Part shown: positions 1 to 64,000 of the stretch, piece by piece
Layout: every line of letters starts with the position of its first letter
How positions within the stretch are numbered: the first letter of the stretch is position 1
NCBI RefSeq assembly: GCF_029392675.1
Contig: NZ_CP113941.1
Span: 1,166,001-1,230,000, forward strand
Origin: Lactobacillus sp. ESL0684
GTDB lineage: Bacteria; Bacillota; Bacilli; Lactobacillales; Lactobacillaceae
Direction: 5' to 3'
DNA: 64,000 bases
Program-made: the position numbers and the translations under genes
Notes under the pieces: generated by a model
Seen by the model: the letters and a program-made list of their open reading frames with translations, nothing else
Told to the model about the DNA's origin: nothing
The model's database searches: none

Positions 1-128
1 TCCAGCTTGCGTTCTGTTGCTCGACTTTGCCCAACAATCAATGCGATCGAGGTTACCCCTAAGATTGCAATAATTAATGCAATCATACTTTCAGCCAGCA
101 AAAAGCCCTTGAGTTTAATCTTTACCAT
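1..128 (-). CDS. comGE: ComGE-like pseudopilin, 3' end outside the window
   Basis: N-terminal 42 codons of a type IV-like prepilin; the rest lies beyond the left edge. Residues 8-13 read G-F-L-L-A-E, a prepilin peptidase site with the +5 glutamate, followed by a hydrophobic helix of about 20 residues. It starts at an ATG at 128 and overlaps the end of the upstream comGD-like gene by 14 bases, as is usual in comG operons. The gene name rests on operon position (A-B-C-D-E order) more than on sequence. Role by family: minor pseudopilin of the DNA-uptake pilus. Confidence 0.7.
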   Translation of the reverse strand, partial: MVKIKLKGFLLAESMIALIIAILGVTSIALIVGQSRATERKL

Positions 129-555
129 CAATCACTCTTCCCCACATCATTTGTAATTTGATTTTTTGTGAACTTTTATGGTTACTTATAGTGATTGTTT
201 GTGGTGAAATTGATCCCTTTGCTGATATCTTTAAGCTAGTCAAGTTATAAACTTCAATTTGTGAATCTAGCTTTATTTGACGTGAATAATTTTTGCCAAT
301 CAAAGCTATTCTTTTAGAAACTGGATAATAATTAATCATTATTGCTTGATGTCTAATCGTACAGACTCTGGCAGCTTGCTCAATTGAGCTTTTAACTTCC
401 TTAGTGGTATTATTTAAAATCAACTGATCTTGATATGTTCCTAATTGAACAACCCCTAACATAATTAGACTAATCGAGATCACCAGTGTGACCATCATTT
501 CAACCAAGCTAAAACCAGTTAATTTGATTTTACTTATTATTTTCAACCACACCAT
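115..555 (-). CDS. comGD: ComGD-like competence pseudopilin
   Basis: A 146-residue protein with a class III signal: G14/F15 cleavage site, E19, then a hydrophobic stretch to about residue 40. The rest is a globular minor-pilin-like region. By family it is a minor component of the competence pseudopilus that carries DNA across the wall, processed by ComC at the membrane. It sits fourth in the comG order. Its start lies 26 bases inside comGC and its end 14 bases inside comGE, so translation is probably coupled. Minor pilins diverge quickly, so comGD is assigned by order. Confidence 0.8.
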   Translation of the reverse strand: MVWLKIISKIKLTGFSLVEMMVTLVISISLIMLGVVQLGTYQDQLILNNTTKEVKSSIEQAARVCTIRHQAIMINYYPVSKRIALIGKNYSRQIKLDSQIEVYNLTSLKISAKGSISPQTITISNHKSSQKIKLQMMWGRVIDGKD

Positions 556-877
556 TAACTACCTTATAATTCTTGGACTTTTCTAACTGGTTCTTGGTCA
601 GATATCCATCATCAAACATATTCTGAAAATTCAATTCCTTACCTTTTCGGGAACTATCTTCTTCATATAATTCCGTTTGTGTCTGTAATGTCGTCTTAAA
701 GGCATCATCAGTCTTATCACTAGCATTTTGCTTTTGCTTAGTTAGATTGGGGGCAATAATCAAAATCAACAAGACGATTATAGCAATAACAACTACCATT
801 TCAATCAAGGTAAAGCCTTGAGGTTTGCGTGTCTTAGCAATAATATTTAATAAATAATTTTTCGCTTTTTTCTTCAT
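530..877 (-). CDS. comGC: ComGC major competence pseudopilin
   Basis: A 115-residue prepilin with a short basic leader. Residues 21-26 are G-F-T-L-I-E, the canonical cleavage site with E26, followed by a valine/isoleucine-rich helix of about 20 residues. The C-terminal half is polar and lysine-rich. Length and N-terminus match ComGC, the main subunit of the competence pilus in Firmicutes. It follows comGB after 13 bases. The downstream gene begins before this one ends. Confidence 0.92.
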   Translation of the reverse strand: MKKKAKNYLLNIIAKTRKPQGFTLIEMVVVIAIIVLLILIIAPNLTKQKQNASDKTDDAFKTTLQTQTELYEEDSSRKGKELNFQNMFDDGYLTKNQLEKSKNYKVVNGVVENNK

Positions 878-890
878 CTTGGTTAACTCC

Positions 891-1895
891 TTAAATTTGC
901 TGCATCATCGAATACATCGGCAGCAATAATTTTAAATACATCCCGATAATACATAACCCAATCAAAATAAAACAAAAGGGTTGTACGTTGATAATCGTTT
1001 TCTCAATTCTATTAGTTAATTCCGTAAATAAGCTCTGGCCTAATAACAAACATCTGCTACTTAAATCGCCCTTTTTAGACCCTGTTTGCAGCAATAATAT
1101 TAATTCATCCGGCAAAAATATTTCTTGTTTAATAATTTGCGATAAACTTTTTCCACGTTCTAGCTGCTTTCCAACTTTTACTCCAACAAATTGCTGCAAA
1201 GATCCCTTAGTTTGCCTAGAAGCATATTCACACATTTTTTGTAAGGAAAAGCCACTAGCGATCAACAAGCCAACATCATAAACCAATAAATAATTAACAT
1301 ATACTTTAATAACTGGTCCAATAATCGGATAGTGCGACAGTTTTTTTAATGAGTGGTAGTCTTGCTTTTTTAGTAATGCCAATATCTGCGTCAAAAAATA
1401 CAAAAACAATATGCTCAAAGCTAATATTCCTAGTAATAATAAATCGCCTGTATATTCATTAGTATCTGTAAACTGATCAGATACAAAAGTTTGCATAAAG
1501 ACTAATAACGCCACCATCATAATTACCAACATAAAGGGATATGACATTTCTGCTTTTAATTTTTTGATTTGCTCATTCTTTAAGCGATTTAAGGTTGCTA
1601 GTTGCTTTAAACAGTTTAACAAGTTACCTTGCTCTAAAGCCAAATCAATTTGTGTCACAGTAGTTTTAGAAAAACCGAGTTTAAGCATTTCGTTGCCCAA
1701 TTGCCCTCCTTGCTGCATTGCTAGATTCAATTTAGTCAAGGTCTTACTTCGCTTAACCCATAATATTGAAATTAGTTCCAAGCTAGTATTCAACGAAAAG
1801 CCATTCGCCAAACAATTTTGTAAATAATCAAGAAAAGTCAGTTGTTCCATACTAGATAGCTTATCCTGCTTGAAACTGCTCACATATTTGCGCAC
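891..1895 (-). CDS. comGB: ComGB, polytopic membrane platform of the competence pilus
   Basis: A 334-residue GspF/PilC-type protein, shorter than type II secretion homologues as is usual for ComGB. Three hydrophobic segments are visible, near residues 113-135, 150-172 and 300-325, with cytoplasmic regions between. It is expected to anchor pseudopilin assembly driven by ComGA. The start taken is a GTG at 1895 with AGAGG eight bases upstream, which overlaps comGA by 35 bases. An in-frame ATG at 1850 is the alternative but has no clear ribosome site. Confidence 0.9.
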   Translation of the reverse strand: MRKYVSSFKQDKLSSMEQLTFLDYLQNCLANGFSLNTSLELISILWVKRSKTLTKLNLAMQQGGQLGNEMLKLGFSKTTVTQIDLALEQGNLLNCLKQLATLNRLKNEQIKKLKAEMSYPFMLVIMMVALLVFMQTFVSDQFTDTNEYTGDLLLLGILALSILFLYFLTQILALLKKQDYHSLKKLSHYPIIGPVIKVYVNYLLVYDVGLLIASGFSLQKMCEYASRQTKGSLQQFVGVKVGKQLERGKSLSQIIKQEIFLPDELILLLQTGSKKGDLSSRCLLLGQSLFTELTNRIEKTIINVQPFCFILIGLCIIGMYLKLLLPMYSMMQQI

Positions 1896-2835
1896 TAATC
1901 TCGCCTCTTTTCTTTAACTCAGTTAAATTCTGACTCCAAGCAACAAAATTACCTCTTTGACTTTGTAAAATATTTCTCCGTAATACTGATCCAGCTGCAA
2001 TATCCATTAAGCATGAATAACCGGCTTGCGTTGGCAGCAAACGTTGATAAGTCACCGCTGTTAAACAATTAACCAATTCATTGCGATCAACTTGTAAACT
2101 TTCTAGACGAGAAATTGTTTGTAAAGTGCTCTTCGCGTGAACAGTAGCTAACACCAAATGTCCACTCAAAGCCGCATCAACTGCTAGTCTTGCTGTAGTG
2201 GCATTACGAATTTCTCCAATAATTAAAATATCTGGTCGATGCCTTAGCGCTGCTTCCAACAAACGTGTGTAACTAATCTCTGCTTCCAAATTAACTTGTG
2301 TTTGCAAGAAGCTGGATTCCTGAATCTCAACTGGATCTTCAATTGTCATCACCATTTGGTTTTGTCCCACATACTTAGCAAGTTTGTACATTGTCGTTGT
2401 TTTACCAGATCCTGTTGGGCCGCTGGTAATAACTAAACCGCGCTTATGTGTTAAAGAGCGCAACTGGTCAATTTGTTCAGGCAAAAAATATTGTCCAGTA
2501 TTAACTTGATAAATAATTCGAATCACTAACGATTCTTTATCAGTAAAATCGCCCACACTAGATAAACGCAAGTAAAAATTTACGTCATTAACTTGATAAG
2601 TTAATGCCCCTACTTGAGGCCTACGATGCTCGGCAATATCCATTTGTGCAGCATATTTTAAAAAGTTAATAATTTCCTTACCTTCGTTTTCGGTAAAATT
2701 TGCTTGGTTAGTAAACCCTTTTAATGTACGTAAGTTAACCAATAACTGGTTATCGTCTGGCAAAAAGAAAATATCACTAGCATGCTTAGAAATTGCTGTT
2801 TCAATCAAATTACCTACCACTTCTTTAATCCGCAT
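1861..2835 (-). CDS. comGA: ComGA, competence pilus assembly ATPase
   Basis: A 324-residue GspE/PilB-type ATPase. Walker A is G-P-T-G-S-G-K-T near residues 139-146, an Asp box T-I-E-D-P-V follows, and Walker B with G-E-I-R lies near 202-211, then a His box. Cytoplasmic motor for pseudopilus extension. The ATG at 2835 is chosen because AGGAGG sits five bases upstream. A longer reading frame back to 2916 adds residues without support. First gene of the comG operon and preceded by its own promoter region, because a terminator closes the yebC transcript just upstream. Confidence 0.95.
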   Translation of the reverse strand: MRIKEVVGNLIETAISKHASDIFFLPDDNQLLVNLRTLKGFTNQANFTENEGKEIINFLKYAAQMDIAEHRRPQVGALTYQVNDVNFYLRLSSVGDFTDKESLVIRIIYQVNTGQYFLPEQIDQLRSLTHKRGLVITSGPTGSGKTTTMYKLAKYVGQNQMVMTIEDPVEIQESSFLQTQVNLEAEISYTRLLEAALRHRPDILIIGEIRNATTARLAVDAALSGHLVLATVHAKSTLQTISRLESLQVDRNELVNCLTAVTYQRLLPTQAGYSCLMDIAAGSVLRRNILQSQRGNFVAWSQNLTELKKRGEISAQICEQFQAG

Positions 2836-2867
2836 ACATACCTCCTTTACATTTGTCAACAAAAATA

Positions 2868-2875
2868 TATACGCA
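2868..2875 (-). promoter_or_regulatory. Possible competence sigma-factor -10 box before comGA
   Basis: On the minus strand a run of T leads into TGCGTATA, 33 bases upstream of the comGA ATG. This resembles the T(A/G)CGAATA com-box used by ComX/SigH-type sigma factors. A single short match; tentative. Confidence 0.35.
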
Positions 2876-2902
2876 AAAATAGTAGTATTTTTTTGGCAAA
2901 AC

Positions 2903-2933
2903 AAAAAATCACCCAAAATAATTTGAGTGATTT
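2903..2933 (-). terminator. Rho-independent terminator after yebC
   Basis: Inverted repeat AAATCACTCAAA / TTTGGGTGATTT (one wobble) followed on the minus strand by a T run. It separates yebC from comGA. Confidence 0.8.
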
Positions 2934-2951
2934 CTAAATTAACTTATTTAA

Positions 2952-3680
2952 TTAGTCTTCGTCAGCTGCCGCAGTATAAACATTTTGGACATCATCATCG
3001 TCTTCTAATGCATCAACTAAATTAGCAAACTGTTCCTTCTTATCAGCTGGAACTGGGGTAGTATTTTCTGGAATCATCGTCAACTCAGCGTTAGCAAACT
3101 GATAACCTGCTTTAGCGAGTGCATCACGCACCTGAGCAAATTGCTTAGGGTCAGTATAGATCTCAAAAGCATCGTCACTAGTTTGCAAATCATCGCCACC
3201 TGCATCCATTACATCAAGTAACATCTGATCTTCATCAGCATCAGTAGTCGAACGGTCAATTACTAAATAACCTTTACGATCAAACATATAGGCAACAGAA
3301 CCAGTAGCACCAAGTGAGCCACCATTACGTGTAAAAGCCACCCGCACTGCCGAAGCAGTCCGATTTTTGTTATCAGTTAAAGCTTCTACAAAAACTGCTA
3401 CGCCGCCCGGTGCGTAACCTTCATAAGAAATTTCATCGTAATGCTCATCTGAATTACCATCAGCTTTTTTAATTGCACGATCAATATTAGCCTTAGGCAT
3501 ATTATTAGAACGAGCCTTATCAATTACCATCCGCAAGTTAGGATTCCCTGAGGGGTCAGGACCACCATTCTTTGCAGCCATATATATTTCACGAGATAGT
3601 TTTTGGAAAATTTTACCTCTCTTAGCGTCTTGCGCATTCTTGCGGCCCTGAATATTGTGCCATTTTGAATGTCCTGACAT
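2952..3680 (-). CDS. yebC: YebC/PmpR-family (TACO1) translation or transcription regulator
   Basis: A 242-residue protein of the YebC/PmpR/TACO1 family, with the hallmark N-terminus [11 protein letters not shown] and the conserved Y-E-G-Y-A-P-G-G segment in the middle. Family members bind DNA or assist ribosomes at difficult sequences; the role here cannot be decided from sequence. The acidic C-terminus is typical. The ribosome site AGAAGGA precedes the ATG. Immediate proximity to comGA is a common lactobacillar arrangement, but the terminator between them suggests separate transcripts. Confidence 0.95.
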
Positions 3681-3892
3681 AAGAATCCTTCTTTCTTTTT
3701 TATAATATTAACGATAATAATCTTACAACATGACCACAGAAAATTCAATACTAGCAACATTTTAAGCAAATTTTTCTTAATTTTGAACTAGTATACAAGT
3801 TTTTCAGCTAGATAACTCCAATTTACTCTAGTCAGCCAATCAATTAATGAGTAAAATAGAAACGTTGATTATTTTTAAAGGAGAGAAAATAA

Positions 3893-5554
3893 GTGGATGA
3901 AATAAATGCAAAACCGAAATATATTTCGTGGCCAGTCTTGACCTTAATGGCCTTTTGTACAGTTATTGGTCTTGACGATATTATGTATAATTTTCAGAAC
4001 CAAGGTATGCCTGTTGTTACTTCATGGATTATTATGTGTATTTTTTACGTAATTCCATATTCATTAATGGTTGGACAACTAGGTTCTGTCTTCAGTAAAG
4101 AAGGTGGTGGCCTATCTTCATGGGTGCGTGGTACTGATGGCGAATTTCTAGGCTACTTTACTGCTTGGACCTATTGGGCAGCTTCTATTCCTTATGCAGT
4201 CGATTCTGCTAATGAATTAATCGTCGATATTGGCTGGGCATTAACTGGCTCGGAAAAATTTCAAAGTCAAATTTCTAACACTAAGTTTGCTTTAATGACT
4301 TTTGCCTTATTCATTATCTTCATTATTGTCGAACATTACTTTTCGCGTTCAATGGAATTCCTATCTACCATTGGTGGTGGCTTAATGCTCGTTATGACCT
4401 TAATGTTTGTTTTCTTAGCATTTTTAGGCCTAGCAAAATCAGGTGGTCATATGGCAACTCATCCATTTACTTGGAAAACCCTGATTCCTAAATTTGATAT
4501 GCACTATTGGACAACCATCGCCATGTTAATCTATGCCCTTAACGGTTGTGAATTGGTTGCCCCCTATGTCACCCAAATGAAAAAGCCAAAATCTGATTTC
4601 CCTAAAGCTATGATAGCTTTAGCTACAATGACCATTTTCTTAACCGTTTTTGGATCGTTTGCCTTAGGAATCTATATTGATGCTTACCATATTCCTAACG
4701 ATTTAAAAATGAATGGTGCCTATTACGTCTTTGACATGGTCGGACACCAATACGGCTTGGGTAAAGGCTTGCTCTACTTTTGGGCTTGGACTTCTGTTTT
4801 TTATAACGCTGCGTTATTAGCCGTTTTACTTGATGCCATGACCAGAATGTTAATTTCTGATACTGGTGATAAATATATGCCGCGCTTTTTACGTAAAAAG
4901 GACAAGAACGATTTACCAGTTAATGGTTATATTCTAACTGTTTCACTTTCTGCATTTATCATGCTGTTGGGAATCTTTTTGCCAGATATGAATGACATCT
5001 TTAACTGGTTACTAAACCTTAATGGTATTATCTCACCTGGTGTTACTTGTTGGATTTTCTACTCTTTCATGCGGATTCGCAAAAATCCAGAAAAATTCCC
5101 ATCTAATTACACATTCATTAAAAATGATAAGTTAGCGTATCTAGTTGGTTTACTTTTACTAATAGTCACTGCAGTGGCCACTGTTTTAGGAATTGCCCCT
5201 CAAGATGTTAAGCAATTCAGTGGTTATTGGTGGTACGAATTAATCATTAATATTGTTGCCGTAGTTGTTTTAATCGGTTTAGGAGCAATCTTACCAGGAA
5301 TCAGACGCCGTGAAGAAGAGTATGGAATTGCCTTTAGCAGAGACCAGTGGCTAAGTATGTCTGTACTAATTATTGGTTCTGTAATTCTAGATCTTTATCT
5401 TGGTGCTCAAAAGCAGCTCTTTGACATCTCAGCTATTAATCTTGGTCAGATGAAGTTAGGACTCAATATTATCTTAATCATTATTGAAGTCGCAGTTGCT
5501 ATCTTTATTTGCTGGCAAATCGGCAAAAGAAAACCTAATCAAGTTAAAAATTAA
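3893..5554 (+). CDS. APC-superfamily amino acid permease
   Basis: A 553-residue integral membrane protein with 12-14 hydrophobic segments. The N-terminal region (T-V-I-G-L-D-D) and a conserved stretch near residue 200 fit the APC amino acid/polyamine family, glutamate/GABA-antiporter-like branch. Substrate unknown. It starts at GTG with AAAGGAG nine bases upstream. No convincing terminator follows in the 138-base gap. Instead a copy of its last codons plus a terminator appears about 790 bases further on, beyond the signal peptidase gene. Confidence 0.85.
   Translation: MDEINAKPKYISWPVLTLMAFCTVIGLDDIMYNFQNQGMPVVTSWIIMCIFYVIPYSLMVGQLGSVFSKEGGGLSSWVRGTDGEFLGYFTAWTYWAASIPYAVDSANELIVDIGWALTGSEKFQSQISNTKFALMTFALFIIFIIVEHYFSRSMEFLSTIGGGLMLVMTLMFVFLAFLGLAKSGGHMATHPFTWKTLIPKFDMHYWTTIAMLIYALNGCELVAPYVTQMKKPKSDFPKAMIALATMTIFLTVFGSFALGIYIDAYHIPNDLKMNGAYYVFDMVGHQYGLGKGLLYFWAWTSVFYNAALLAVLLDAMTRMLISDTGDKYMPRFLRKKDKNDLPVNGYILTVSLSAFIMLLGIFLPDMNDIFNWLLNLNGIISPGVTCWIFYSFMRIRKNPEKFPSNYTFIKNDKLAYLVGLLLLIVTAVATVLGIAPQDVKQFSGYWWYELIINIVAVVVLIGLGAILPGIRRREEEYGIAFSRDQWLSMSVLIIGSVILDLYLGAQKQLFDISAINLGQMKLGLNIILIIIEVAVAIFICWQIGKRKPNQVKN
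5498..5554 (+). repeat. Direct repeat, left copy (3' end of permease gene)
   Basis: 57 bases ending at the permease stop codon. They recur at 6291-6347 with three differences, so the two copies flank the signal peptidase gene. Confidence 0.9.
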
Positions 5555-5631
5555 TCATTAGCATAGCTCTTATTTTCTTGGTAAACCAAATACAAGTAGG
5601 AACGTCAACTCTTTTTATCTAATGATTTTTA

Positions 5632-5659
5632 TTTACATGTATCTAAAATCGACTATAAT
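5632..5659 (+). promoter_or_regulatory. Promoter of signal peptidase gene
   Basis: -35 TTTACA (5632-5637), 16-bp spacer, -10 TATAAT (5654-5659), 33 bases before the ATG. Confidence 0.7.
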
Positions 5660-5692
5660 TAAGTTAATTAAGCTAAAAGGAGCGTAACTTAT

Positions 5693-6256
5693 ATGAAAAG
5701 CCAACAAAATGAAGAAGAAAGTTGGAGTAAATTTTTCTTAGAAACCATCATCATGATAGCTGCTATTCTTGGTACTTTCTATTTGTTAATTACCTTTGTA
5801 ATTTCAAACGATCGAGTATCTGGGATCTCTATGCAACCAACATTTGAAAATAATGAACGTCTAATTTCATTTCGGAACTTTAAACCCAAGCGAAATGATA
5901 TTGTAGTGTTGCATCCTCCAAAAACTGCTCAAGACAATTCTAAAGATTTTTATATTAAGCGAATTATCGGATTACCCGGTGATAAAATCGTTTCAAAAAA
6001 TGACAAAATGTACGTTAATGGTAAGTTACTATCGGAACCTTATCTAGAAAATCACTATAAAAAAGCTGATAATGATGCTGGGCATACTTACACTACAAAT
6101 TTTAGCTATAAAGTTCCTAAAGATGCTTATTGGGTAATGGGTGATCACCGCGATGTGTCAAGGGATTCACGCTTTTTTGGTCCAGTAAAACGAGACTCTA
6201 TAATTGGCAAAGCAGCAGTTAGATATTGGCCACTTAATAAAATCCAAGCATTTTAA
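5693..6256 (+). CDS. lepB: Type I signal peptidase
   Basis: A 187-residue S26 signal peptidase. One N-terminal membrane segment (about 17-38) is followed by the catalytic serine S46 in G-I-S-M-Q-P and the general-base lysine K89 in Y-I-K-R-I-I-G-L-P-G-D; the later box G-D-H-R-D-V-S-R-D-S-R is intact. It removes Sec signal peptides on the outer membrane face. AAAGGAG precedes the ATG. It has its own promoter and lies between the permease and a relic of a second permease, an unusual position that suggests the gene arrived or was retained through a rearrangement. Confidence 0.95.
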   Translation: MKSQQNEEESWSKFFLETIIMIAAILGTFYLLITFVISNDRVSGISMQPTFENNERLISFRNFKPKRNDIVVLHPPKTAQDNSKDFYIKRIIGLPGDKIVSKNDKMYVNGKLLSEPYLENHYKKADNDAGHTYTTNFSYKVPKDAYWVMGDHRDVSRDSRFFGPVKRDSIIGKAAVRYWPLNKIQAF

Positions 6257-6275
6257 ATCAGCTTTTAAAAACACT

Positions 6276-6347
6276 GCTGATGTCATAATCGCTATCTTTA
6301 TTTGCTGGCAAATTGGCAAAAGAAAACCTAGCCAAGTTAAAAATTAA
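6276..6347 (+). pseudogene. Relic of a second APC permease (3' end only)
   Basis: This stretch translates to about 23 residues ending A-I-F-I-C-W-Q-I-G-K-R-K-P-S-Q-V-K-N plus stop, nearly identical to the end of the permease at 3893-5554. Similarity weakens upstream of 6291 but stays protein-like (D-V-I-I for V-A-V). It therefore looks like the tail of a diverged tandem paralogue whose body has been lost, not a simple repeat. Confidence 0.8.
6291..6347 (+). repeat. Direct repeat, right copy
   Basis: Partner of 5498-5554, 54 of 57 bases identical, lying directly before a terminator. Confidence 0.9.
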
Positions 6348-6363
6348 TTGTTATTTTTTAAAA

Positions 6364-6395
6364 AGCAGGTACACTACTTGATGTGCCTGTTTTTT
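6364..6395 (+). terminator. Terminator after the permease relic and lepB
   Basis: GCAGGTAC / GTGCCTGT stem (one wobble) followed by six T. Probably the original permease terminator, now serving lepB. Confidence 0.75.
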
Positions 6396-6482
6396 GTATG
6401 GCAAAATCAACACATAACTAGAATTAAAATATTCTTGCAAGTATTATATAATATACTCAAATAGAAAATTAAGGAGAATTAA

Positions 6483-7295
6483 ATGACATCTATCCCTTTT
6501 AAAGCAGTAGCAGTTGATATGGACGGAACTTTTGTTAATGACGACAAAGAGTTTGACCGCAACCGCTTTGATCAAGTGTTAACTGCTTTACGTAAACACC
6601 ATGTTCACTTCATCGCTGCTAGCGGTCGCCCGTTATCACGACTACGCAAGGATTTTCATGGTTTCTTAGACCGAATTGATATCGTAGCAGATAACGGAGC
6701 AATTTTGACTCAAGATAATAAAATTATTGCGCGTCATGTTTTCACCTACCAAACTGGTATCAAATTAATTAATTTTGTTCAAACCAATTATCCCGAAACC
6801 CAAATTGCCGCAAGTGGTCTTAATGGTTCATACATTAGCAAAAAGGCACGCACTCAATTTAAAAATTCAATGCGCTTCTTTTATCCTGATGTCAGTGAAA
6901 TTGCCAGTTTAGAGGAAATTCCTACTTGGGAAAATTTGACTAAATTAACCCTTAACTGTTCTGCCGAGTTAGCTAACGAATTAGAGAAAAAATTCAATCA
7001 AAATAGTCCTGAGCGTATTCACTGTACAAGTAGCGGCTTTAACAATATTGACGTCATGCCTAGCAGAGTAAACAAAGGGCAAGGAATTAAATATTTCTTA
7101 CGCTATTTTAACCTCACCCCAGCAGACTTAATTGCTTTTGGTGACGGCATGAATGATCAAGAAATGATTGAACTTGCAGGTTTCAGCTATGCTATGAAAA
7201 ATGGTGATCCTAAGTTAAAAACAATCGCTAAATATGAAGCACCTAGCAATAACGAAATGGGTGTATTGCAGGTTTTAGAGAGCTACCTAAATTGA
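6483..7295 (+). CDS. Cof-type HAD-superfamily phosphatase
   Basis: A 270-residue HAD hydrolase of the Cof/YidA (IIB) type. The nucleophile motif is V-D-M-D-G-T near residues 11-16 (D12, D14). The S/T motif lies in A-A-S-G-R-P, and the metal-binding motif is G-D-G-M-N-D near residue 220. The family dephosphorylates sugar phosphates, nucleotides or flavin intermediates; substrate not predictable. Followed after 35 bases by an ABC transporter module. One of three Cof-like genes in this window. Confidence 0.92.
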   Translation: MTSIPFKAVAVDMDGTFVNDDKEFDRNRFDQVLTALRKHHVHFIAASGRPLSRLRKDFHGFLDRIDIVADNGAILTQDNKIIARHVFTYQTGIKLINFVQTNYPETQIAASGLNGSYISKKARTQFKNSMRFFYPDVSEIASLEEIPTWENLTKLTLNCSAELANELEKKFNQNSPERIHCTSSGFNNIDVMPSRVNKGQGIKYFLRYFNLTPADLIAFGDGMNDQEMIELAGFSYAMKNGDPKLKTIAKYEAPSNNEMGVLQVLESYLN

Positions 7296-7330
7296 TAGTG
7301 ACTTAGCATTTAGATAAGGAGGATATTTAG

Positions 7331-8032
7331 ATGAGTTATATCGAAGTAAAGCACAATTATAAACGTTATCGAACTGGAAAAACCGAAGTTTTAGCTAATA
7401 ATGACGTTAATTTTACGATCGAAAAAGGTGAATTAGCAATCATTCTTGGAGCATCTGGTGCTGGTAAGTCAACAATTCTCAATATCTTAGGAGGAATGGA
7501 TACTAACAGTGACGGCAAAGTAATTATTGATGGCAAAAATATTGCCAACTATAATAAACGTCAACTTACGACTTATCGGCGTAATGATATTGGTTTTGTT
7601 TTTCAATTTTATAACTTAATCCAAAATTTAACAGCCAAAGAAAATGTTGAATTAGCCTCTGAAATTGTCCCTGACGCCTTAGATCCAGTCCAAACATTGA
7701 TTGATGTCGGACTTAAGCAAAGAATTAATAATTTTCCAGCTGAATTATCCGGTGGTGAACAGCAACGGGTGGCAATTGCCCGCGCGATTGCAAAAAATCC
7801 AAAAATTCTACTCTGTGATGAACCAACTGGTGCTCTTGATTACGAAACTGGCAAGAGTGTATTACAGACCATTGCCAATATGAGCCGTAAAGATGGTGCG
7901 ACTGTTGTTATCGTGACACATAACAGTACCATTGCACCAATTGCTGATCGGGTAATTCACTTTCACGATGGACAAGTTACCAAAATTACTCAAAATAGAC
8001 ATCCCGAAGATATTGCAAACATTAGATGGTAA
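7331..8032 (+). CDS. ABC exporter ATP-binding protein, MacB/LolD type
   Basis: A 233-residue ATPase with Walker [10 protein letters not shown] at residues 40-48, signature L-S-G-G-E-Q-Q-R near 138-145, Walker [12 protein letters not shown] near 160 and a His switch (V-T-H-N). The signature and the F-Q-F-Y-N-L Q-loop are typical of MacB-like systems paired with FtsX-fold permeases. AGGAGG precedes the start. The permease follows within 15 bases, so the two are almost certainly one transporter. Confidence 0.95.
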
Positions 8033-8046
8033 AGAGGGCTTTTTTG

Positions 8047-10815
8047 ATGAATAAGATAATTTGGCAAGATATCTGGCAATCAATTAAACATACTAAAGGA
8101 CAATTTTTATCAATTTTTGGCTTAATGCTGATTGGTGCTTTTGCCCTAGTCGGCCTGATGGTTACTGGGCCAGATATGCGTGATACCGGTAATCACTATG
8201 CACAAAAACTCAATACACCTGATTTATCCGTCATGAGTAATTATGGACTTGATAAACAAGATGCTAAAAAAATCCGCCAAACTAAAGGTCTTAAAGATGT
8301 TGAGTTCGGTTATATGACCGATACCGTGGTCAAAAATAGTACTAAAAGTTTCCGAATTTTTTCTAAGCCTAAAAAAATTGGCAAATACGAATTACGCAAA
8401 GGTCGTTTACCAAAACATAATAATGAAATTGCCCTAGCTGCTCAGTTTTCCAAAAAATATCATCTTGGGCAAACAATTGTTTTTACTGAAAAAAAGAGTG
8501 CTTTAGGAACCACACTGTTAAAACGGCATCAATTCAAAATAGTTGGTTTTATCTATTCTGGGCAAATCCTATCAAATGTTAATCTGGGTCAAAGTACTAA
8601 CGGTACTGGCGAACTCAACGGTTATGGGATCGTCAATCCCCAAAACTTCGACCATACGGTTTACACAGTAGCTAATCTAACTTACAAAAATCTGCATGGC
8701 CTTGATTCTTATAGCAAAAATTATTCTGAAAAACTCCGTCGTCATAAAAAAGCATTGACTAAAACACTCAAGTCCAATGCTGGAGCTCGCAAACAGCGGA
8801 TTATTGCGACTGCGAAAAAACAGCTACAACCGAGTGAACAAAAACTGTCTCAGACAAAGCAAAAGTTAAATTCAGCCAAAAAACAATTGATCGATAATCA
8901 GAATGAATTAACAACTCAAAAGGAGCAATTAACCGCGCAAGCTCGGCAGAATCCAAATCCATCTCCAGAAGAGCAATTATCTGCCAAACAAGCTCAAGCC
9001 AAAATAACTGTGGCTGAAAAACAATTGCAAGCTAAGCAAGCAGAATTCACTGCCAAAAGTAAAACCGCAGTTCAAAAAATTACTGCAGGACAAACTAAAA
9101 TTGCTAAAGCCAAAAAGCAGCTTAAACAACTGAAAAAGCCCAGTTATAGCGTCAATAATCGTCGAGAAATTCCTGGTGGTGATGGTAACTTGGTTCATAC
9201 CACAGTCGCACAGGTGGTGGATGATCTAGCCAAAGTCTTCCCCATTTTCCTTTACTTTGTAGCTGCGTTAGTTACGTTTACTACGATGAACCGCTTCATT
9301 GATGAGGAAAGAATCAATTCTGGTACTTTAAAGGCTCTAGGTTATGATGATCATACCATTATTAGTAAGTTCGTTTTCTACGGCTTTTCAGCTGGGACTC
9401 TGGGTACTTTGGTTGGCATTTTCTTAGGACATACATTAATGCCTCAAATTGTTTATCATGCTTATTACCAATCGATTACTCTGCCGCCGATTGAAACCCA
9501 CTTTTATTGGCCAATCAGCTTGATTGCCCTCATTTTAGCTTGGATAAGTTCTGTTCTACCAGCATATTTAACCGCAAAAAATGAATTTCGAGAACAACCA
9601 GCAGCATTACTATTACCAAAGCCACCAGCAGCTGGCTCTAAAATCTTGTTAGAAAAAATTCCCTTTATTTGGCATCGACTTAACTTTACGCATAAAGTCA
9701 CTGCTCGGAATATTTTTCGCTATAAAAAACGGATGCTAATGACCATCTTTGGCGTTTGTGGTGCTGCTACGCTACTTTTTGCTGGTTTTGCAGTCAAAAA
9801 TTCGATTAGTAACATGAATGAACGGCAATTTTCACAGTTGCTTCATTATGATTTGATTGTCGCTCACAGTTCCAGCAATACTAAGGCAATTAAAGCTAAG
9901 TTGCAGCAAAAAGCGATTAAATCGGAAACTCCAGTTTACTATGAGTCAATGAATAAAACTACTGGTAAAAATGGTGATAATCAAAGCATTACTTTAATTG
10001 TTCCGCAAAAGCAGCAGAGCTTTTCTAAATACGTTACCCTTAATCAGCGCTCAACCAACCAGAAAATCAAACTCTCTAATCGGGGTGTGATTATTTCAGA
10101 GCGTCTAGCTGATTTATTGGGAGCTAAAAAAGGTAGTCAAATTACCCTAAATAGTGCCACTGGTCATCAACAAAAAATGACGGTTGCTGGAATTACCGAA
10201 ATGTACACCGGACACTTTGTCTTTATGAATCAACGGCAATATCAGCAAGTCTTTAATCATAAATATCACCCCAATGCCAATCTAGTTATCTTAAAAAATA
10301 GTGACCAAGCAAATACTCGCAAAGAAGCAGCGCAATTCATGAAATTAAGCGGTATTAGCGGCGTTGTCCAAAATACTGCTATCAGCCAGGAACTCGACGT
10401 AGTTGTACAATCACTCAACCTAATTATGATAGTCTTAATCGTTGTGGCCGGCCTACTAGCAGTTGTCATTTTATACAACCTAACTAATATTAATATTGCC
10501 GAGCGCATTCGCGAGTTGTCAACAATTAAAGTATTAGGCTTTTATGAAAAAGAAGTTACACTATATATCTACCGAGAAACAATTTTACTAACTGGAATAG
10601 GAATTTTAGTGGGTTATCTGACAGGTGATTTACTCTATCGCTACATCTTGTATGTAGTTCCACCCGATAATGTAATGTTCAACCCAGCACTAACCGCGTC
10701 AAGTTTTCTTTGGCCTCTAGGAGTCATCGGGATTGTGACTATCGTATTAGGCTATGTTGTTAATCGCAAATTAAGTAATTTAGACATGCTTGAAGCTTTA
10801 AAATCCGTCGATTAA
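8047..10815 (+). CDS. FtsX-like ABC transporter permease with extracytoplasmic coiled coil
   Basis: A 922-residue permease with an N-terminal membrane helix (about 15-38), a long extracytoplasmic domain, three helices around 395-520, a second membrane unit starting near 570, another extracytoplasmic domain and three C-terminal helices. Residues about 240-370 are lysine/glutamine-rich heptads (coiled coil). The FtsX-fold and pairing with the MacB-like ATPase suggest mechanotransmission or peptide export/resistance. The ATG at 8047 is taken because AGAGGG precedes it; a longer frame from 8026 overlaps the ATPase gene. Confidence 0.92.
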   Translation: MNKIIWQDIWQSIKHTKGQFLSIFGLMLIGAFALVGLMVTGPDMRDTGNHYAQKLNTPDLSVMSNYGLDKQDAKKIRQTKGLKDVEFGYMTDTVVKNSTKSFRIFSKPKKIGKYELRKGRLPKHNNEIALAAQFSKKYHLGQTIVFTEKKSALGTTLLKRHQFKIVGFIYSGQILSNVNLGQSTNGTGELNGYGIVNPQNFDHTVYTVANLTYKNLHGLDSYSKNYSEKLRRHKKALTKTLKSNAGARKQRIIATAKKQLQPSEQKLSQTKQKLNSAKKQLIDNQNELTTQKEQLTAQARQNPNPSPEEQLSAKQAQAKITVAEKQLQAKQAEFTAKSKTAVQKITAGQTKIAKAKKQLKQLKKPSYSVNNRREIPGGDGNLVHTTVAQVVDDLAKVFPIFLYFVAALVTFTTMNRFIDEERINSGTLKALGYDDHTIISKFVFYGFSAGTLGTLVGIFLGHTLMPQIVYHAYYQSITLPPIETHFYWPISLIALILAWISSVLPAYLTAKNEFREQPAALLLPKPPAAGSKILLEKIPFIWHRLNFTHKVTARNIFRYKKRMLMTIFGVCGAATLLFAGFAVKNSISNMNERQFSQLLHYDLIVAHSSSNTKAIKAKLQQKAIKSETPVYYESMNKTTGKNGDNQSITLIVPQKQQSFSKYVTLNQRSTNQKIKLSNRGVIISERLADLLGAKKGSQITLNSATGHQQKMTVAGITEMYTGHFVFMNQRQYQQVFNHKYHPNANLVILKNSDQANTRKEAAQFMKLSGISGVVQNTAISQELDVVVQSLNLIMIVLIVVAGLLAVVILYNLTNINIAERIRELSTIKVLGFYEKEVTLYIYRETILLTGIGILVGYLTGDLLYRYILYVVPPDNVMFNPALTASSFLWPLGVIGIVTIVLGYVVNRKLSNLDMLEALKSVD

Positions 10816-10819
10816 AACT

Positions 10820-10857
10820 AAAAAGGTAGCATTTCAATTTGAAGTGCTACCTTTTTT
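10820..10857. terminator. Bidirectional terminator between permease and grpB
   Basis: AAAAGGTAGCA...TGCTACCTTTT hairpin with an A run on one side and a T run on the other. The stop codon of the converging gene lies inside it. Confidence 0.85.
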
Positions 10858-11413
10858 GTGCAAAATAAGCATTAGCATGTTGCTTAATTTCGTCAATCAC
10901 TGGCCCCTTAGCATCAGCATAATCTTGAACTGTTGACCAATTTTGCTTAGCCAGGTCGGCTTTTGTTTGCTGATATTTTAAGCGATCAACCTCATTAATT
11001 CTGAGCCAATCTCGGAAGTTAACTAAGTCTTTTGCTTCTTTACTGTTGGGACTATAAACATGCAAATGTAGACGTTCGCCAACATCAATCAGCATCCGAT
11101 GTTCTTCAAAGTCTGGCTCGCGTATCCGCAAGCTAAAGCCTGCTTCTTCCAGCTGTGGCAAGTAACTTTGCTCCTTAGCTGAATCAGGAACTAGCAGTAA
11201 AATATCAACAATTGGCTTAGCACATAATCCCGGAATTGCCGTCGAACCAACATGTTCGATTTTTAGGGCTGTTTTACCTAAGGCCCGCTTAATTTTAGTT
11301 TTTTGAGCTTCAAAAAACGTTGCCCAATTTGGATCATAATCGACTAATTTAATAGGCTTATTTTTGGCTACCTTGCCAATAGTTACCCTTTGTAAATGCT
11401 CAAGTGATGTCAT
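10847..11413 (-). CDS. GrpB/UPF0157 family nucleotidyltransferase-like protein
   Basis: A 188-residue GrpB-family protein. The motif V-D-Y-D-P-N-W-A-T-F-F near residues 23-33 and E-H-V-G-S-T-A-I-P-G-L-C-A-K-P-I-V-D-I-L near 53-72 are diagnostic of the UPF0157/GrpB fold, related to nucleotidyltransferases (G-S...D-I motif). No defined physiological substrate. It converges on the FtsX-like permease and shares its terminator; monocistronic. Confidence 0.9.
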   Translation of the reverse strand: MTSLEHLQRVTIGKVAKNKPIKLVDYDPNWATFFEAQKTKIKRALGKTALKIEHVGSTAIPGLCAKPIVDILLLVPDSAKEQSYLPQLEEAGFSLRIREPDFEEHRMLIDVGERLHLHVYSPNSKEAKDLVNFRDWLRINEVDRLKYQQTKADLAKQNWSTVQDYADAKGPVIDEIKQHANAYFAQKR

Positions 11414-11626
11414 TTAACAGTCCCCCCTACTTCGACAATCTTAAATGTTATTATAGCAAAATTTCTGAAATAAGAATGGGACTAAAATGATTTTTATGCT
11501 ATACTACCTCACATAGCCTTAATGTTAAACTATCAAATAGGTCTTCAAAATTAAACAGTAAAAATGATTATCACATCCTTCCTTTTTAGTGATAGCCAAT
11601 TTTAACTTAATTTATGGAGCATATTT

Positions 11627-12391
11627 TTGAAAAACATTTTATCAATTGAACACTTAAAAAAGACCTACGAAAAACGCGGACAAAATTTCACTGCGTTAGT
11701 CGATGTTTCGTTTACAATCGGTCAAGGAGAAATAGTATCTTTATTAGGGCCAAATGGTGCAGGTAAAACTACTATTGTCTCAATTATTGGCGGCTACTTG
11801 CTGCCAACTGCTGGTAAAGTCATCATGAATGGTCATGACATTACCACCACCAGAAAAAGACCCAGAATGGGCGTTTCTTTTGGCGGGGAATTAGGATTTT
11901 ACCGTAGTGCAACTGCTAAACAAAACCTATCTTTTTTTGCTGATTTAGCTAAAGTCCCATATAGAAAACAAACAGCAGAAATTACTCGGGTACTATCAAT
12001 AGTTGACTTAGCAGGCGTTGCCAATAAAAAAATAAGTGCCTTTTCTAAAGGCATGATTCAAAGGCTACATATTGCTCGTGCTCTGCTTGGCAATCCTAGT
12101 TTGCTGCTCCTTGACGAACCAACTAGCGGTTTGGATGTTGAAATTGCTAGTAGCATTCGCAACACGGTAAAGCAGCTAGCCGATAGCGGCATCAGTATCT
12201 TGCTTACCAGTCATACAATGACTGAAGTTGAGCAATTAGCCAATAATATTATTTTATTGGGGGCTGGCAAAGTATTTGCCAGTGGCAGCGTCACTGAAAT
12301 TGTTAAGCAAGCAAATAGCCAAAGTTCTGACCATCCCAATACCTTGGAAGAATCTTACTTAGCATTGGCACCAAAACTGCGGAGGAAATAA
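11627..12391 (+). CDS. ABC-2 type exporter ATP-binding protein
   Basis: A 254-residue ATPase with Walker A G-P-N-G-A-G-K-T at 41-48, a degenerate signature F-S-K-G-M-I-Q-R, Walker B L-L-L-L-D-E-P-T-S-G-L-D and a His switch S-H-T-M-T-E. This is the CcmA/NatA-like class that works with ABC-2 permeases in drug, lantibiotic or sodium export. It starts at TTG (11627) with TGGAGC seven bases upstream; no better start exists. Two permeases follow with 2- and 1-base junctions, forming a three-gene operon. Confidence 0.92.
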   Translation: MKNILSIEHLKKTYEKRGQNFTALVDVSFTIGQGEIVSLLGPNGAGKTTIVSIIGGYLLPTAGKVIMNGHDITTTRKRPRMGVSFGGELGFYRSATAKQNLSFFADLAKVPYRKQTAEITRVLSIVDLAGVANKKISAFSKGMIQRLHIARALLGNPSLLLLDEPTSGLDVEIASSIRNTVKQLADSGISILLTSHTMTEVEQLANNIILLGAGKVFASGSVTEIVKQANSQSSDHPNTLEESYLALAPKLRRK

Positions 12392-12393
12392 CA

Positions 12394-13125
12394 ATGAGAT
12401 TTATCCGTTTGTTTTATTTCCATGTCAAAGATTACTTGTCAGATCAGTACTTCGTCTGGTTAACAATTACCAGTACAGTATCGATCTTCTTAGTCCAATA
12501 CACTGTCGCTTATGCCAGTCATACTCTTACTAATCCTATGCTTTGGCGACAAAGCGGGATTTTCGGACTATGGACTTCGTGTACCACTGTTGCTGGCTGC
12601 ATTAATTTTGAACAGGCAAAAGGCACATTGCCCTACCTATTGAACAATCAATACGATGAACGTCTGTCACTAATTACGTTATTGCTACCTGCTTCTAGTT
12701 ATGGACTGTGTAGTTTTCCGATTGCCTTTATTTTAGCCAAAATTTTTGGCGTGGCAACTGGACAAGTTACCGGACAGTTTGTCTTAAGCTGCTTACTATT
12801 ATGGCTGGCAGCAAGCTTGATGGGAATCTTAATTGCCTCTTGCTTAACCCTAACTAGCGATGCGATGGTTTACGAAACGCTAATTGGTACACCAATTTTA
12901 TTGTTAGCTGGGTTATTCGGTAACAGCGCAATTCTAACACCATTAACTAACATTTCTAAGTGGTTGATTCCATTAACTACACCCGTTGCCAATATTACCA
13001 GGCAGCAAAGCCTTGACTGGCCTGCCTACTTATGCAGTCTGTGTCTTTGGATGATTCTGATTAATTTAGTAGTTAAAAAGATTAACTTTTTAGCTCGTAA
13101 GAAAGGAGCTCTGAAGATAATCTAA
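12394..13125 (+). CDS. ABC-2 type permease subunit (first)
   Basis: A 243-residue protein with six hydrophobic segments and short loops, lacking enzymatic motifs. Position directly after the ATPase (two bases) and size fit the membrane half of an ABC-2 exporter. I do not recognise a specific subfamily. Its stop overlaps the start of the next permease by one base, which suggests a heterodimeric channel made at equal ratio. Confidence 0.8.
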   Translation: MRFIRLFYFHVKDYLSDQYFVWLTITSTVSIFLVQYTVAYASHTLTNPMLWRQSGIFGLWTSCTTVAGCINFEQAKGTLPYLLNNQYDERLSLITLLLPASSYGLCSFPIAFILAKIFGVATGQVTGQFVLSCLLLWLAASLMGILIASCLTLTSDAMVYETLIGTPILLLAGLFGNSAILTPLTNISKWLIPLTTPVANITRQQSLDWPAYLCSLCLWMILINLVVKKINFLARKKGALKII

Positions 13126-13844
13126 TGCTGACTACGCAATTTTCTTCACTATCATTTTTACATAATTGGCGTACTAAATTAGTTTATTTCTTTATTACAC
13201 CAATAATTGATTTATTCTTACTAGTCTTAATTAATGCCCAGTATACTGATAAACTCGACTGGAGTGTGGCAGTTGCTTCGATCGCAATTGACGCTGCTAG
13301 TCTAGCAATGCAAACAATGGGGCAACTATTAATTAAAGATGCCGATTTACAAATCGATTACGAATTAATCGCTAAACGACCTTTTAGTTGGCGCTATTGG
13401 ACTATCAAGACGCTAGTTGCTCTAGTTATTGGGATAAGTCTTGCATTAATTAACCTTGGTTTGCTCTTTTGCTTTGGTGCGCCAATTGTACTAATCAAAC
13501 GAGCAATAATTTTATTGCCGCTGCTTTGTCTTTACGGAGCAATTCTGGGCTTCGTTGCCTGGGCAGGATCATGGCGAATGAATGACCCCTACTTTTTAAT
13601 AAATATTTTTAGCTCAATCATGCAATTAGTAGCAGGGGTACTGGTAATTATTTCAGCTTATCCCACATGGCTAAATAAAATCGCGCTGCTTTTTCCTTTC
13701 TATGAACCAATTAATTTTATCAAATTTGGCCACGCCAATTTGACCACCAGCATATTTGTTACTTTAATTTGGTTAATAATCGGAATTATTGCTTATACCA
13801 GCCAAATCAAGTTTGTCTTGCAAACTCGTAGTCACCATTATTAA
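13125..13844 (+). CDS. ABC-2 type permease subunit (second)
   Basis: A 239-residue, six-helix hydrophobic protein similar in layout to the preceding permease. The start ATG shares its A with the previous stop. Probably the second half of the membrane channel for the ATPase at 11627. No regulator or structural peptide gene is next to the operon, so the exported substrate stays open; lantibiotic-immunity-like and multidrug exporters have this composition. Confidence 0.8.
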   Translation: MLTTQFSSLSFLHNWRTKLVYFFITPIIDLFLLVLINAQYTDKLDWSVAVASIAIDAASLAMQTMGQLLIKDADLQIDYELIAKRPFSWRYWTIKTLVALVIGISLALINLGLLFCFGAPIVLIKRAIILLPLLCLYGAILGFVAWAGSWRMNDPYFLINIFSSIMQLVAGVLVIISAYPTWLNKIALLFPFYEPINFIKFGHANLTTSIFVTLIWLIIGIIAYTSQIKFVLQTRSHHY

Positions 13845-13862
13845 TAAGCTCACACAGCTAGC

Positions 13863-13899
13863 AAAAAGGCTCCTGAAATATCTTCAGGAACCTTTTTTA
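13863..13899. terminator. Bidirectional terminator
   Basis: AAAAAGG-TCCTGAA / TTCAGGA-CCTTTTTT hairpin between the ABC-2 operon and the converging alcohol dehydrogenase gene. Confidence 0.85.
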
Positions 13900-13905
13900 T
13901 GATAT

Positions 13906-14949
13906 TTAACAATCTGCAACCTTTACCAATGACTTGATTGCCAAGCGCTTGTCCATCGCTTCATATGCTGCTTGAATTTGATCAAGAGTAAATACTTTAG
14001 TAAAGACCTTACCAGGATTTATTTTCCCCGTTAATACAGCATCAAGTAAAATCTTACGGTCATGTGTAGTTACCGCTGCAATTCCACCACGCAACCCGAC
14101 ATTATTATTAAAAAGTTTAGCTGTATCAAGGTTCGTAACCTGTGGCAAACCAACTCGCCCTACAATTGCTCCAGCACGACAAACTTGGCTGGCAGTTTCA
14201 ATTGCCAAGTCAGTTCCAACACATTCTAGCGCAGCATCAACTCCTGTGCCATTAGTCAGAGTCATGACCTTAGCAACTCCTGCTTCTCCTCTTTCACAAA
14301 CGATGTCGGTTGCACCAAACTCTTTAGCTAATCGCTGACGATCTTCATGTCTGCTCATTGCAATAATTCGTTTAGCACCGCGCAATTTTGCTGAAATTAC
14401 ACCACATAATCCTACAGCGCCATCACCAACCACAGCCACTGTATCACCAGGCTGCACTTGCGCGCTATAAGCAGCATGATAACCCGTAGCCATCACATCG
14501 GCTAAAGTTAGTAAAGAATTCAATTGCTCTTGTGAATAATCCTTAGGCTTTCCTGGGATTTTTACTAGGCCCCAATTAGCATTGTAATAACGCAAATACT
14601 CACCTTGGTAGCCACCATTTGGCCCAGCTTCCTGATTTAAACAATTACCATCAAACCCGGCCAAGCAATTAGCACAATATCCGCAACCATGAGTAAAGGG
14701 CACAATTACAAAATCTCCCACCTTAACTTGCTTAACCTCGTTTCCAAGCTCAGTGACAACTCCAATTGCCTCATGTCCAATCAAGGATTTCTTTTTACGA
14801 CTAGAAAGGCCGCGGTACCACCACAAATCTGAACCACAAACACAAGTCTGAACAATTTTAATAATTGCATCAGTTGGCTTTTTAATAGTTGGTTTAGGTA
14901 CTTCTTCAAGCCCAATCTTGCCAGGTTCAACAAAAACAGCTGCTCTCAT
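13906..14949 (-). CDS. Zinc-dependent medium-chain alcohol dehydrogenase
   Basis: A 347-residue MDR enzyme. Catalytic zinc ligand C38 is followed by G-S-D, and H59-E60 lies in G-H-E. The structural zinc cysteines are C89, C92, C95 and C103. A Rossmann motif V-V-G-D-G-A-V-G lies near 173. It oxidises or reduces an alcohol/aldehyde with NAD(P); substrate unknown. It lies 36 bases behind the CMD-cupin gene and is probably expressed from the same MerR-controlled promoter, fitting a role in aldehyde or quinone stress. Confidence 0.93.
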   Translation of the reverse strand: MRAAVFVEPGKIGLEEVPKPTIKKPTDAIIKIVQTCVCGSDLWWYRGLSSRKKKSLIGHEAIGVVTELGNEVKQVKVGDFVIVPFTHGCGYCANCLAGFDGNCLNQEAGPNGGYQGEYLRYYNANWGLVKIPGKPKDYSQEQLNSLLTLADVMATGYHAAYSAQVQPGDTVAVVGDGAVGLCGVISAKLRGAKRIIAMSRHEDRQRLAKEFGATDIVCERGEAGVAKVMTLTNGTGVDAALECVGTDLAIETASQVCRAGAIVGRVGLPQVTNLDTAKLFNNNVGLRGGIAAVTTHDRKILLDAVLTGKINPGKVFTKVFTLDQIQAAYEAMDKRLAIKSLVKVADC

Positions 14950-14985
14950 AATAATGCTCCTATAAAAATTATTAATTTATATTTT

Positions 14986-15711
14986 CTAGTTTAACTTATT
15001 ATAGTCAGCTTCAGCTACTGCTTCAAGCCACTCAGTTGAGCCAGTTGTGATCGCTAAGTGACTGAACCAAGAATCTTTAGCAGCACCATGCCAATGCTTG
15101 GTGCCATCATGAACAACCACCACGTCGCCTGGCTTTAATTCTTGAGGCTGCTTACCCCATTCTTGATACCAACCACGACCACCAGTTGCCAATAAAATCT
15201 GGCTACCATCATGATGAATATGCCAATTATTGTGACAACCAGGTTGAAAGGTCACATTATTAACCGGCACCTTGACATCTTCGCCATTGGGTAAAACCAA
15301 GGTTTCATTATAGCTTTTACCAGTAAAATACTGCGCATAGTCATCATTACTTGGACCCGTCGCAAACACCCCTGGCTGCTTAGGCTGATCAGTCTCTGAC
15401 CAAATTTCTTTTGCCCGCTTAAAGGTTGACCAAGCCTTAGGCCAACCAACATAAAACGCCAAGTGTGTAATTTCAGCAACAATCTCTTCTTTGGTAATGC
15501 CATTTTGCAATCCAACTTTTAAATGATCACCAATTTGTTCAGTATTGCCCATTGCCATTAACGCTGCAATAGTAATTAATGACCGATCATGGGCTGATAA
15601 CTCAGACTCTTTGTCCCAGACTTCACCAAATAAAACATCATCGTTTAAGGCAGCAAATTGCGGGGCAAAATTACCCAAATTTTTGCGACCAGCTGTTTGT
15701 TTTTTAACCAT
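14986..15711 (-). CDS. Carboxymuconolactone decarboxylase-like/cupin fusion protein
   Basis: A 241-residue two-domain protein. Residues about 20-100 are CMD/AhpD-like (helical, with a D-R-S-L-I-T-I-A-A-L-M-A core) but have no C-x-x-C redox pair. Residues about 145-225 are a cupin with metal-type ligands in H-N-N-W-H-I-H-H-D-G and H-D-G-T-K-H-W-H. Such fusions accompany MerR-regulated dehydrogenases in lactobacilli. Exact chemistry unknown. First gene of the pair and directly downstream of the MerR operator-promoter. Confidence 0.85.
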   Translation of the reverse strand: MVKKQTAGRKNLGNFAPQFAALNDDVLFGEVWDKESELSAHDRSLITIAALMAMGNTEQIGDHLKVGLQNGITKEEIVAEITHLAFYVGWPKAWSTFKRAKEIWSETDQPKQPGVFATGPSNDDYAQYFTGKSYNETLVLPNGEDVKVPVNNVTFQPGCHNNWHIHHDGSQILLATGGRGWYQEWGKQPQELKPGDVVVVHDGTKHWHGAAKDSWFSHLAITTGSTEWLEAVAEADYNKLN

Positions 15712-15740
15712 TTACAAATCCTCCTTAATCAATTATTGTT

Positions 15741-15771
15741 AGTATATTACTTAAAGCCCACTTTAAGTCAA
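15741..15771 (-). promoter_or_regulatory. MerR-type operator-promoter (19-bp spacer)
   Basis: On the minus strand -35 TTGACT (15766-15771) and -10 TATACT (15741-15746) are separated by 19 bp, too long for sigma alone. A perfect 8-4-8 inverted repeat ACTTAAAG-CCCA-CTTTAAGT (15749-15768) fills the spacer. This is the standard layout activated by MerR-family DNA distortion. Confidence 0.88.
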
Positions 15772-15800
15772 TCCATTAATTACAGAATGAGAGAATAACC

Positions 15801-16232
15801 GTGGTAACAAATAAAAAACAATATAGCATCGGAGAGTTTAGCAAGTTGTTCAAGCTTAATTCCTCAACCATGCGTTTCTATGAAACACAAGGCTTAATTA
15901 AACCGCACCGAAATAGTTCTGGTCGCCGCTTCTATACTGAAGACGATGTTGACTGGATGAAGTTTTTGCTTCATTTAAAGGGTACTGGTATGGCAATTGC
16001 CGACTTAAAAACCTACGTTAATTTACGCAGCCAAGGGGATGAGACCATCCCAGCTCGATTAGCATTATTAAAAAAGACCAAGCAAGGCTTCCTTAAGCAA
16101 TTCGAGCAAGTCCAACATCACTTACAAATCCTAAACGATAAGATTAATTGGTACGAAGAAAAACAGGCAGGTCTTGCAGGTGAACAAGAAGGGTTTGCCG
16201 CATATCTGAAAAAATTGGGACATAGCGTTTAA
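15801..16232 (+). CDS. MerR-family transcriptional regulator
   Basis: A 143-residue MerR protein. A winged helix-turn-helix occupies residues about 8-75 (Y-S-I-G-E-F-S, then T-M-R-F-Y-E-T-Q-G-L-I), followed by a dimerisation coiled coil of about 80-128. It starts at GTG. There is not one cysteine, so it cannot be a thiol- or metal-cysteine sensor like NmlR or CueR. It is divergent from the CMD-cupin/alcohol dehydrogenase pair, whose promoter it very likely activates. Confidence 0.92.
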   Translation: MVTNKKQYSIGEFSKLFKLNSSTMRFYETQGLIKPHRNSSGRRFYTEDDVDWMKFLLHLKGTGMAIADLKTYVNLRSQGDETIPARLALLKKTKQGFLKQFEQVQHHLQILNDKINWYEEKQAGLAGEQEGFAAYLKKLGHSV

Positions 16233-16282
16233 AAAAATAACTATTATGCCAGCCAGTATTATTAACAATGCCTTTTTTAAAA

Positions 16283-16308
16283 AGCTACTTCTTTGTAGCT
16301 CAATTTTT
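16283..16308 (+). terminator. Possible terminator after merR
   Basis: AGCTAC-TTCTTT-GTAGCT hairpin followed by CAATTTTT; short stem. Confidence 0.45.
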
Positions 16309-16310
16309 GC

Positions 16311-16339
16311 TTGACCCCACCTTAAATCACTAGTAAAGT
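16311..16339 (+). promoter_or_regulatory. guaB promoter
   Basis: -35 TTGACC (16311-16316), 17-bp spacer, -10 TAAAGT (16334-16339). Confidence 0.6.
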
Positions 16340-16367
16340 GTAATAAAATTATTTTCTATTTTTATAA

Positions 16368-17987
<1,620 letters not shown>

Positions 17988-17991
17988 AGCA

Positions 17992-18027
17992 AAAAAAGAG
18001 AACCTATTCGAACAGGTTCTCTTTTTT
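17992..18027. terminator. Bidirectional terminator
   Basis: AAAGAGAACCT-ATTCGA-ACAGGTTCTCTTT hairpin, closing both the guaB/HIT transcript and the fab operon. Confidence 0.88.
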
Positions 18028-18030
18028 AAT

Positions 18031-18804
18031 TTAAAATTTACGATAACGTGCTTGCCGCTGCTCCAATAATTCAACTAATGACAACTGATCAAAATCTTCT
18101 AGTTGCTTAGCAATCAATTGTTTTAATTCTGCAGCAGCATTAGCCAAGACCCGTTCAGGCAAAACTTGTTCCACAATTTCGTGTTCTTTAAGCCATGCTG
18201 GTTCAATATGCATTACATCAGCTGCCTTTTGCGCCTGCTGACCATCTTTATACATAATCGACGCAAAGCCTTCAGGAGATACGGCAGTATACATACTATG
18301 TTCAAGCATCCACACCCGATCGCTACAAGCCAGTGCCAAGGCGCCCCCAGATCCAGCTTCACCAATAATTATTGTCAATAGTGGCACTGTTAATTGCAGC
18401 ATCTCACTAATATTTTTAGCTAAAATCTGACCCTGACCACTAGCTTCAGCAGTAGCTCCAGGATAAGCACCAGGGGTATTAATTAAAGTGATAATTGGCA
18501 GCTTCAATGCTTGCGCTGTTTTCATTACTCGCAGTGCCTTACGATAGCCTTGCGGAGTAGGACTGCCAAAATTGGTCGCCATTCTGGTATCTAAATCCCG
18601 GCCTTTATTAGTAGCAATTACTGCCACAGCACGCCCATTAATGGTAGCGAGTCCGGCAATAATTGCAGGATCGTCTGCCGCCACACGATCACCATGCATC
18701 TCAAAAAAATCAGGACACAATTGCTTAACCAAAGCCATCATATCCGTTTTGTCAGTACTACGTGCTCCTGCCATAATTTCTGCAATTTTTTTATTTTTTG
18801 ACAT
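18031..18804 (-). CDS. accA: Acetyl-CoA carboxylase carboxyltransferase, alpha subunit
   Basis: A 257-residue AccA with the crotonase-like fold, ending the fab operon. The region I-I-G-E-A-G-S-G-G-A-L-A-L and Y-T-A-V-S-P-E-G are typical. With AccD it transfers the carboxyl group from biotinyl-AccB to acetyl-CoA, giving malonyl-CoA. The ATG at 18804 is used because the conserved N-terminus begins there. It overlaps accD by 14 bases. It is shorter than the E. coli enzyme, as usual in lactobacilli. Confidence 0.95.
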   Translation of the reverse strand: MSKNKKIAEIMAGARSTDKTDMMALVKQLCPDFFEMHGDRVAADDPAIIAGLATINGRAVAVIATNKGRDLDTRMATNFGSPTPQGYRKALRVMKTAQALKLPIITLINTPGAYPGATAEASGQGQILAKNISEMLQLTVPLLTIIIGEAGSGGALALACSDRVWMLEHSMYTAVSPEGFASIMYKDGQQAQKAADVMHIEPAWLKEHEIVEQVLPERVLANAAAELKQLIAKQLEDFDQLSLVELLEQRQARYRKF

Positions 18805-19645
18805 CTTTGCTACCCCACTTTTGACTAGCAAAAATCGCTAACAATTGCGTTAACGTCGCTACTTGCTCATTGCGTGGAACTATTGCATCAACAAAACCAT
18901 TTTGATAAGCATTTTCGGCACTTTGAAAGTCTTTTGGTAATTCTTTATGAATTGTCTGTTCAATTACCCTACGACCAGCAAACGCAATCATTGCTTTAGG
19001 CTCAGCCAAAATAATATCGGCTTGCGAAGCAAAGCTAGCCGTTACCCCGCCAGTAGTCGGATCCATAATAACAACAATATAGGCTAGCCCAGCATCGCGA
19101 TGTCCATTAACCGCTTGAGAAACTTTGGCCATCTGCATTAAGGAATGAATTCCTTCTTGCATGCGAGCTCCACCAGAAGCAGTAAACATAATCACCGGTA
19201 ATGCTTTAGCCGTTGCTTTTTCAAATAAGCGGGTAATTTTTTCACCCGTCGCAGTTCCTAAACTCCCCATAATAAAGGTTGGATCCATAATGCCAAGTCC
19301 AGCTTGATAATCACCAAATTGGGCTTGACCAGTTAGAACTGCCTCTTGCAATTGACTCTTTTTTTGTGCTTGCGCTAACTTTGTCTGATAATTAGGAAAA
19401 TCAAGCGGATCACTACTGACTACTTCAGCATCCCATTCAGTAAAATTATCCGTTAACATTTTTAACCGCTCTTTAGCCGATACGCGAAAGCCGTAACCAC
19501 AATTGGGACAAGTTTGATATTTGCCAGCCTGAGGCGCATAAAATTCACTTCCGCATTGCTTACAAGACCGATAAATCCCCTCGGGAACTTGATCTTGGTA
19601 TGCTTTAAGTGCTTTTGTAGGATGTGAAGTAAATTTGTTAATCAT
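18791..19645 (-). CDS. accD: Acetyl-CoA carboxylase carboxyltransferase, beta subunit
   Basis: A 284-residue AccD. An N-terminal zinc ribbon carries C-K-Q-C-G near residue 27 and C-P-N-C-G near 46, and the crotonase-like domain contains the oxyanion-hole region T-A-S-G-G-A-R-M-Q-E-G. It forms the alpha2-beta2 carboxyltransferase with the AccA encoded next. It overlaps accC by eight bases and accA by 14, consistent with coupled, equimolar synthesis. Confidence 0.96.
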   Translation of the reverse strand: MINKFTSHPTKALKAYQDQVPEGIYRSCKQCGSEFYAPQAGKYQTCPNCGYGFRVSAKERLKMLTDNFTEWDAEVVSSDPLDFPNYQTKLAQAQKKSQLQEAVLTGQAQFGDYQAGLGIMDPTFIMGSLGTATGEKITRLFEKATAKALPVIMFTASGGARMQEGIHSLMQMAKVSQAVNGHRDAGLAYIVVIMDPTTGGVTASFASQADIILAEPKAMIAFAGRRVIEQTIHKELPKDFQSAENAYQNGFVDAIVPRNEQVATLTQLLAIFASQKWGSKDVKK

Positions 19646-21026
19646 ATTTTACCTCCTCTTTAGATTGATTATCTTTGATATATTGAGGTAAAAATTCTTC
19701 ATCCAAATAAGTAATCAGATAGTCACCACGATTAAAGGTACTATCCTGAAGCAACTTAAGCAAAAAATTGCGATTAGTAGTCAGGCCTTGCAGGTTAAAC
19801 TCAGTTAAAGCATCTAACAAGCGATTAATAGCAACATTGCGATTATCAGCATGGGCAATTATCTTAATAATCATCGAATCATAAAATGGTGAAACTGTAT
19901 CACCGCTGTTAACGCCGCTTTCAATCCTGATTCCTAAGCCACCGGGTAACGCCATTTGCTTAATCACACCAGCTTGCGGCCTAAAGTTTTTAACCGGATC
20001 TTCAGCATTAATTCTAGCTTCAATTGCTGCACCATGAACTTTGACTTGGTCTTGAGTAATCTTTAAGTCTTGACCAGCAGCAATTTCTAGTTGGGCCTTA
20101 ACTAAGTCAAACTCTGCAACTTCCTCGGTAATTGAATGCTCAACTTGAATTCTAGTATTCATTTCCATGAAATAGAAGTGATGCTCAGGATCCATTAAAA
20201 ATTCAATTGTGCCAACATTTTCGTATTTAATTGCCTTAATTGCTTTTACCGCAATTGTTTGTAAATATGTTCTTTCTTCAGCAGTAATTTGACTACACGG
20301 GGTTTCTTCGATTACCTTTTGATGATTACGTTGCATTGAACAATCACGTTCAGGCAATGCCACGACGTGTCCAGACTGATCTGCTAGAATCTGCACTTCA
20401 ATGTGTTTTGCTGGAGAAATAATTTTTTCCAGATACATTCGATCATCACCAAATGATAACTTGGCTTCTTTTTGCGCTGCCAAAAAAGCTGCGGTTAAGT
20501 CCTCAGCCTGATCAACTTGCCTAATTCCTTTTCCACCGCCGCCAGAAACAGCCTTAAGCATTACTGGAAAGCCAACTTGATTGGCGATAACTAATGCTGT
20601 TTCTGCATCTTTAACAAAACCCTTACTTCCAGGTATCACTGGTACATGATTTTGCCGCATAGTCTCTCGAGCATTAGCCTTGTTGCCCATCAGCGTAATA
20701 GTTTTAGCTGATGGACCAATAAACTTAAGTTGACAATCTGTACACAGCTGTGCAAATTCAGCACTTTCAGACAAAAAGCCGTAACCAGGATGAATTGCTT
20801 GTGCCCCAGTTAATAAGGCAGCACTAACAATATTTTCCATATTAAGATACGAATCAGCCGGCTGCGGTCCGCCAATACAAATTGCTTCGTCAGCTTCTTT
20901 GACATGCTGGGCGTCTTTATCAGCAGTTGAATAAACCGCGACCGACTTAATTCCTAACTCACGTAAGGCACGGATTACGCGAATCGCAATCTCACCGCGA
21001 TTAGCAATTAATACTTTTTCAAACAT
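19638..21026 (-). CDS. accC: Biotin carboxylase
   Basis: A 462-residue biotin carboxylase with M-F-E-K-V-L-I-A-N-R-G-E-I-A at the N-terminus, the glycine-rich ATP lid S-G-G-G-G-K-G-I and the catalytic segment M-E-M-N-T-R-I-Q-V-E-H. It carboxylates the biotin on AccB with ATP and bicarbonate. The start at 21026 is preferred to 21050 because homology begins at M-F-E-K. Positioned between fabZ and accD. Confidence 0.96.
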   Translation of the reverse strand: MFEKVLIANRGEIAIRVIRALRELGIKSVAVYSTADKDAQHVKEADEAICIGGPQPADSYLNMENIVSAALLTGAQAIHPGYGFLSESAEFAQLCTDCQLKFIGPSAKTITLMGNKANARETMRQNHVPVIPGSKGFVKDAETALVIANQVGFPVMLKAVSGGGGKGIRQVDQAEDLTAAFLAAQKEAKLSFGDDRMYLEKIISPAKHIEVQILADQSGHVVALPERDCSMQRNHQKVIEETPCSQITAEERTYLQTIAVKAIKAIKYENVGTIEFLMDPEHHFYFMEMNTRIQVEHSITEEVAEFDLVKAQLEIAAGQDLKITQDQVKVHGAAIEARINAEDPVKNFRPQAGVIKQMALPGGLGIRIESGVNSGDTVSPFYDSMIIKIIAHADNRNVAINRLLDALTEFNLQGLTTNRNFLLKLLQDSTFNRGDYLITYLDEEFLPQYIKDNQSKEEVKYD

Positions 21027-21036
21027 TCTATCCGTC

Positions 21037-21483
21037 CTATTGAATTGCAAAAGTTAATTCGGCATTGCAAGCCAACTTTTGACCAAGATAAGCCTTAGCT
21101 TTACCAACTCCTGCATTACCACGTAACTTCTCTAATTGAACTTCTAAACGTAAACTATCACCAGGTTTGGCCATTTGCCGAAATCTAGCATTTTTAATAC
21201 CGCCAAAATATGCAGTTTTACCAGCAAATTCAGGTAAAGTTAATAAGGCAATAGCACCTGTCTGAGCTAAAGCTTCAACCATTAATACGCCCGGCATTAC
21301 CGGGTTATCAGGAAAATGTCCTTGAAAAAAACTTTCGTTAATCGTCAAATTTTTGCGTGCGATTGCATATTGACCAGCTTGGTAATCTAATACTTGATCA
21401 ATTAGTAACATTGGAAACCGATGCGGCAAAATCTGCTCAATCTGCATGATGTCTAAAGTTTGTGGTTCTACTTGTTCTTCCAT
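21037..21483 (-). CDS. fabZ: 3-hydroxyacyl-ACP dehydratase
   Basis: A 148-residue hotdog-fold dehydratase. The conserved L-P-H-R-F-P-M-L-L-I-D (catalytic His) and G-H-F-P-D-N-P-V-M-P-G-V-L-M-V-E-A (catalytic Glu) are intact. It removes water from 3-hydroxyacyl-ACP in elongation. No separate isomerase gene (fabM or a second fabZ/fabN) is in this cluster, so unsaturated fatty acid synthesis would rely on this enzyme, a gene elsewhere or uptake. Confidence 0.95.
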   Translation of the reverse strand: MEEQVEPQTLDIMQIEQILPHRFPMLLIDQVLDYQAGQYAIARKNLTINESFFQGHFPDNPVMPGVLMVEALAQTGAIALLTLPEFAGKTAYFGGIKNARFRQMAKPGDSLRLEVQLEKLRGNAGVGKAKAYLGQKLACNAELTFAIQ

Positions 21484-21494
21484 TTTTTTACTTT

Positions 21495-21914
21495 CTATTC
21501 TGGTGTAACCGCAAACAACGGTTGGTCAAATTCAACGACTTCCTCATTAGAAACTAAAATTTCACTAATCGTGCCACTCAGCTCACTTTTCACTTCAGTC
21601 ATCATCTTCATTGCTTCAATTACACAAACCACTTCACCAGCTTCAACATGATCACCGATCTTTTTATACGGTGCTTCATCTGGGTTAGCTTGTAAATATA
21701 CAATTCCAACTAGCGGTGCTTTGATTTGCGGTTGATTAACAGCGATTTCCGGTTTAGCTTCAGCAACTGGTTGAGCTACTTGTTCAGTTATGCTTGGTTG
21801 AGCTAACTTTTCTTTATCAATATCTAGATGTCCACCATCAAAATCCAGATTTAGCTTGGTAATATTACTTTGATTAACTTGGTCAATTAATTTTTGAATT
21901 TCTTCAAAGGTCAT
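21495..21914 (-). CDS. accB: Biotin carboxyl carrier protein of acetyl-CoA carboxylase
   Basis: A 139-residue BCCP. A variable linker (residues about 35-65, alanine/proline-rich) leads to the biotinyl domain. The target lysine is K103 in E-A-M-K-M. It carries carboxybiotin between AccC and AccA/AccD. Biotin is attached by BirA, whose gene diverges from the same operon at 27709. Its stop abuts the next gene's start by a few bases. Confidence 0.95.
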   Translation of the reverse strand: MTFEEIQKLIDQVNQSNITKLNLDFDGGHLDIDKEKLAQPSITEQVAQPVAEAKPEIAVNQPQIKAPLVGIVYLQANPDEAPYKKIGDHVEAGEVVCVIEAMKMMTEVKSELSGTISEILVSNEEVVEFDQPLFAVTPE

Positions 21915-23144
21915 TTAATCATCCCACCTTTTTAGCGCAAGTACCGCATTATGTCCACCAAAACCAAACGAGTTACTGATAGCATAAGTAACTTGTGTCT
22001 GATTATTTTCCGTAGTAACTAAATTAAGCGCACATTCTGGATCCGGCTCAGTTAAACCAACATTTACTGGCAATTGTCCAGTTGTTAAAGCCAAAATAGT
22101 GGCGACTGCTTCAATTGCACCAGCAGCACCTAGTAAATGCCCAGTCATACTTTTAGTGCTAGAAACCAGTACGTTACTATCCTGACCAAAAACTTTTTTA
22201 ATCGCTGTAGTTTCAGCCGAATCGTTACCCTTAGTAGCAGTACCATGAGCGTTAATATAACCTATCTCACTAGAAGTAACTCCAGCTTCACCAATTGCTA
22301 ACTCCATTGCCCGAGCCGCTTGGGTACCAGTAGGATCTGGTGAAGTAATATGATAAGCATCAGATGTTGCACCATAACCAACAATTTCGCCTAAAATTTT
22401 GGCACCACGGTTTTGTGCGTGTTCAAGCGACTCCAGGACTAAAGCACCGGCGCCTTCACCCATCACAAAACCACTTCGATTACGATCAAATGGTAAACTA
22501 GCTTTTGTTTTATCAGTAGCAGTTGATAACGTAGATAAAGCAGCAAAACCTGCAATCCCATCTTCATTAATTGCGGCTTCTGAACCACCCGTTACCATAA
22601 CTTCGCTTCGCCCTTCTTTAATTTGACGATAAGCTTCACCAATCGCATTATTACTTGAGGCACAAGCGGTTACCACAGTCGTACTAATTCCATTAGCATG
22701 ATACCGCAGTGATAGATTACCAGCCGCCATATTCGCAATTGAAACTGGGATAAACATCGGTGATACTCGATCTGCCCCTTTTTCACGAATCTTGATGGTC
22801 TGTTGCTCAATCGTAGTTAGACCGCCGATACCAGTACCCCAAATTACGCCAAAATTATTGCTATCAGTATTGTCTTCATTAATACCAGCTTGGCTAACTG
22901 CTTCGTCACTAGCATAAACCGCATACTGCGTAAATAGATCCATTCGCTTAGTATCTTTTTTACTTAAATGCTTCAAGGGATCAAAGTCTACCAATTCTCC
23001 AGCTAAAGTTACACCAGTTTTACTAGCATCAAAGGAAATCGGACTAAAACCAACTTTTTGTGTATTTAAACCAGCAGCAAAACTAGCTACGTCATTACCT
23101 ATCGGAGTTAACGCGCCCATGCCCGTAATCACAACTCTTGTCAT
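21915..23144 (-). CDS. fabF: 3-oxoacyl-ACP synthase II
   Basis: A 409-residue KAS II. Catalytic C161 lies in V-T-A-C-A-S-S; the two histidines lie in N-A-H-G-T-A-T and T-G-H-L-L-G-A-A-G; the C-terminal N-S-F-G-F-G-G-H-N loop is present. It condenses malonyl-ACP with growing acyl-ACP. It lies one base before accB on the transcript, so expression of condensing enzyme and carboxylase is tightly linked. Confidence 0.96.
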   Translation of the reverse strand: MTRVVITGMGALTPIGNDVASFAAGLNTQKVGFSPISFDASKTGVTLAGELVDFDPLKHLSKKDTKRMDLFTQYAVYASDEAVSQAGINEDNTDSNNFGVIWGTGIGGLTTIEQQTIKIREKGADRVSPMFIPVSIANMAAGNLSLRYHANGISTTVVTACASSNNAIGEAYRQIKEGRSEVMVTGGSEAAINEDGIAGFAALSTLSTATDKTKASLPFDRNRSGFVMGEGAGALVLESLEHAQNRGAKILGEIVGYGATSDAYHITSPDPTGTQAARAMELAIGEAGVTSSEIGYINAHGTATKGNDSAETTAIKKVFGQDSNVLVSSTKSMTGHLLGAAGAIEAVATILALTTGQLPVNVGLTEPDPECALNLVTTENNQTQVTYAISNSFGFGGHNAVLALKRWDD

Positions 23145-23153
23145 TTTTTCTCC

Positions 23154-23885
23154 TTACTGCATGGTCAAGCCGCCATCGACTGTAATGACCTGACCAGTTA
23201 TATAGTCATTTTGTGCCAAAAAAATTGCTGTCTGTGCCACTTCAGCAATATTACCAAAACGCTTAAGTGGAATTTGCTTAGCAATTTCTGCTTGCCGCTT
23301 TTCACTTAATTGCTCAGTCATTTGGGTGGCAATCATCCCCGGAGCAATCGCATTACAACGTAAGTTCCTTAAAGCTGCCTCTTTTGCAACAGACTTAGTC
23401 AGACCAATCACACCAGCCTTGCTAGCTGCATAATTAGCTTGCCCAATATTGCCAGTTAAACCGACTACACTAGCCATATTAATAAAGCAACCTGATCGCT
23501 GCTTATACATTGGTCTTAATGCTTGCCTAATTACATTGAAAGTACCAACTAAATTTGTCTTAACCACTTCTGTAAAATCAGTTTCTGACATGCGATTAAG
23601 CAGCCCATCTCTGACAATACCAGCATTATTGACAACCACATCTAATTGACCAAATTTAGTAAAAATTTGCTCAATCAGCGCCTTAACTTGCACCTCATCA
23701 GTTACATCAGCACTTAAGTCAATTACTTCGGTTTGCTCGGCAAATTCAGCGACAATCTCTTGAGCAATCGGCTTGCGAGCATTTAACACAATTTTGGCAC
23801 CTTCTTTAGCAAAGGCATGGGCAACTTCTAAGCCAATTCCTCTTGAACTACCGGTAACAAGCACAACTTTATCTTTTAAATCCAT
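23154..23885 (-). CDS. fabG: 3-oxoacyl-ACP reductase
   Basis: A 243-residue short-chain dehydrogenase. The NADP-binding motif is T-G-S-S-R-G-I-G (11-18), N-N-A-G is near 86-89, and the catalytic triad is S139, Y152 and K156. It reduces 3-oxoacyl-ACP. It overlaps fabD by one base. Confidence 0.95.
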   Translation of the reverse strand: MDLKDKVVLVTGSSRGIGLEVAHAFAKEGAKIVLNARKPIAQEIVAEFAEQTEVIDLSADVTDEVQVKALIEQIFTKFGQLDVVVNNAGIVRDGLLNRMSETDFTEVVKTNLVGTFNVIRQALRPMYKQRSGCFINMASVVGLTGNIGQANYAASKAGVIGLTKSVAKEAALRNLRCNAIAPGMIATQMTEQLSEKRQAEIAKQIPLKRFGNIAEVAQTAIFLAQNDYITGQVITVDGGLTMQ

Positions 23886-24811
23886 TAATTAGCCTCCAAA
23901 AAAGCAATTGTTGCTTGCAAAGCATGATAGCTATCAACTCGATAAGTTGGTAATTGCCGCTTAATTTTACGGGCAAAGGAAATCAGCGTCTTGCCAGGTC
24001 CGACCTCAATTACAGCATCTAATTTAGCTATGTGTTCAGTTAATGTCTTGGCAAAATAAGTTGTCGAAATCAATTGGTTGGTCAAATTTTCAACCATTAT
24101 TTCAGGAACAAACTCTGCTTGAGTTGTCGTACTATAAACTGGAAAAGCACCTTTGGTCCAAGTAACTTTCGCTAATTCTTTTTTCAATTCAACTTGTGCT
24201 GGCTGCATTAGTGGAGTATGAAAAGCCCCACTAACCTGCAAGGGCAGCACTTTAGCACCACTAGCTTGTAATTGCTTAGTCGCCGCATCTACTGCTGCAA
24301 TTTCGCCACCAATTACTATCTGCTGAGGTGTATTAACATTAGCTACACCAATTGCGCCCGAACTTTCAGCTGCTTGACAAGCTAACTGTACATCAGCTAA
24401 ATCAGCTTTTATAATTGCTACCATCTTACTGGGAGTTTGCTCGCTCGCTTGCTGCATCAACTCGCCACGTTTTTTAATCAATCTAAGTGCATCAGCAAAA
24501 GTTAACTCATTACTAGCTGCTAATGCGCTATATTCGCCCAAACTCAAGCCAATACCAAATTTGGCTGGTGGTAAATAATCTACTAACAACTGGTACAAAC
24601 CATAACTAACGGCCAAAATCGCCGGCTGACAATATTTGGTCTCATTTAAGGCTGCAGCTTTTGCTGGATCAAATAATAATGCAGGTAAATCAAAGCCTAA
24701 AATATCAGCTGCCTGATCAATTACTTGCCGATATCTGGGCACCTGATCATATAAGTCCTGGGTCATGCCTGTTTGCTGGGATCCTTGACCACTGAATAAC
24801 AAACCAATCAT
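23885..24811 (-). CDS. fabD: Malonyl-CoA:ACP transacylase
   Basis: A 308-residue acyltransferase. The G-Q-G-S-Q motif is at 8-12, the nucleophile S90 in G-L-S-L-G-E-Y-S and the partner H198 in G-A-F-H-T-P. It loads malonate from CoA onto ACP. Three bases separate it from fabK upstream. Confidence 0.95.
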   Translation of the reverse strand: MIGLLFSGQGSQQTGMTQDLYDQVPRYRQVIDQAADILGFDLPALLFDPAKAAALNETKYCQPAILAVSYGLYQLLVDYLPPAKFGIGLSLGEYSALAASNELTFADALRLIKKRGELMQQASEQTPSKMVAIIKADLADVQLACQAAESSGAIGVANVNTPQQIVIGGEIAAVDAATKQLQASGAKVLPLQVSGAFHTPLMQPAQVELKKELAKVTWTKGAFPVYSTTTQAEFVPEIMVENLTNQLISTTYFAKTLTEHIAKLDAVIEVGPGKTLISFARKIKRQLPTYRVDSYHALQATIAFLEAN

Positions 24812-24814
24812 GAT

Positions 24815-25768
24815 TTAATACTTACCATTCAACAATTCATCGGCTTGAGTTGCCACTTCAGCTAAAATTTCAGCAGCAGGTTGTTCACGCTTAACTAACC
24901 CCGAAATTTCACCAGCCATAAAAGAACCATTTTCCTGATCGCCATCTAGCACTGCTTTACGCAAGCTGCCACTACCCATTTCTTCTAATTCAGCATAATC
25001 AGGTTCATCTTTTAAGGCCTCGGCTTTTTCTATTTTTAGATATTTTTTAGCCATTTTGTTTTTCAAAACTCGCGAAGGATGACCAGCAAATTCACCAGTA
25101 ACTATGGTACTAGCATCTTTAGCCTTCAAAACCGCCTTTTTATAATTAGGATGAACCTTCGATTCAGTCGCTACTAAAAAGCGTGTTCCCATTTGAACAC
25201 CCTCTGCACCTAACATGAAACTAGCTGCTAGACCGCGTCCATCACCAATTCCGCCCGCAGCAATCACTGGAAGATTAACTGCATCGACAACTTGAGGAAC
25301 TAATGCCATCGTAGTGAGCTTGCCAACATGACCGCCAGATTCCATACCTTCTGCAATTACACCGTCAACGCCAACTCGTTCCATCATTTTTGCTAGACCA
25401 GCTGAACCAACAACTGGAATTACTTTAATGCCAGCAGCTTTAAAGTCAGCGACATAATCAGAGGGATTACCTGCACCAGTAGTTACCACCGTAATCGCAT
25501 CTTTATTAGCTAAAATCACGTCAACAACTTCTTTGACGTAAGGTGATAACAGCATGACATTCACCCCAAATGGGTGATTAGTTAACTTTTTGGCAGTAGC
25601 AATTTCCTCAGCAACTACAGATCTAGGTGCATTGCCTGCACCAATAATCCCTAGGCCGCCAGCATTTGATACCGCAGCAGCTAATTTACCATCAGCTACC
25701 CAAGCCATTCCGCCTTGAAAAATTGGGTACTTAAGTCCCAAACTTTTCATTAATGGACTTAATTTCAT
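24815..25768 (-). CDS. fabK: FMN-dependent enoyl-ACP reductase II
   Basis: A 317-residue TIM-barrel flavoprotein of the FabK/nitronate monooxygenase family. The N-terminus Y-P-I-F-Q-G-G-M-A-W and the central E-G-M-E-S-G-G-H-V-G are characteristic. Placement between acpP and fabD supports FabK rather than nitronate monooxygenase. It performs the last reduction of each elongation cycle. No FabI-type reductase is seen in the operon. Confidence 0.92.
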   Translation of the reverse strand: MKLSPLMKSLGLKYPIFQGGMAWVADGKLAAAVSNAGGLGIIGAGNAPRSVVAEEIATAKKLTNHPFGVNVMLLSPYVKEVVDVILANKDAITVVTTGAGNPSDYVADFKAAGIKVIPVVGSAGLAKMMERVGVDGVIAEGMESGGHVGKLTTMALVPQVVDAVNLPVIAAGGIGDGRGLAASFMLGAEGVQMGTRFLVATESKVHPNYKKAVLKAKDASTIVTGEFAGHPSRVLKNKMAKKYLKIEKAEALKDEPDYAELEEMGSGSLRKAVLDGDQENGSFMAGEISGLVKREQPAAEILAEVATQADELLNGKY

Positions 25769-25771
25769 TAG

Positions 25772-26020
25772 TTAGCCTTCTTTCGCAGCTAATTGCTTTT
25801 TAACGAAATTGACAAGATCTTGAACAGTTTCAATTCCCTCTTCACTTTCAATCTTGATATCAAATTCATCTTCTAATTCGTTAATTACTTCAAAAATATC
25901 CAAGCTATCAGCATCTAAGTCATCCTTAATATTTGCCTCTAAGGTAACTGCTGCTTCATCTTCACCAGTTTGGTCAACGATAATTTCTTTTACTTTGTTA
26001 TAAACTTCTTGATCTGTCAT
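25772..26020 (-). CDS. acpP: Acyl carrier protein
   Basis: An 82-residue acidic ACP. The phosphopantetheine site is S39 in D-A-D-S-L-D. Carries acyl intermediates for all Fab enzymes encoded here. AAGGAG precedes the ATG. Confidence 0.96.
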   Translation of the reverse strand: MTDQEVYNKVKEIIVDQTGEDEAAVTLEANIKDDLDADSLDIFEVINELEDEFDIKIESEEGIETVQDLVNFVKKQLAAKEG

Positions 26021-26042
26021 TATTTAAAACTCCTTAAATTCT

Positions 26043-27005
26043 CTAATAAATAATTGCGATACTGCCAACTGTCAGTCCGCCGCCAAAGCCACTTAAAATC
26101 AGTTTCTGGCCGCGTTTAATTCGCTTATCACTAACTGCTTCATCTAGCAGAATGGGAATGCTGGCTGCTGAGGTATTACCAAAGCAGGCAACATTTTGCA
26201 AAAATTTTTGTTCATCTTGATGCAAGTGCCGCGCAATCGAGGTTAAAATACGACCATTTGCTTGGTGCAATAAGTACCACTTAACCTCATCGGGTTGCCA
26301 ATTGGCTTTAGCCAAAACTCGCACAATCGAGGTTGGAACTTCATGAGTCGCGAAATGATAAACGCCGCGACCATCCATTTCAAAATACTTTTGATGTATC
26401 GCAGTTTTATCTTGAGTAAAAGCCGAATTAACCGCTTGATAACCTGCCGTTAATTGACTTCCACTATCACCAAAAGTAGCTAAATCTTCCGCCACCAAAT
26501 TGTCACTGTCATTTTCAACTAAAACTCCGCCAGCGCCATCACCAAACAAGACTGCAGTCGAGCGTTCTTGCCAATCAACTAATTTTGACAGAACTTCTGC
26601 GCCAATTACCAAGCCACGTTGATAATGGGTAAGCAATTTATCAGCAATCGATATGGCATAAATGAAACCTGAACAAGCTGCATTAATATCAAAAGCAAAT
26701 GCATTTTCTGCACCAATTTTTCCTTGGACAATCGCAGCAGTTGCAGGCGTCTGATAATCTGGCGACATAGTTGCCACGATAATAAAATCAAGCTGATCTG
26801 CCGAACAATTTGCTTTTGTTAACAGCAGTTTAGCAACTTTTGCGGCTAAATCAGAAGTTTGTTCAGTTGTAGCAATGTGGCGCTGCTTAATTCCAGTACG
26901 GCTAACAATCCAGTCATCCGACGTATCCATTAACTGTGTTAAATCATCATTAGTGACTACCTTGGCAGGTACATAATGCGCCGTTTGTTTAATCTTTAGG
27001 CCCAT
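26043..27005 (-). CDS. fabH: 3-oxoacyl-ACP synthase III
   Basis: A 320-residue KAS III, starting chain synthesis from acetyl-CoA and malonyl-ACP. The catalytic cysteine lies in N-A-A-C-S-G (C111 counting from 27005), and the later L-L-H-Q-A-N histidine and G-N-T-S-A-A asparagine are present. The start at 27005 follows AAGGAAAA. The longer frame adds only eight residues that overlap fabT further. Confidence 0.95.
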   Translation of the reverse strand: MGLKIKQTAHYVPAKVVTNDDLTQLMDTSDDWIVSRTGIKQRHIATTEQTSDLAAKVAKLLLTKANCSADQLDFIIVATMSPDYQTPATAAIVQGKIGAENAFAFDINAACSGFIYAISIADKLLTHYQRGLVIGAEVLSKLVDWQERSTAVLFGDGAGGVLVENDSDNLVAEDLATFGDSGSQLTAGYQAVNSAFTQDKTAIHQKYFEMDGRGVYHFATHEVPTSIVRVLAKANWQPDEVKWYLLHQANGRILTSIARHLHQDEQKFLQNVACFGNTSAASIPILLDEAVSDKRIKRGQKLILSGFGGGLTVGSIAIIY

Positions 27006-27471
27006 TCTTTTTATTTTCCTTACTTTCAAAATGTGGTGGAAATTCCAAAAAAGCTCTTAAATTTAACAAAGCATGCTCAATTATTTCAACCTGCTCATCG
27101 TTAAAGCCAGCCACAAATTTTTTAACCATGTAACGATGAAATGAATCTTGGGCACGATAGACTAATCGGCCACGGTGAGTTAAACCTAACCGCACTACGC
27201 GGCGATCATCTTCACCATAAATTCGGATCACATAGCCTTTGCGTACTAAATTATTAATCGTAGTCGTCACCGAGCCAGCTGTAATCATTAGATCTTTAGC
27301 AAGCTGCGAACTGGTCTTATGATCATACATTGTAATTGCAGCAATCGCGTGAACTTCTTTAATTGAAATATCTTTAAATTCACTTTTCCGCAATTCTTTT
27401 TCTTCAACGTGCATGATATCGTTGTAAACCGTGGTTAATAAATCATTAATCTTCTTCAGATCCGCTTCCAT
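26989..27471 (-). CDS. fabT: FabT-type MarR regulator of fatty acid synthesis
   Basis: A 160-residue MarR-family winged helix protein, first gene of the fab operon. The helix-turn-helix region contains A-G-S-V-T-T-T-I-N-N-L-V-R-K-G-Y near residues 68-83, followed by the D-D-R-R wing. Position and family match FabT, which represses fab genes with acyl-ACP as corepressor. A palindromic box lies just downstream of its own -10, so autoregulation is expected. Fifteen bases of overlap couple it to fabH. Confidence 0.92.
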   Translation of the reverse strand: MEADLKKINDLLTTVYNDIMHVEEKELRKSEFKDISIKEVHAIAAITMYDHKTSSQLAKDLMITAGSVTTTINNLVRKGYVIRIYGEDDRRVVRLGLTHRGRLVYRAQDSFHRYMVKKFVAGFNDEQVEIIEHALLNLRAFLEFPPHFESKENKKNGPKD

Positions 27472-27538
27472 CGCAACTTCCTCTCTATCTCTATGACATT
27501 TTTTGTGTAATTAATCTATTTCAATTAATCATCACATG

Positions 27539-27559
27539 ATACTTTGGATATCAAAGTAT
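27539..27559. promoter_or_regulatory. FabT-like operator of the fab operon
   Basis: Palindrome ATACTTTG-GATAT-CAAAGTAT with perfect 8-bp arms, 12 bases downstream of the fabT -10 element. It contains the TTTGA/TCAAA-type core of FabT sites. Confidence 0.78.
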
Positions 27560-27570
27560 TTATTTCGAGT

Positions 27571-27599
27571 ATGATATTGCATTACGGACAAATTGTCAA
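27571..27599 (-). promoter_or_regulatory. Promoter of the fabT-fab-acc operon
   Basis: -35 TTGACA (27594-27599), 17-bp spacer, -10 TATCAT (27571-27576); near-consensus. Confidence 0.85.
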
Positions 27600-27670
27600 T
27601 TTTATTACTGAATTTTATGCAGATTTGTGTTAATATCAAGGCTAATTAAGTTATAGTCCGTCTGAAATGA

Positions 27671-27683
27671 TTTGAATATCAAA
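27671..27683. promoter_or_regulatory. FabT-like box upstream of birA
   Basis: TTTGA-ATA-TCAAA inverted repeat between a possible -10 (TATAGT, about 27651) and the birA ATG, similar in core to the box at 27539-27559. Confidence 0.6.
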
Positions 27684-27708
27684 CTATTTAAAATAAGAAG
27701 TAATTATC

Positions 27709-28482
27709 ATGAAACATGAACACAATCTTGTTAAAGAACAACAGTTACAAAAATTGCTGGCTAACTTGCCAATTACTCTGACTTGGTACAAGCGAATTTC
27801 GTCAACCAATACTTCTGCTAAACAAATTGCTGATAGAATATCTGACCCTGGTTTCATGTTAATAGGCAGCGATGAGCAAACGGCCGGTTATGGTAAAAAG
27901 GATCGCAAGTTTATTTCTAGCGCAGGAGGAGTCTATCTCTCACTAATCTGTCCAATTGATAACTTATCCAGACACAATCAAGGTCTGTTAACGACCGGGA
28001 TTGCTTGGTGCTTGCATGAAGCTATCTTAGAACTATTTCACTTAGATACTGAGATTAAGTGGGTAAACGATTTATTATTTAAGCAAAAAAAGATAGCCGG
28101 TATTTTAGTTGAACAGGTAAAACCCCAGTTAGCAGTCATCGGAATTGGTTGTAATTTACATCAAGCAACTCCAGACCTTGAGTTAGCTAATGCTGCTAAT
28201 TTACTAGTAAATCCACCAACTGATGCCCTATTTTGCCAATTTGTTAATAATCTAATCCAAAAGATTGTGCAAATATTACCCAATTTTGCTGAAGGTAAGT
28301 TTTTGACAGATTATAAAAAACGACTAACTATGCTTGGCCATGATATAACCGTGCAAATAGGGCATAAAAAGTTAACCGGCCGCGCGATTGATCTTGACCA
28401 AAACGCTAATTTGATTTTACAAATTGGAGCAACCCACTATACTCTCAATAGCGGTGAAGTAACTAAAGTTAGACCAAATTAA
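27709..28482 (+). CDS. birA: Biotin--[acetyl-CoA-carboxylase] ligase, monofunctional
   Basis: A 257-residue biotin protein ligase without the N-terminal repressor HTH, so it is enzyme only. The biotinyl-AMP region D-E-Q-T-A-G-Y-G-K-K-D-R-K is a variant of the usual G-R-G-R box; W-V-N-D-L-L-F-K-Q-K-K-I-A-G-I-L-V-E (catalytic Lys) is intact; a C-terminal SH3-like domain follows. It attaches biotin to AccB. Divergent from the fab operon and preceded by a FabT-like box. Confidence 0.93.
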   Translation: MKHEHNLVKEQQLQKLLANLPITLTWYKRISSTNTSAKQIADRISDPGFMLIGSDEQTAGYGKKDRKFISSAGGVYLSLICPIDNLSRHNQGLLTTGIAWCLHEAILELFHLDTEIKWVNDLLFKQKKIAGILVEQVKPQLAVIGIGCNLHQATPDLELANAANLLVNPPTDALFCQFVNNLIQKIVQILPNFAEGKFLTDYKKRLTMLGHDITVQIGHKKLTGRAIDLDQNANLILQIGATHYTLNSGEVTKVRPN

Positions 28483-28513
28483 ATAACCAACCAAATTACT
28501 TGGTTGGTTATTT
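28482..28513. terminator. Bidirectional terminator
   Basis: AATAACCAACCAA / TTGGTTGGTTATT perfect stem with a T run; lies between birA and the converging ABC-F gene. Confidence 0.88.
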
Positions 28514-28514
28514 T

Positions 28515-29891
28515 TTAATTAATTATAATTTTATTATTTGCAATATGCCAAATAGTAGTAGCCACATTTTGCACTAATGCTTGATCATGAGAGATCAATA
28601 ATACTGCCCCAGAAAACTGCTGCATAAACTGCTCTAAAGCTTGAATTGAAGCCAAATCAAGATAGTTAGTTGGCTCATCTAACAATAAAAAATTAAGCTC
28701 GCTTAGTAAAACTTTAGCGAGCGCTACCTTAGTCTGCTGACCATCGCTTAACTCATCAACTGGCTGATTAAACAGTTCCCGCTCAATTCCCATTGAGGCT
28801 AATAAAGTTAAAGCTTCGGATTCAGCCACATTTGCTGTCGTCATCACATTTTGCTTAACTGTTCTAGACCAAATCAAGTTCTTAATCTGCTGACTAAAAT
28901 AACCAATCTTAGCTGCTGGACTGAGACTAACTGCATCACTATGCAACATTTGCGTAATAAATGTCGTTTTACCACTGCCATTATCTCCTATTAGGGCAAT
29001 CTTATCACTTGCCCGAATGCTAGCCGTAAATGGTTGCCAGAGCGTTTGGCCATAAAAATCACCGCGATATTTATTAAATTTTACTAATACCTGATTCTTC
29101 AAATTATTAGTAACTTGATGATCAATCTTAATTTGTTTAGTTTTTCGCGGTTGCTTGACTGCTTGCAATTTAGTTATTTGTTGCTTAAGTGCTTTAGCAG
29201 AGCGATCTAACTTCTTTTGTTTATTCGCATAATAATTTTTTACATTCTTAGCCTCATTTTTGCCAACACCCTTAGGTGCCTTAGTCGCCCTATTAGCTTG
29301 GTTTTGTTTAGTAGTGAGCGCTGCCTGTAACTTTTTCTTTTCCTTAGTTTGATTTTCCCATAATTTGACCTGATTTTGCCGCTGACGAGTCTGCATTTGG
29401 ACAAAGGAGTCATAATTACCAACATATTCAGTTATTTTTTGTTGTTCAATTGACCATATTTTGGTACAAATCGCATTGAGTAAATATCGATCATGCGAAA
29501 CTAAAATGATCGTTCCTCGATAACGTTTAAGTAGGTTAATTAATAGTTCAACATGCTGGCTGTCAAGATTATTAGTGGGCTCATCAAGCAGCAATAGCTT
29601 GTTAGCTACTAAAATTTGATTGCGTTCAAGCTGCCATTGCTGCTGTCCACCACTAAGTGCTAAGTTTGAATCTACACTCGCCGCAATGTAATTCGCGCTT
29701 TGCTTAACGATGATTTGTCCTTGGTCAAGTGGTAACTCATGAGCAATTAGTCTAAGCAAGGTAGTTTTGCCAGCTCCATTATTGCCAACAATACCAACAC
29801 GATCATGTTCATTAACAATTAAGTGGGTAGCAGAAAAAAGCGTCCGCGCATTGACCTGCTGACTTATTTTTTGGATATCAATTATTTGCAT
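28515..29891 (-). CDS. ABC-F family ATPase
   Basis: A 458-residue soluble protein with two ABC domains and no membrane segment. Walker A motifs are G-N-N-G-A-G-K-T-T (about 36-44) and G-D-N-G-S-G-K-T-T (about 300-308). Signatures are L-S-G-G-Q-Q-Q-W, with W instead of the usual R, and L-S-D-G-Q-Q-T-K. Both D-E-P-T-N boxes are present. A lysine-rich linker of about 100 residues lies between the domains. ABC-F proteins act on ribosomes; some protect against macrolides, lincosamides or pleuromutilins. It is short for an antibiotic-resistance factor, so resistance is only a possibility. Confidence 0.88.
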   Translation of the reverse strand: MQIIDIQKISQQVNARTLFSATHLIVNEHDRVGIVGNNGAGKTTLLRLIAHELPLDQGQIIVKQSANYIAASVDSNLALSGGQQQWQLERNQILVANKLLLLDEPTNNLDSQHVELLINLLKRYRGTIILVSHDRYLLNAICTKIWSIEQQKITEYVGNYDSFVQMQTRQRQNQVKLWENQTKEKKKLQAALTTKQNQANRATKAPKGVGKNEAKNVKNYYANKQKKLDRSAKALKQQITKLQAVKQPRKTKQIKIDHQVTNNLKNQVLVKFNKYRGDFYGQTLWQPFTASIRASDKIALIGDNGSGKTTFITQMLHSDAVSLSPAAKIGYFSQQIKNLIWSRTVKQNVMTTANVAESEALTLLASMGIERELFNQPVDELSDGQQTKVALAKVLLSELNFLLLDEPTNYLDLASIQALEQFMQQFSGAVLLISHDQALVQNVATTIWHIANNKIIIN

Positions 29892-30033
29892 AGTAATCCC
29901 ATCATTTTTATTAAGTTAAAATATTAAATTGTTGTTATTTTTACTTAAAATTCTTCATTGGATCTACCTGCGATATTTATGACAATTAAATTAATTTAAT
30001 CATAAACTATTTAACCCTAAAAGTAAAGACAGT

Positions 30034-30480
30034 TTAACTTAGACTGTGTCGCCTATTCTTAATTAACTCTAACACCACTTGTGAAAAAACATAACCTAAA
30101 GCAATTGCCCCAGCTACCATGCAAACGTGAATCGTTTTTTGTAAAGCAACCATCGGCGAATGATCAATTACGGCAGCGATTGCCTGATACCCACTTACTC
30201 CAGGCACCAGCGGTACCAAGCCAATCACAAACATTGTACTGGGCATTTTCTTTTTAGCAGCGAGCAAAATTCCTAAACTCCCAACCACAAAGGCCGCAAC
30301 AAAATTCGCCAAAATTGCGCCAAAATCAAAGTTAACCATAAACCAGTAAACTAACCAACCAACACCAGCAATTAATCCTGCCGCATTCAGCGCATCTTTA
30401 GGTAAATTAATAAATACCCCAAACATGATAGTCCCTAAATAGCTGAATAGCGCCTGAATAATAAAATGATAAAAGCTCAT
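30034..30480 (-). CDS. ThrE-type threonine/serine exporter, small subunit
   Basis: A 148-residue membrane protein with four or five hydrophobic segments, matching the C-terminal (DUF3815/ThrE_2) half of ThrE exporters. G-L-V-P-L-V-P-G-V-S-G-Y is a typical conserved loop. Its partner is encoded 15 bases upstream; together they equal a complete ThrE. Substrates are inferred from the family. Confidence 0.88.
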   Translation of the reverse strand: MSFYHFIIQALFSYLGTIMFGVFINLPKDALNAAGLIAGVGWLVYWFMVNFDFGAILANFVAAFVVGSLGILLAAKKKMPSTMFVIGLVPLVPGVSGYQAIAAVIDHSPMVALQKTIHVCMVAGAIALGYVFSQVVLELIKNRRHSLS

Positions 30481-30495
30481 TATCTATTCCTTTCA

Positions 30496-31242
30496 TTATG
30501 CATAATGCAAAACTACCCCAATGCCAAATGCTAAGGCACAAAGTGTAATAATACTTTCCATTAAACGTTCAAGACCCGATAATAAATTACCTTCAAAAAT
30601 ATCACGGACAGCCGTGATCATGGGAATACCAGGAACCGGCGGCATAACCGCCCCAATAATAATATTTTGTACATTGAAACCTAAATGCAACCTTACCCCA
30701 ATTACGGCACATACCCCAATGCATAGCGCACCAACAAATTCACTAATAAACCGAATTCGGACGTGAGTTGATAGATACAGCGTTACCCAATAGCCTATTG
30801 CTGAAGTCATAAAAGCTAAAGGGAAATCGCGCCAATCATAGGTTTGTGTAAAAATATACATAAACAATGCGCCTTCCATTCCAGCAGCTAAAGTCTGTAA
30901 CCAAATTGGAAATTGTGGACCAGAAGCTTGAACTCCCAATAATTCTCGCTCTAATTGATCTAAACTAATTTTGCCAGCTGTATAATGCCTCGATAATTGA
31001 TTAACCTTGCTAATACGCGCCATATTAATACTACGTTTTTCAACCTGAACAAATCGACTATAAGAGGTGCGAGGCAAACTAACCAAAACTCCAGTTAAAC
31101 TGATAAATGCTTCCGGGTTCTCGTTTGTAGCACACTTGATTATTCGCTTGGTAGTATCCTCAACCCGCCAAATTTCTGAACCTGATTCAATCAGCAATTT
31201 AGCTGCCAAGACACCTACATTAATTGCTTGTTTTCTTAACAT
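30496..31242 (-). CDS. ThrE-type threonine/serine exporter, large subunit
   Basis: A 248-residue protein with an N-terminal cytoplasmic domain (I-E-S-G-S-E-I-W-R-V-E-D-T near residues 17-30) and five C-terminal membrane helices (DUF1212/ThrE_1). The loop M-P-P-V-P-G-I-P-M-I mirrors the V-P-G loop in the small subunit. The ATG at 31242 is used; a GTG four codons upstream is possible. Confidence 0.88.
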   Translation of the reverse strand: MLRKQAINVGVLAAKLLIESGSEIWRVEDTTKRIIKCATNENPEAFISLTGVLVSLPRTSYSRFVQVEKRSINMARISKVNQLSRHYTAGKISLDQLERELLGVQASGPQFPIWLQTLAAGMEGALFMYIFTQTYDWRDFPLAFMTSAIGYWVTLYLSTHVRIRFISEFVGALCIGVCAVIGVRLHLGFNVQNIIIGAVMPPVPGIPMITAVRDIFEGNLLSGLERLMESIITLCALAFGIGVVLHYA

Positions 31243-31332
31243 GACACTTCCCACCCTTATAAAGAAAATTCTAACTAAAATTATACTTAACTTCCACCTT
31301 ATTTAGTTAAAACGAGCAAACTATTTTTGGGC

Positions 31333-31363
31333 AAAAAAAGACGTTAAGCAGTTTGCCTAACGT
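31333..31363 (-). terminator. Terminator of the M20 peptidase gene
   Basis: On the minus strand GACGTTA...TAACGTC followed by seven T. Confidence 0.8.
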
Positions 31364-31381
31364 CAATTTTAATCCCGAGCT

Positions 31382-32608
31382 TTACTTACCATAGTTTTGA
31401 AAGATTTGCTTATAAATTTCAATAAAATCAAGATACATTTGCTCAGAAACATATTCGTTATCTTGGTGTGGTGTATTGCTACCTGGACCATAGACTAGAT
31501 AGGCAAAACCGGTCTGGTTATTAATCAAGAATTTTGATGCATCAGTACCTCCTGAGACACCTTCATTTAAGATCATCCCCGGCTCATATGTTTGCCCTAA
31601 TAAACTCGCTTCTTGCTGCATTGCTTCGAGCTCTGCAGCCGATTGCTTTTGTTGTTGCACATAAGATTTAGCTGCTGCATGAACCACTTGGACTAATTTG
31701 GCATTTGGATCGCCAACAATCGGTACAATATTCATCCCAACAGACATTTCAATTTGGCCTTGATGATCAGCATTATATTGCTCAACCACGCTCTGCAATT
31801 CAGCAATAATGGTTTCATTGGTTAATTCTGGAATTGTACGAATATTAAGTTCTGCGTTAGCAGTCCCAGGAATGGCATTAACCTGATTACCGCCATGGAT
31901 AACATCAATATTAAAAACTGTATCACCTAAAACTTCATTATGCTTATCTTCACTAAGCTCATGCATGCGCTGCTTAATTTGATTCAGCAATTCTAACATA
32001 TTTTCTACGGCATTAATGCCCAGGAATGGCATTGAACTATGTGCAGTCTTACCCTTAGCCAGTAAGTTAATATTAATTTCACCCTTGCTAGCATAAACTG
32101 ACCGATTATACCCAGATGGTTCGCCAATTAACAAGGCATCTGCGTCGTCAAGATAACCTGCTTGTTGCAATTGCTCTGCTCCCGGCTGACCAACTTCTTC
32201 GCCAGCAGTTGCAAGTAAATGAATTGTCCCAGGAATTTCGACTTGCTTTTCTTTAAGTTCAATTAAAGCAATCACCATTGCAGCCAGACCTGCCTTCATA
32301 TCAGTAGTCCCGCGACCATAAAGTAGATCGCCCTTTTTACTGATCTTGAATGGATCGCTGTTCCACTTATCTTCATTGACATCGACTGTATCCATATGAC
32401 CAGAAATTACCAAGACTGGCTTACCAGAACCGACTTCAGCTACTAAATTTGCCCGATTAGTTGCACCCTTTAATGGTAAAATCTCGTTCTTGATTCCAGC
32501 ATTATCTAACAACTTCTTGAGGTAATTGGCAACTGGTAACTCGTCCCCATTAACCGAATGAAGTTCAACCAAGTCTGACAAAATTTGCATTCTTTGTTCT
32601 TTTTCCAT
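31382..32608 (-). CDS. ArgE/DapE-family M20 metallopeptidase
   Basis: A 408-residue M20 deacylase/peptidase. Metal ligands are visible in S-G-H-M-D-T-V-D (His, Asp), D-M-K-A-G (bridging Asp), A-G-E-E-V-G (general base and ligand Glu), and the C-terminal D-N-E-Y-V-S region with a late His in N-T-P-H-Q-D. Annotated relatives are succinyl-diaminopimelate desuccinylase or acetylornithine deacetylase. No lysine or arginine genes lie nearby, so a peptidase or general deacylase role is equally likely. Confidence 0.9.
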   Translation of the reverse strand: MEKEQRMQILSDLVELHSVNGDELPVANYLKKLLDNAGIKNEILPLKGATNRANLVAEVGSGKPVLVISGHMDTVDVNEDKWNSDPFKISKKGDLLYGRGTTDMKAGLAAMVIALIELKEKQVEIPGTIHLLATAGEEVGQPGAEQLQQAGYLDDADALLIGEPSGYNRSVYASKGEININLLAKGKTAHSSMPFLGINAVENMLELLNQIKQRMHELSEDKHNEVLGDTVFNIDVIHGGNQVNAIPGTANAELNIRTIPELTNETIIAELQSVVEQYNADHQGQIEMSVGMNIVPIVGDPNAKLVQVVHAAAKSYVQQQKQSAAELEAMQQEASLLGQTYEPGMILNEGVSGGTDASKFLINNQTGFAYLVYGPGSNTPHQDNEYVSEQMYLDFIEIYKQIFQNYGK

Positions 32609-32753
32609 CTAAATGCCTCCTATATTCGTCTACTAGGCATTATATAGCATATCTTGACTAATGCCAATTTAGTTTCTTTACCAATCGGCTAATTAGTTGG
32701 TATAATGACTCATTGAATATGCTAATATATAAAATAAAACTAAGGGGAATTAG

Positions 32754-33332
32754 ATGCGTTCTAATTATATGGACAAAAAAATTGTTAATACTTTCGCTAA
32801 ATTAACTAGTGTTTACGGTTACAAGGGCACAACTACTAAAAAGATCGCTACTGAAGCTGGGATTAATGAAAGTACTATTTTTCGCCATTTTGCTGATAAA
32901 AAGAGTATTTTAAATGCACTAATTGATCAATGTGAAAATGAAATTAATGAATATGAAGTCAATTTTGAATTAAGTGGTGATCCACAAAAGGATATCCAAA
33001 ATGCCGTTAATCTTTCACAACACTTTTTAGAGAAGCATCGCAGCATTTTCTTTATTTCACTCCACGAAAACCAAGATTATCCAGAATTACTTAATGCCAG
33101 TCAAAATATTATCATTATGGAAAAATACCTCTATCGTAAACTATTTCAGGAAATGATAAAGGCTAGCGAAATTCCAGCTGACACTAATGTTAATTTGGAA
33201 GTCAGTAACCTGTTATTAATGAATCTAGGTCAAGTTGTCTTTAAATTCGCTTACAGCAAATTACCACAAAACATATCTGATCAGGATTATCTTGATAATA
33301 ATATTGCAAAATTCGCAGAACATTTAAAATAG
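32754..33332 (+). CDS. TetR/AcrR-family regulator
   Basis: A 192-residue TetR-like protein. Helix-turn-helix near residues 24-52: T-T-K-K-I-A-T-E-A-G-I-N-E-S-T-I-F-R-H-F. The ligand-binding half is helical and not assignable. GGGGAA precedes the ATG. Divergent from the M20 peptidase and converging with the marR gene; its target is not evident. Confidence 0.9.
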   Translation: MRSNYMDKKIVNTFAKLTSVYGYKGTTTKKIATEAGINESTIFRHFADKKSILNALIDQCENEINEYEVNFELSGDPQKDIQNAVNLSQHFLEKHRSIFFISLHENQDYPELLNASQNIIIMEKYLYRKLFQEMIKASEIPADTNVNLEVSNLLLMNLGQVVFKFAYSKLPQNISDQDYLDNNIAKFAEHLK

Positions 33333-33337
33333 ATAAT

Positions 33338-33372
33338 AAAAGCAGCTACATCGACTCGGTGTAGCTGCTTTT
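33338..33372. terminator. Bidirectional terminator
   Basis: AAAGCAGCTACA / TGTAGCTGCTTT perfect stem, shared by the TetR and MarR transcripts. Confidence 0.88.
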
Positions 33373-33375
33373 ATC

Positions 33376-33801
33376 TTACTTATTTAATGCTTGTTCTAGT
33401 TTAACTAGATCTGCCATCAATTCCTGTTTAGCCTGTCTGCCCAAAATTTGCTCGGTTTCTTGTTCTGAAGCTATAAAATATTGAGTAACTTGTTCGTCAA
33501 GCTGTTCTGCTTTTTGTGTGAGTTCAAGCTCCTTTAGGCGTGCATCCACTGAACTAGTCTTTCTAACAATTAACCCTTTTTGAACCATTAAATTTAGAAT
33601 ATTAGTTGCTGTTGACTTCCTAATATTAAATTCATGTTCGACATCTTTTTGGTAAAGTGGCTTTTTCTGTCTAAAAGAAGCCAAATATTCAATTATTAGC
33701 ATTTGAGTACCAGTTAAGCCGATACTTTTAGCATAGTGATCAAGATTACGACTATACACATTTTGCAATCTCTGTAACAGCAGACCTAGTCTTCTTTGCA
33801 T
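33376..33801 (-). CDS. MarR-family regulator
   Basis: A 141-residue MarR protein; winged helix around residues 55-95 (R-K-S-T-A-T-N-I-L-N-L-M-V-Q-K-G-L-I followed by D-A-R-L-K). Its start codon overlaps the MFS transporter stop by one base, so they form one operon with the transporter first. It very likely represses this operon via the palindrome at 35208-35227. Confidence 0.9.
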   Translation of the reverse strand: MQRRLGLLLQRLQNVYSRNLDHYAKSIGLTGTQMLIIEYLASFRQKKPLYQKDVEHEFNIRKSTATNILNLMVQKGLIVRKTSSVDARLKELELTQKAEQLDEQVTQYFIASEQETEQILGRQAKQELMADLVKLEQALNK

Positions 33802-35192
33802 TATTTCTTTACCTCATTAGTAGCGCGATAAAGTAAGTATACACCAATAATAACGAGAATAATTAAAAAGATTAGCCCACTTTGAGCACCACTAATAAAC
33901 TTAGCGGCAGCATTTGGCGCGTGACTAGCTTGCTCTACTGCTTGAACAATCGCTGAGACAATTGCGGTGCCAACTGCACCAGCAAATTGTTGTGCCATAT
34001 TAAATAGCCCATTGCCATCAGCATTCTCTTTTTCAGTCAAGGCACCCAAAGAACTAGTCATCGTGTTACCCATCACTAGTCCGATACCAACCATGACAAT
34101 GCTATAAAATAACATAATTTTGCCCGCTGAAAGATTTGCTGAAAAGCCGCAGAAAAGTAACCCGCCAAGTATTTCTAAGATACCTCCCAGCATAATTGGC
34201 TTACGCGCGCCATAATTATCCAATAAACGTCCAGCTATTGGTGAAAGAATTGCACCTAAGAGAGCACCTATCAACATCAATAGACCTGCTGTCAAGGCTG
34301 TCTGCTGATTAGCGATTTGCGCATAATTAGGTAAAATAAATGATAGCCCCAAAGTGTTAATTTGAAATAGAAAATACGCACATAGGCCATACGTAAATTT
34401 GCTTTGCTTAAACACTTGCAAGTTAATTAAGGGCTTGTCTGCAACAAGAGAATGCTTAATAAAAATAGTCAGTGCAACTATTCCCAAAATTAATGGTATC
34501 CAAAAGCTCAGCGGTTTACGCAGAATTGTCGATAAATTGCTAAACGCTAAGATAACCCCAATAAACGTAACTGCAATACTTAGAAAACCAACCCAATCCA
34601 AACTTGGCTTTTCTAGGTCATACGGATCTTTGGTAATAAAGATTAAGCCAAGAATTAAAGAAATCACCATGATCGGAATCACTAAAATAAAAATAAACCG
34701 CCAGCCTAACTTATTAACTATAAGTCCGCCAAAACTTGGTCCTAAAGCTGGGGCAACAGCTGTAATCATCGTGCCAATTCCCATAATTAACCCAATTTTT
34801 TCAAATGGCGTTCTTTCCAGAATTAGATTAAACATCAGTGGAATCGCAATGCCTGCAGCAATTCCCTGTACAACTCGGCCAAGAACTAATAATTCAAAAT
34901 GATTGGCACTTGCATCAATTATTAATCCTAAAATAAATAGAGTTGCAGCCACAATAAATAATTTACGCGAACTGAAATTCTTCTTCAAATAAACTGACAG
35001 TGGCATAACAATCGAGGCAACCAGTAAATAGCCCGTTGTCATCCACTGAACTGTGGCCATATTAACCTGAAATTCATGCATTAACGTTGGAAAAGTCACA
35101 TTTCCCGCCGTTTCAATTAATACACCACAAAATGACATTAATCCTGCTGCCAGAATAGAACAGATTAACTTTATATCTAACTTCCTTTGCAT
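33801..35192 (-). CDS. MFS multidrug transporter, DHA2 (EmrB/QacA) type
   Basis: A 463-residue transporter with about 14 hydrophobic helices. The segments W-M-T-T-G-Y-L-L (helix 2 region), L-G-R-V-V-Q-G-I-A-A-G (motif B) and G-P-S-F-G-G (motif C, antiporter type) indicate a proton-coupled drug exporter. Substrate not predictable. AGGAGG precedes the ATG, and a perfect palindrome lies immediately upstream of that ribosome site. Confidence 0.93.
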   Translation of the reverse strand: MQRKLDIKLICSILAAGLMSFCGVLIETAGNVTFPTLMHEFQVNMATVQWMTTGYLLVASIVMPLSVYLKKNFSSRKLFIVAATLFILGLIIDASANHFELLVLGRVVQGIAAGIAIPLMFNLILERTPFEKIGLIMGIGTMITAVAPALGPSFGGLIVNKLGWRFIFILVIPIMVISLILGLIFITKDPYDLEKPSLDWVGFLSIAVTFIGVILAFSNLSTILRKPLSFWIPLILGIVALTIFIKHSLVADKPLINLQVFKQSKFTYGLCAYFLFQINTLGLSFILPNYAQIANQQTALTAGLLMLIGALLGAILSPIAGRLLDNYGARKPIMLGGILEILGGLLFCGFSANLSAGKIMLFYSIVMVGIGLVMGNTMTSSLGALTEKENADGNGLFNMAQQFAGAVGTAIVSAIVQAVEQASHAPNAAAKFISGAQSGLIFLIILVIIGVYLLYRATNEVKK

Positions 35193-35207
35193 CTATTTTT
35201 CCTCCTA

Positions 35208-35227
35208 TTAGTTAGCTTGCTAACTAA
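35208..35227. promoter_or_regulatory. Palindromic operator of the MFS-marR operon
   Basis: TTAGTTAGC-TT-GCTAACTAA, perfect 9-bp arms, directly before the AGGAGG of the transporter gene. A second repeat ATACTA-G-TAGTAT follows at about 35234-35246 and overlaps a likely -10. Confidence 0.75.
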
Positions 35228-35286
35228 ATATCTATACTAGTAGTATGTAAATAAAAATGCAAGTTGTATTCGTTATCAAAATAAAA

Positions 35287-35317
35287 CAGGCTAGTTACAC
35301 TCATCGTAACTAGCCTG
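35287..35317 (-). terminator. Terminator after the membrane protein gene
   Basis: CAGGCTAGTTAC / GTAACTAGCCTG stem with TTTT on the minus strand side. Confidence 0.75.
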
Positions 35318-35333
35318 CTTCATCTTAAAATAA

Positions 35334-36047
35334 TTAAGCACGCTTTTTGGTTAACTTCAAACAGATTGGCCAGATAAGACCAGCAACAATTCCGATTAAC
35401 AAGCCCCACCATAATTGTTGTGAATTGACAAAATTGATTCCATGATACAATTGCTTTTGCAAGACAGTTACTAACTGATTGGCATAAAACTGCAAAAATC
35501 CAAAGGAACCAATTGCTGCTAATAAGGTAACTATCGACGCAAAATATCGACCAAACACTGCCAATAGTGCAGCCAAAGTAAAGACCAAGACCATTGCAAA
35601 GGCGAAATATTGAAAAACACTAATTACTTGATCAACTTGCTCAGCATTTTCCTTTAATTCATGGTTAAGCTTATGTAGAATCACTTCACTAACAGCTTCT
35701 TGTACCTGATTGTTTTCCGGTAAAGCCAAATCATGAGCAGTTAGTTCACCATTTTGTTTATAAGTCACGCCTAAGTCATACAAACTATTGTACGAAAAAT
35801 CTCGTTGATACTTCTTAGGTAAGGCTTCAAGCACCTTATCCTCTAAGCCAAACTTTTGAGCCAACTCTAAAGAAGCTTTTAATTTTGGATCATTTTCTGC
35901 ATCAACTGACTTATGTAGCACTTCCTTAGCCATATCACGAGTGTTGGCAACATTTAATTGCAATGGGCTAGTCAAAAGTAGGTAGCCTGACAGACAAATT
36001 AAAACTGTAAACACTAATCGCAAAAGAATTGTGCTAATTTTTTTCAT
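35334..36047 (-). CDS. Membrane protein of unknown function downstream of a CopY/BlaI-type regulator
   Basis: A 237-residue protein I do not recognise. It has an N-terminal membrane helix (about 5-27), a polar extracytoplasmic domain of about 110 residues, then three helices in the C-terminal third and a basic tail. The ATG at 36047 is preceded by AGGAGG; a longer frame upstream has no support. It follows the regulator by 34 bases and is its probable target. Confidence 0.75.
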   Translation of the reverse strand: MKKISTILLRLVFTVLICLSGYLLLTSPLQLNVANTRDMAKEVLHKSVDAENDPKLKASLELAQKFGLEDKVLEALPKKYQRDFSYNSLYDLGVTYKQNGELTAHDLALPENNQVQEAVSEVILHKLNHELKENAEQVDQVISVFQYFAFAMVLVFTLAALLAVFGRYFASIVTLLAAIGSFGFLQFYANQLVTVLQKQLYHGINFVNSQQLWWGLLIGIVAGLIWPICLKLTKKRA

Positions 36048-36081
36048 TCTAATACCTCCTAGTGTAAATCTTACTCTTTCC

Positions 36082-36519
36082 CTAACAATCATGTTGCTCG
36101 GAAGCTAAGCAATTACAATCAACTCTGTCTGGAGCCTGTTGCTCTTTTTGCGTCAATTGCTTTTCAAGTTTTTCAATATCAGATTTTGACAACGGAACAT
36201 CCTTAATTAGTTCTAGCAGCATTTGCCCTTTGTGCATATCGCACATATGCCCCATCATCTGGCGAGTTGCCTCAAGCATCATTTGATTTTCACTAACTGT
36301 TGCTGAATAAACGAATCTACGACCATCCTTACGTGTCTTTAACAGCCCTTTTTTAACAAGACGACCCATCAAAGTCTTGATGGTTGATTCAGACCAAGCT
36401 TTTTTAGTCTGTAATTCTGCAATTACTTGTCCAGTATGAATTTCACCGAGTGTCCAAACAATTCGCATAACTTCCCATTCGGCTTCAGAAATATTATGTA
36501 CGTTATTTTTTGTAACCAT
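36082..36519 (-). CDS. BlaI/MecI/CopY-family repressor
   Basis: A 145-residue winged-helix repressor (T-L-M-G-R-L-V-K-K-G-L-L near 50-61). The C-terminal tail carries C-N-C and a final C, partly like the C-x-C-x4-C-x-C copper hook of CopY but with altered spacing and one cysteine missing. No copper ATPase gene follows, and no TACAnnTGTA cop box was seen upstream. Metal control is therefore uncertain. It is separated by 23 bases from the HAD gene upstream. Confidence 0.82.
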   Translation of the reverse strand: MVTKNNVHNISEAEWEVMRIVWTLGEIHTGQVIAELQTKKAWSESTIKTLMGRLVKKGLLKTRKDGRRFVYSATVSENQMMLEATRQMMGHMCDMHKGQMLLELIKDVPLSKSDIEKLEKQLTQKEQQAPDRVDCNCLASEQHDC

Positions 36520-36542
36520 TTACTTAGCCTAACTTCATTTTA

Positions 36543-37361
36543 CTACAGAACGAACTTTTTGAGTGCCTTGGCAATTCCGTTATGGTCGTTATCATCTGTT
36601 ACATAATCGGCACTATCCTTAATGGCCTCAATTGCATTGCCCATCGCAATTTTCTTAAAATCCGGATTAGCAAACATTGAGACATCATTACCTTGATCGC
36701 CAAACACCATTACTTGATTGGGGGCAATTTGTAAACGAGCCGCTAGCTGTAATAAGGCATTGCCTTTAGAAGCATTCTTAAGGTTAAGCTCAATAATTTC
36801 AGGAAAACTCCGGACAACATCATACTTTGCAAAAACCCAATCTGGCAGATTTTGCCAGAGCTTATCCATCTCTTGCAAATCATCAATCATCGTTAAGCCA
36901 ACCTTATTAAATGAAAAATCCTGTGGAATTTCTTCAACCGGTCGAACTTTAATCATGTTATTGGTAGTCGCAGCGTTCAAGGCTAGGCTAGCTGCCAAGT
37001 CACGATCACAACACCAAAAACAATCGGGCGTTTCAAAATGAAGATTAACATGAGCCAATCTTTGCAAACGAATCATGTTAGTAAAATCATGATAATTCAT
37101 CTTCTGATCCATCACAACTTTGCCAGCTAAGTTTTGGATTACGGCACCATTAAATACAATATTGTATTGGTCTGCCTTTCCTGCCAAACTAAGCTGCTCG
37201 CTATACCGCATTACACCAGATAACGGTCTGCCAGTAGCCAAAACAACTTTTATGCCCTGCTCATTTGCTTGCTTGAGCAATTTTTCAGTTTCCGGCAAAA
37301 TCTCATTGTTACTAGTCAACAATGTCCCATCTAAGTCGACTGCAATTAATTTAATCCCCAT
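36543..37361 (-). CDS. Cof-type HAD-superfamily phosphatase
   Basis: A 272-residue HAD-IIB hydrolase: nucleophile region V-D-L-D-G-T (residues 8-13), A-T-G-R-P motif, and G-D-Q-G-N-D near residue 213. Same family as the genes at 6483 and 48274, not closely alike. Substrate unknown. May be cotranscribed with the repressor downstream. Confidence 0.9.
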   Translation of the reverse strand: MGIKLIAVDLDGTLLTSNNEILPETEKLLKQANEQGIKVVLATGRPLSGVMRYSEQLSLAGKADQYNIVFNGAVIQNLAGKVVMDQKMNYHDFTNMIRLQRLAHVNLHFETPDCFWCCDRDLAASLALNAATTNNMIKVRPVEEIPQDFSFNKVGLTMIDDLQEMDKLWQNLPDWVFAKYDVVRSFPEIIELNLKNASKGNALLQLAARLQIAPNQVMVFGDQGNDVSMFANPDFKKIAMGNAIEAIKDSADYVTDDNDHNGIAKALKKFVL

Positions 37362-37402
37362 AGCTTAACCTCCCACTATTTTATTATCAACTCCTTTATT
37401 AT

Positions 37403-37435
37403 ACAAAAAGTCGCAATTACTTACGACCTTTTTTA
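37403..37435 (-). terminator. Terminator after glmS
   Basis: AAAGGTCGTAA-GTAA-TTGCGACTTTTT hairpin with one bulge, on the minus strand. Confidence 0.65.
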
Positions 37436-37439
37436 CTTT

Positions 37440-39251
37440 TTATTCAACTGTGACACTTTTAGCAAGATTCCTCGGCTGATCAACATTCAGCCCCTTTTCC
37501 TTAGCCGCATAATAAGCAAGCAACTGTGTTGGCACCACTGAAATTAATGGCGACAGATAATAATCAATATTGGCTAATACAAGATCATCTTGGGCTTGTG
37601 CCAAATCCTGACTCGCAATAGTAATCACTTGAGCTCCTCGAGCGACTACTTCTTGAATATTGCCTCGCATGAGGCCAGCAGTTACTGGATCATTTATCAA
37701 AGCTATCACTGGCGTATCATTTTCAATCAGTGAAATTGTCCCATGCTTTAATTCTGCTGCTGCAAAGCCCTCTGTTTGAATATATGAAACTTCTTTTAAT
37801 TTTAATGCTGCTTCCAAGGCAACTGGATAATCAATTCCGCGTCCAAGATAGAAGGCGTTACGTGATGAAATTAGCTTCGTCTTGGCTAATTGCTTAATTT
37901 TCGCTTGATTTGCAATTAGCTGTTCAATTCCTTCAGCCGCTAAAGCCAAGTTAGTCTTTAAATTAAATTGCTTAGCAGTGACTGTTTTCAGCTGTTTCCC
38001 AATTGCTTTAGCCAAAATCGCCATAACTGCTATTTGCGCAGTGTAAGCCTTAGTCGAAGCTACCGCTATTTCTGGACCCGCTTCAAGTGAAATTGCATAA
38101 TTAGCTTCTCGCGCCAGAGTAGATTCCATAACATTAGTTAAAGTTAAACTAGGAATTTTTCGCTTAATTGCTTCCTGCAAGACTACTCGCGAATCGGCAG
38201 TTTCCCCAGATTGCGATAAGAAAATAAAAAATGGCTTACGTGATAATAAAGGAAAATGATAGCCAGCTTCCGAAGCATAGCCAACATCGGTCGGGATACC
38301 TGTTAAATGTTCGAGCAAGATTTTGCCAACTAGCCCTGCATGATAGCTAGTCCCTGCAGCAAAGATATAAAAGCGATCTGCTTGTGCCATAGTCTTAACA
38401 ATTTCATCATCTATTCTAGGTTCGCCCGATTTATCAAGATAGTACTGCGTTAAATGTCGCAATACAGCTGGTTGCTCACAAATTTCCTTCATCATGTAAA
38501 AATCATAAGTCCCTTTTGAAGCGGCATTAGGATCAATCTCTAATTGGTAAGACTTGCTAATTACCGGTTCTCCAGCAAGAGTTTCCAAGTAATAGCTATC
38601 ATTGGTAATGTCACCAACTTCACCGTCATGGAGATCAATAAACGTCTTGGTTTGATCTAAAACAGACAATGCATCAGAAGCAATAATATTGAAATTATCT
38701 CCAATTCCCAATAGTAATGGTGACTTGTTTTTAGCTAGATAAATATGATCTGGCTTAGTGTTATCAATTAATAAAAAGGCATATGATCCTTTAAGCAGCT
38801 TTAAAGTCTTCTTCAGAGCCGCAAAGGCTGACAAGTTAGCTTCACGAGCAAATTTACTGACCAATTGCACTACTACTTCGGTATCCGTATCGGAAACCAT
38901 AGCTGCTTCTGACAGATATTGGCTTCTTAGTTCTTGATAATTCTCAATCACACCATTATGTACTAAATAAAATCGCTTAGTTTCGTCAAATTGGGGATGG
39001 GCATTATTGACTGATGGTTCTCCATGAGTAGCCCAACGAGTATGTCCAATCCCAACTAAGCCTTGTTGATCTGGAGTAAGCTTAGCCTCGAGTTGCTGAA
39101 TCTTCCCAGTCGCCTTAGCCAGATACTCTTTACCAGCCAAGTCATTGAGATAAATCCCCGCCGAATCATAACCACGATATTCTAAATTAGTTAAGCCACT
39201 TAAGATTACTTCTCTGGCCGATTTACCAACAATTCCAACAATTCCGCACAT
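37440..39251 (-). CDS. glmS: Glutamine--fructose-6-phosphate aminotransferase
   Basis: A 603-residue enzyme. The N-terminal glutaminase domain begins M-C-G-I-V-G with nucleophile C2; two SIS domains follow (S-Q-S-G-E-T-A-D-S-R, S-T-K-A-Y-T) and the C-terminus ends K-S-V-T-V-E. It makes glucosamine-6-phosphate, first step to UDP-GlcNAc. GlmM, encoded 2 kb upstream, does the next step. No glmS ribozyme is seen in the short leader. Control instead appears to be through an operator in the promoter. Confidence 0.97.
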   Translation of the reverse strand: MCGIVGIVGKSAREVILSGLTNLEYRGYDSAGIYLNDLAGKEYLAKATGKIQQLEAKLTPDQQGLVGIGHTRWATHGEPSVNNAHPQFDETKRFYLVHNGVIENYQELRSQYLSEAAMVSDTDTEVVVQLVSKFAREANLSAFAALKKTLKLLKGSYAFLLIDNTKPDHIYLAKNKSPLLLGIGDNFNIIASDALSVLDQTKTFIDLHDGEVGDITNDSYYLETLAGEPVISKSYQLEIDPNAASKGTYDFYMMKEICEQPAVLRHLTQYYLDKSGEPRIDDEIVKTMAQADRFYIFAAGTSYHAGLVGKILLEHLTGIPTDVGYASEAGYHFPLLSRKPFFIFLSQSGETADSRVVLQEAIKRKIPSLTLTNVMESTLAREANYAISLEAGPEIAVASTKAYTAQIAVMAILAKAIGKQLKTVTAKQFNLKTNLALAAEGIEQLIANQAKIKQLAKTKLISSRNAFYLGRGIDYPVALEAALKLKEVSYIQTEGFAAAELKHGTISLIENDTPVIALINDPVTAGLMRGNIQEVVARGAQVITIASQDLAQAQDDLVLANIDYYLSPLISVVPTQLLAYYAAKEKGLNVDQPRNLAKSVTVE

Positions 39252-39320
39252 ATTTTTCTCCTTTGGTCTAGTAAAAACTTTAAATATGGACTAATCCATT
39301 AATTCGTTATAACACATGGA

Positions 39321-39349
39321 ATATTAGACCAATATATTAAATTGGTCAA
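39321..39349 (-). promoter_or_regulatory. glmS promoter with embedded NagR/dre-like palindrome
   Basis: -35 TTGACC (39344-39349), 17-bp spacer, -10 TAATAT (39321-39326). The inverted repeat GACCAAT-ATATTAA-ATTGGTC (39327-39347) fills the spacer. A related half-site ATTGGTATAGACTATA lies at 39364-39380 and GGTCTAG at about 39264. Confidence 0.75.
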
Positions 39350-39430
39350 GCAATATATTATATAATTGGTATAGACTATATGCTGGAAAATTACATACAA
39401 TGCGATTTGATAAAAAGAAAAAATTTTAAA

Positions 39431-39490
39431 CAAAAAAGCTTCATTGGTAAAAACATAATTTATATCATGTTCAAACACAGTGGAGCTTTT
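39431..39490 (-). terminator. Terminator of the SLAP-domain protein gene
   Basis: Outer 13-bp stem AAAAGCTCCACTG / CAATGAAGCTTTT with wobbles and an inner AACAT/ATGTT hairpin, followed by T6 on the minus strand. Long loop, hence moderate confidence. Confidence 0.6.
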
Positions 39491-39538
39491 AGATGATTTT
39501 GTTAAAAATAAGATTAATGTTCGGAAGACCTAGATAAA

Positions 39539-40852
39539 CTATTTCTTGAAGTTAGCTACCTTAACATAGTGACCATGACCGATTGAATAGTACTTCTTGC
39601 CATTAATCTTCTTAGTACCGTAAGTCTTAACCTTTTTGTTCTTCTTTAAGACTTTCTTGTTAGCACGCTTACCCTTCTTGTTATAAACATAAGCATTATG
39701 CTTCAAGGTTCTCTTCTTAGCCTTTTTCTTAGATTTTGCTGGAGTAGTTGTTTCGGGCTTTTCTGATTCAGCAGCAGTATTTTCATCCGTAGTTGGCTTG
39801 TCAGATGTTGGGGTAGTACCTGGTTCAATAATAGTTGCTCCTGGAGCGGCAGCAGTACCCGGTTTTGTTGTTTGTGCTTTAGTAACCTTTAAAGTTACAG
39901 GCACACGTTGATAGCCAAGGTCTTGTGGATATACAGGTGCATTTTCAGAAGTTGTGGCGGATACAACATTAGTAGTAGAATCATCACGAATTACCGAGCC
40001 ACTGTTATCCACCAATGAATAACTCACTTTAACAACAACTTTGTTGTCGCCTTCTTTTAAGTCAGTAGCAATCAGGGCTTTATTTGTTTCTGCATTTTCC
40101 CAAGTATAAGTAATGTGCAACCCTGTAAAGTCATTTTCAGCAACCGAAACATTTACAGCTTTAGCTGCTTGATCAGCAGTTGGCAATTGACCCTTAACAA
40201 CTGATTGAACTGCACCAACTGAAGCTAGTTTAGTATTCATTAACATATCTTTCGCACTAGCAATTTGACTAGTTCCCGAAGATAGTTGTACCTCATTTAA
40301 TGGCAAAGTAGCTAAACTAACATCGTTAGCAAACATATAATCAGCATTTCTTACTTGGCTAAAGTCAACATTTCCTAAACCATCAATTGACTTCAAGTTT
40401 GGTAAATCAGCAAATTTTTGCACAGAATCTGCTGGTAACACAACATCATTCTTAACTACAATGTGTTCTACTTCTTGACTAACATCAGCATGCTTATCGT
40501 CAGCACCTAAAACAACATTTAACTTACCTGATCCTAAAGCATTACCACCAGATTTTGAAGACTTAGTGTTTTCAATTGTAGCAGTTTTAGTTGCAATACT
40601 ATAAGTTACTTTAGCTTGACCATCATATCTAACGGCTTCTTTCTTAGCTTTATGAGCTTGAGAAGCTTGGGAAGCATTATGAGCATCTTGACCTGCCCCC
40701 TTAACTATAGTAGAGGCTGAAACTGCACCGGTGGTTTCAATAACCCCAGCAAAAGCTGAAATTCCTGCAACAGCACCAATCATTAACTTTCGACCTAACT
40801 TACTATTTTTTCTGAATTTTTTTTGCAATTTTCTTTGCTTATTAAAACTCAT
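39539..40852 (-). CDS. Secreted surface protein with C-terminal SLAP-type domain
   Basis: A 437-residue exported protein. A basic N-terminus and hydrophobic segment (about 20-45) form a Sec signal with likely cleavage after V-S-A. Residues about 150-215 resemble a BspA-type leucine-rich region ([10 protein letters not shown], then D-Y-M-F). A Thr/Pro/Glu-rich linker (about 330-375) leads to a lysine-rich C-terminus ending [13 protein letters not shown], typical of SLAP domains that bind the lactobacillar cell wall. No LPXTG. Function probably adhesion; no proof. Its promoter contains an A12 tract. Confidence 0.87.
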
Positions 40853-40897
40853 CTATAAATTCCTCCTTAAAATATACACATCACAATTACATTTTTA

Positions 40898-40928
40898 ATT
40901 ATAATCTTTTTTTTTTTTAATCAAGCAA
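40898..40928 (-). promoter_or_regulatory. Promoter of SLAP protein gene with A12 spacer tract
   Basis: -10 TATAAT (40898-40903) is followed upstream by GAT and twelve consecutive A (minus strand; T12 at 40907-40918). Then TTGATT (40919-40924, 15-bp spacer) or TTGCTT (40923-40928, 19-bp spacer). Neither gives the optimal 17 bp. Confidence 0.7.
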
Positions 40929-41082
40929 ATTATGTGCTCAAAACACTGTTTTAGCGCGACTTGCACTACAATTTTGTTATATTAAATAACGACATCTTTA
41001 TGCTTGATTTATGAATATTTAGCATTTATTTCAACAATTAACCATAACTAATTTAGGCATTTTTTGTTATTTTTTATCAACA

Positions 41083-41110
41083 AAAAAACCCTACCAAAAG
41101 TAGGATTTTA
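41083..41110 (-). terminator. Terminator after glmM
   Basis: AATCCTAC-TTTT-GGTAGGGTT hairpin and T run on the minus strand. Confidence 0.82.
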
Positions 41111-41127
41111 TCGTTATAAACTTTACT

Positions 41128-42477
41128 TTATTCGCCCATTTCTGCTTCAACCACGTCAGTTATGCGCTTGACATAGGCAGCAGTCTGTTCTTGCGTTGGG
41201 CCTTCCGCCATTACCCGCAATAGCGATTGAGTGCCCGATGGTCTAACCAAAACTCGACCTTCACCGCCCATCTCTTGTTCAACTTCTGCAATTACATCAA
41301 GAATTGGTTGGTGTTTGCGCCACGCAGTTTTATCATCGACAGGTACATTAACTAAACATTGCGGATACTCTTTAAAGTCAGCTAATAATTCTGATAGAGA
41401 TTTACCAGTCTTTTTCATGACTAACATCAAATGCAAGCCTGTCAGCATTCCATCTCCAGTATTGTGGTAATCTGTCATAATAACATGACCAGACTGTTCA
41501 CCACCTAAATTATAACCATGAGCACGCATTTCTTCAGAAACATAGCGATCACCAACTTGAGTGCGTACATTCTTAATTCCTTGACGCTCTAGGGCTTTAG
41601 TAAAGCCAAGATTACTCATTACAGTAGTCACAATAGTATCGTTTTTAAGACGACCACAATCTTTTAAATACGTCCCAATGACATACATAATATGATCGCC
41701 ATCGACCTCATGACCATTTTCATCAACTGCAATACAGCGGTCGGCATCACCATCAAAAGCTAGACCGAGCTGGGCACCTTGCTTAACCACTTCTGCCTGC
41801 AGCTTTTCTGTATGAGTAGCGCCAACTTGATCATTAATATTAAAACCATCAGGATGGGTAGCAATAGTAGTGAAATCGACGCCGCAATCAGCAAATAACC
41901 GTGAAATCAAGTTACTGGCAGCACCATTAGCACCATCAATGACTACCTTAATTCCATCAAGATCCTCAGGAATCGTATTTTCAATGAATTGTAAATACTT
42001 CGAACTACCTTCATGAAAATCAGTTACAGTGCCCAAGCCTTGAGCTGAAGGCCTAGGTAAAGAGTCAACGGTGGCATCCACTAATTCTTCAATCTCACCT
42101 TCTAGTTCATCAGATAGCTTTAGTCCATCACTACCAAAAAACTTAATTCCGTTGTCTTGGACCGGATTATGTGAAGCCGAAATTTGTACACCAGCATCAG
42201 CTCCTTGAGCTCTAACCAAATAGGACAACCCAGGTGTGGTAATTACTCCTACTTCTAAAACCTCAATCCCAACGGACAACAGCCCCGAGATCAAGGCATA
42301 TTCTAGCATTTCACCAGACACCCGAGTATCTCTTGAAACCAAAACCTTGGCTTGCTGATCTTGCTTATTTTTAGTTAAAACATAGCCGCCATCACGACCT
42401 AATTTAAACGCCATCTCTGGTGATAAATCTCGATTAGCAACTCCACGCACACCATCAGTGCCAAAATATTTCAACAT
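41128..42477 (-). CDS. glmM: Phosphoglucosamine mutase
   Basis: A 449-residue phosphohexomutase. Starts [12 protein letters not shown]; catalytic serine in Q-I-S-A-S-H-N-P (about 100); metal loop D-G-D-A-D-R-C; sugar loop G-E-Q-S-G-H; phosphate loop R-P-S-G-T-Q. It converts GlcN-6-P to GlcN-1-P for peptidoglycan. Last gene of the murB-cdaA-cdaR-glmM group; in other Firmicutes GlmM binds and inhibits CdaA. Confidence 0.97.
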
Positions 42478-42504
42478 TAAAAACAACCTTTCCTTAAGTA
42501 AAAT

Positions 42505-43479
42505 TTATTTAGCATTATTAGAATTCATCGATTCTTTAACTTTAATTTGAACGCTAATTTGATTAGGTTCAGCTTTAACCACACCATCAGGCAATGGTAA
42601 TTTAACCTCTTTAGTAGTTGTAGACTGAACATCCTTTAAATCAATCGGCACTTTTAACCGTTTAACTTTTTTCAACGCCTCTTGGCTGCCATATACAGTA
42701 ACATAATCATTTTTAGCAGTTAATGAATAAACTTTATCCACTTTTTCATGTTGCGGTCGTAAATCTACCTTAACTGCCTTTTTGGCTACTGAAATCGGAA
42801 TAGTTACCTTAACGGTTGCCGGATCGATGATTACATTAAGCTGACGACCCTGCCTATCTTCAGCAATTAGACTCACCTGCCGCTCATAAGTATGATTAAT
42901 TTCATTAGGTAAAGTAACCTTAGCTACTACCTGATCAATTTGATCAACTTCACTCCGCGCACCAGTTATCTCAACTTGTTGCGGATAAACGCTCGTTTTG
43001 CCTAGCTTATAACCATGGGCCACAGCATCCTTATTATACTCTATTTGTACAGGCTCTGTGACTGATTTTCGTCTTTGAATATTTACATGAACAGATTTAG
43101 GATTAATTTTATAGGAAACCTGATTGCTCAGCCCACTAACCCGAACCTTTACTGTATGATCGCCAACACTCTTATGAGTCAAATCAATATATACCCGAAA
43201 ATTTTGTGTATTAACAGCAGAAGTAACTAATGCGCTAGAGCCCTCAAGCGTAATACTGACCTTAGCAGGATAGCCAACAACATAATAATTATCAGTATTA
43301 ACAGACACTTGCAGCGGCACCTTAACAGTTTGCTTCTCACTAGCCGTTTGCTTAGTACGTTCTGGCTGTCCCTGGGTCATAAAACCTTCTTGGGTATAAT
43401 TTGTATAAATTACTAATAAAACTGCAATTAGCAATGACAATAAACTAATAAACCAAGACTTTTTCCAAAAAGCTTTCAT
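42505..43479 (-). CDS. cdaR: YbbR-domain regulator of CdaA
   Basis: A 324-residue protein with one N-terminal membrane helix (about 10-30) and about three repeated YbbR domains, seen as recurring V-x-V-x-G and T-V-K-V-x-V units. Extracytoplasmic. It modulates the diadenylate cyclase CdaA encoded just upstream, which it overlaps by four bases. Gene order is the conserved cdaA-cdaR-glmM. Confidence 0.93.
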   Translation of the reverse strand: MKAFWKKSWFISLLSLLIAVLLVIYTNYTQEGFMTQGQPERTKQTASEKQTVKVPLQVSVNTDNYYVVGYPAKVSITLEGSSALVTSAVNTQNFRVYIDLTHKSVGDHTVKVRVSGLSNQVSYKINPKSVHVNIQRRKSVTEPVQIEYNKDAVAHGYKLGKTSVYPQQVEITGARSEVDQIDQVVAKVTLPNEINHTYERQVSLIAEDRQGRQLNVIIDPATVKVTIPISVAKKAVKVDLRPQHEKVDKVYSLTAKNDYVTVYGSQEALKKVKRLKVPIDLKDVQSTTTKEVKLPLPDGVVKAEPNQISVQIKVKESMNSNNAK

Positions 43480-44321
43480 CGATCAGCACCCCATTTCCAA
43501 ACTTTATTGAATAATTTTTGGTACCATTTGGGTGTTGACTTTTCTTCTGGAACTAACTCCGCTTTTAAGTATTTTAAGTAATCCTCTCGACTCATATCTA
43601 AATAAAACCGACCGTTACGGGTAATCGTTACTCCACCAGTTTCTTCCGAAACAACAATCGTAATTGCATCAGTAACTTCCGAAATACCAACTGCTGCACG
43701 GTGTCTAGTCCCTAGCCGCTTAGGAATCATCGTACTATCAGATAAGGGTAAGTACGCGGCAGCTACAGCTATTTCATGATCTTTGCCAATAATTACAGCA
43801 CCATCATGCAGCGGTGTATTAGGAATAAAGATATTAATTAATAATTCACCAGTTACCTTAGCGTCAAGCTTGATACCCGTTTCTATATAATCTTCTAAGC
43901 CGGTCTCTTGTTGAATAGTAATCAAGGCACCAATCCGCCTTTTAGACATATATTGAATTGACTTGTCAAGCTCATCAATAAAGCGTAATGACTCATCGCG
44001 CTCACTGGCCTCATGCCCACCAAAAATCGGTAATCGTCCTAAGTGTTCTAGACCTCGCCGAATTTCTGGCTGAAAAATGATAATAATTCCTAGTACCGAC
44101 CAAGAAACTACCTGATCAAGTAGCCAAGTAGTCGTATGCAGCTGCAAAACCCCTGCAATTAATCGCACAATAAAAATCAATACGATTCCTTTGGCTAATT
44201 GAACTGCCTTCGTCCCTCTAATCAAGACAATTAGGTGATAAACTACAAACCAGATAATTAAAATATCAAGTACAATTGACAAGTTATTCCAAGTTAAAAG
44301 ATTCGCCACGTTAAAATGCAT
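43476..44321 (-). CDS. cdaA: Diadenylate cyclase (c-di-AMP synthase)
   Basis: A 281-residue membrane-bound enzyme: three N-terminal helices (to about residue 85), then the DAC domain with catalytic D-G-A-V-I-I and nucleotide motif G-T-R-H-R-A-A-V-G. It makes c-di-AMP, controlling osmolyte transport and wall homeostasis. The ATG at 44321 follows AAAGGAGGAG; the longer frame from 44348 is unsupported. Confidence 0.95.
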   Translation of the reverse strand: MHFNVANLLTWNNLSIVLDILIIWFVVYHLIVLIRGTKAVQLAKGIVLIFIVRLIAGVLQLHTTTWLLDQVVSWSVLGIIIIFQPEIRRGLEHLGRLPIFGGHEASERDESLRFIDELDKSIQYMSKRRIGALITIQQETGLEDYIETGIKLDAKVTGELLINIFIPNTPLHDGAVIIGKDHEIAVAAAYLPLSDSTMIPKRLGTRHRAAVGISEVTDAITIVVSEETGGVTITRNGRFYLDMSREDYLKYLKAELVPEEKSTPKWYQKLFNKVWKWGADR

Positions 44322-44350
44322 AAGTTCTCCTCCTTTGCTAGTTTGCAATT

Positions 44351-45250
44351 TTAATTGCTGGGTTTACCGATGACTCTGACTTCAGTTTGTAAATCTATCC
44401 CAAATTTTTGTTTAATCGTCTGTTTAATTAGTTCAATTAACTTAAGATAATCAGTAGCAGTGGCATTACCCTTATTAACAATAAACCCGGCATGTTTTTG
44501 CGAAACTTGCGCTCCGCCAATTTGCTTTCCTTGTAATCCGGCCTGAATAATCATCGGACCAACAAAATGACCCACTGGCCGTTTAAAGACACTGCCACAA
44601 GACGGATATTCTAATGGCTGCTTATAACGGCGTAATGCGTTAAGATAATTCATTTGAGCTAGGATAGCCGACTTTTTGCCAGGATGCAATTTAAAAGTTG
44701 CCGCAATTACGACATCCCCAGTGGTTTGCATAAGTGAATGACGATAGGTAAAGTGAATTTCTTCATTAGAATATTCTTTGATCTCACCAGTTAAAGTTAG
44801 CACTTTAGCACTTAATAGTGCCTGGCTAGTTTCGCCGCCATATGCTCCAGCATTCATATAGACCGCACCACCAACACTGCCCGGGATCCCAGCAGCAAAT
44901 TCTAAGCCGCTAAGACCATGATTAGCAGCCGCAAAAGCCGTATCAATTATTCTCCCGCCAGCTTCAGCAGTGACTGATTGCTTGCTGATCGTTATTTGGT
45001 TCATTTTAGTCAAAATCAGCACTAGACCGTCAATTCCGCCATCCCGAATGATTAAATTAGAGGCATTACCTATAACCGTTACGGGAAGCTCATCAAGTTT
45101 AGCAGCCTGCAGTAGCTGCTCTAGTTCAGACTGATTTCGTGGAAAAGCTAAATATTCTGCTGGTCCTCCTGTCTTAGTAAACGTATATTTACTAAGTGGA
45201 ACTTGCTGGTTAATTTCAAGCCCATTCCTTTTTAAGTTAAGTAATTCCAA
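44351..45250 (-). CDS. murB: UDP-N-acetylenolpyruvoylglucosamine reductase
   Basis: A 299-residue FAD enzyme of peptidoglycan precursor synthesis. FAD-binding segment G-N-A-S-N-L-I-I-R-D-G-G-I near 60-72, G-I-P-G-S-V-G-G-A near 124, catalytic serine in P-S-C-G-S-V-F-K-R-P near 215. Upstream of cdaA by 29 bases, likely first gene of the wall/c-di-AMP operon. Confidence 0.95.
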   Translation of the reverse strand: MELLNLKRNGLEINQQVPLSKYTFTKTGGPAEYLAFPRNQSELEQLLQAAKLDELPVTVIGNASNLIIRDGGIDGLVLILTKMNQITISKQSVTAEAGGRIIDTAFAAANHGLSGLEFAAGIPGSVGGAVYMNAGAYGGETSQALLSAKVLTLTGEIKEYSNEEIHFTYRHSLMQTTGDVVIAATFKLHPGKKSAILAQMNYLNALRRYKQPLEYPSCGSVFKRPVGHFVGPMIIQAGLQGKQIGGAQVSQKHAGFIVNKGNATATDYLKLIELIKQTIKQKFGIDLQTEVRVIGKPSN

Positions 45251-45343
45251 AGCTAAAACCTCTTTATCTATTCTTTATTTTACCGCATTCACTTACTCGC
45301 TTCACACTATGTTATACTAAAAATTAGTTTTAAAGGAGAAAAA

Positions 45344-45877
45344 ATGAATTTTATTGCAATGGACTTCGAAACCGCTAATCGTCATCCAGAAAGCGCGTGT
45401 TCGCTAGCACTGGTAATGGTGCGCGATGATCAAATTGTTGATCGTTTTTATACTGTCATCAATCCGCAAATGCCATTTGACGCACGTAACATTCAAATTC
45501 ATGACATTACCGCTCAAGATGTTCAAGATGCGCCAACTATGGCCGAAGTTTGGCCACAAATTAAGGAACTATTTCAACCAGGTATGCTCGTTTGTGCTCA
45601 TAATGCACGCTTTGATACCAACGTTATGCGACAGAGTCTTGCTCGCTATGATATTCAAGAACCTCATTATTTAGTCATTGATACTTTAAAGACCAGCAGG
45701 TTATTTGAACCAGATTTGCCCAACCATAAACTTGATACTGTATCAAACGCTTTGGCAGTTGAACTCTGGCATCATCACAATGCTCTAAGTGATAGTGAAG
45801 CCTGCGGTGGTATTTTAATTGCTCAACACAAGCAATTCGGCGATGAGGCAATCAAAAAGTTGGTTGAACAAGTTTAA
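45344..45877 (+). CDS. DnaQ-like 3'-5' exonuclease
   Basis: A 177-residue DEDDh exonuclease. The first acidic motif is D-F-E-T-A (residues 7-11), the second lies in H-N-A-R-F-D, and the last is H-N-A-L-S-D-S-E-A-C. Similar to polymerase III epsilon domains found as free proteins in Firmicutes. Likely repair or RNA/DNA trimming; no partner is evident. AAAGGAG precedes the ATG. Confidence 0.9.
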   Translation: MNFIAMDFETANRHPESACSLALVMVRDDQIVDRFYTVINPQMPFDARNIQIHDITAQDVQDAPTMAEVWPQIKELFQPGMLVCAHNARFDTNVMRQSLARYDIQEPHYLVIDTLKTSRLFEPDLPNHKLDTVSNALAVELWHHHNALSDSEACGGILIAQHKQFGDEAIKKLVEQV

Positions 45878-45889
45878 ATTTGATTCACG

Positions 45890-45926
45890 AAAAACAGGAC
45901 TGCAATTACTGCAATCCTGTTTTTTA
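45890..45926. terminator. Bidirectional terminator
   Basis: AAAACAGGACTGCA / TGCAATCCTGTTTT hairpin (one mismatch) between the exonuclease gene and tsaE. Confidence 0.85.
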
Positions 45927-46397
45927 TTTGATTTGTGAATAAATTTCCTTGCTCCAAGCTGTTGCCCGATCACCTTGCGGCTTAAACATAACTAAGCGCT
46001 TAGTTGAGTTCCAACTATCATCAATACGCTTAATCGTCAATTGCAAGTATGTTTTAGGCAGATTATCTTTAATCATTTGTGGCCATTCAATTACTACCAA
46101 GCCTGCCTGCGCCAGATAACCATTTAAATCAATCGAAGCTAAATCATCATCAACTAGTCGATAAAAATCCATATGAAATAATGGCAATCTAGCTTCGCGA
46201 TATTCACGCACAATCGTAAAGGTCGGACTTTTAATTGGTCTTTTAACACCAAGTCCGCGGCCAATTCCCTGTGTCAGAGTGGTTTTACCAGCACCTAAAT
46301 CACCACTAAGCAATAATACATCACTAGCTTGAGCAGTTTGCGCAATTATCACACCAAGCTGCTGCATTTCACTTGCAGAATTTACTTCAAGCTTCAT
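45924..46397 (-). CDS. tsaE: tRNA t6A synthesis ATPase TsaE
   Basis: A 157-residue P-loop protein (G-D-L-G-A-G-K-T-T-L near 37-46; S-P-T-F-T-I-V-R-E-Y near 62-71). It supports TsaB/TsaD in threonylcarbamoyladenosine formation at A37 of ANN-decoding tRNAs. The start at 46397 matches the family; an in-frame ATG at 46412 lies inside the pta end. Confidence 0.94.
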   Translation of the reverse strand: MKLEVNSASEMQQLGVIIAQTAQASDVLLLSGDLGAGKTTLTQGIGRGLGVKRPIKSPTFTIVREYREARLPLFHMDFYRLVDDDLASIDLNGYLAQAGLVVIEWPQMIKDNLPKTYLQLTIKRIDDSWNSTKRLVMFKPQGDRATAWSKEIYSQIK

Positions 46398-46398
46398 C

Positions 46399-47382
46399 TT
46401 ATCCTCGCCCATTCTTTTCTAACACCTGGGCTGCTGTCAAAATTGCCAAGTCATAAACGTCTTGACTACTAGCACCACGCGATAAATCGTTAACTGGCTG
46501 AGCTAAACCTTGCAGGATTGGTCCAACTGCACCAAAATTACCCAATCTCTGTGCAATTTTATAAGCAAGATTACCAGATTGTAATTCTGGAAAGATAAAA
46601 ATATTAGCTTGACCATTAAGCGGGGAATCAGGTGCTTTTTGTTTGGCAACCGCTGGAACAAACGCAGCATCAAACTGTAATTCACCATCAGCAGGAATGC
46701 TTGGACACTTTTGTTTAAATAATTTGGCCGCCTCAGCTACTCGATCAACCATCTCCCCTTGGGCAGATCCTTTAGTAGAAAAACTCAAAAAGGCCACTTT
46801 TGGCGTTAGATTAATCATTTTAGCAGTTTGAACAGATTGTTCTGCAATCTCAGCAAGAGTTGCACTATCAGGCTCGATATTAATTGCACAATCGGCAAAA
46901 AGATACTTTTTACTACCACGTTCCATGATAAAACTACCAGAAACTCTATGCATCCCTTTTGCAGTCTTGATCAATTGCAGTGCTGGTCTAACCGTTTGTG
47001 CTGTAGAATGCGCTGCACCTGACACCATTCCATCTGCCTTACCCATTTTAACTAGCATGGTAGCGAAATAATTGGCATCTTGCAGTTGTTCATGCACCTG
47101 TTGCCGTTCAAGCTCGCGGCCGCGAGCTGCAATAAAAGCAGTAATCATTTCAGCATCAGGTTCTGGTTCAACTAGTGTAACCCCTGATAAATCTAGTCCT
47201 AGCTGTCTAGCCGATTGTTTAAGTTCATTAACTTTGCCTAATAAAATTGGTTCAATAATTTGGGCTGCTGCTAAGCGGTTAGCTGCCATCAGGATCCGTT
47301 CATCATCCCCCTCAGGAAAGACAATCCGGATTTTTTTAGGTGCAATTTTAACTTTTTCTTCTAATAATTTAAAAACGCTCAT
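46399..47382 (-). CDS. pta: Phosphate acetyltransferase
   Basis: A 327-residue Pta of the short, single-domain type. I-V-F-P-E-G-D-D-E-R is at the N-terminus and M-V-S-G-A-A-H-S-T near 125. Converts acetyl-CoA and phosphate to acetyl phosphate for ATP generation with acetate kinase. Sits between ung and tsaE, a conserved Lactobacillus order. Confidence 0.96.
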   Translation of the reverse strand: MSVFKLLEEKVKIAPKKIRIVFPEGDDERILMAANRLAAAQIIEPILLGKVNELKQSARQLGLDLSGVTLVEPEPDAEMITAFIAARGRELERQQVHEQLQDANYFATMLVKMGKADGMVSGAAHSTAQTVRPALQLIKTAKGMHRVSGSFIMERGSKKYLFADCAINIEPDSATLAEIAEQSVQTAKMINLTPKVAFLSFSTKGSAQGEMVDRVAEAAKLFKQKCPSIPADGELQFDAAFVPAVAKQKAPDSPLNGQANIFIFPELQSGNLAYKIAQRLGNFGAVGPILQGLAQPVNDLSRGASSQDVYDLAILTAAQVLEKNGRG

Positions 47383-47393
47383 GTTAATCCTAT

Positions 47394-48089
47394 CTATGCT
47401 AAATCAGCTTGTGTAACAGTAGCCGGCAGTTGCCAATCTATTGGTGTTTCACCCATGTTTTTCAAGGCAGCATTACAACGTGAAAATGGTCGTGAGCCAA
47501 AGAAACCACGATCTGCCGAAAATGGACTCGGATGCGGTGATTTAATAATCACATTACGCTTTTGATCAATCAGCGGAATTTTATTCTGAGCAAACTTGCC
47601 CCATAAAATAAAAACTACCTTACCGCGCTCACTTAACGCTTCAATTGCCGCATCAGTCACCTGTTCCCAGCCGCGTCCTTGATGACCATTTGCATGACCA
47701 TAAGGGACAGTCAAAACAGCATTTAGTAACAGTACTCCTTGATCAGCCCACTTCTTGAGATAACCGTGATTAACCGGTTGACAGCCAACATCATCATATA
47801 ATTCTTGATAAATATTTTGTAATGATGGTGGCAGTTTAGTTCCCGGCATCACAGCAAAACTCATCCCAGTTGCTTGTCCAGGATTATGATAAGGATCTTG
47901 TCCCAAAATAACTACTTTAGTTTGAGCAAAAGTGGTCAACTTAAAAGCTGTAAAAATATGATACATATCTGGAAATATCTGCTTAGTAGCGTACTCGTTC
48001 TTTAAAAAATTATGTAATTCCTGGTACTGACTACTTGAAAAGACAGGTTCCAAGACGGCATCCCAATCATTGCCAATAAACTGTTTCAT
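47394..48089 (-). CDS. ung: Uracil-DNA glycosylase
   Basis: A 231-residue family 1 UDG. The water-activating loop G-Q-D-P-Y-H (about 64-69) and the minor-groove loop H-P-S-P-F-S are intact. Removes uracil from DNA. Eleven bases before pta, likely same transcript. Confidence 0.97.
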
Positions 48090-48273
48090 TATAAGCTAGC
48101 CTCTCTTCCGTTAACTTTTATGATATCATGAAAATTAATGAAACTGGACAAAAAATTGCTAATTAAAGATTTTTTTAGCAATTTCACTCATAAGCACTTG
48201 CTGCGAATTACGCACATTGTGTTAGTATTAAACTAGGAATTGTATAAGTATTATTAGGAGGCGTTACTTACCA

Positions 48274-49149
48274 TTGATTAAATTAGTAGCTTGTGACCTT
48301 GACGGTACACTGTTTAACAGCAACATGACTGTTTCTAGTGAGAATATCTCAGCAATTCGTGCTGCCCAAGATAGTGGAATTGAATTTCTGGTGGCAACTG
48401 GTCGCTCACCTGAGCAAGCCCGTAGCGCTCTGAAAGACTTTGATTTACAAACTGGCTTTATCAATGCTAACGGAGCTTTGGTTTACGATGCAAACGGCAA
48501 CTTGCAAGTTAAGCATTTATTACCCACTGCAAAGGCACGAGCAGTTGCAGAAATCTTATATAAACATCAAATTTATTTTGAAATCGTCACAAAAAGCAAA
48601 ATTTATTCAGCAGACATCAGCCAACGTGTTGTTAATCTGGCTCATTCTCTAATAGCACTTAATCCCAACGTAACCTTTAAAGAAGCCGTGGCTATTTCTG
48701 CTGGCAGCAATGCAATGCTTAGCATGACTTTAGTCGATAATTTTGAACAGTTACTAGCCGACCCGCAACTTGAAATTACTAAAATTATCGCCTTTGACGG
48801 ACGAGGTTATGCAGCATTTAAAGAAGTCAAAGAAGAAATCACAGCGCTTGGCGATTTGGCTGTGACTTCCAGTTCTGCCGCCAACATTGAAATCAACGAT
48901 ATTCGGGCACAAAAGGGTTCAGCTTTGCTCGATTACGCTCATAAACAAGGCTTAAAAACTGAAGAAATAGCAGCAATTGGCGATAATCTTAATGACGAAA
49001 GCATGATCCGTGCCGCTGGTACAGGGGTCGCAATGGCAAACGCTGTACCAGCTATTAAGCAGGTCGCGCAGATTGAAACCAAATCTAACAACGACGATGG
49101 CGTGGGCCATATTTTAAGACAATTTATCAAAAATAACGCGCAAGAATAG
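48274..49149 (+). CDS. Cof-type HAD-superfamily phosphatase
   Basis: A 291-residue HAD-IIB hydrolase: C-D-L-D-G-T (7-12), A-T-G-R-S, and G-D-N-L-N-D near 240. Starts at TTG with AGGAGG twelve bases upstream; no ATG exists near the conserved N-terminus. Followed 10 bases on by a small gene of unknown function, probably one operon. Confidence 0.9.
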   Translation: MIKLVACDLDGTLFNSNMTVSSENISAIRAAQDSGIEFLVATGRSPEQARSALKDFDLQTGFINANGALVYDANGNLQVKHLLPTAKARAVAEILYKHQIYFEIVTKSKIYSADISQRVVNLAHSLIALNPNVTFKEAVAISAGSNAMLSMTLVDNFEQLLADPQLEITKIIAFDGRGYAAFKEVKEEITALGDLAVTSSSAANIEINDIRAQKGSALLDYAHKQGLKTEEIAAIGDNLNDESMIRAAGTGVAMANAVPAIKQVAQIETKSNNDDGVGHILRQFIKNNAQE

Positions 49150-49159
49150 AGGTTGACTA

Positions 49160-49681
49160 ATGCGCTATTTAATGGAATTAAGTCAAAAACAAGAATATGG
49201 TCAAATTCCTGTTGCTCTCGATAATGGTGAATTAAAATTCATTATTCAAGGAAATCTTGATAATCCTAACCATACTTTATATTTAAAAACTACCCTTGGT
49301 ACTGAAATTGGACGACTTTATTCTGATCGAAATGGCATCATCGCTTCCTTCACAATAGATGTGGTTAACCATTCGCTAGTTAAGGTCAAACGCTTTAATA
49401 GCAAAATTGCTAATCTCTTTTATGTTACTAGGCTCAACTACTTAGTCACTGGTAGCATTAAAAAAGGTAGCTACAAGTTTTTATCTGGTGTCAAACAAGT
49501 AGCAACTGTAAAGACGAAGGTAAATAAAACCGGTGTTGTCTTGACCTGTGATATCTCTAGACCGGAAGACGTCCCCTTTATTTTATTGTGTGCGACACTA
49601 TTTACCCAATGGCACACCACTCCGTTAAAATTACCAACTTTTCCACCGATTGGTGGCAACATCAGTATTAAATTAAATTAA
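49160..49681 (+). CDS. Conserved-looking hypothetical protein
   Basis: A 173-residue soluble protein, mostly predicted beta strands (alternating hydrophobic and polar residues), no signal, helix or enzyme motif. The layout faintly recalls LURP-one/Tubby-like phospholipid scramblase domains, but I cannot establish this. GAGG precedes the ATG. It ends just before a MITE-like element whose internal hairpin may act as its terminator. Confidence 0.65.
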   Translation: MRYLMELSQKQEYGQIPVALDNGELKFIIQGNLDNPNHTLYLKTTLGTEIGRLYSDRNGIIASFTIDVVNHSLVKVKRFNSKIANLFYVTRLNYLVTGSIKKGSYKFLSGVKQVATVKTKVNKTGVVLTCDISRPEDVPFILLCATLFTQWHTTPLKLPTFPPIGGNISIKLN

Positions 49682-49693
49682 TTTAGTAAAAAG

Positions 49694-49883
49694 GTGTCTG
49701 GGAAAAAACTCAGCACAAAAGGGAATGTTAGAATAAAAAGATAACATTCCCTTTTTGATGCAATCTTTTGTTCATATTAAGCTCTGAAAAAGTTACAAAG
49801 CTTAAAAACATTTGCAATAATATTCGATTTTAACGGCCACTTTTAACCCTAATTTTTAAAAATCAGAGTTATTTCCCAGACAC
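49694..49883. mobile_element. MITE-like element, 190 bp
   Basis: Terminal inverted repeats GTGTCTGGGAAAAAACT (49694-49710) and its counterpart at 49867-49883 match at 16 of 17 positions. No open frame of note inside. Contains a perfect 14-bp hairpin (49717-49755). No clear target duplication is visible. Could be a non-autonomous IS derivative or an internally deleted IS. Confidence 0.65.
49717..49756 (+). terminator. Hairpin/terminator inside the MITE-like element
   Basis: AAAAGGGAATGTTA / TAACATTCCCTTTT perfect stem with trailing T; probably ends the transcript of the gene at 49160-49681. Confidence 0.65.
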
Positions 49884-49898
49884 TTTATTTGTTTTAAG

Positions 49899-51083
49899 TT
49901 AATAAGCTCTTTGTCCCTTTTTATAGACAGCCTTATCTTGCTCGTTAACTGCCTTGATGTCAACTAGTGGATTCCCGTCTAAGACCAGAAAATCGGCATA
50001 TTTGCCTTCCTCTAACGTGCCATATTCATCGTCAATCTTCATTAACTTAGCCGAATTAACGCTCGTGCGTAGCGCTTCGTAATTAGTAAAACCTTGCTCT
50101 ACCAATAACTGCAGCTCAACGGCAGTTTTAGTAAAGTCATTAAAAGGTGTTCCAGCATCCGTACCTAAAGTGATTTTTACGCCCCGCTCCTTAGCATGCG
50201 TAATATTCTTACGCAGATCATCAACAGCATCGGCGGCTTTTTTAACTTCCCAATCAGGTAAAACACCTTTGCCATATTTGGCCAGAGACCAATCTGCCAC
50301 TACCGTTGGGGTTAGATAAGTTCCTTGCTCAAGCATCATATCGATTTCTTCATCATCTACATAAAAACCATGTTCAATACTATCAACGCCAGCCTTTACC
50401 GCATTATAAATACCTGCGTTTCCTTCAGCATGAGCTGCAACAATCAGATTTTTGTGGTGAGCTTCTTCAACAGCAACGTTCATTTCAGCAATACTTAATT
50501 GTGGATCGTCCATGAAGTCATTCTTAGTCATGACCCCACCAGTTGCCATTACCTTGATTGCTTTAGCACCTTTTTTCATTCCTTGTCGAACGGCTTTACG
50601 CATCTCATCGGGTGAATCAACTAGATTACCAGAATTAGGGGCATCGCCGTGGCCCCCGGTCATCGAGTATACCATTCCAGACGGCATCATTTCTGGCACC
50701 TTAGTAATTTTGCCTGTAGCAATCATTTGGCTAAGTGGAATATCTAGATCATACGAACAACCGCACTGCCGAATATAAGTAACTCCAGAACGCAAAAATT
50801 CATGCAGATTTTGAACTGCTCGTACAGTTGCAACTACTACGTTCGCTTCAGGATCGCCATCAAAAGTGGTTGAATCATTATCAACATGCGTATGCACGTT
50901 AATCATGCCCGGCATTACATACTTATTAGCCAAATCAATTGTCCGATCAGCTGTTGGTGCTTTACCTGTACCAATTTTCGTAATTTTACCCGTCACATCA
51001 TCAACTAACATGTAGCTATCTGCTTGAACATCGTTTTTCTCACCATCATAAAGATTAAAGTTAGTATATACCGTTTGATTCAT
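49899..51083 (-). CDS. Metal-dependent amidohydrolase, copy 1
   Basis: A 394-residue amidohydrolase (COG1228, imidazolonepropionase/prolidase-like). Metal ligands: H64 and H66 in H-T-H, carboxylatable K177 in K-A-I-K-V-M-A-T-G-G, H218 in A-A-H-A-E-G, H238 in E-H-G-F, D309 in G-T-D-A-G. This is the binuclear pattern of L-Xaa-L-Lys/Arg carboxypeptidase and ochratoxinase-type enzymes; substrate unknown. No signal peptide. Only 21 bases separate it from copy 2, so it lacks its own promoter. It shares 145 identical bases with copy 2 near the 3' end. Confidence 0.9.
   Translation of the reverse strand: MNQTVYTNFNLYDGEKNDVQADSYMLVDDVTGKITKIGTGKAPTADRTIDLANKYVMPGMINVHTHVDNDSTTFDGDPEANVVVATVRAVQNLHEFLRSGVTYIRQCGCSYDLDIPLSQMIATGKITKVPEMMPSGMVYSMTGGHGDAPNSGNLVDSPDEMRKAVRQGMKKGAKAIKVMATGGVMTKNDFMDDPQLSIAEMNVAVEEAHHKNLIVAAHAEGNAGIYNAVKAGVDSIEHGFYVDDEEIDMMLEQGTYLTPTVVADWSLAKYGKGVLPDWEVKKAADAVDDLRKNITHAKERGVKITLGTDAGTPFNDFTKTAVELQLLVEQGFTNYEALRTSVNSAKLMKIDDEYGTLEEGKYADFLVLDGNPLVDIKAVNEQDKAVYKKGQRAY
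49969..50113. repeat. Gene-conversion tract, copy 1
   Basis: 145 bases identical to 51175-51319 in amidohydrolase copy 2, while flanking coding sequence is clearly diverged. Confidence 0.9.
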
Positions 51084-51104
51084 GATTTTCTCCTAAAAAT
51101 TTAT

Positions 51105-52289
51105 TTAATAAGCACGCTGACCTTTTTTATAGACAATCTTGTTGGCTTGTGCCACTGCATGGACATCTGCCAACGGATTCCCGTCTAAGACCAGAAAATC
51201 GGCATATTTGCCTTCCTCTAACGTGCCATATTCATCGTCAATCTTCATTAACTTAGCCGAATTAACGCTCGTGCGTAGCGCTTCGTAATTAGTAAAACCT
51301 TGCTCTACCAATAACTGCAACTCAACGGGCGTCATCGTAAAATCATTAAATGGTGAACCAGCATCTGTACCCAAGGTAATTGGTACGCCGCGTTCTTTGG
51401 CATGAGTAATATTTTTACGTAGATCATCTAAAGCATCTGTGGCCTTTTTGATTTCCCATTCTGGCACTTTACCCTGGGCATAAGTTGGAAATGCCCAATC
51501 TGCCACTACCGTTGGAGTCAGATAAGTTCCTTGCTCAAGCATTAAATCAATTTCTTCATCATTAACATAGAAGCCATGTTCAACACTGTCAACCCCGGCT
51601 TTAATCGCATTCATAATCCCTGGATTGCCTTCTGCATGAGCTGCAACAATCAAATTCTTATGGTGAGCTTCTTCAACAGCAACGTGCATTTCGGCAACGC
51701 TAAGTTGCGGATCATCCATAAAATCATTCTTGGTCATGACTCCGCCAGTCGCCATCAATTTAATGTTTTTGGCACCTTTTTTCAGACCTTGACGAACAGC
51801 TTTACGCATTTCATCAGGTGAATCAACTAAGTGTCCAAAGCTAGGCGAATCTCCATGACCACCAGTCATTGAATATGCCATTCCAGACGGCATAATGTCA
51901 GGTGCCTTAGTTATTTTACCGGTTTGCACTAAATGACTCATTGTAATATCAATATCATATGCACTGCCGCACTCCCGAATATAAGTCACACCTGAGCGCA
52001 AGAAATCATGCAAGTGCTGCAAGCCTCGAACTGTGGCTGTTACAACGTCAGCTCCTAAGTCAGCATCATAACTGTCTGAATCACTCACAATATGAGTATG
52101 GCAATTGATAAGTCCTGGCATCACATATTTGCCTGCCAAATCGACTACTTGATCAGCTATTGGTGCCTGACCAGTACCAATCAAAGTTATCTTCCCCGTT
52201 TCATCGTCAACCACTAGATAGCTATCAGCTTTTACAGCTTCTGTTGCACCATCATATAACTTTGCATTTGTATAAACTGTTTTGGTCAT
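51105..52289 (-). CDS. Metal-dependent amidohydrolase, copy 2
   Basis: Same length (394 residues) and same metal-ligand set as copies 1 and 3. Over most of its length it is closer to copy 3 at protein level (for example W-A-F-P-T-Y-A and N-A-I-K-A-G-V-D-S), but the C-terminal block G-N-P-L back to V-E-Q-G-F is identical to copy 1 in DNA. First gene of a two-gene unit with copy 1. The promoter lies at about 52322-52351. Confidence 0.9.
   Translation of the reverse strand: MTKTVYTNAKLYDGATEAVKADSYLVVDDETGKITLIGTGQAPIADQVVDLAGKYVMPGLINCHTHIVSDSDSYDADLGADVVTATVRGLQHLHDFLRSGVTYIRECGSAYDIDITMSHLVQTGKITKAPDIMPSGMAYSMTGGHGDSPSFGHLVDSPDEMRKAVRQGLKKGAKNIKLMATGGVMTKNDFMDDPQLSVAEMHVAVEEAHHKNLIVAAHAEGNPGIMNAIKAGVDSVEHGFYVNDEEIDLMLEQGTYLTPTVVADWAFPTYAQGKVPEWEIKKATDALDDLRKNITHAKERGVPITLGTDAGSPFNDFTMTPVELQLLVEQGFTNYEALRTSVNSAKLMKIDDEYGTLEEGKYADFLVLDGNPLADVHAVAQANKIVYKKGQRAY
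51175..51319. repeat. Gene-conversion tract, copy 2
   Basis: Partner of 49969-50113; perfect identity over 145 bases. Confidence 0.9.
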
Positions 52290-52318
52290 GATTATTCACC
52301 CCTTAAATCGTCGCTTTC

Positions 52319-52346
52319 TTCATTATAATTTAATATTTTAATACTT
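52319..52346 (-). promoter_or_regulatory. Shared upstream box of amidohydrolase copy 2
   Basis: Contains -10 TATAAT (52322-52327). Over 27-28 bases it differs from the box before copy 3 (54032-54059) at only about two positions, although the surrounding leader DNA is not alike. Confidence 0.6.
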
Positions 52347-52557
52347 AGCAAATTGTTTTACAATATTAAATTAAATAAAATGATAATAATTTAGCAATTA
52401 TAAATGTTATTTATTACATCGCTAGACTTGAAAATACAAATTAGCCAAAAAGCCATAGCTTAACTATATAGACAAAATCTAAAAAGTATCAAAAGCTAGT
52501 AAATATAAAGAATGCCATTTTTATGTGTTTCTCATAATTTATCAAAAAATGTTATAT

Positions 52558-52583
52558 AAAAAAGACGGTCATAATTGACCGTC
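52558..52583 (-). terminator. Terminator of a candidate antisense RNA
   Basis: Minus-strand GACGGTCA-ATTA-TGACCGTC followed by six T; perfect 8-bp stem. No protein gene on the minus strand precedes it, so it implies a small RNA running across the toxin-like ORF. Confidence 0.75.
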
Positions 52584-52700
52584 ACCGCGCGTTGCAAGTA
52601 GTCACCTTGCATGCACGTTAAGTATCTCGTGCAAAATTTCATATTTTTACTCATGTTGTATCTTGTGTTTGCAAAAGCTCAAGATGTGCTTGATGATATC
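52558..52700 (-). ncRNA. Candidate antitoxin RNA (antisense)
   Basis: Extent approximate. A minus-strand transcript ending at the terminator above would contain three consecutive hairpins: GCACG/CGTGC (52613-52632), GCAAG/CTTGC (52594-52610) and the terminator stem. It would cover the start region of the small ORF at 52611-52730. A weak promoter candidate on the minus strand is TTGAGC-16 bp-TACAAC within the ORF. This layout fits a type I antitoxin; no expression evidence. Confidence 0.4.
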
Positions 52701-52730
52701 AAAGATATCATTGACAAACTACGTAAGTAG
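52611..52730 (+). CDS. Candidate type I toxin, 39-residue membrane peptide
   Basis: The ATG at 52611 opens a 39-codon frame: short N-terminus, a hydrophobic stretch of about 14 residues (9-22, N-F-I-F-L-L-M-L-Y-L-V-F-A), then an acidic/basic tail D-V-L-D-D-I-K-D-I-I-D-K-L-R-K. One membrane helix with a charged C-terminus is the form of type I toxins. Weak point: no Shine-Dalgarno before the ATG, though hairpins in the leader could hide the true signal. GTG at 52629 or ATG at 52653 are alternative starts. A perfect terminator follows 10 bases after the stop. Confidence 0.45.
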   Translation: MHVKYLVQNFIFLLMLYLVFAKAQDVLDDIKDIIDKLRK

Positions 52731-52740
52731 TTCAGCTGCT

Positions 52741-52764
52741 AAAGCTCAGGTTTTCCTGAGCTTT
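52741..52764 (+). terminator. Terminator after the small toxin-like ORF
   Basis: AAAGCTCAGG-TTTT-CCTGAGCTTT, perfect 10-bp stem with T tail on the plus strand. Confidence 0.85.
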
Positions 52765-52816
52765 TTCATTATGCAGATCGGAATAATTAAGTACACCTAT
52801 CTTTGATGTCTCTAGC

Positions 52817-54001
52817 TTAATATGCCCGTTGGCCCTTTTTGTAGACAGCTTTATCCGCTTGGGCTACTGCATGAACATCTGCCAACGGATTTTCATCTAA
52901 GACTAAAAAGTCAGCATACTTACCCTCAGCTAAGGTGCCATATTCATCATCAATCTGCAGCAATTTAGCAGAATTAACGCTAGTTCGCAGAGCTTCATAA
53001 TTAGTAAAGCCTTGTTCCACTAACAGCTGTAATTCAACTGGCGTCATGGAGAAGTCATTGAATGGCGTACCAGCATCTGTTCCCAAAGCAATCTTGACGC
53101 CGCGGTCTTTGGCATGTGTAATATTCTTACGCAAATCGTCTAGTGCATCAGCCGCTTTTTTGATTTCCCATTCCGGAACCTTACCTTCAGCGTATGTCGG
53201 AAAAGCCCAGTCAGCCACAACAGTTGGCGTCAAATAAGTCCCCTGCTCAAGCATCAAGTCGATTTCTTCATCATTAACATAAAAGCCATGCTCGATGCTA
53301 TCGACTCCAGCCTTAATGGCATTCATAATTCCTGGATTTCCTTCAGCGTGAGCCGCAACCGTCAAACCCTTATGGTGAGCTTCCTCAACTGCAGCATGCA
53401 TTTCGGCAACGCTAAGTTGTGGATCATTCATAAAGTCATTCTTAGTCATAACACCACCAGTTGCCATGACTTTAATGTTTTTGGCACCTAATTTCAAACC
53501 CTGACGGACAGCCTTGCGCATTTCATCTGGTGAATCAACTGCATGACCAAAATTAGGTGTATCGCCATGACCACCAGTCATCGAATATGCTCGACCCGAT
53601 GGCAAGATTTCTGGAACCTTAGTAATTTTCCCTTCAGCTATCAAACGACTTAGCGTAATATCAATATCATAATTGCTGCCCAATTCTCTAATGTAGGTAA
53701 CACCAGACTGCAAAAATGTATGCAGGTTCTTGACTGAACGCACAGTCGTCTCAACCACATTAGCTGTAGGATCGCCATCAGCGGCGCTGGGATCATTAAC
53801 CGTGTGAGTATGGCAATTAATCAGACCTGGCATCACATATTTATTAGCTAAGTCAACCGTTTGGTCAGCAGCTGGCGCTTGCCCCGTGCCCATAGCAGTA
53901 ATCTTACCAGTCCCATCATCAACTACCATGTAGCTGTTTGCCTTGACCGCTTCTTGCTCGCCATCATAGAGATTAACATTTGTATACGCTGTTTTCGTCA
54001 T
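52817..54001 (-). CDS. Metal-dependent amidohydrolase, copy 3
   Basis: Third 394-residue paralogue with all metal ligands conserved (H-T-H, K-N-I-K-V-M-A-T-G-G, A-A-H-A-E-G, E-H-G-F, G-T-D-A-G). It has its own promoter box. Differences from copies 1 and 2 spread evenly, so it has not taken part in the recent conversion. Separated from copy 2 by 527 bases that hold the toxin-like locus. Confidence 0.9.
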   Translation of the reverse strand: MTKTAYTNVNLYDGEQEAVKANSYMVVDDGTGKITAMGTGQAPAADQTVDLANKYVMPGLINCHTHTVNDPSAADGDPTANVVETTVRSVKNLHTFLQSGVTYIRELGSNYDIDITLSRLIAEGKITKVPEILPSGRAYSMTGGHGDTPNFGHAVDSPDEMRKAVRQGLKLGAKNIKVMATGGVMTKNDFMNDPQLSVAEMHAAVEEAHHKGLTVAAHAEGNPGIMNAIKAGVDSIEHGFYVNDEEIDLMLEQGTYLTPTVVADWAFPTYAEGKVPEWEIKKAADALDDLRKNITHAKDRGVKIALGTDAGTPFNDFSMTPVELQLLVEQGFTNYEALRTSVNSAKLLQIDDEYGTLAEGKYADFLVLDENPLADVHAVAQADKAVYKKGQRAY

Positions 54002-54031
54002 TTTGTACTCCTTAAACTAACTTCAATTTAT

Positions 54032-54059
54032 TTCATTATATTTTAATATTCTAATACTA
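54032..54059 (-). promoter_or_regulatory. Shared upstream box of amidohydrolase copy 3
   Basis: Contains -10 TATAAT (54035-54040); near-identical to 52319-52346. Confidence 0.6.
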
Positions 54060-54168
54060 GATGAACATTTTTACAACAATTAATTAAAAATATCTTTCAA
54101 GAAATTCCAGGCTCTCTAAAATTGCGCAACAAAAAAATCCCTTACTAATTAGCAACGGATTTTTTTAA

Positions 54169-54483
54169 TTATTTTTGACCAGGAAATTTATCTTTAGGAA
54201 GATATTCAATCTGCTTGACGTATTGACCTTTGTGCTCGATATAGATATACTGCCGACCTGGATCATATCCGCCAATATATTTAATTTTATAAGGTAACTT
54301 CTTGCCGTTATTATCAACGGCCTGCACATTACGATATTTTTGCGTATGCTTAGGCACCTTAGCATAACTAATCTCCATGTCGATTAACGGATTGATATAA
54401 TCCGTGTATTGGTTATGGATTAGTAAAATACCGCCACAGCAGACAACTATTATACCCAAAACAGTTAGTAAAAATTTCTTCAT
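54169..54483 (-). CDS. YxeA-family (DUF1093) secreted/anchored small protein
   Basis: A 104-residue protein with an N-terminal signal/membrane segment (4-24) and an OB-like domain with Y-I-Y-I-E-H-K-G. YxeA-family genes accompany lactococcin-972-type loci and BceAB-like transporters. Last gene of the locus. Its start overlaps the stop of the ATPase gene by four bases. Confidence 0.85.
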   Translation of the reverse strand: MKKFLLTVLGIIVVCCGGILLIHNQYTDYINPLIDMEISYAKVPKHTQKYRNVQAVDNNGKKLPYKIKYIGGYDPGRQYIYIEHKGQYVKQIEYLPKDKFPGQK

Positions 54484-55148
54484 CTGTCTATCCTCTCATT
54501 TTCTGTAATATGAATAGTTTGATCTTTAATTTCAATTACATAGTCACACTGCTGCCAAATCTGCGGTGAATGTGTGGCAATAATTACAGTAGCATCTGGA
54601 CCAAAGTCATTTAAGAGCGAATTGAGCACTACTTCACTGTTTTCAGTATCAAGCGAACCCGTTGGTTCGTCAGCAAAAATCACATCAGGTTTCTTCAAGA
54701 TTGCTCGCGCTAAAGCAATCCGTTGCTGCTCACCACCACTCAGGGTATAAACTTTTTGCTTAAGCGATAATTTGCCTAGTCCAACTCGCTCAAGCACTGC
54801 CTGCATTGCCACTTGTGCCGACTGTTTAGTATGTTTTTGATTCGCCAAACCAATAGCCAAATTTTGCTTAACCGTTTCATTATCAATCAGGCCAAAATTC
54901 TGAAAGACAAAGCCAAAATGATTGCGATATAGTTGTTTTTGATTTTTGGCATTAACTGGTAAATCATCGAAAGTCACGCTGCCAGAACTTGGCTCCTCCA
55001 ATCCGCTCAAGATATTCAAAAAAGTTGTCTTGCCAGCACCACTCTTACCAATAATGGCATAGCTTTTGCCGGCAGAGAGCTGGCAGTTAACTTTTTCTAA
55101 GACGGGTTTTTGTTTAAATTCTTTAGTAATCGCTTCTACTTTAATCAT
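54480..55148 (-). CDS. ABC ATPase of the lactococcin-972-associated transporter
   Basis: A 222-residue ATPase: Walker A G-K-S-G-A-G-K-T-T, Q-loop F-Q-N-F-G-L, signature L-S-G-G-E-Q-Q-R, Walker B V-I-F-A-D-E-P-T-G-S-L-D, His switch A-T-H-S. It belongs to the MacB/L_ocin_972_ABC type that partners the large DUF1430 membrane protein upstream. Presumed to provide immunity or export. The ATG at 55148 is preferred over 55157. Confidence 0.92.
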   Translation of the reverse strand: MIKVEAITKEFKQKPVLEKVNCQLSAGKSYAIIGKSGAGKTTFLNILSGLEEPSSGSVTFDDLPVNAKNQKQLYRNHFGFVFQNFGLIDNETVKQNLAIGLANQKHTKQSAQVAMQAVLERVGLGKLSLKQKVYTLSGGEQQRIALARAILKKPDVIFADEPTGSLDTENSEVVLNSLLNDFGPDATVIIATHSPQIWQQCDYVIEIKDQTIHITENERIDR

Positions 55149-55157
55149 TATTTCCAC

Positions 55158-57164
55158 CTAATTTCCATGGTTAAGAGTTGTTAATAAATTTTTTTGCCCA
55201 CGCCAACAAGTAAACAAGATTACTATGGTTTCTAATAACAAAAAGACCAACATAATTGGGATATTACTTAACCCATGTCCGATTTGCAAAACAATTATCA
55301 TCACAAGCAAGTCGAGTAACAAATTCCCTAAAAGAAACATATTAATAAGTTTGAGGTTACTTCTGCCAAAGATGGCATTAACTGCCATTTTTCGCCGACA
55401 CCTTTGTAAAAAGCTGCTACTAATAAAAATCTCAATGAAAACTAATTGGATAACAGAAACTAGCACTGCAATAATTAAAACACTAAATTTTTGTTTTGTT
55501 TGCGTCTTATAATCGCTTAATTGCACTTTTTGATTAGAAATACCAACAACATTATTAGTCAAACCCAAGCGTTTAATACTCTTTCGCAAGTTAGTTAAAT
55601 CAGTGAACCTGAGTAAGCCTTGACTAGCGGTAGCTAAGTAGAAGTTATCTGATAGCAATCTATCATTAACGATAACCAATATCGGATCAACTGAAACTGT
55701 ATCTTGCATAACTGCCAAAAGTTGATAATTATAAATAATTTGTTTGCTCTTAATTGGCACGACCTTTAGCTTAATTGACCCGTGGACTGAATAATAATTA
55801 GGCAAACTACGCTGAAAATTAATAAAATCAAGTAACTGCTTTTTAAATTTTGCCAATTGAAACATACGATCTTCTGGCACTAGCAACACCACATTATTTT
55901 TAGACATTTTAGGTAAAGTATAATTAGTATTATTAGTCAGTTTAATTGAGTTCTTCTTTAAATAAGTAGAATTGACATACATTAGATTGCCATAATCAGG
56001 ATCTGTATCATTAATTTTAGGCTGTAAGTTTTGTGAATTTCGAGCAAGAATTGCCTGATTTTCGATTGCCAATCTATGAACTGCTTTGCCAACTTCATTT
56101 GTTTCTTTAACATTTGGCGCATCTGGATCTTCATTATCCCAAAAAAGACTTAAGTCATAATTAGTTTGTTGGTTATTCCATAACTTAATAGCTATTTGGT
56201 CCATTTGATAATCTTTGACTCCATTAACTAAAGCTACAGTATTCATTGTTAATAAAATCATAACTGCAATTTTCAATAAGTATCCAATTACTAATAATTG
56301 CTTAGTATTAGTTTGCCCCTTGATAGCTGCATATATATCAATTAACTTTAAGGCTAAATATGATATTAAATCCAATACCAAAAAGATAACGGATAAGCTA
56401 AAAATAATCACTATAGTATATAGCATAAACAGCCTTATTCCAGAAGCTGTCAACTGCAAAATGCTCCAGAAAAAAGCTAATCCAATTAATACTAGATCAG
56501 TTGCTCCCAGTGGTAAAAGTTCTTTTAACAAGCCATGCCTAATGATTTGCCAATTGCTATAACCATTAATCTTCATTACAGCAAAAGTTTTAAATCGATA
56601 AATCTTCTCAAGCAACATCACAATTAACAAGATACCTAATAGACTAATAAAGGCAAAAATTATCGCTTCAGAAAAACTACCAGTGACCATCATAAATAAT
56701 CGCTTAGGCGTTAAAGCAGTATCTGCAGCCATTATTTTTAAACCCAATTTTTTAAATTTACTAAATACTTTTTCTAAAGTTGCTCCACGAGCAGAAGTAT
56801 AATAATAGCCAATTACGGCTTCTAGCTGCAATGCCTGCTTATCTAGTCTTTTGGTTTGCTCATTTAGGTAAAAAGAACCAGTAGCATTCTTATCAGAATT
56901 AAACTCATAAATTGCTTTACTATTATGACCATTTAAATCATTAAAACGGGCTTTCATTAACGAAATGTTCTCATCATTTGCCAGTTTGGTCATCTGACTG
57001 AAAATTTTTCTTTTAGATTGCTTATTATCCCAAGCAACAACCATAATTGAGTTAGCGGTGTTAGGTATAGAATCAGTAGCATATGAGTTAAACAACAATG
57101 CGAAAATACCAACCATAGCAATTGTTAATGCTGCAAATAATAGCAACTTGATTTTTCTAAGCAT
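55158..57164 (-). CDS. Bacteriocin-associated integral membrane protein (DUF1430)
   Basis: A 668-residue FtsX-like permease with one N-terminal helix, an extracytoplasmic domain (about 30-165), a block of helices (about 168-330), a second large extracytoplasmic domain (about 330-555) and three C-terminal helices. It fits the bacteriocin-associated (putative immunity) membrane proteins found with lactococcin 972 genes. Its ATPase partner is nine bases downstream. Lower GC than the housekeeping genes around it. Confidence 0.87.
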   Translation of the reverse strand: MLRKIKLLLFAALTIAMVGIFALLFNSYATDSIPNTANSIMVVAWDNKQSKRKIFSQMTKLANDENISLMKARFNDLNGHNSKAIYEFNSDKNATGSFYLNEQTKRLDKQALQLEAVIGYYYTSARGATLEKVFSKFKKLGLKIMAADTALTPKRLFMMVTGSFSEAIIFAFISLLGILLIVMLLEKIYRFKTFAVMKINGYSNWQIIRHGLLKELLPLGATDLVLIGLAFFWSILQLTASGIRLFMLYTIVIIFSLSVIFLVLDLISYLALKLIDIYAAIKGQTNTKQLLVIGYLLKIAVMILLTMNTVALVNGVKDYQMDQIAIKLWNNQQTNYDLSLFWDNEDPDAPNVKETNEVGKAVHRLAIENQAILARNSQNLQPKINDTDPDYGNLMYVNSTYLKKNSIKLTNNTNYTLPKMSKNNVVLLVPEDRMFQLAKFKKQLLDFINFQRSLPNYYSVHGSIKLKVVPIKSKQIIYNYQLLAVMQDTVSVDPILVIVNDRLLSDNFYLATASQGLLRFTDLTNLRKSIKRLGLTNNVVGISNQKVQLSDYKTQTKQKFSVLIIAVLVSVIQLVFIEIFISSSFLQRCRRKMAVNAIFGRSNLKLINMFLLGNLLLDLLVMIIVLQIGHGLSNIPIMLVFLLLETIVILFTCWRGQKNLLTTLNHGN

Positions 57165-57299
57165 AATTGCCCTCTTACCAGTTAAACCTATTCTTTCTAA
57201 TGCTTCTAAATTATTTTGCTGGCATTATCATACTATATTTCTTAAAAATCGTTTACATGTTTTATATTATTTAAACTTCTTTAGCGAATGTTAATAAGT

Positions 57300-57923
57300 T
57301 TAGTTATGTGGGGCAATATCAATTAACTTACCATCTTTAATTGTAAGAGCTTGATCAATAATGTTACCAATCTCAGATTGATAATGCGAAGCGAGAATCA
57401 CCAGCTTTCCTTGATCAGCTAAATGTACTAGTTCTTCATATAAAATAGCTCTACTAGATTCATCTAAGCCATTATTAATTTCATCCATTAACAAATACTT
57501 AGCATTGCTCAATGAATACATAGAAATCAAAAGTTTTTGTTTCATACCCAATGAATATTTTTTTATTGGCAATCTAACGTAGTCATTCATTTTCCAACGA
57601 TCTATTTCCTTATCAATTTGATTATTTGAATTCCATTGTCTTTTAATAAACTTTAAATAATCCAGACCAGACAAATTGTTATCAAACCAATCTGATGTTT
57701 CAAAATAAAATACTTCTTGTTTAACTTTATCAAAGGTTTGACCTGAAAATAGAATATTGCCTTGATTTGGCTTAATTAAGCTAACAATTGCTCTTAAAAC
57801 ACTAGTCTTCCCAGAACCATTTAAGGCATGAAGCAAATAAATTCTACCAGTTTGAAAATTATAATTAGCGTTTTGTAAAATAGGCTCGCGTAACTCAATA
57901 GTAACATTATTTAATTCAATCAT
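57300..57923 (-). CDS. ABC-2 type ATPase of the bacteriocin locus
   Basis: A 207-residue short ATPase. The Walker A region reads H-A-L-N-G-S-G-K-T-S, so the first glycine of GxxGxGKT is alanine. The signature is S-L-G-M-K-Q, Walker B Y-L-L-M-D-E-I-N-N-G-L-D and the His switch A-S-H-Y. Nineteen bases downstream of its permease. Probably a second transporter module for the bacteriocin, for self-protection. Confidence 0.88.
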   Translation of the reverse strand: MIELNNVTIELREPILQNANYNFQTGRIYLLHALNGSGKTSVLRAIVSLIKPNQGNILFSGQTFDKVKQEVFYFETSDWFDNNLSGLDYLKFIKRQWNSNNQIDKEIDRWKMNDYVRLPIKKYSLGMKQKLLISMYSLSNAKYLLMDEINNGLDESSRAILYEELVHLADQGKLVILASHYQSEIGNIIDQALTIKDGKLIDIAPHN

Positions 57924-57942
57924 TTTTACCCCTTAATATAAT

Positions 57943-59091
57943 TTATTTTCGTTTTAATTTTGAACTAAGCTTCGTTTCTAGCAAATTAATTAAAATTAGT
58001 ATTACTGTCCAAATAATCAAAATAAAGATTCCCATACTAAAAGTGATTTGACTATTCCTTGTAATTGAAGCTAAATTTCCATTAACTACATGTAAAGAAA
58101 AGATATAAGTAGTGGGGAAAAATTGAGCAATTTTTTGAAATGGTACAATAATTGTTGGCAAAAAAGCACCGCCAAGAATTATTAAACTACCAATTAATAA
58201 TGAATTTACTCGTGACTTAAAAATATTTACTACTAATAAAATAAATGCAGCTAAAAATGGTAAAACCAATATTTGAAGTATTAAAGTTGGTACTAAGCGA
58301 TCAAAAAGTGGTAAATACTCTGCAGTATTAGTTTTAATATTTACGCCAAGAGTTGGATATTTTAGAGTTCCTGGTCCAAATATCACGCTGGAAACTCCGA
58401 ATACAACTATCAATACCAAGCTTAGAATAAGTATACCAATTGCAAATCCTGAAACTAACTCAGTAAATTGAATATTTTTGCTTGGCAAAAGCGATACTTT
58501 ATCGAGCTTATCAGAATATCTTTCTGAATATAAATTAGTTAAAATAAAGATCAAAACTAAGGTTAATAAAATAGGTAAGAGATTATCAAGGCAATTCAAT
58601 ATAAATAATAAACCAGTTACTGGGTATTCGTCGCTTTCTTCAGGTAAATTAGCTTTCTTCAAAGTATCAAAACGTAAAATTTCTTTTTTAATTGCTTGTT
58701 TTAATTCAGGATCTTGCTCACTATCGTGATTTAGCAATTTCTGGTTCTGTTTCTTTAATAAAGTATAAGCTTGAGACCAATTATTCGCATTAATATCCTT
58801 TATAATCGCCCGATTATCTTTTATTTCATCGGTTTCATAGCTATACTCTTCCTTTGCTAAATTATATTTTCTTGAATTACGTGGATATTTTTTCATATCT
58901 GCTTGAGCTTTTTGTTTATTCTTTTTTGCCATTGCAATATTTTCATATGTATTCCCAATTGACGAATACTGCGCAGTAACTTTACTATTTTGATATAAAA
59001 CATCAAATAAAATTACTAAGATAATCCCGATTCCAATAAAGGTAAGCGTATTTTTTATAACTTTTTTTAATTCTAAAGTAAAATATGCCAT
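57943..59091 (-). CDS. ABC-2 type permease of the bacteriocin locus
   Basis: A 382-residue permease: helix 1 at about 15-32, a lysine-rich extracytoplasmic loop (about 40-160), then five helices to the C-terminus. No close family recognised; this layout (one helix, long loop, five helices) is common among bacteriocin and lantibiotic immunity permeases. Separated from the bacteriocin gene by a terminator, so probably expressed at a lower level by read-through. Confidence 0.82.
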   Translation of the reverse strand: MAYFTLELKKVIKNTLTFIGIGIILVILFDVLYQNSKVTAQYSSIGNTYENIAMAKKNKQKAQADMKKYPRNSRKYNLAKEEYSYETDEIKDNRAIIKDINANNWSQAYTLLKKQNQKLLNHDSEQDPELKQAIKKEILRFDTLKKANLPEESDEYPVTGLLFILNCLDNLLPILLTLVLIFILTNLYSERYSDKLDKVSLLPSKNIQFTELVSGFAIGILILSLVLIVVFGVSSVIFGPGTLKYPTLGVNIKTNTAEYLPLFDRLVPTLILQILVLPFLAAFILLVVNIFKSRVNSLLIGSLIILGGAFLPTIIVPFQKIAQFFPTTYIFSLHVVNGNLASITRNSQITFSMGIFILIIWTVILILINLLETKLSSKLKRK

Positions 59092-59124
59092 TCCGTAATC
59101 CTCCGCGACTCAAGTTATTAACAT

Positions 59125-59155
59125 AAAAAAACCTGCTACTATTAGCAGGTTTTTT
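59125..59155. terminator. Intra-operon terminator after the bacteriocin gene
   Basis: AAAAAACCTGCT-ACTATT-AGCAGGTTTTTT, strong in both directions. It lies between the bacteriocin gene and the transporter genes. Confidence 0.88.
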
Positions 59156-59162
59156 ATTGGCT

Positions 59163-59489
59163 TTAATATCCGCCTTTATAATAGTTAGTATGTCTATATG
59201 CCTTGTAATTCCAACCACCACCAATTTGGGTATTTTTATAACTAGTTTGATACGATGAAGTAGGAATACTTATATAGTGATAATTATGAAAGTTTGATTC
59301 AACACCAGTAATAGTATTTCGATCAAAATTATAATATTTTACAGCACTATACTTTTTGGCCTTTCTTTCCAGAACTGCACTAGCATCTCCCTTTGTAGCA
59401 TTTTCCGAAGCAGCAAATGCTGGAACAGCAGTCATACCAATTGTAGCAACCGTTGCTAGACTAACAGCAATTTTCTTTAAGCTTTTCAT
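59163..59489 (-). CDS. Lactococcin-972-family bacteriocin precursor
   Basis: A 108-residue secreted peptide. Sec signal: K-K start, hydrophobic core, A-F-A cleavage after residue 26, leaving about 82 residues. The mature part is Tyr/Asn/Gly-rich with G-V-E-S-N-F-H-N-Y-H, Q-I-G-G-G-W-N-Y-K-A and ends Y-Y-K-G-G-Y, matching the lactococcin 972 pattern (S-N-Y-H, G-V-W-A-K). Lactococcin 972 binds lipid II and blocks septum formation. The ribosome site AGAAGGAG lies inside the 3' end of the small upstream ORF, whose stop is one base away. Confidence 0.85.
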   Translation of the reverse strand: MKSLKKIAVSLATVATIGMTAVPAFAASENATKGDASAVLERKAKKYSAVKYYNFDRNTITGVESNFHNYHYISIPTSSYQTSYKNTQIGGGWNYKAYRHTNYYKGGY

Positions 59490-59490
59490 T

Positions 59491-59568
59491 TTAATTATCT
59501 CCTTCTTCTAAATCATTATCAAAATCCTTTAAACTAAACCAAAACAAGAGTTTAAGTAATCCTTCCAT
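59491..59568 (-). CDS. Short peptide, possible Rgg-type pheromone precursor
   Basis: 25 codons: M-E-G-L-L-K-L-L-F-W-F-S-L-K-D-F-D-N-D-L-E-E-G-D-N. AGGAG sits seven bases before the ATG. Residues 4-13 are hydrophobic with an aromatic F-W-F core; the C-terminus is acidic. It is the first gene of the bacteriocin transcript and is divergent from an Rgg-like regulator, the position occupied by SHP-type pheromones in streptococci. It may instead be a leader peptide that only couples translation. No homologue is claimed. Confidence 0.6.
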   Translation of the reverse strand: MEGLLKLLFWFSLKDFDNDLEEGDN

Positions 59569-59640
59569 AATAATTCTCCTAACAAAAATAAGATATCATT
59601 TTCATGAACAAATTAAATGCATTTATTTATGTTCAACAAT

Positions 59641-59669
59641 ATAGTAACGTGTTTTTCATATTTTGTCTC
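59641..59669 (-). promoter_or_regulatory. Promoter of the peptide-bacteriocin transcript
   Basis: -10 TACTAT (59641-59646), 17-bp spacer, weak -35 GAGACA (59664-59669). The poor -35 suggests dependence on an activator. Confidence 0.6.
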
Positions 59670-59684
59670 GTGCAATTTTTGCAC
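59670..59684. promoter_or_regulatory. Palindrome abutting the -35, likely Rgg operator
   Basis: GTGCAA-TTT-TTGCAC, perfect 6-bp arms, immediately next to the -35 of the bacteriocin promoter. A related repeat TGCAAA...TTTGCA (59721-59741) lies in the regulator's own promoter. Confidence 0.65.
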
Positions 59685-59719
59685 ACCACTTATATTTTAT
59701 GCTTAAGATAATTACTACA

Positions 59720-59748
59720 TTGCAAATCAATCAACTTTGCATTACACT
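59720..59748 (+). promoter_or_regulatory. Promoter of the Rgg-like gene
   Basis: -35 TTGCAA (59720-59725), 17-bp spacer, -10 TACACT (59743-59748); overlaps the TGCAAA/TTTGCA repeat. Confidence 0.6.
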
Positions 59749-59777
59749 TAGCTCATAAGAAATAAGGGAGCAAAATT

Positions 59778-60608
59778 ATGATTATCTTGGAATTTGGAGA
59801 AACCTTTCGTAAAATACGTTTAGGACGTGGAATTAGTCAAGAAGCCCTAGCTAAAGATCTATTCAGCCGTGAAACTATTTCAAAGATTGAATCTGGTAAA
59901 ATTTATTGTCCTCGTGGCAATTATGATGTCTTACTTGAACGCTTAGGTGTTGGCGATTTAGAATTCAAATATATTCAGGCAAATTATTCATTTACTCCGA
60001 AAGAAAAAATTCTTTATCAGCTATTTGATATTAGTCTTAGTACCGAAACCGATAAGATTAAGCAACTACTAACAGATTGTTCAAAAATCGAAAATGATTC
60101 AGACATTAAGCGTATTTCCTTAATATTACAAGCGTATCTATTGATAAGTAAGGATCATGATCTTGAAAAGGCCAAAAAACTAGTTCAGCCCATTTGGTAT
60201 GATAATTTACAAAAAGCTAAACTATTTACTATTAATGACATCTGTATTCTTGACATGATTGCCTATGCCTTTGATGATACAACTAATCAGAAAATAATTA
60301 CTAGAATTCTTAATGAGATTGACGATCATTATCCCTTTCTCAAATCATTAAAATGCAACGTCTTAATCAATTCGGCCAGTTTAGACTTAGATAATCATGA
60401 TTTTGCAGCTGCCAAGACTAGCTTAACTAAGGCTGCAGCAATTGCTAAGGCTAACCATCAATATGACAAATTACTACTCTGTCAAGCAGAAATTGCGATT
60501 TGCGATCATGATATTTCGCAAGCTAATTATTACGCTGATTTGCTTGAGGAGATTGGCGCAGAACCCATTGCTCCAGCTCTAAAAATGGAAATCGAATCTT
60601 TTACGTAA
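59778..60608 (+). CDS. Rgg/GadR/MutR-like regulator (XRE HTH plus helical repeats)
   Basis: A 276-residue regulator. An XRE-type helix-turn-helix (about 8-55; G-I-S-Q-E-A-L-A, then S-R-E-T-I-S-K-I-E-S-G) is followed by about 215 residues of TPR-like helices (for example F-A-A-A-K-T-S-L-T-K-A-A-A-I-A near 205-220). Length and layout match Rgg proteins, which sense exported short peptides. GGGAG precedes the ATG. Divergent from the bacteriocin operon and its likely activator. Confidence 0.85.
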   Translation: MIILEFGETFRKIRLGRGISQEALAKDLFSRETISKIESGKIYCPRGNYDVLLERLGVGDLEFKYIQANYSFTPKEKILYQLFDISLSTETDKIKQLLTDCSKIENDSDIKRISLILQAYLLISKDHDLEKAKKLVQPIWYDNLQKAKLFTINDICILDMIAYAFDDTTNQKIITRILNEIDDHYPFLKSLKCNVLINSASLDLDNHDFAAAKTSLTKAAAIAKANHQYDKLLLCQAEIAICDHDISQANYYADLLEEIGAEPIAPALKMEIESFT

Positions 60609-60612
60609 ATAT

Positions 60613-60642
60613 TTGTACTTAATGAGATACACATGCTATAAT
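60613..60642 (+). promoter_or_regulatory. Promoter of the yefM-yoeB operon
   Basis: -35 TTGTAC (60613-60618), 18-bp spacer, -10 TATAAT (60637-60642). Confidence 0.65.
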
Positions 60643-60660
60643 TTATTTGAGGTGATATAC

Positions 60661-60951
60661 ATGCCAGCAGAGATTAGAGCTGTTAGTACAAAAGAGTTAA
60701 GACAAAATTTTAAAAAATATGCAGATGATATTACTAATTTTGGTGAAACTGTGATTGTTACGCGTCCAGAAAACAAAAATGTGGTTGTTATTTCAGAAAG
60801 TGAATATAATTCTTGGCAAGAAACCAATTATTTACTTGCTTCTCAAAAGAACCGTAATGCGCTGCAGAACTCCATTAACCAGCTTGACAAGCCTGATTCA
60901 AAAAGTCACTTATTGACGCCGACAGAATTTGAGCAGCTAGCAAATGACTAA
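60661..60951 (+). CDS. YefM/Phd-type antitoxin
   Basis: A 96-residue antitoxin: N-terminal Phd/YefM DNA-binding fold (V-S-T-K-E-L-R-Q-N-F-K-K-Y, V-I-V-T-R-P, V-V-V-I-S-E-S-E-Y) and an acidic C-terminus that binds the toxin. The ATG at 60661 follows GAGGTG; a longer frame from 60613 is not supported because it would start within the promoter. Overlaps the toxin gene by eight bases. Confidence 0.92.
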   Translation: MPAEIRAVSTKELRQNFKKYADDITNFGETVIVTRPENKNVVVISESEYNSWQETNYLLASQKNRNALQNSINQLDKPDSKSHLLTPTEFEQLAND

Positions 60952-61213
60952 GTTAAACATTCTATTTACCGAAGCTGCTTGGCAAGAATATATAGAATGG
61001 AAAAAAATCGATAAGGCGTTAGTCAAAACGATTGATCAACTGATTATGGACACAATTCGGCATCCTTTTACTGGTATTGGCAAACCAGAGCCACTACAAC
61101 ATGAACTAAGTGGATTTTGGTCAAGGAAAATTAACAGTGAACATCGAATGGTATATGGAGTTACTAAAAGCCAAATTGAAATTATTCAGTTAAAATATCA
61201 TTATCAAAAATAA
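60944..61213 (+). CDS. YoeB/Txe-type mRNA interferase toxin
   Basis: An 89-residue RelE-superfamily toxin. The C-terminal half is canonical: G-I-G-K-P-E-P-L, L-S-G-F-W-S-R-K-I-N-S-E-H-R-M-V-Y, and the final L-K-Y-H-Y with the catalytic His. Cleaves mRNA in the ribosomal A site by family knowledge. Encoded directly after its antitoxin. Confidence 0.94.
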   Translation: MTKLNILFTEAAWQEYIEWKKIDKALVKTIDQLIMDTIRHPFTGIGKPEPLQHELSGFWSRKINSEHRMVYGVTKSQIEIIQLKYHYQK

Positions 61214-61246
61214 CCAGTTATTATCAAAAGAATAACTGGTTATTTT
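61208..61246 (+). terminator. Terminator after yoeB
   Basis: AAATAACCAGTTATT / AATAACTGGTTATTT perfect stem and T run. Confidence 0.88.
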
Positions 61247-61272
61247 TTATCTAAATTGATATATTCAAACAT

Positions 61273-61677
61273 TTACTTCTGTTGCAAAATGGCATTAGTC
61301 AATAAAGCTGAGAAATTTAGCTTTTGCTTTTTAGCCTTGCGGTCAGCCCATTGCGGAATAGTCAAAGTTTTCTTGACTAGTTTATCATTATTCAAATATT
61401 TAGAAACATTGGTTTTAATCAAAGTTACAAAGGCATTTTCTGGTACCTTTACTTCATTAATGTTGGAGGGTGGGTTCACCGAATCGGCATTTTCAATATA
61501 ATCTGCCAAAGTCAGTCCTAGCGCTTCTTCAGCCATAGCAATACCATATGAAATATCGTCGGTGTTAATTCCTGTAAATGCTCCTTGAATATCCGGAAAT
61601 TCTATCAAATATCCGCCCTTAGCTTCTGGAGTAAAGACAGCAGGATAGACCAAAAATAGATCACTAGTTTTACTCAT
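61273..61677 (-). CDS. hicB: HicB-type antitoxin
   Basis: A 134-residue HicB. The N-terminal degenerate RNase H fold (Y-P-A-V-F-T, G-G-Y-L-I-E-F-P-D-I-Q-G-A-F-T-G) is followed by a DNA-binding C-terminus (L-N-F-S-A-L-L-T-N-A-I). Neutralises HicA and represses the operon. The ATG at 61677 follows AGAGGTG. Separated from hicA by 57 bases that contain a terminator-like hairpin. Confidence 0.9.
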   Translation of the reverse strand: MSKTSDLFLVYPAVFTPEAKGGYLIEFPDIQGAFTGINTDDISYGIAMAEEALGLTLADYIENADSVNPPSNINEVKVPENAFVTLIKTNVSKYLNNDKLVKKTLTIPQWADRKAKKQKLNFSALLTNAILQQK

Positions 61678-61692
61678 TTTATTCACCTCTTT

Positions 61693-61728
61693 GAAAAAAC
61701 GCAAAGTGATAATTTATCAACTTTGCGT
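61693..61728 (-). terminator. Terminator-like hairpin between hicA and hicB
   Basis: Minus-strand ACGCAAAGT-loop-ACTTTGCGT with six T, directly before the hicB ribosome site. Confidence 0.75.
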
Positions 61729-61734
61729 AACTAG

Positions 61735-61926
61735 TTAATGTCTGGTTAGCCCAGCCTCTTTAAGGATTTTACGTTCAAGTCCATTACCTAAATCTTGATT
61801 TCCATGAACAGGAATTGTGATTCTTACACCATTTTTATATAAATGATGATGTGAGCCAGCAACTCTGCGTTCAATCCAACCATTATCTAGCAACAACTTT
61901 AACATATCCTTTCCTGTAAGTGGCAT
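61735..61926 (-). CDS. hicA: HicA-type mRNA interferase toxin
   Basis: A 63-residue HicA with the dsRBD-like fold: G-W-I-E-R-R-V-A-G-S-H-H-H-L-Y containing the catalytic His, and V-P-V-H-type strand I-P-V-H-G-N. Cleaves mRNA when not bound by HicB. AGGAGG precedes the ATG. First gene of the module, toxin before antitoxin as is usual for hicAB. Confidence 0.92.
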   Translation of the reverse strand: MPLTGKDMLKLLLDNGWIERRVAGSHHHLYKNGVRITIPVHGNQDLGNGLERKILKEAGLTRH

Positions 61927-61951
61927 GTATACTTACCTCCTTACACAAGTT

Positions 61952-61980
61952 ATTATAACACGTGTAGTACGTACTTACAA
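61952..61980 (-). promoter_or_regulatory. hicAB promoter with embedded palindromes
   Basis: -35 TTGTAA (61975-61980), 17-bp spacer, -10 TATAAT (61952-61957). The spacer is filled by AGTACGTACT (61966-61975) and ACACGTGT (61958-61965), the probable HicB/HicAB operator. Confidence 0.78.
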
Positions 61981-62154
61981 CAAAATTAAATAAAGTATCT
62001 TATTGACCTCAACAAAAAAGTTTCAGCAATACTAGCCACAGAGAGCCTTTACCTATAGGTAATTTTACTAAACTAGTCAAATTATCTAAAATAATTTCTT
62101 TCAAAAGACTAGTAATTACAACTTATTAATTCATACCAAGTCCATTAGGCATAT

Positions 62155-62182
62155 AAAAAAGACCCTTTAACAGGGTCTCTTT
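62155..62182 (-). terminator. Terminator after tpiA
   Basis: AGACCCTG-TTAAA-GGGTCT hairpin and T6 on the minus strand. Confidence 0.85.
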
Positions 62183-62195
62183 CAAAATATTAAAA

Positions 62196-62951
62196 TTAAT
62201 CTTGATAATTAACTAATGCCAAGAATGAGTCAGGCTTCAAGCTTGCCCCACCAACTAAACCACCATCGATGTTTGGCTTAGCCATTAATTCTTTAACGTT
62301 ACTTGGGTTAACTGAACCACCGTATTGAATACGAACATTTTCAGCAGTTTCTTCATTATATAAGTCTTTAACCGTTTCACGAATTGTCTTACACATTTCT
62401 TCAGCTTGATCAGAACTGGCGGTTTTACCAGTACCAATTGCCCAGATTGGTTCATAGGCAATAACTAATTGGGAAACTTGTTCAGCAGATAAATCTTTTA
62501 AGGCAGCCTTGATCTGACCAACAACCCATTCAGCTTGTTGATTAGCTTCCCGCTTTTTAAGAGATTCACCACAACACAGAATTGGCGTAATGTGGTTAGC
62601 AAATAACGCTTTAGCTTTTTTGTTAATATCTGCATCAGTTTCATGGAAGTATTCACGACGTTCTGAGTGACCGATCACACAGTAATCCATGCCCATTTCA
62701 GCTAAAACTTTTGGTGAAGTTTCACCAGTAAAAGCACCTTCATCTTCAAAGTAGGCATTTTCAGCACCGACTTTCAAGTTTGAGCCTTTAGCAGCACTTG
62801 CCAAAGCGTCAAGGTCAACAGCTGGAGCACAGATCAATGCTTCAACTTTGTTTGAATCTGGTAATTGATCTTTAACTCCTGCTACAAATTCAGTTGTTTG
62901 GGCTGGATTCATGTGCAATTTCCAGTTACCAGCAATAATTGGTGTACGCAT
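62196..62951 (-). CDS. tpiA: Triosephosphate isomerase
   Basis: A 251-residue TIM. N-G/K motif A-G-N-W-K-L-H (Lys catalytic, about 8-13), H in I-G-H-S-E-R-R-E, catalytic Glu in [12 protein letters not shown], and phosphate loop G-G-S-V. Interconverts DHAP and GAP in glycolysis. Follows pgk by 21 bases. Confidence 0.97.
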
Positions 62952-62972
62952 ATAATTTAGATCCTTTCTTAA

Positions 62973-64000
62973 TTACTTTTCTGAAATGCAGACAATTCCT
63001 GGCAAGTCCTTACCTTCAAGGTATTGTAAGGAAGCACCACCACCAGTTGAAATGTGGGAAATCTTCGGTGCAATACCTAATTGCTTAGCAGCAGCAGTCG
63101 AGTCACCACCACCAATAATGGTAGTAGCATTTTCTAGATCTGCTAATGACTTACCAACTTCTAAAGTTCCTTTAGCAAAGTTAGGCATCTCAAAAGCACC
63201 CATCGGTCCGTTCCAAACAACTGTCTTAGCAGATTTCAAAATTTCCTTGAACTTTTCAACGGTCTTTGGACCAATATCTAAGCCCATCATGTTGTCAGGA
63301 ATGTCATCGCCAACAACTTCACGAGAAGCATCATTTGAAAATTCAGTCGCAGCCAAGTTGTCAACTGGCAAAACGATTTTACCATCAGCATCTTTTAAGA
63401 GTTGCTTAGCTAGCTCAACTTTGTCTGGTTCAAATAATGATTTACCAATATCATGACCTTGAGCAGCTAAGAATGTATATGCCATTCCCCCACCAATTAA
63501 GATGTGGTCTGATTTAGGAATCAAGTTAGTGATAACATCAATCTTGTCAGAAACCTTGGCACCACCCAAAATGGTTACAAATGGGTGTTCTGGATTAGCA
63601 ACAGCGTCACCTAGGAACTTAATTTCTTTTTCCATTAAGTAACCAGCTGCAGCAGGCTTGCCAGCCTTCTTCATTGCTTCAGCAATACCAACGTTAGAAG
63701 CATGGCTTCTGTGCGCAGTCCCAAAGGCATCGTTAACATAAATATCACCAAGACTAGCCCAGTATTCACCTAAAGTTGGGTCATTCTTACTTTCACGTTT
63801 ACCAAAATCATTATCAATATCTTGGAAACGAGTATTTTCAAGAACAATTATATCACCGTCATGCATCTCATTGATAGCACTTTCAACTGATTTGCCTTCA
63901 TTAGAAGCTACAAAAGTTACCGGTCTATCCAAGAGTTCACTTAAACGAGCAGCAACTGGTTTAAGTGACAATTCTTTTTTATCATCATCCGACTTGATAC
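62973..64000 (-). CDS. pgk: Phosphoglycerate kinase, 5' end outside the window
   Basis: 342 codons are visible; the frame stays open to the window edge, and about 60 N-terminal residues are missing. Present: [34 protein letters not shown] and the C-terminal G-G-G-D-S-T-A-A. Transfers phosphate from 1,3-bisphosphoglycerate to ADP. Glycolytic operon with tpiA. Confidence 0.96.

Follow-up and report, generated by a model that had tools for sequence, protein, structure and literature searches.

A putative RRNPP-type peptide switch faces a bacteriocin-like operon in Lactobacillus sp. ESL0684

The genome of Lactobacillus sp. ESL0684 (one contig, 1.89 Mb) probably contains a self-contained peptide switch of the RRNPP type that drives a bacteriocin-like operon. 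The locus lies in a stretch of 64,000 nucleotides (contig NZ_CP113941.1, positions 1,166,001 to 1,230,000 of the forward strand), referred to below as the window. In the proposed circuit, the regulator would bind a 17-bp operator, TGTGC-N7-GCACA, one end of which abuts the -35 region of the opposing promoter; with peptide bound, the regulator would activate this promoter. Because the first product of the activated promoter would be the short hydrophobic peptide, production of the peptide would be autocatalytic and may depend on cell density. The same transcript would encode a bacteriocin-like precursor and, past a terminator-like hairpin, the proteins for its transport and for protection. No secretion leader can be recognised in the peptide. 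It would probably be exported, for example by a transporter of the EcsAB/PptAB type, possibly shortened by processing, and taken up again through an oligopeptide permease. Genes for EcsB, an RseP/Eep-like protein, and 11 SBP_bac_5 proteins are present in the genome. EcsB, RseP, and OppA represent common families and say little about the circuit. The features of the locus are as follows, in window coordinates:

54169–54483, minus strand: YxeA-family protein (TIGR01655; 51.4 bits, over the cut-off of 29.65)
54480–55157, minus strand: bacteriocin export ABC ATPase, TIGR03608-like (E 2.6e-75; 252.4 bits, cut-off 254.85)
55158–57164, minus strand: bacteriocin-associated integral membrane protein, TIGR01654-like (E 5.1e-41; 140.9 bits, cut-off 189.35)
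57300–57923, minus strand: ABC ATPase, partner of the permease (PF00005; best NCBIfam match TIGR03740, far under its cut-off)
57943–59091, minus strand: ABC-2-type permease (PF12698, E 4.9e-6, below cut-off)
59126–59155, minus strand: terminator-like inverted repeat, T-rich at both ends, shortly behind the precursor gene
59163–59489, minus strand: putative secreted precursor of 108 aa, bacteriocin-like, with a signal-like N-terminus
59491–59568, minus strand: 25-codon ORF MEGLLKLLFWFSLKDFDNDLEEGDN, proposed signal precursor
59641–59646, minus strand: -10-like hexamer TACTAT with a poor -35
59669–59685, minus strand: candidate operator TGTGCAAAAATTGCACG, one mismatch to TGTGC-N7-GCACA
59778–60608, plus strand: Rgg-like regulator, in which an N-terminal HTH is followed by a helical, TPR-like C-terminal domain

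The rgg-like ORF (276 aa) diverges from the 25-codon ORF and the precursor gene. The initial annotation described this divergence correctly but gave the region between them as 208 bases; the start codons of the regulator and the 25-codon ORF are separated by 209 bases (59569–59777). The only Pfam models matched above cut-off by the regulator are HTH_31 and HTH_3. No match to TIGR01716, the C-terminal domain of Rgg/GadR/MutR proteins, was detected at E≤1; 11 of 18 family members do match it, the best at 2e-8. The AlphaFold model of the regulator, calculated from 18 sequences (mean pLDDT 89), displays an HTH followed by TPR-like helices. It gave 47 PDB matches at E≤0.001, which represent Rgg2, Rgg3, Rgg144, ComR, PlcR, PrgX, NrpR, and a putative Listeria regulator (4ryk), with moderate TM-scores of 0.39–0.65 and identities of 12–18%. 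A profile search of the PDB with the 18 regulators gave NrpR of S. salivarius (9lth) as the top match (E 2e-15), and also retrieved Listeria Lmo0325, Rgg144, and Rgg2; the RopB chains, which comprise the C-terminal domain only, scored 16.7 bits. The predicted architecture is that of an RRNPP/Rgg-type receptor, and we propose this protein as both the receptor of the peptide and the activator.

A profile of 18 regulator rows matched at E≤1e-20 in 19 of 75 genomes of the genus, with one genome per species available for comparison. The compared set comprised 37 homologous regulators or regulator fragments from the loci taken (L numbers; genomes are given as G numbers), and the tree was calculated from 34 regulators longer than 200 aa and two outside rows. 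The deep part of this tree is unsure due to long outside branches. The window's regulator belongs to a clade of 12 rows with support of 100/99, most of which occupy two chromosomal sites. Four members, the window, L033, L100, and L101, are located beside tpi/pgk; L003, L034, L035, L096, L097, and L098 are located beside groEL; the remaining rows are L037 and L036_6987. Same-genus relatives include Lactobacillus sp. ESL0679 and ESL0701, which we take to be bee isolates, and L. helsingborgensis from Apis mellifera carries a relative of the regulator on a plasmid. L003 is a paralogous locus at the groEL site of the same genome as the window. Its regulator is intact, but it is probably not a second working copy, as judged from its sequence: the operator is degenerate (two mismatches), no small ORF was seen there, and the cargo ORF is decayed and runs into the next gene.

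The inner 15 bp of the operator in the window (59670–59684, GTGCAA-TTT-TTGCAC) form a palindrome with zero mismatches, and the initial annotation was right in placing a perfect palindrome at a weak -35. The palindrome alone is little proof, since eight sites with up to two mismatches occur in the window against 4.9 expected. However, TGTGC-N7-GCACA with at most one mismatch is present within 300 bp upstream of 18 of the 37 regulators or fragments (16 perfect), compared with 1.8% of 5000 random 300-bp windows from the same loci, a control that still includes these sites. In 15 of the 18 loci with a site, a -10-like hexamer starts at a distance of exactly 21 nt from the operator, the exceptions being the window (22 nt), L037 (19 nt), and L046 (26 nt); such hexamers have a base rate of 5.6% of positions. 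The operator and -10 counts are not independent, as the loci are related, though several branches are covered. In the window, an overlapping TATATT at 25 nt is also possible as the -10. The facing promoter was not listed by a consensus promoter scan, in agreement with its poor -35. Read from sequence, an operator followed after about 20 nt by a -10, with a poor -35, is the layout of a putative class-II activator target, and a similar layout is described for the ScbR promoter in the account consulted (PMC11796350). Within the genome of strain ESL0684, no perfect TGTGC-N7-GCACA was found; one mismatch allowed, 33 places were revealed (one of them the window's site) versus six for the reversed control pattern. 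A search of positions 54000–61500 against Rfam gave nothing at gathering score.

The 25-codon ORF is preceded by the Shine-Dalgarno (SD) sequence TTAGGAG and starts with ATG, so that its description in the initial annotation as well initiated holds. An intact small ORF was identified in 7 of the 12 clade rows, with the ATG located 95–111 nt after the operator. The encoded peptides are MEGLLKLLFWFSLKDFDNDLEEGDN (window), MSELLKLFVWLILK (L033, 14 codons), MDQLFRFVFLLFRKLS (L037), MDYLWKKLLWACLKAIKEN (L034), MNYLWEKLLWFCSKKIN (L097), MNELLKTILFWLYRNSL (L035), and MNELFKTIYFWLYRSSL (L096). All seven are short and hydrophobic, with 14–25 residues including several charges, lack a secretion leader as judged by eye, and carry E, S, D, or N as the second residue. 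When residues 2–14 were compared ungapped from the Met, the similarity of the seven peptides was reached by 0 of 5000 residue shuffles, and likewise by 0 of 5000 with L096 and L097 left out; relatedness of the loci by descent means that this test overstates the significance. The co-conservation check proposed in the initial annotation is thus supported by seven of the 12 clade rows; the other five have no intact ORF. In L100, the small ORF contains stops and the cargo gene is open; L101 and L098 have neither a cargo gene nor an intact small ORF; L036_6987, a tandem copy that lacks a facing promoter of its own, has no intact small ORF; the fifth is L003.

The conserved core of the peptide is N-terminal and comprises about 14 residues, because the entire L033 peptide aligns with window residues 1–14, whereas the part past residue 14 is variable among loci and in the window its last residues are partly encoded by the sequence that forms the ribosome-binding site of the following gene. 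The signal probably corresponds to the first 14 or so residues, or to part of them. C-terminal fragments, which the initial annotation had implied as the mature peptide, would thus be the wrong first probe.

Substitutions between closely related ORFs mostly change amino acids. L034 and L097 differ by seven amino-acid-changing differences, one of which makes a stop, and two silent ones; L035 and L096 differ by three amino-acid-changing differences and none that is silent. For this reason, the coding nature of the ORF is argued from residue pattern, start codon, and SD sequence and not from purifying selection. Such differences would fit a fast-changing signal and, equally, weak constraint.

We consider it unlikely that the small ORF is a mere leader, which couples translation to the bacteriocin gene and yields a peptide without a signalling role. 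The arrangement in the window agrees with such a leader: only 1 nt separates the stop codon from the bacteriocin ATG, and the last codons hold the ribosome-binding site of the bacteriocin gene. In the other six of the seven loci, however, the two genes are 17–34 nt apart and the downstream one is preceded by an SD sequence of its own. The amino-acid pattern also persists across loci, and at the groEL site the ORF differs more between peptide types than does its 5' UTR: promoter and 5' UTR are 79–94% identical, while the small ORF is only 64–67% identical between the two types (79 and 93% within them). Finally, the peptides of L033 and L037 differ although their cargo is 98% identical.

Among eight cargo proteins of the clade, five groups can be told apart that show no similarity to one another in blastp at E≤0.01: that of the window; L033 and L037; L034, L096, and L097; L035; and L100. 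L035 and L096 share one peptide type (14 of 17 residues) and a receptor clade supported by 99/99, but their cargo has no detectable similarity. Conversely, L033 and L037, with their near-identical cargo encoded by open genes, have receptor domains that are only 59% identical, and L034 and L096, with 96% identical cargo, have three peptide residues in common. In both L034 and L096, the ORF is intact and the cargo gene is broken near its start. Between the peptide types at the groEL site, the regulators are 94–95% identical in the HTH and 73–85% in the receptor domain; within types, these values are 95 and 92% for the HTH and 80 and 88% for the receptor domain. Receptor domains of L034 and L097, which belong to one peptide type, share 80% identity versus 85% for L034 and L096, a pair across types. 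In the groEL region, too, no pair is closer than L035 and L096 (96.8%), so that descent alone could explain part of the module pattern. The cases in which peptide type can be set against cargo are few. Taken from these sequences, the pattern suggests that a peptide signal may decide when a bacteriocin-like weapon is made, the weapon itself differing from locus to locus.

Two further explanations concern the role of the peptide. It is very unlikely that the small peptide is itself an antimicrobial, or a helper or partner of the bacteriocin. Its hydrophobic, partly amphipathic, and leaderless nature and its apparent co-transcription with the bacteriocin-like gene would agree with such a function, but one peptide type accompanies unrelated cargo (L035, L096), and near-identical cargo is accompanied by different peptides (L033, L037). 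It is also the first ORF after the operator in seven loci and adjoins a regulator of the pheromone-receptor type. The regulator might, alternatively, act through the operator without sensing this peptide, either as a stand-alone protein or with another ligand; we regard this as quite unlikely. It would account for L036_6122 and L046, two operator-bearing loci outside the clade in which no downstream small ORF was seen, and for L100, which keeps the regulator and an open cargo gene beside the broken ORF. Silenced or missing peptide genes alongside a responsive receptor are, however, known from L. reuteri, as reported in PMC10518010, and from pneumococcal scb, where strains without the peptide gene are described in PMC11796350; furthermore, the ORF is kept in place in 7 of 12 clade rows. 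Sensing of the ORF-encoded peptide by the regulator remains our preferred reading.

Outside the clade, small ORFs are less regular. Two operator-bearing loci have weak candidates, of 13 codons overlapping the next gene in L038 and of 17 codons in L106. Sister clades without TGTGC-N7-GCACA contain other short hydrophobic ORFs, for example MISNFIFLFGCLAALF in L040 and L041. Exact copies of another such ORF, MLKIFLVGFSLLIG, are present in L043 and L099 and were not found in L045 and L102, while an exact copy of MSFIHLFGKEDNT occurs in L038 but was not found in L107 and L108.

The initial annotation had called the precursor lactococcin-972-like, and this assignment failed in all four sequence tests. 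Pfam-A gave nothing at E≤1 or at E≤10; NCBIfam gave matches to three unrelated families, all well below cut-off (best E 0.003); and a PF09683 search of eight genomes revealed nothing at E≤10. Across the order, the PF09683 model does produce 33 matches, which are spread over 30 of 246 genomes. In hhalign comparisons with 17 usable PF09683-type proteins from 20 PF09683 loci (L133, L140, and L141 were dropped), the signal peptide alone matched, and the best of 40 column shuffles that kept the signal scored higher than the real alignment. The lactococcin 972 label rests on the downstream genes related to TIGR01654, TIGR03608, and TIGR01655; the matches to the first two are significant yet below the curated cut-offs, and the third is over its cut-off. 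The structure predicted from the single precursor sequence had a pLDDT of 49, too poor for use. A sequence search of the PDB gave no match at E≤10, and a search of plasmids gave only two chance matches at E 9–10.

Homologs of the precursor, 56–62% identical over the mature part, were identified in G094, G008, and G074, with a fragment in G075. Each of these loci (L122–L125) also encodes an ABC ATPase and a permease, which are 47–51% and 31–36% identical, respectively, to the products of the genes at 57300–59091. The antibacterial action of the precursor is presumed only from genetic context. A different RRNPP-like regulator is located upstream of the homolog in L122 and L123. In L123, the homolog is preceded by a 15-codon ORF, MMWWQLPVIFPYHSK, the equivalent of which in L122 is interrupted by a stop. 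The hairpin at 59126–59155 may limit read-through into the transport genes. The scan lists this nearly symmetrical site on the plus strand only, and it found five terminator-like sites against 3.3 expected.

Several known systems resemble the locus in part. One of them was described in mBio in 2024 (PMC11796350): according to the account consulted, the ComR-type regulator ScbR and a synthetic six-residue peptide from the C-terminal part of ScbS (19 aa) activate a lactococcin-972-like operon, streptococcin B. The remark in the initial annotation that no lactococcin 972 locus was known to be controlled in this way is thus superseded. ScbR belongs to the same superfamily as the window's regulator; as reported there, its operator lies about 20 nt before the -10, and the 19-aa peptide is encoded by the first ORF, followed by the lactococcin-972-like bacteriocin and transport/immunity genes. 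The system differs in its ComR-type receptor, the ComR box, the WW-type C-terminal signal, the regulator transcribed in the same direction, and a genuine PF09683 bacteriocin (PMC11796350). The ScbR/ScbS arrangement, with one residue of the peptide different, was also identified in genome G131 (L132/L159). The window was not assigned to the ComRS class: the operator is TGTGC-N7-GCACA instead of a ComR box, and there is no WW in the peptides.

Leaderless peptides of Rgg/RopB regulators (LCPs) have been reported in several Firmicutes, with a working example in Limosilactobacillus reuteri, also of the Lactobacillaceae (PMC10518010). That account describes an Rgg-type receptor whose gene is often transcribed away from a tiny, hydrophobic, leaderless ORF with an SD sequence, a binding site just upstream of the -35 for S. 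salivarius RopB, a C-terminal receptor domain diverging faster than the HTH, and, in L. reuteri, putative ABC transporter genes downstream and a naturally broken peptide gene. The window shares the SD-led small ORF that diverges from the receptor gene and, by eye, has no leader. By the same source, LCPs are mostly of 8–10 residues and, with few exceptions, mostly aliphatic/aromatic, whereas the peptides of the window's clade are of 14–25 residues with charges; both RopB operators given there are unlike TGTGC-N7-GCACA; and the clade of the window has varying bacteriocin-like cargo. The words 'bacteriocin' and 'lactococcin' are absent from the main text of PMC10518010.

When 20 PF09683 loci with 1.5-kb flanks were searched with the regulator profile, three gave a match at E≤1e-3 (L126, L132, L137). 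One of them, in genome G225 (L126/L157), combines a PF09683 bacteriocin, a divergent Rgg matching the profile at E 1.5e-40, and an SHP-like ORF of 26 aa. It resembles the window in the divergent Rgg and in the order of small ORF, bacteriocin, large membrane protein, and ABC ATPase. SHPs have a basic N-terminus and a hydrophobic stretch, and the mature SHP is C-terminal. The L126 peptide has a basic N-terminus, a long hydrophobic stretch, and a GGG end, which the peptide of the window lacks. Assignment of the clade peptides to the SHP class was rejected, given their second residue (E, S, D, or N) and their N-terminal conserved part.

In pneumococci, bacteriocin clusters are exchanged beside conserved TprA and Rgg regulators, as described in PMC6120550. 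The likeness lies in a regulator that is kept while its cargo is replaced; the regulators and cargo are different, and here the replacement is seen between species, mostly at the tpi and groEL sites. Among the titles and abstract beginnings listed in searches of an open-access collection, none dealt with this Lactobacillus system. Relative to the systems named above, the differences lie in the receptor clade, the operator, the peptides of 14–25 residues with an N-terminal core, and the cargo.

Of the Rgg-type peptide circuit outlined in the initial annotation, the predicted receptor fold, the activator-like placement of the operator, and the small ORF in 7 of 12 rows are supported by the comparison; membership in the lactococcin 972 family and a C-terminal mature peptide are not. 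As a tentative extension, we suggest that the loci may represent a distinct Rgg-type signal class, defined by leaderless peptides of about 14 residues read N-terminally, a Lactobacillus receptor clade, and TGTGC-N7-GCACA. The signal–receptor module would be swapped separately from the bacteriocin module, in most cases at two fixed places in the chromosome, so that close relatives among these apparently bee-associated lactobacilli would differ in both signal and weapon. If the circuit operates as proposed, it would offer a compact and testable peptide switch in lactobacilli, with its operator and likely peptide core named, in which one signal type is kept beside different weapons, and the reverse. 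It would further suggest several origins for the control of Sec-exported bacteriocins by short peptides: in this clade, in ScbR/ScbS, in L126, and in L123 with MMWWQLPVIFPYHSK. Most SHP-associated Rgg regulators of S. thermophilus are reported to control modified peptides (PMC12445099). In L043, which does not belong to the clade, the gene opposite the regulator encodes a class III lanthipeptide synthetase (LanKC, scoring over its cut-off).

Lanthipeptide-like genes are located close to sister regulators, i.e. relatives of the Rgg-like regulator of the window, at four of the compared loci (L043, L099, L102, and L045). The class III lanthipeptide synthetase LanKC was confirmed at L043, and a 14-codon ORF, MLKIFLVGFSLLIG, is present in both L043 and L099. 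No TGTGC-N7-GCACA site, the proposed operator, was found at any of these four loci. Perfect copies of this operator accompany the regulator at L038, L039, L107, L108, and L109, where it faces two small genes, apparently encoding membrane proteins. A tandem of three related regulators occupies positions 6122-8746 of L036 (genome G034).

Small ORFs were also seen beside other regulators and bacteriocin-like genes. The Lactococcin_972-family (PF09683) bacteriocin locus L126/L157 (genome G225), with a divergent Rgg gene, contains the SHP-like ORF MKTWKNYLLLLAYLAILMVPHLLGGG. In L123, the small ORF MMWWQLPVIFPYHSK (5821-5868) is flanked by a different RRNPP-like regulator on one side and by a gene homologous to that of the window's precursor on the other; the counterpart of this ORF in L122 (from 5304) is interrupted.

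The genome containing the window has a decayed-looking sister system adjoining groEL (L003, G000:C1:545000-563000, positions 8858-12577). Its regulator is intact, its operator is degenerate, and the cargo ORF continues into a membrane protein. In L033 (genome G032, approximately 7160-10330), the TIGR01654-like and ATPase genes of the sister operon are, as judged by eye, apparently in pieces separated by transposase-like ORFs.

The following genes were noted in the window itself:

51105-54001 (-), tandem of two similar amidohydrolase-like genes, 394 aa each (Amidohydro_1 checked on the copy at 52817-54001)
60613-61213 (+), YefM/YoeB-type toxin-antitoxin pair, immediately 3' of the regulator gene
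61273-61926 (-), HicB-like antitoxin and HicA toxin pair

Thus, two toxin-antitoxin pairs are located between the regulator gene and tpi.
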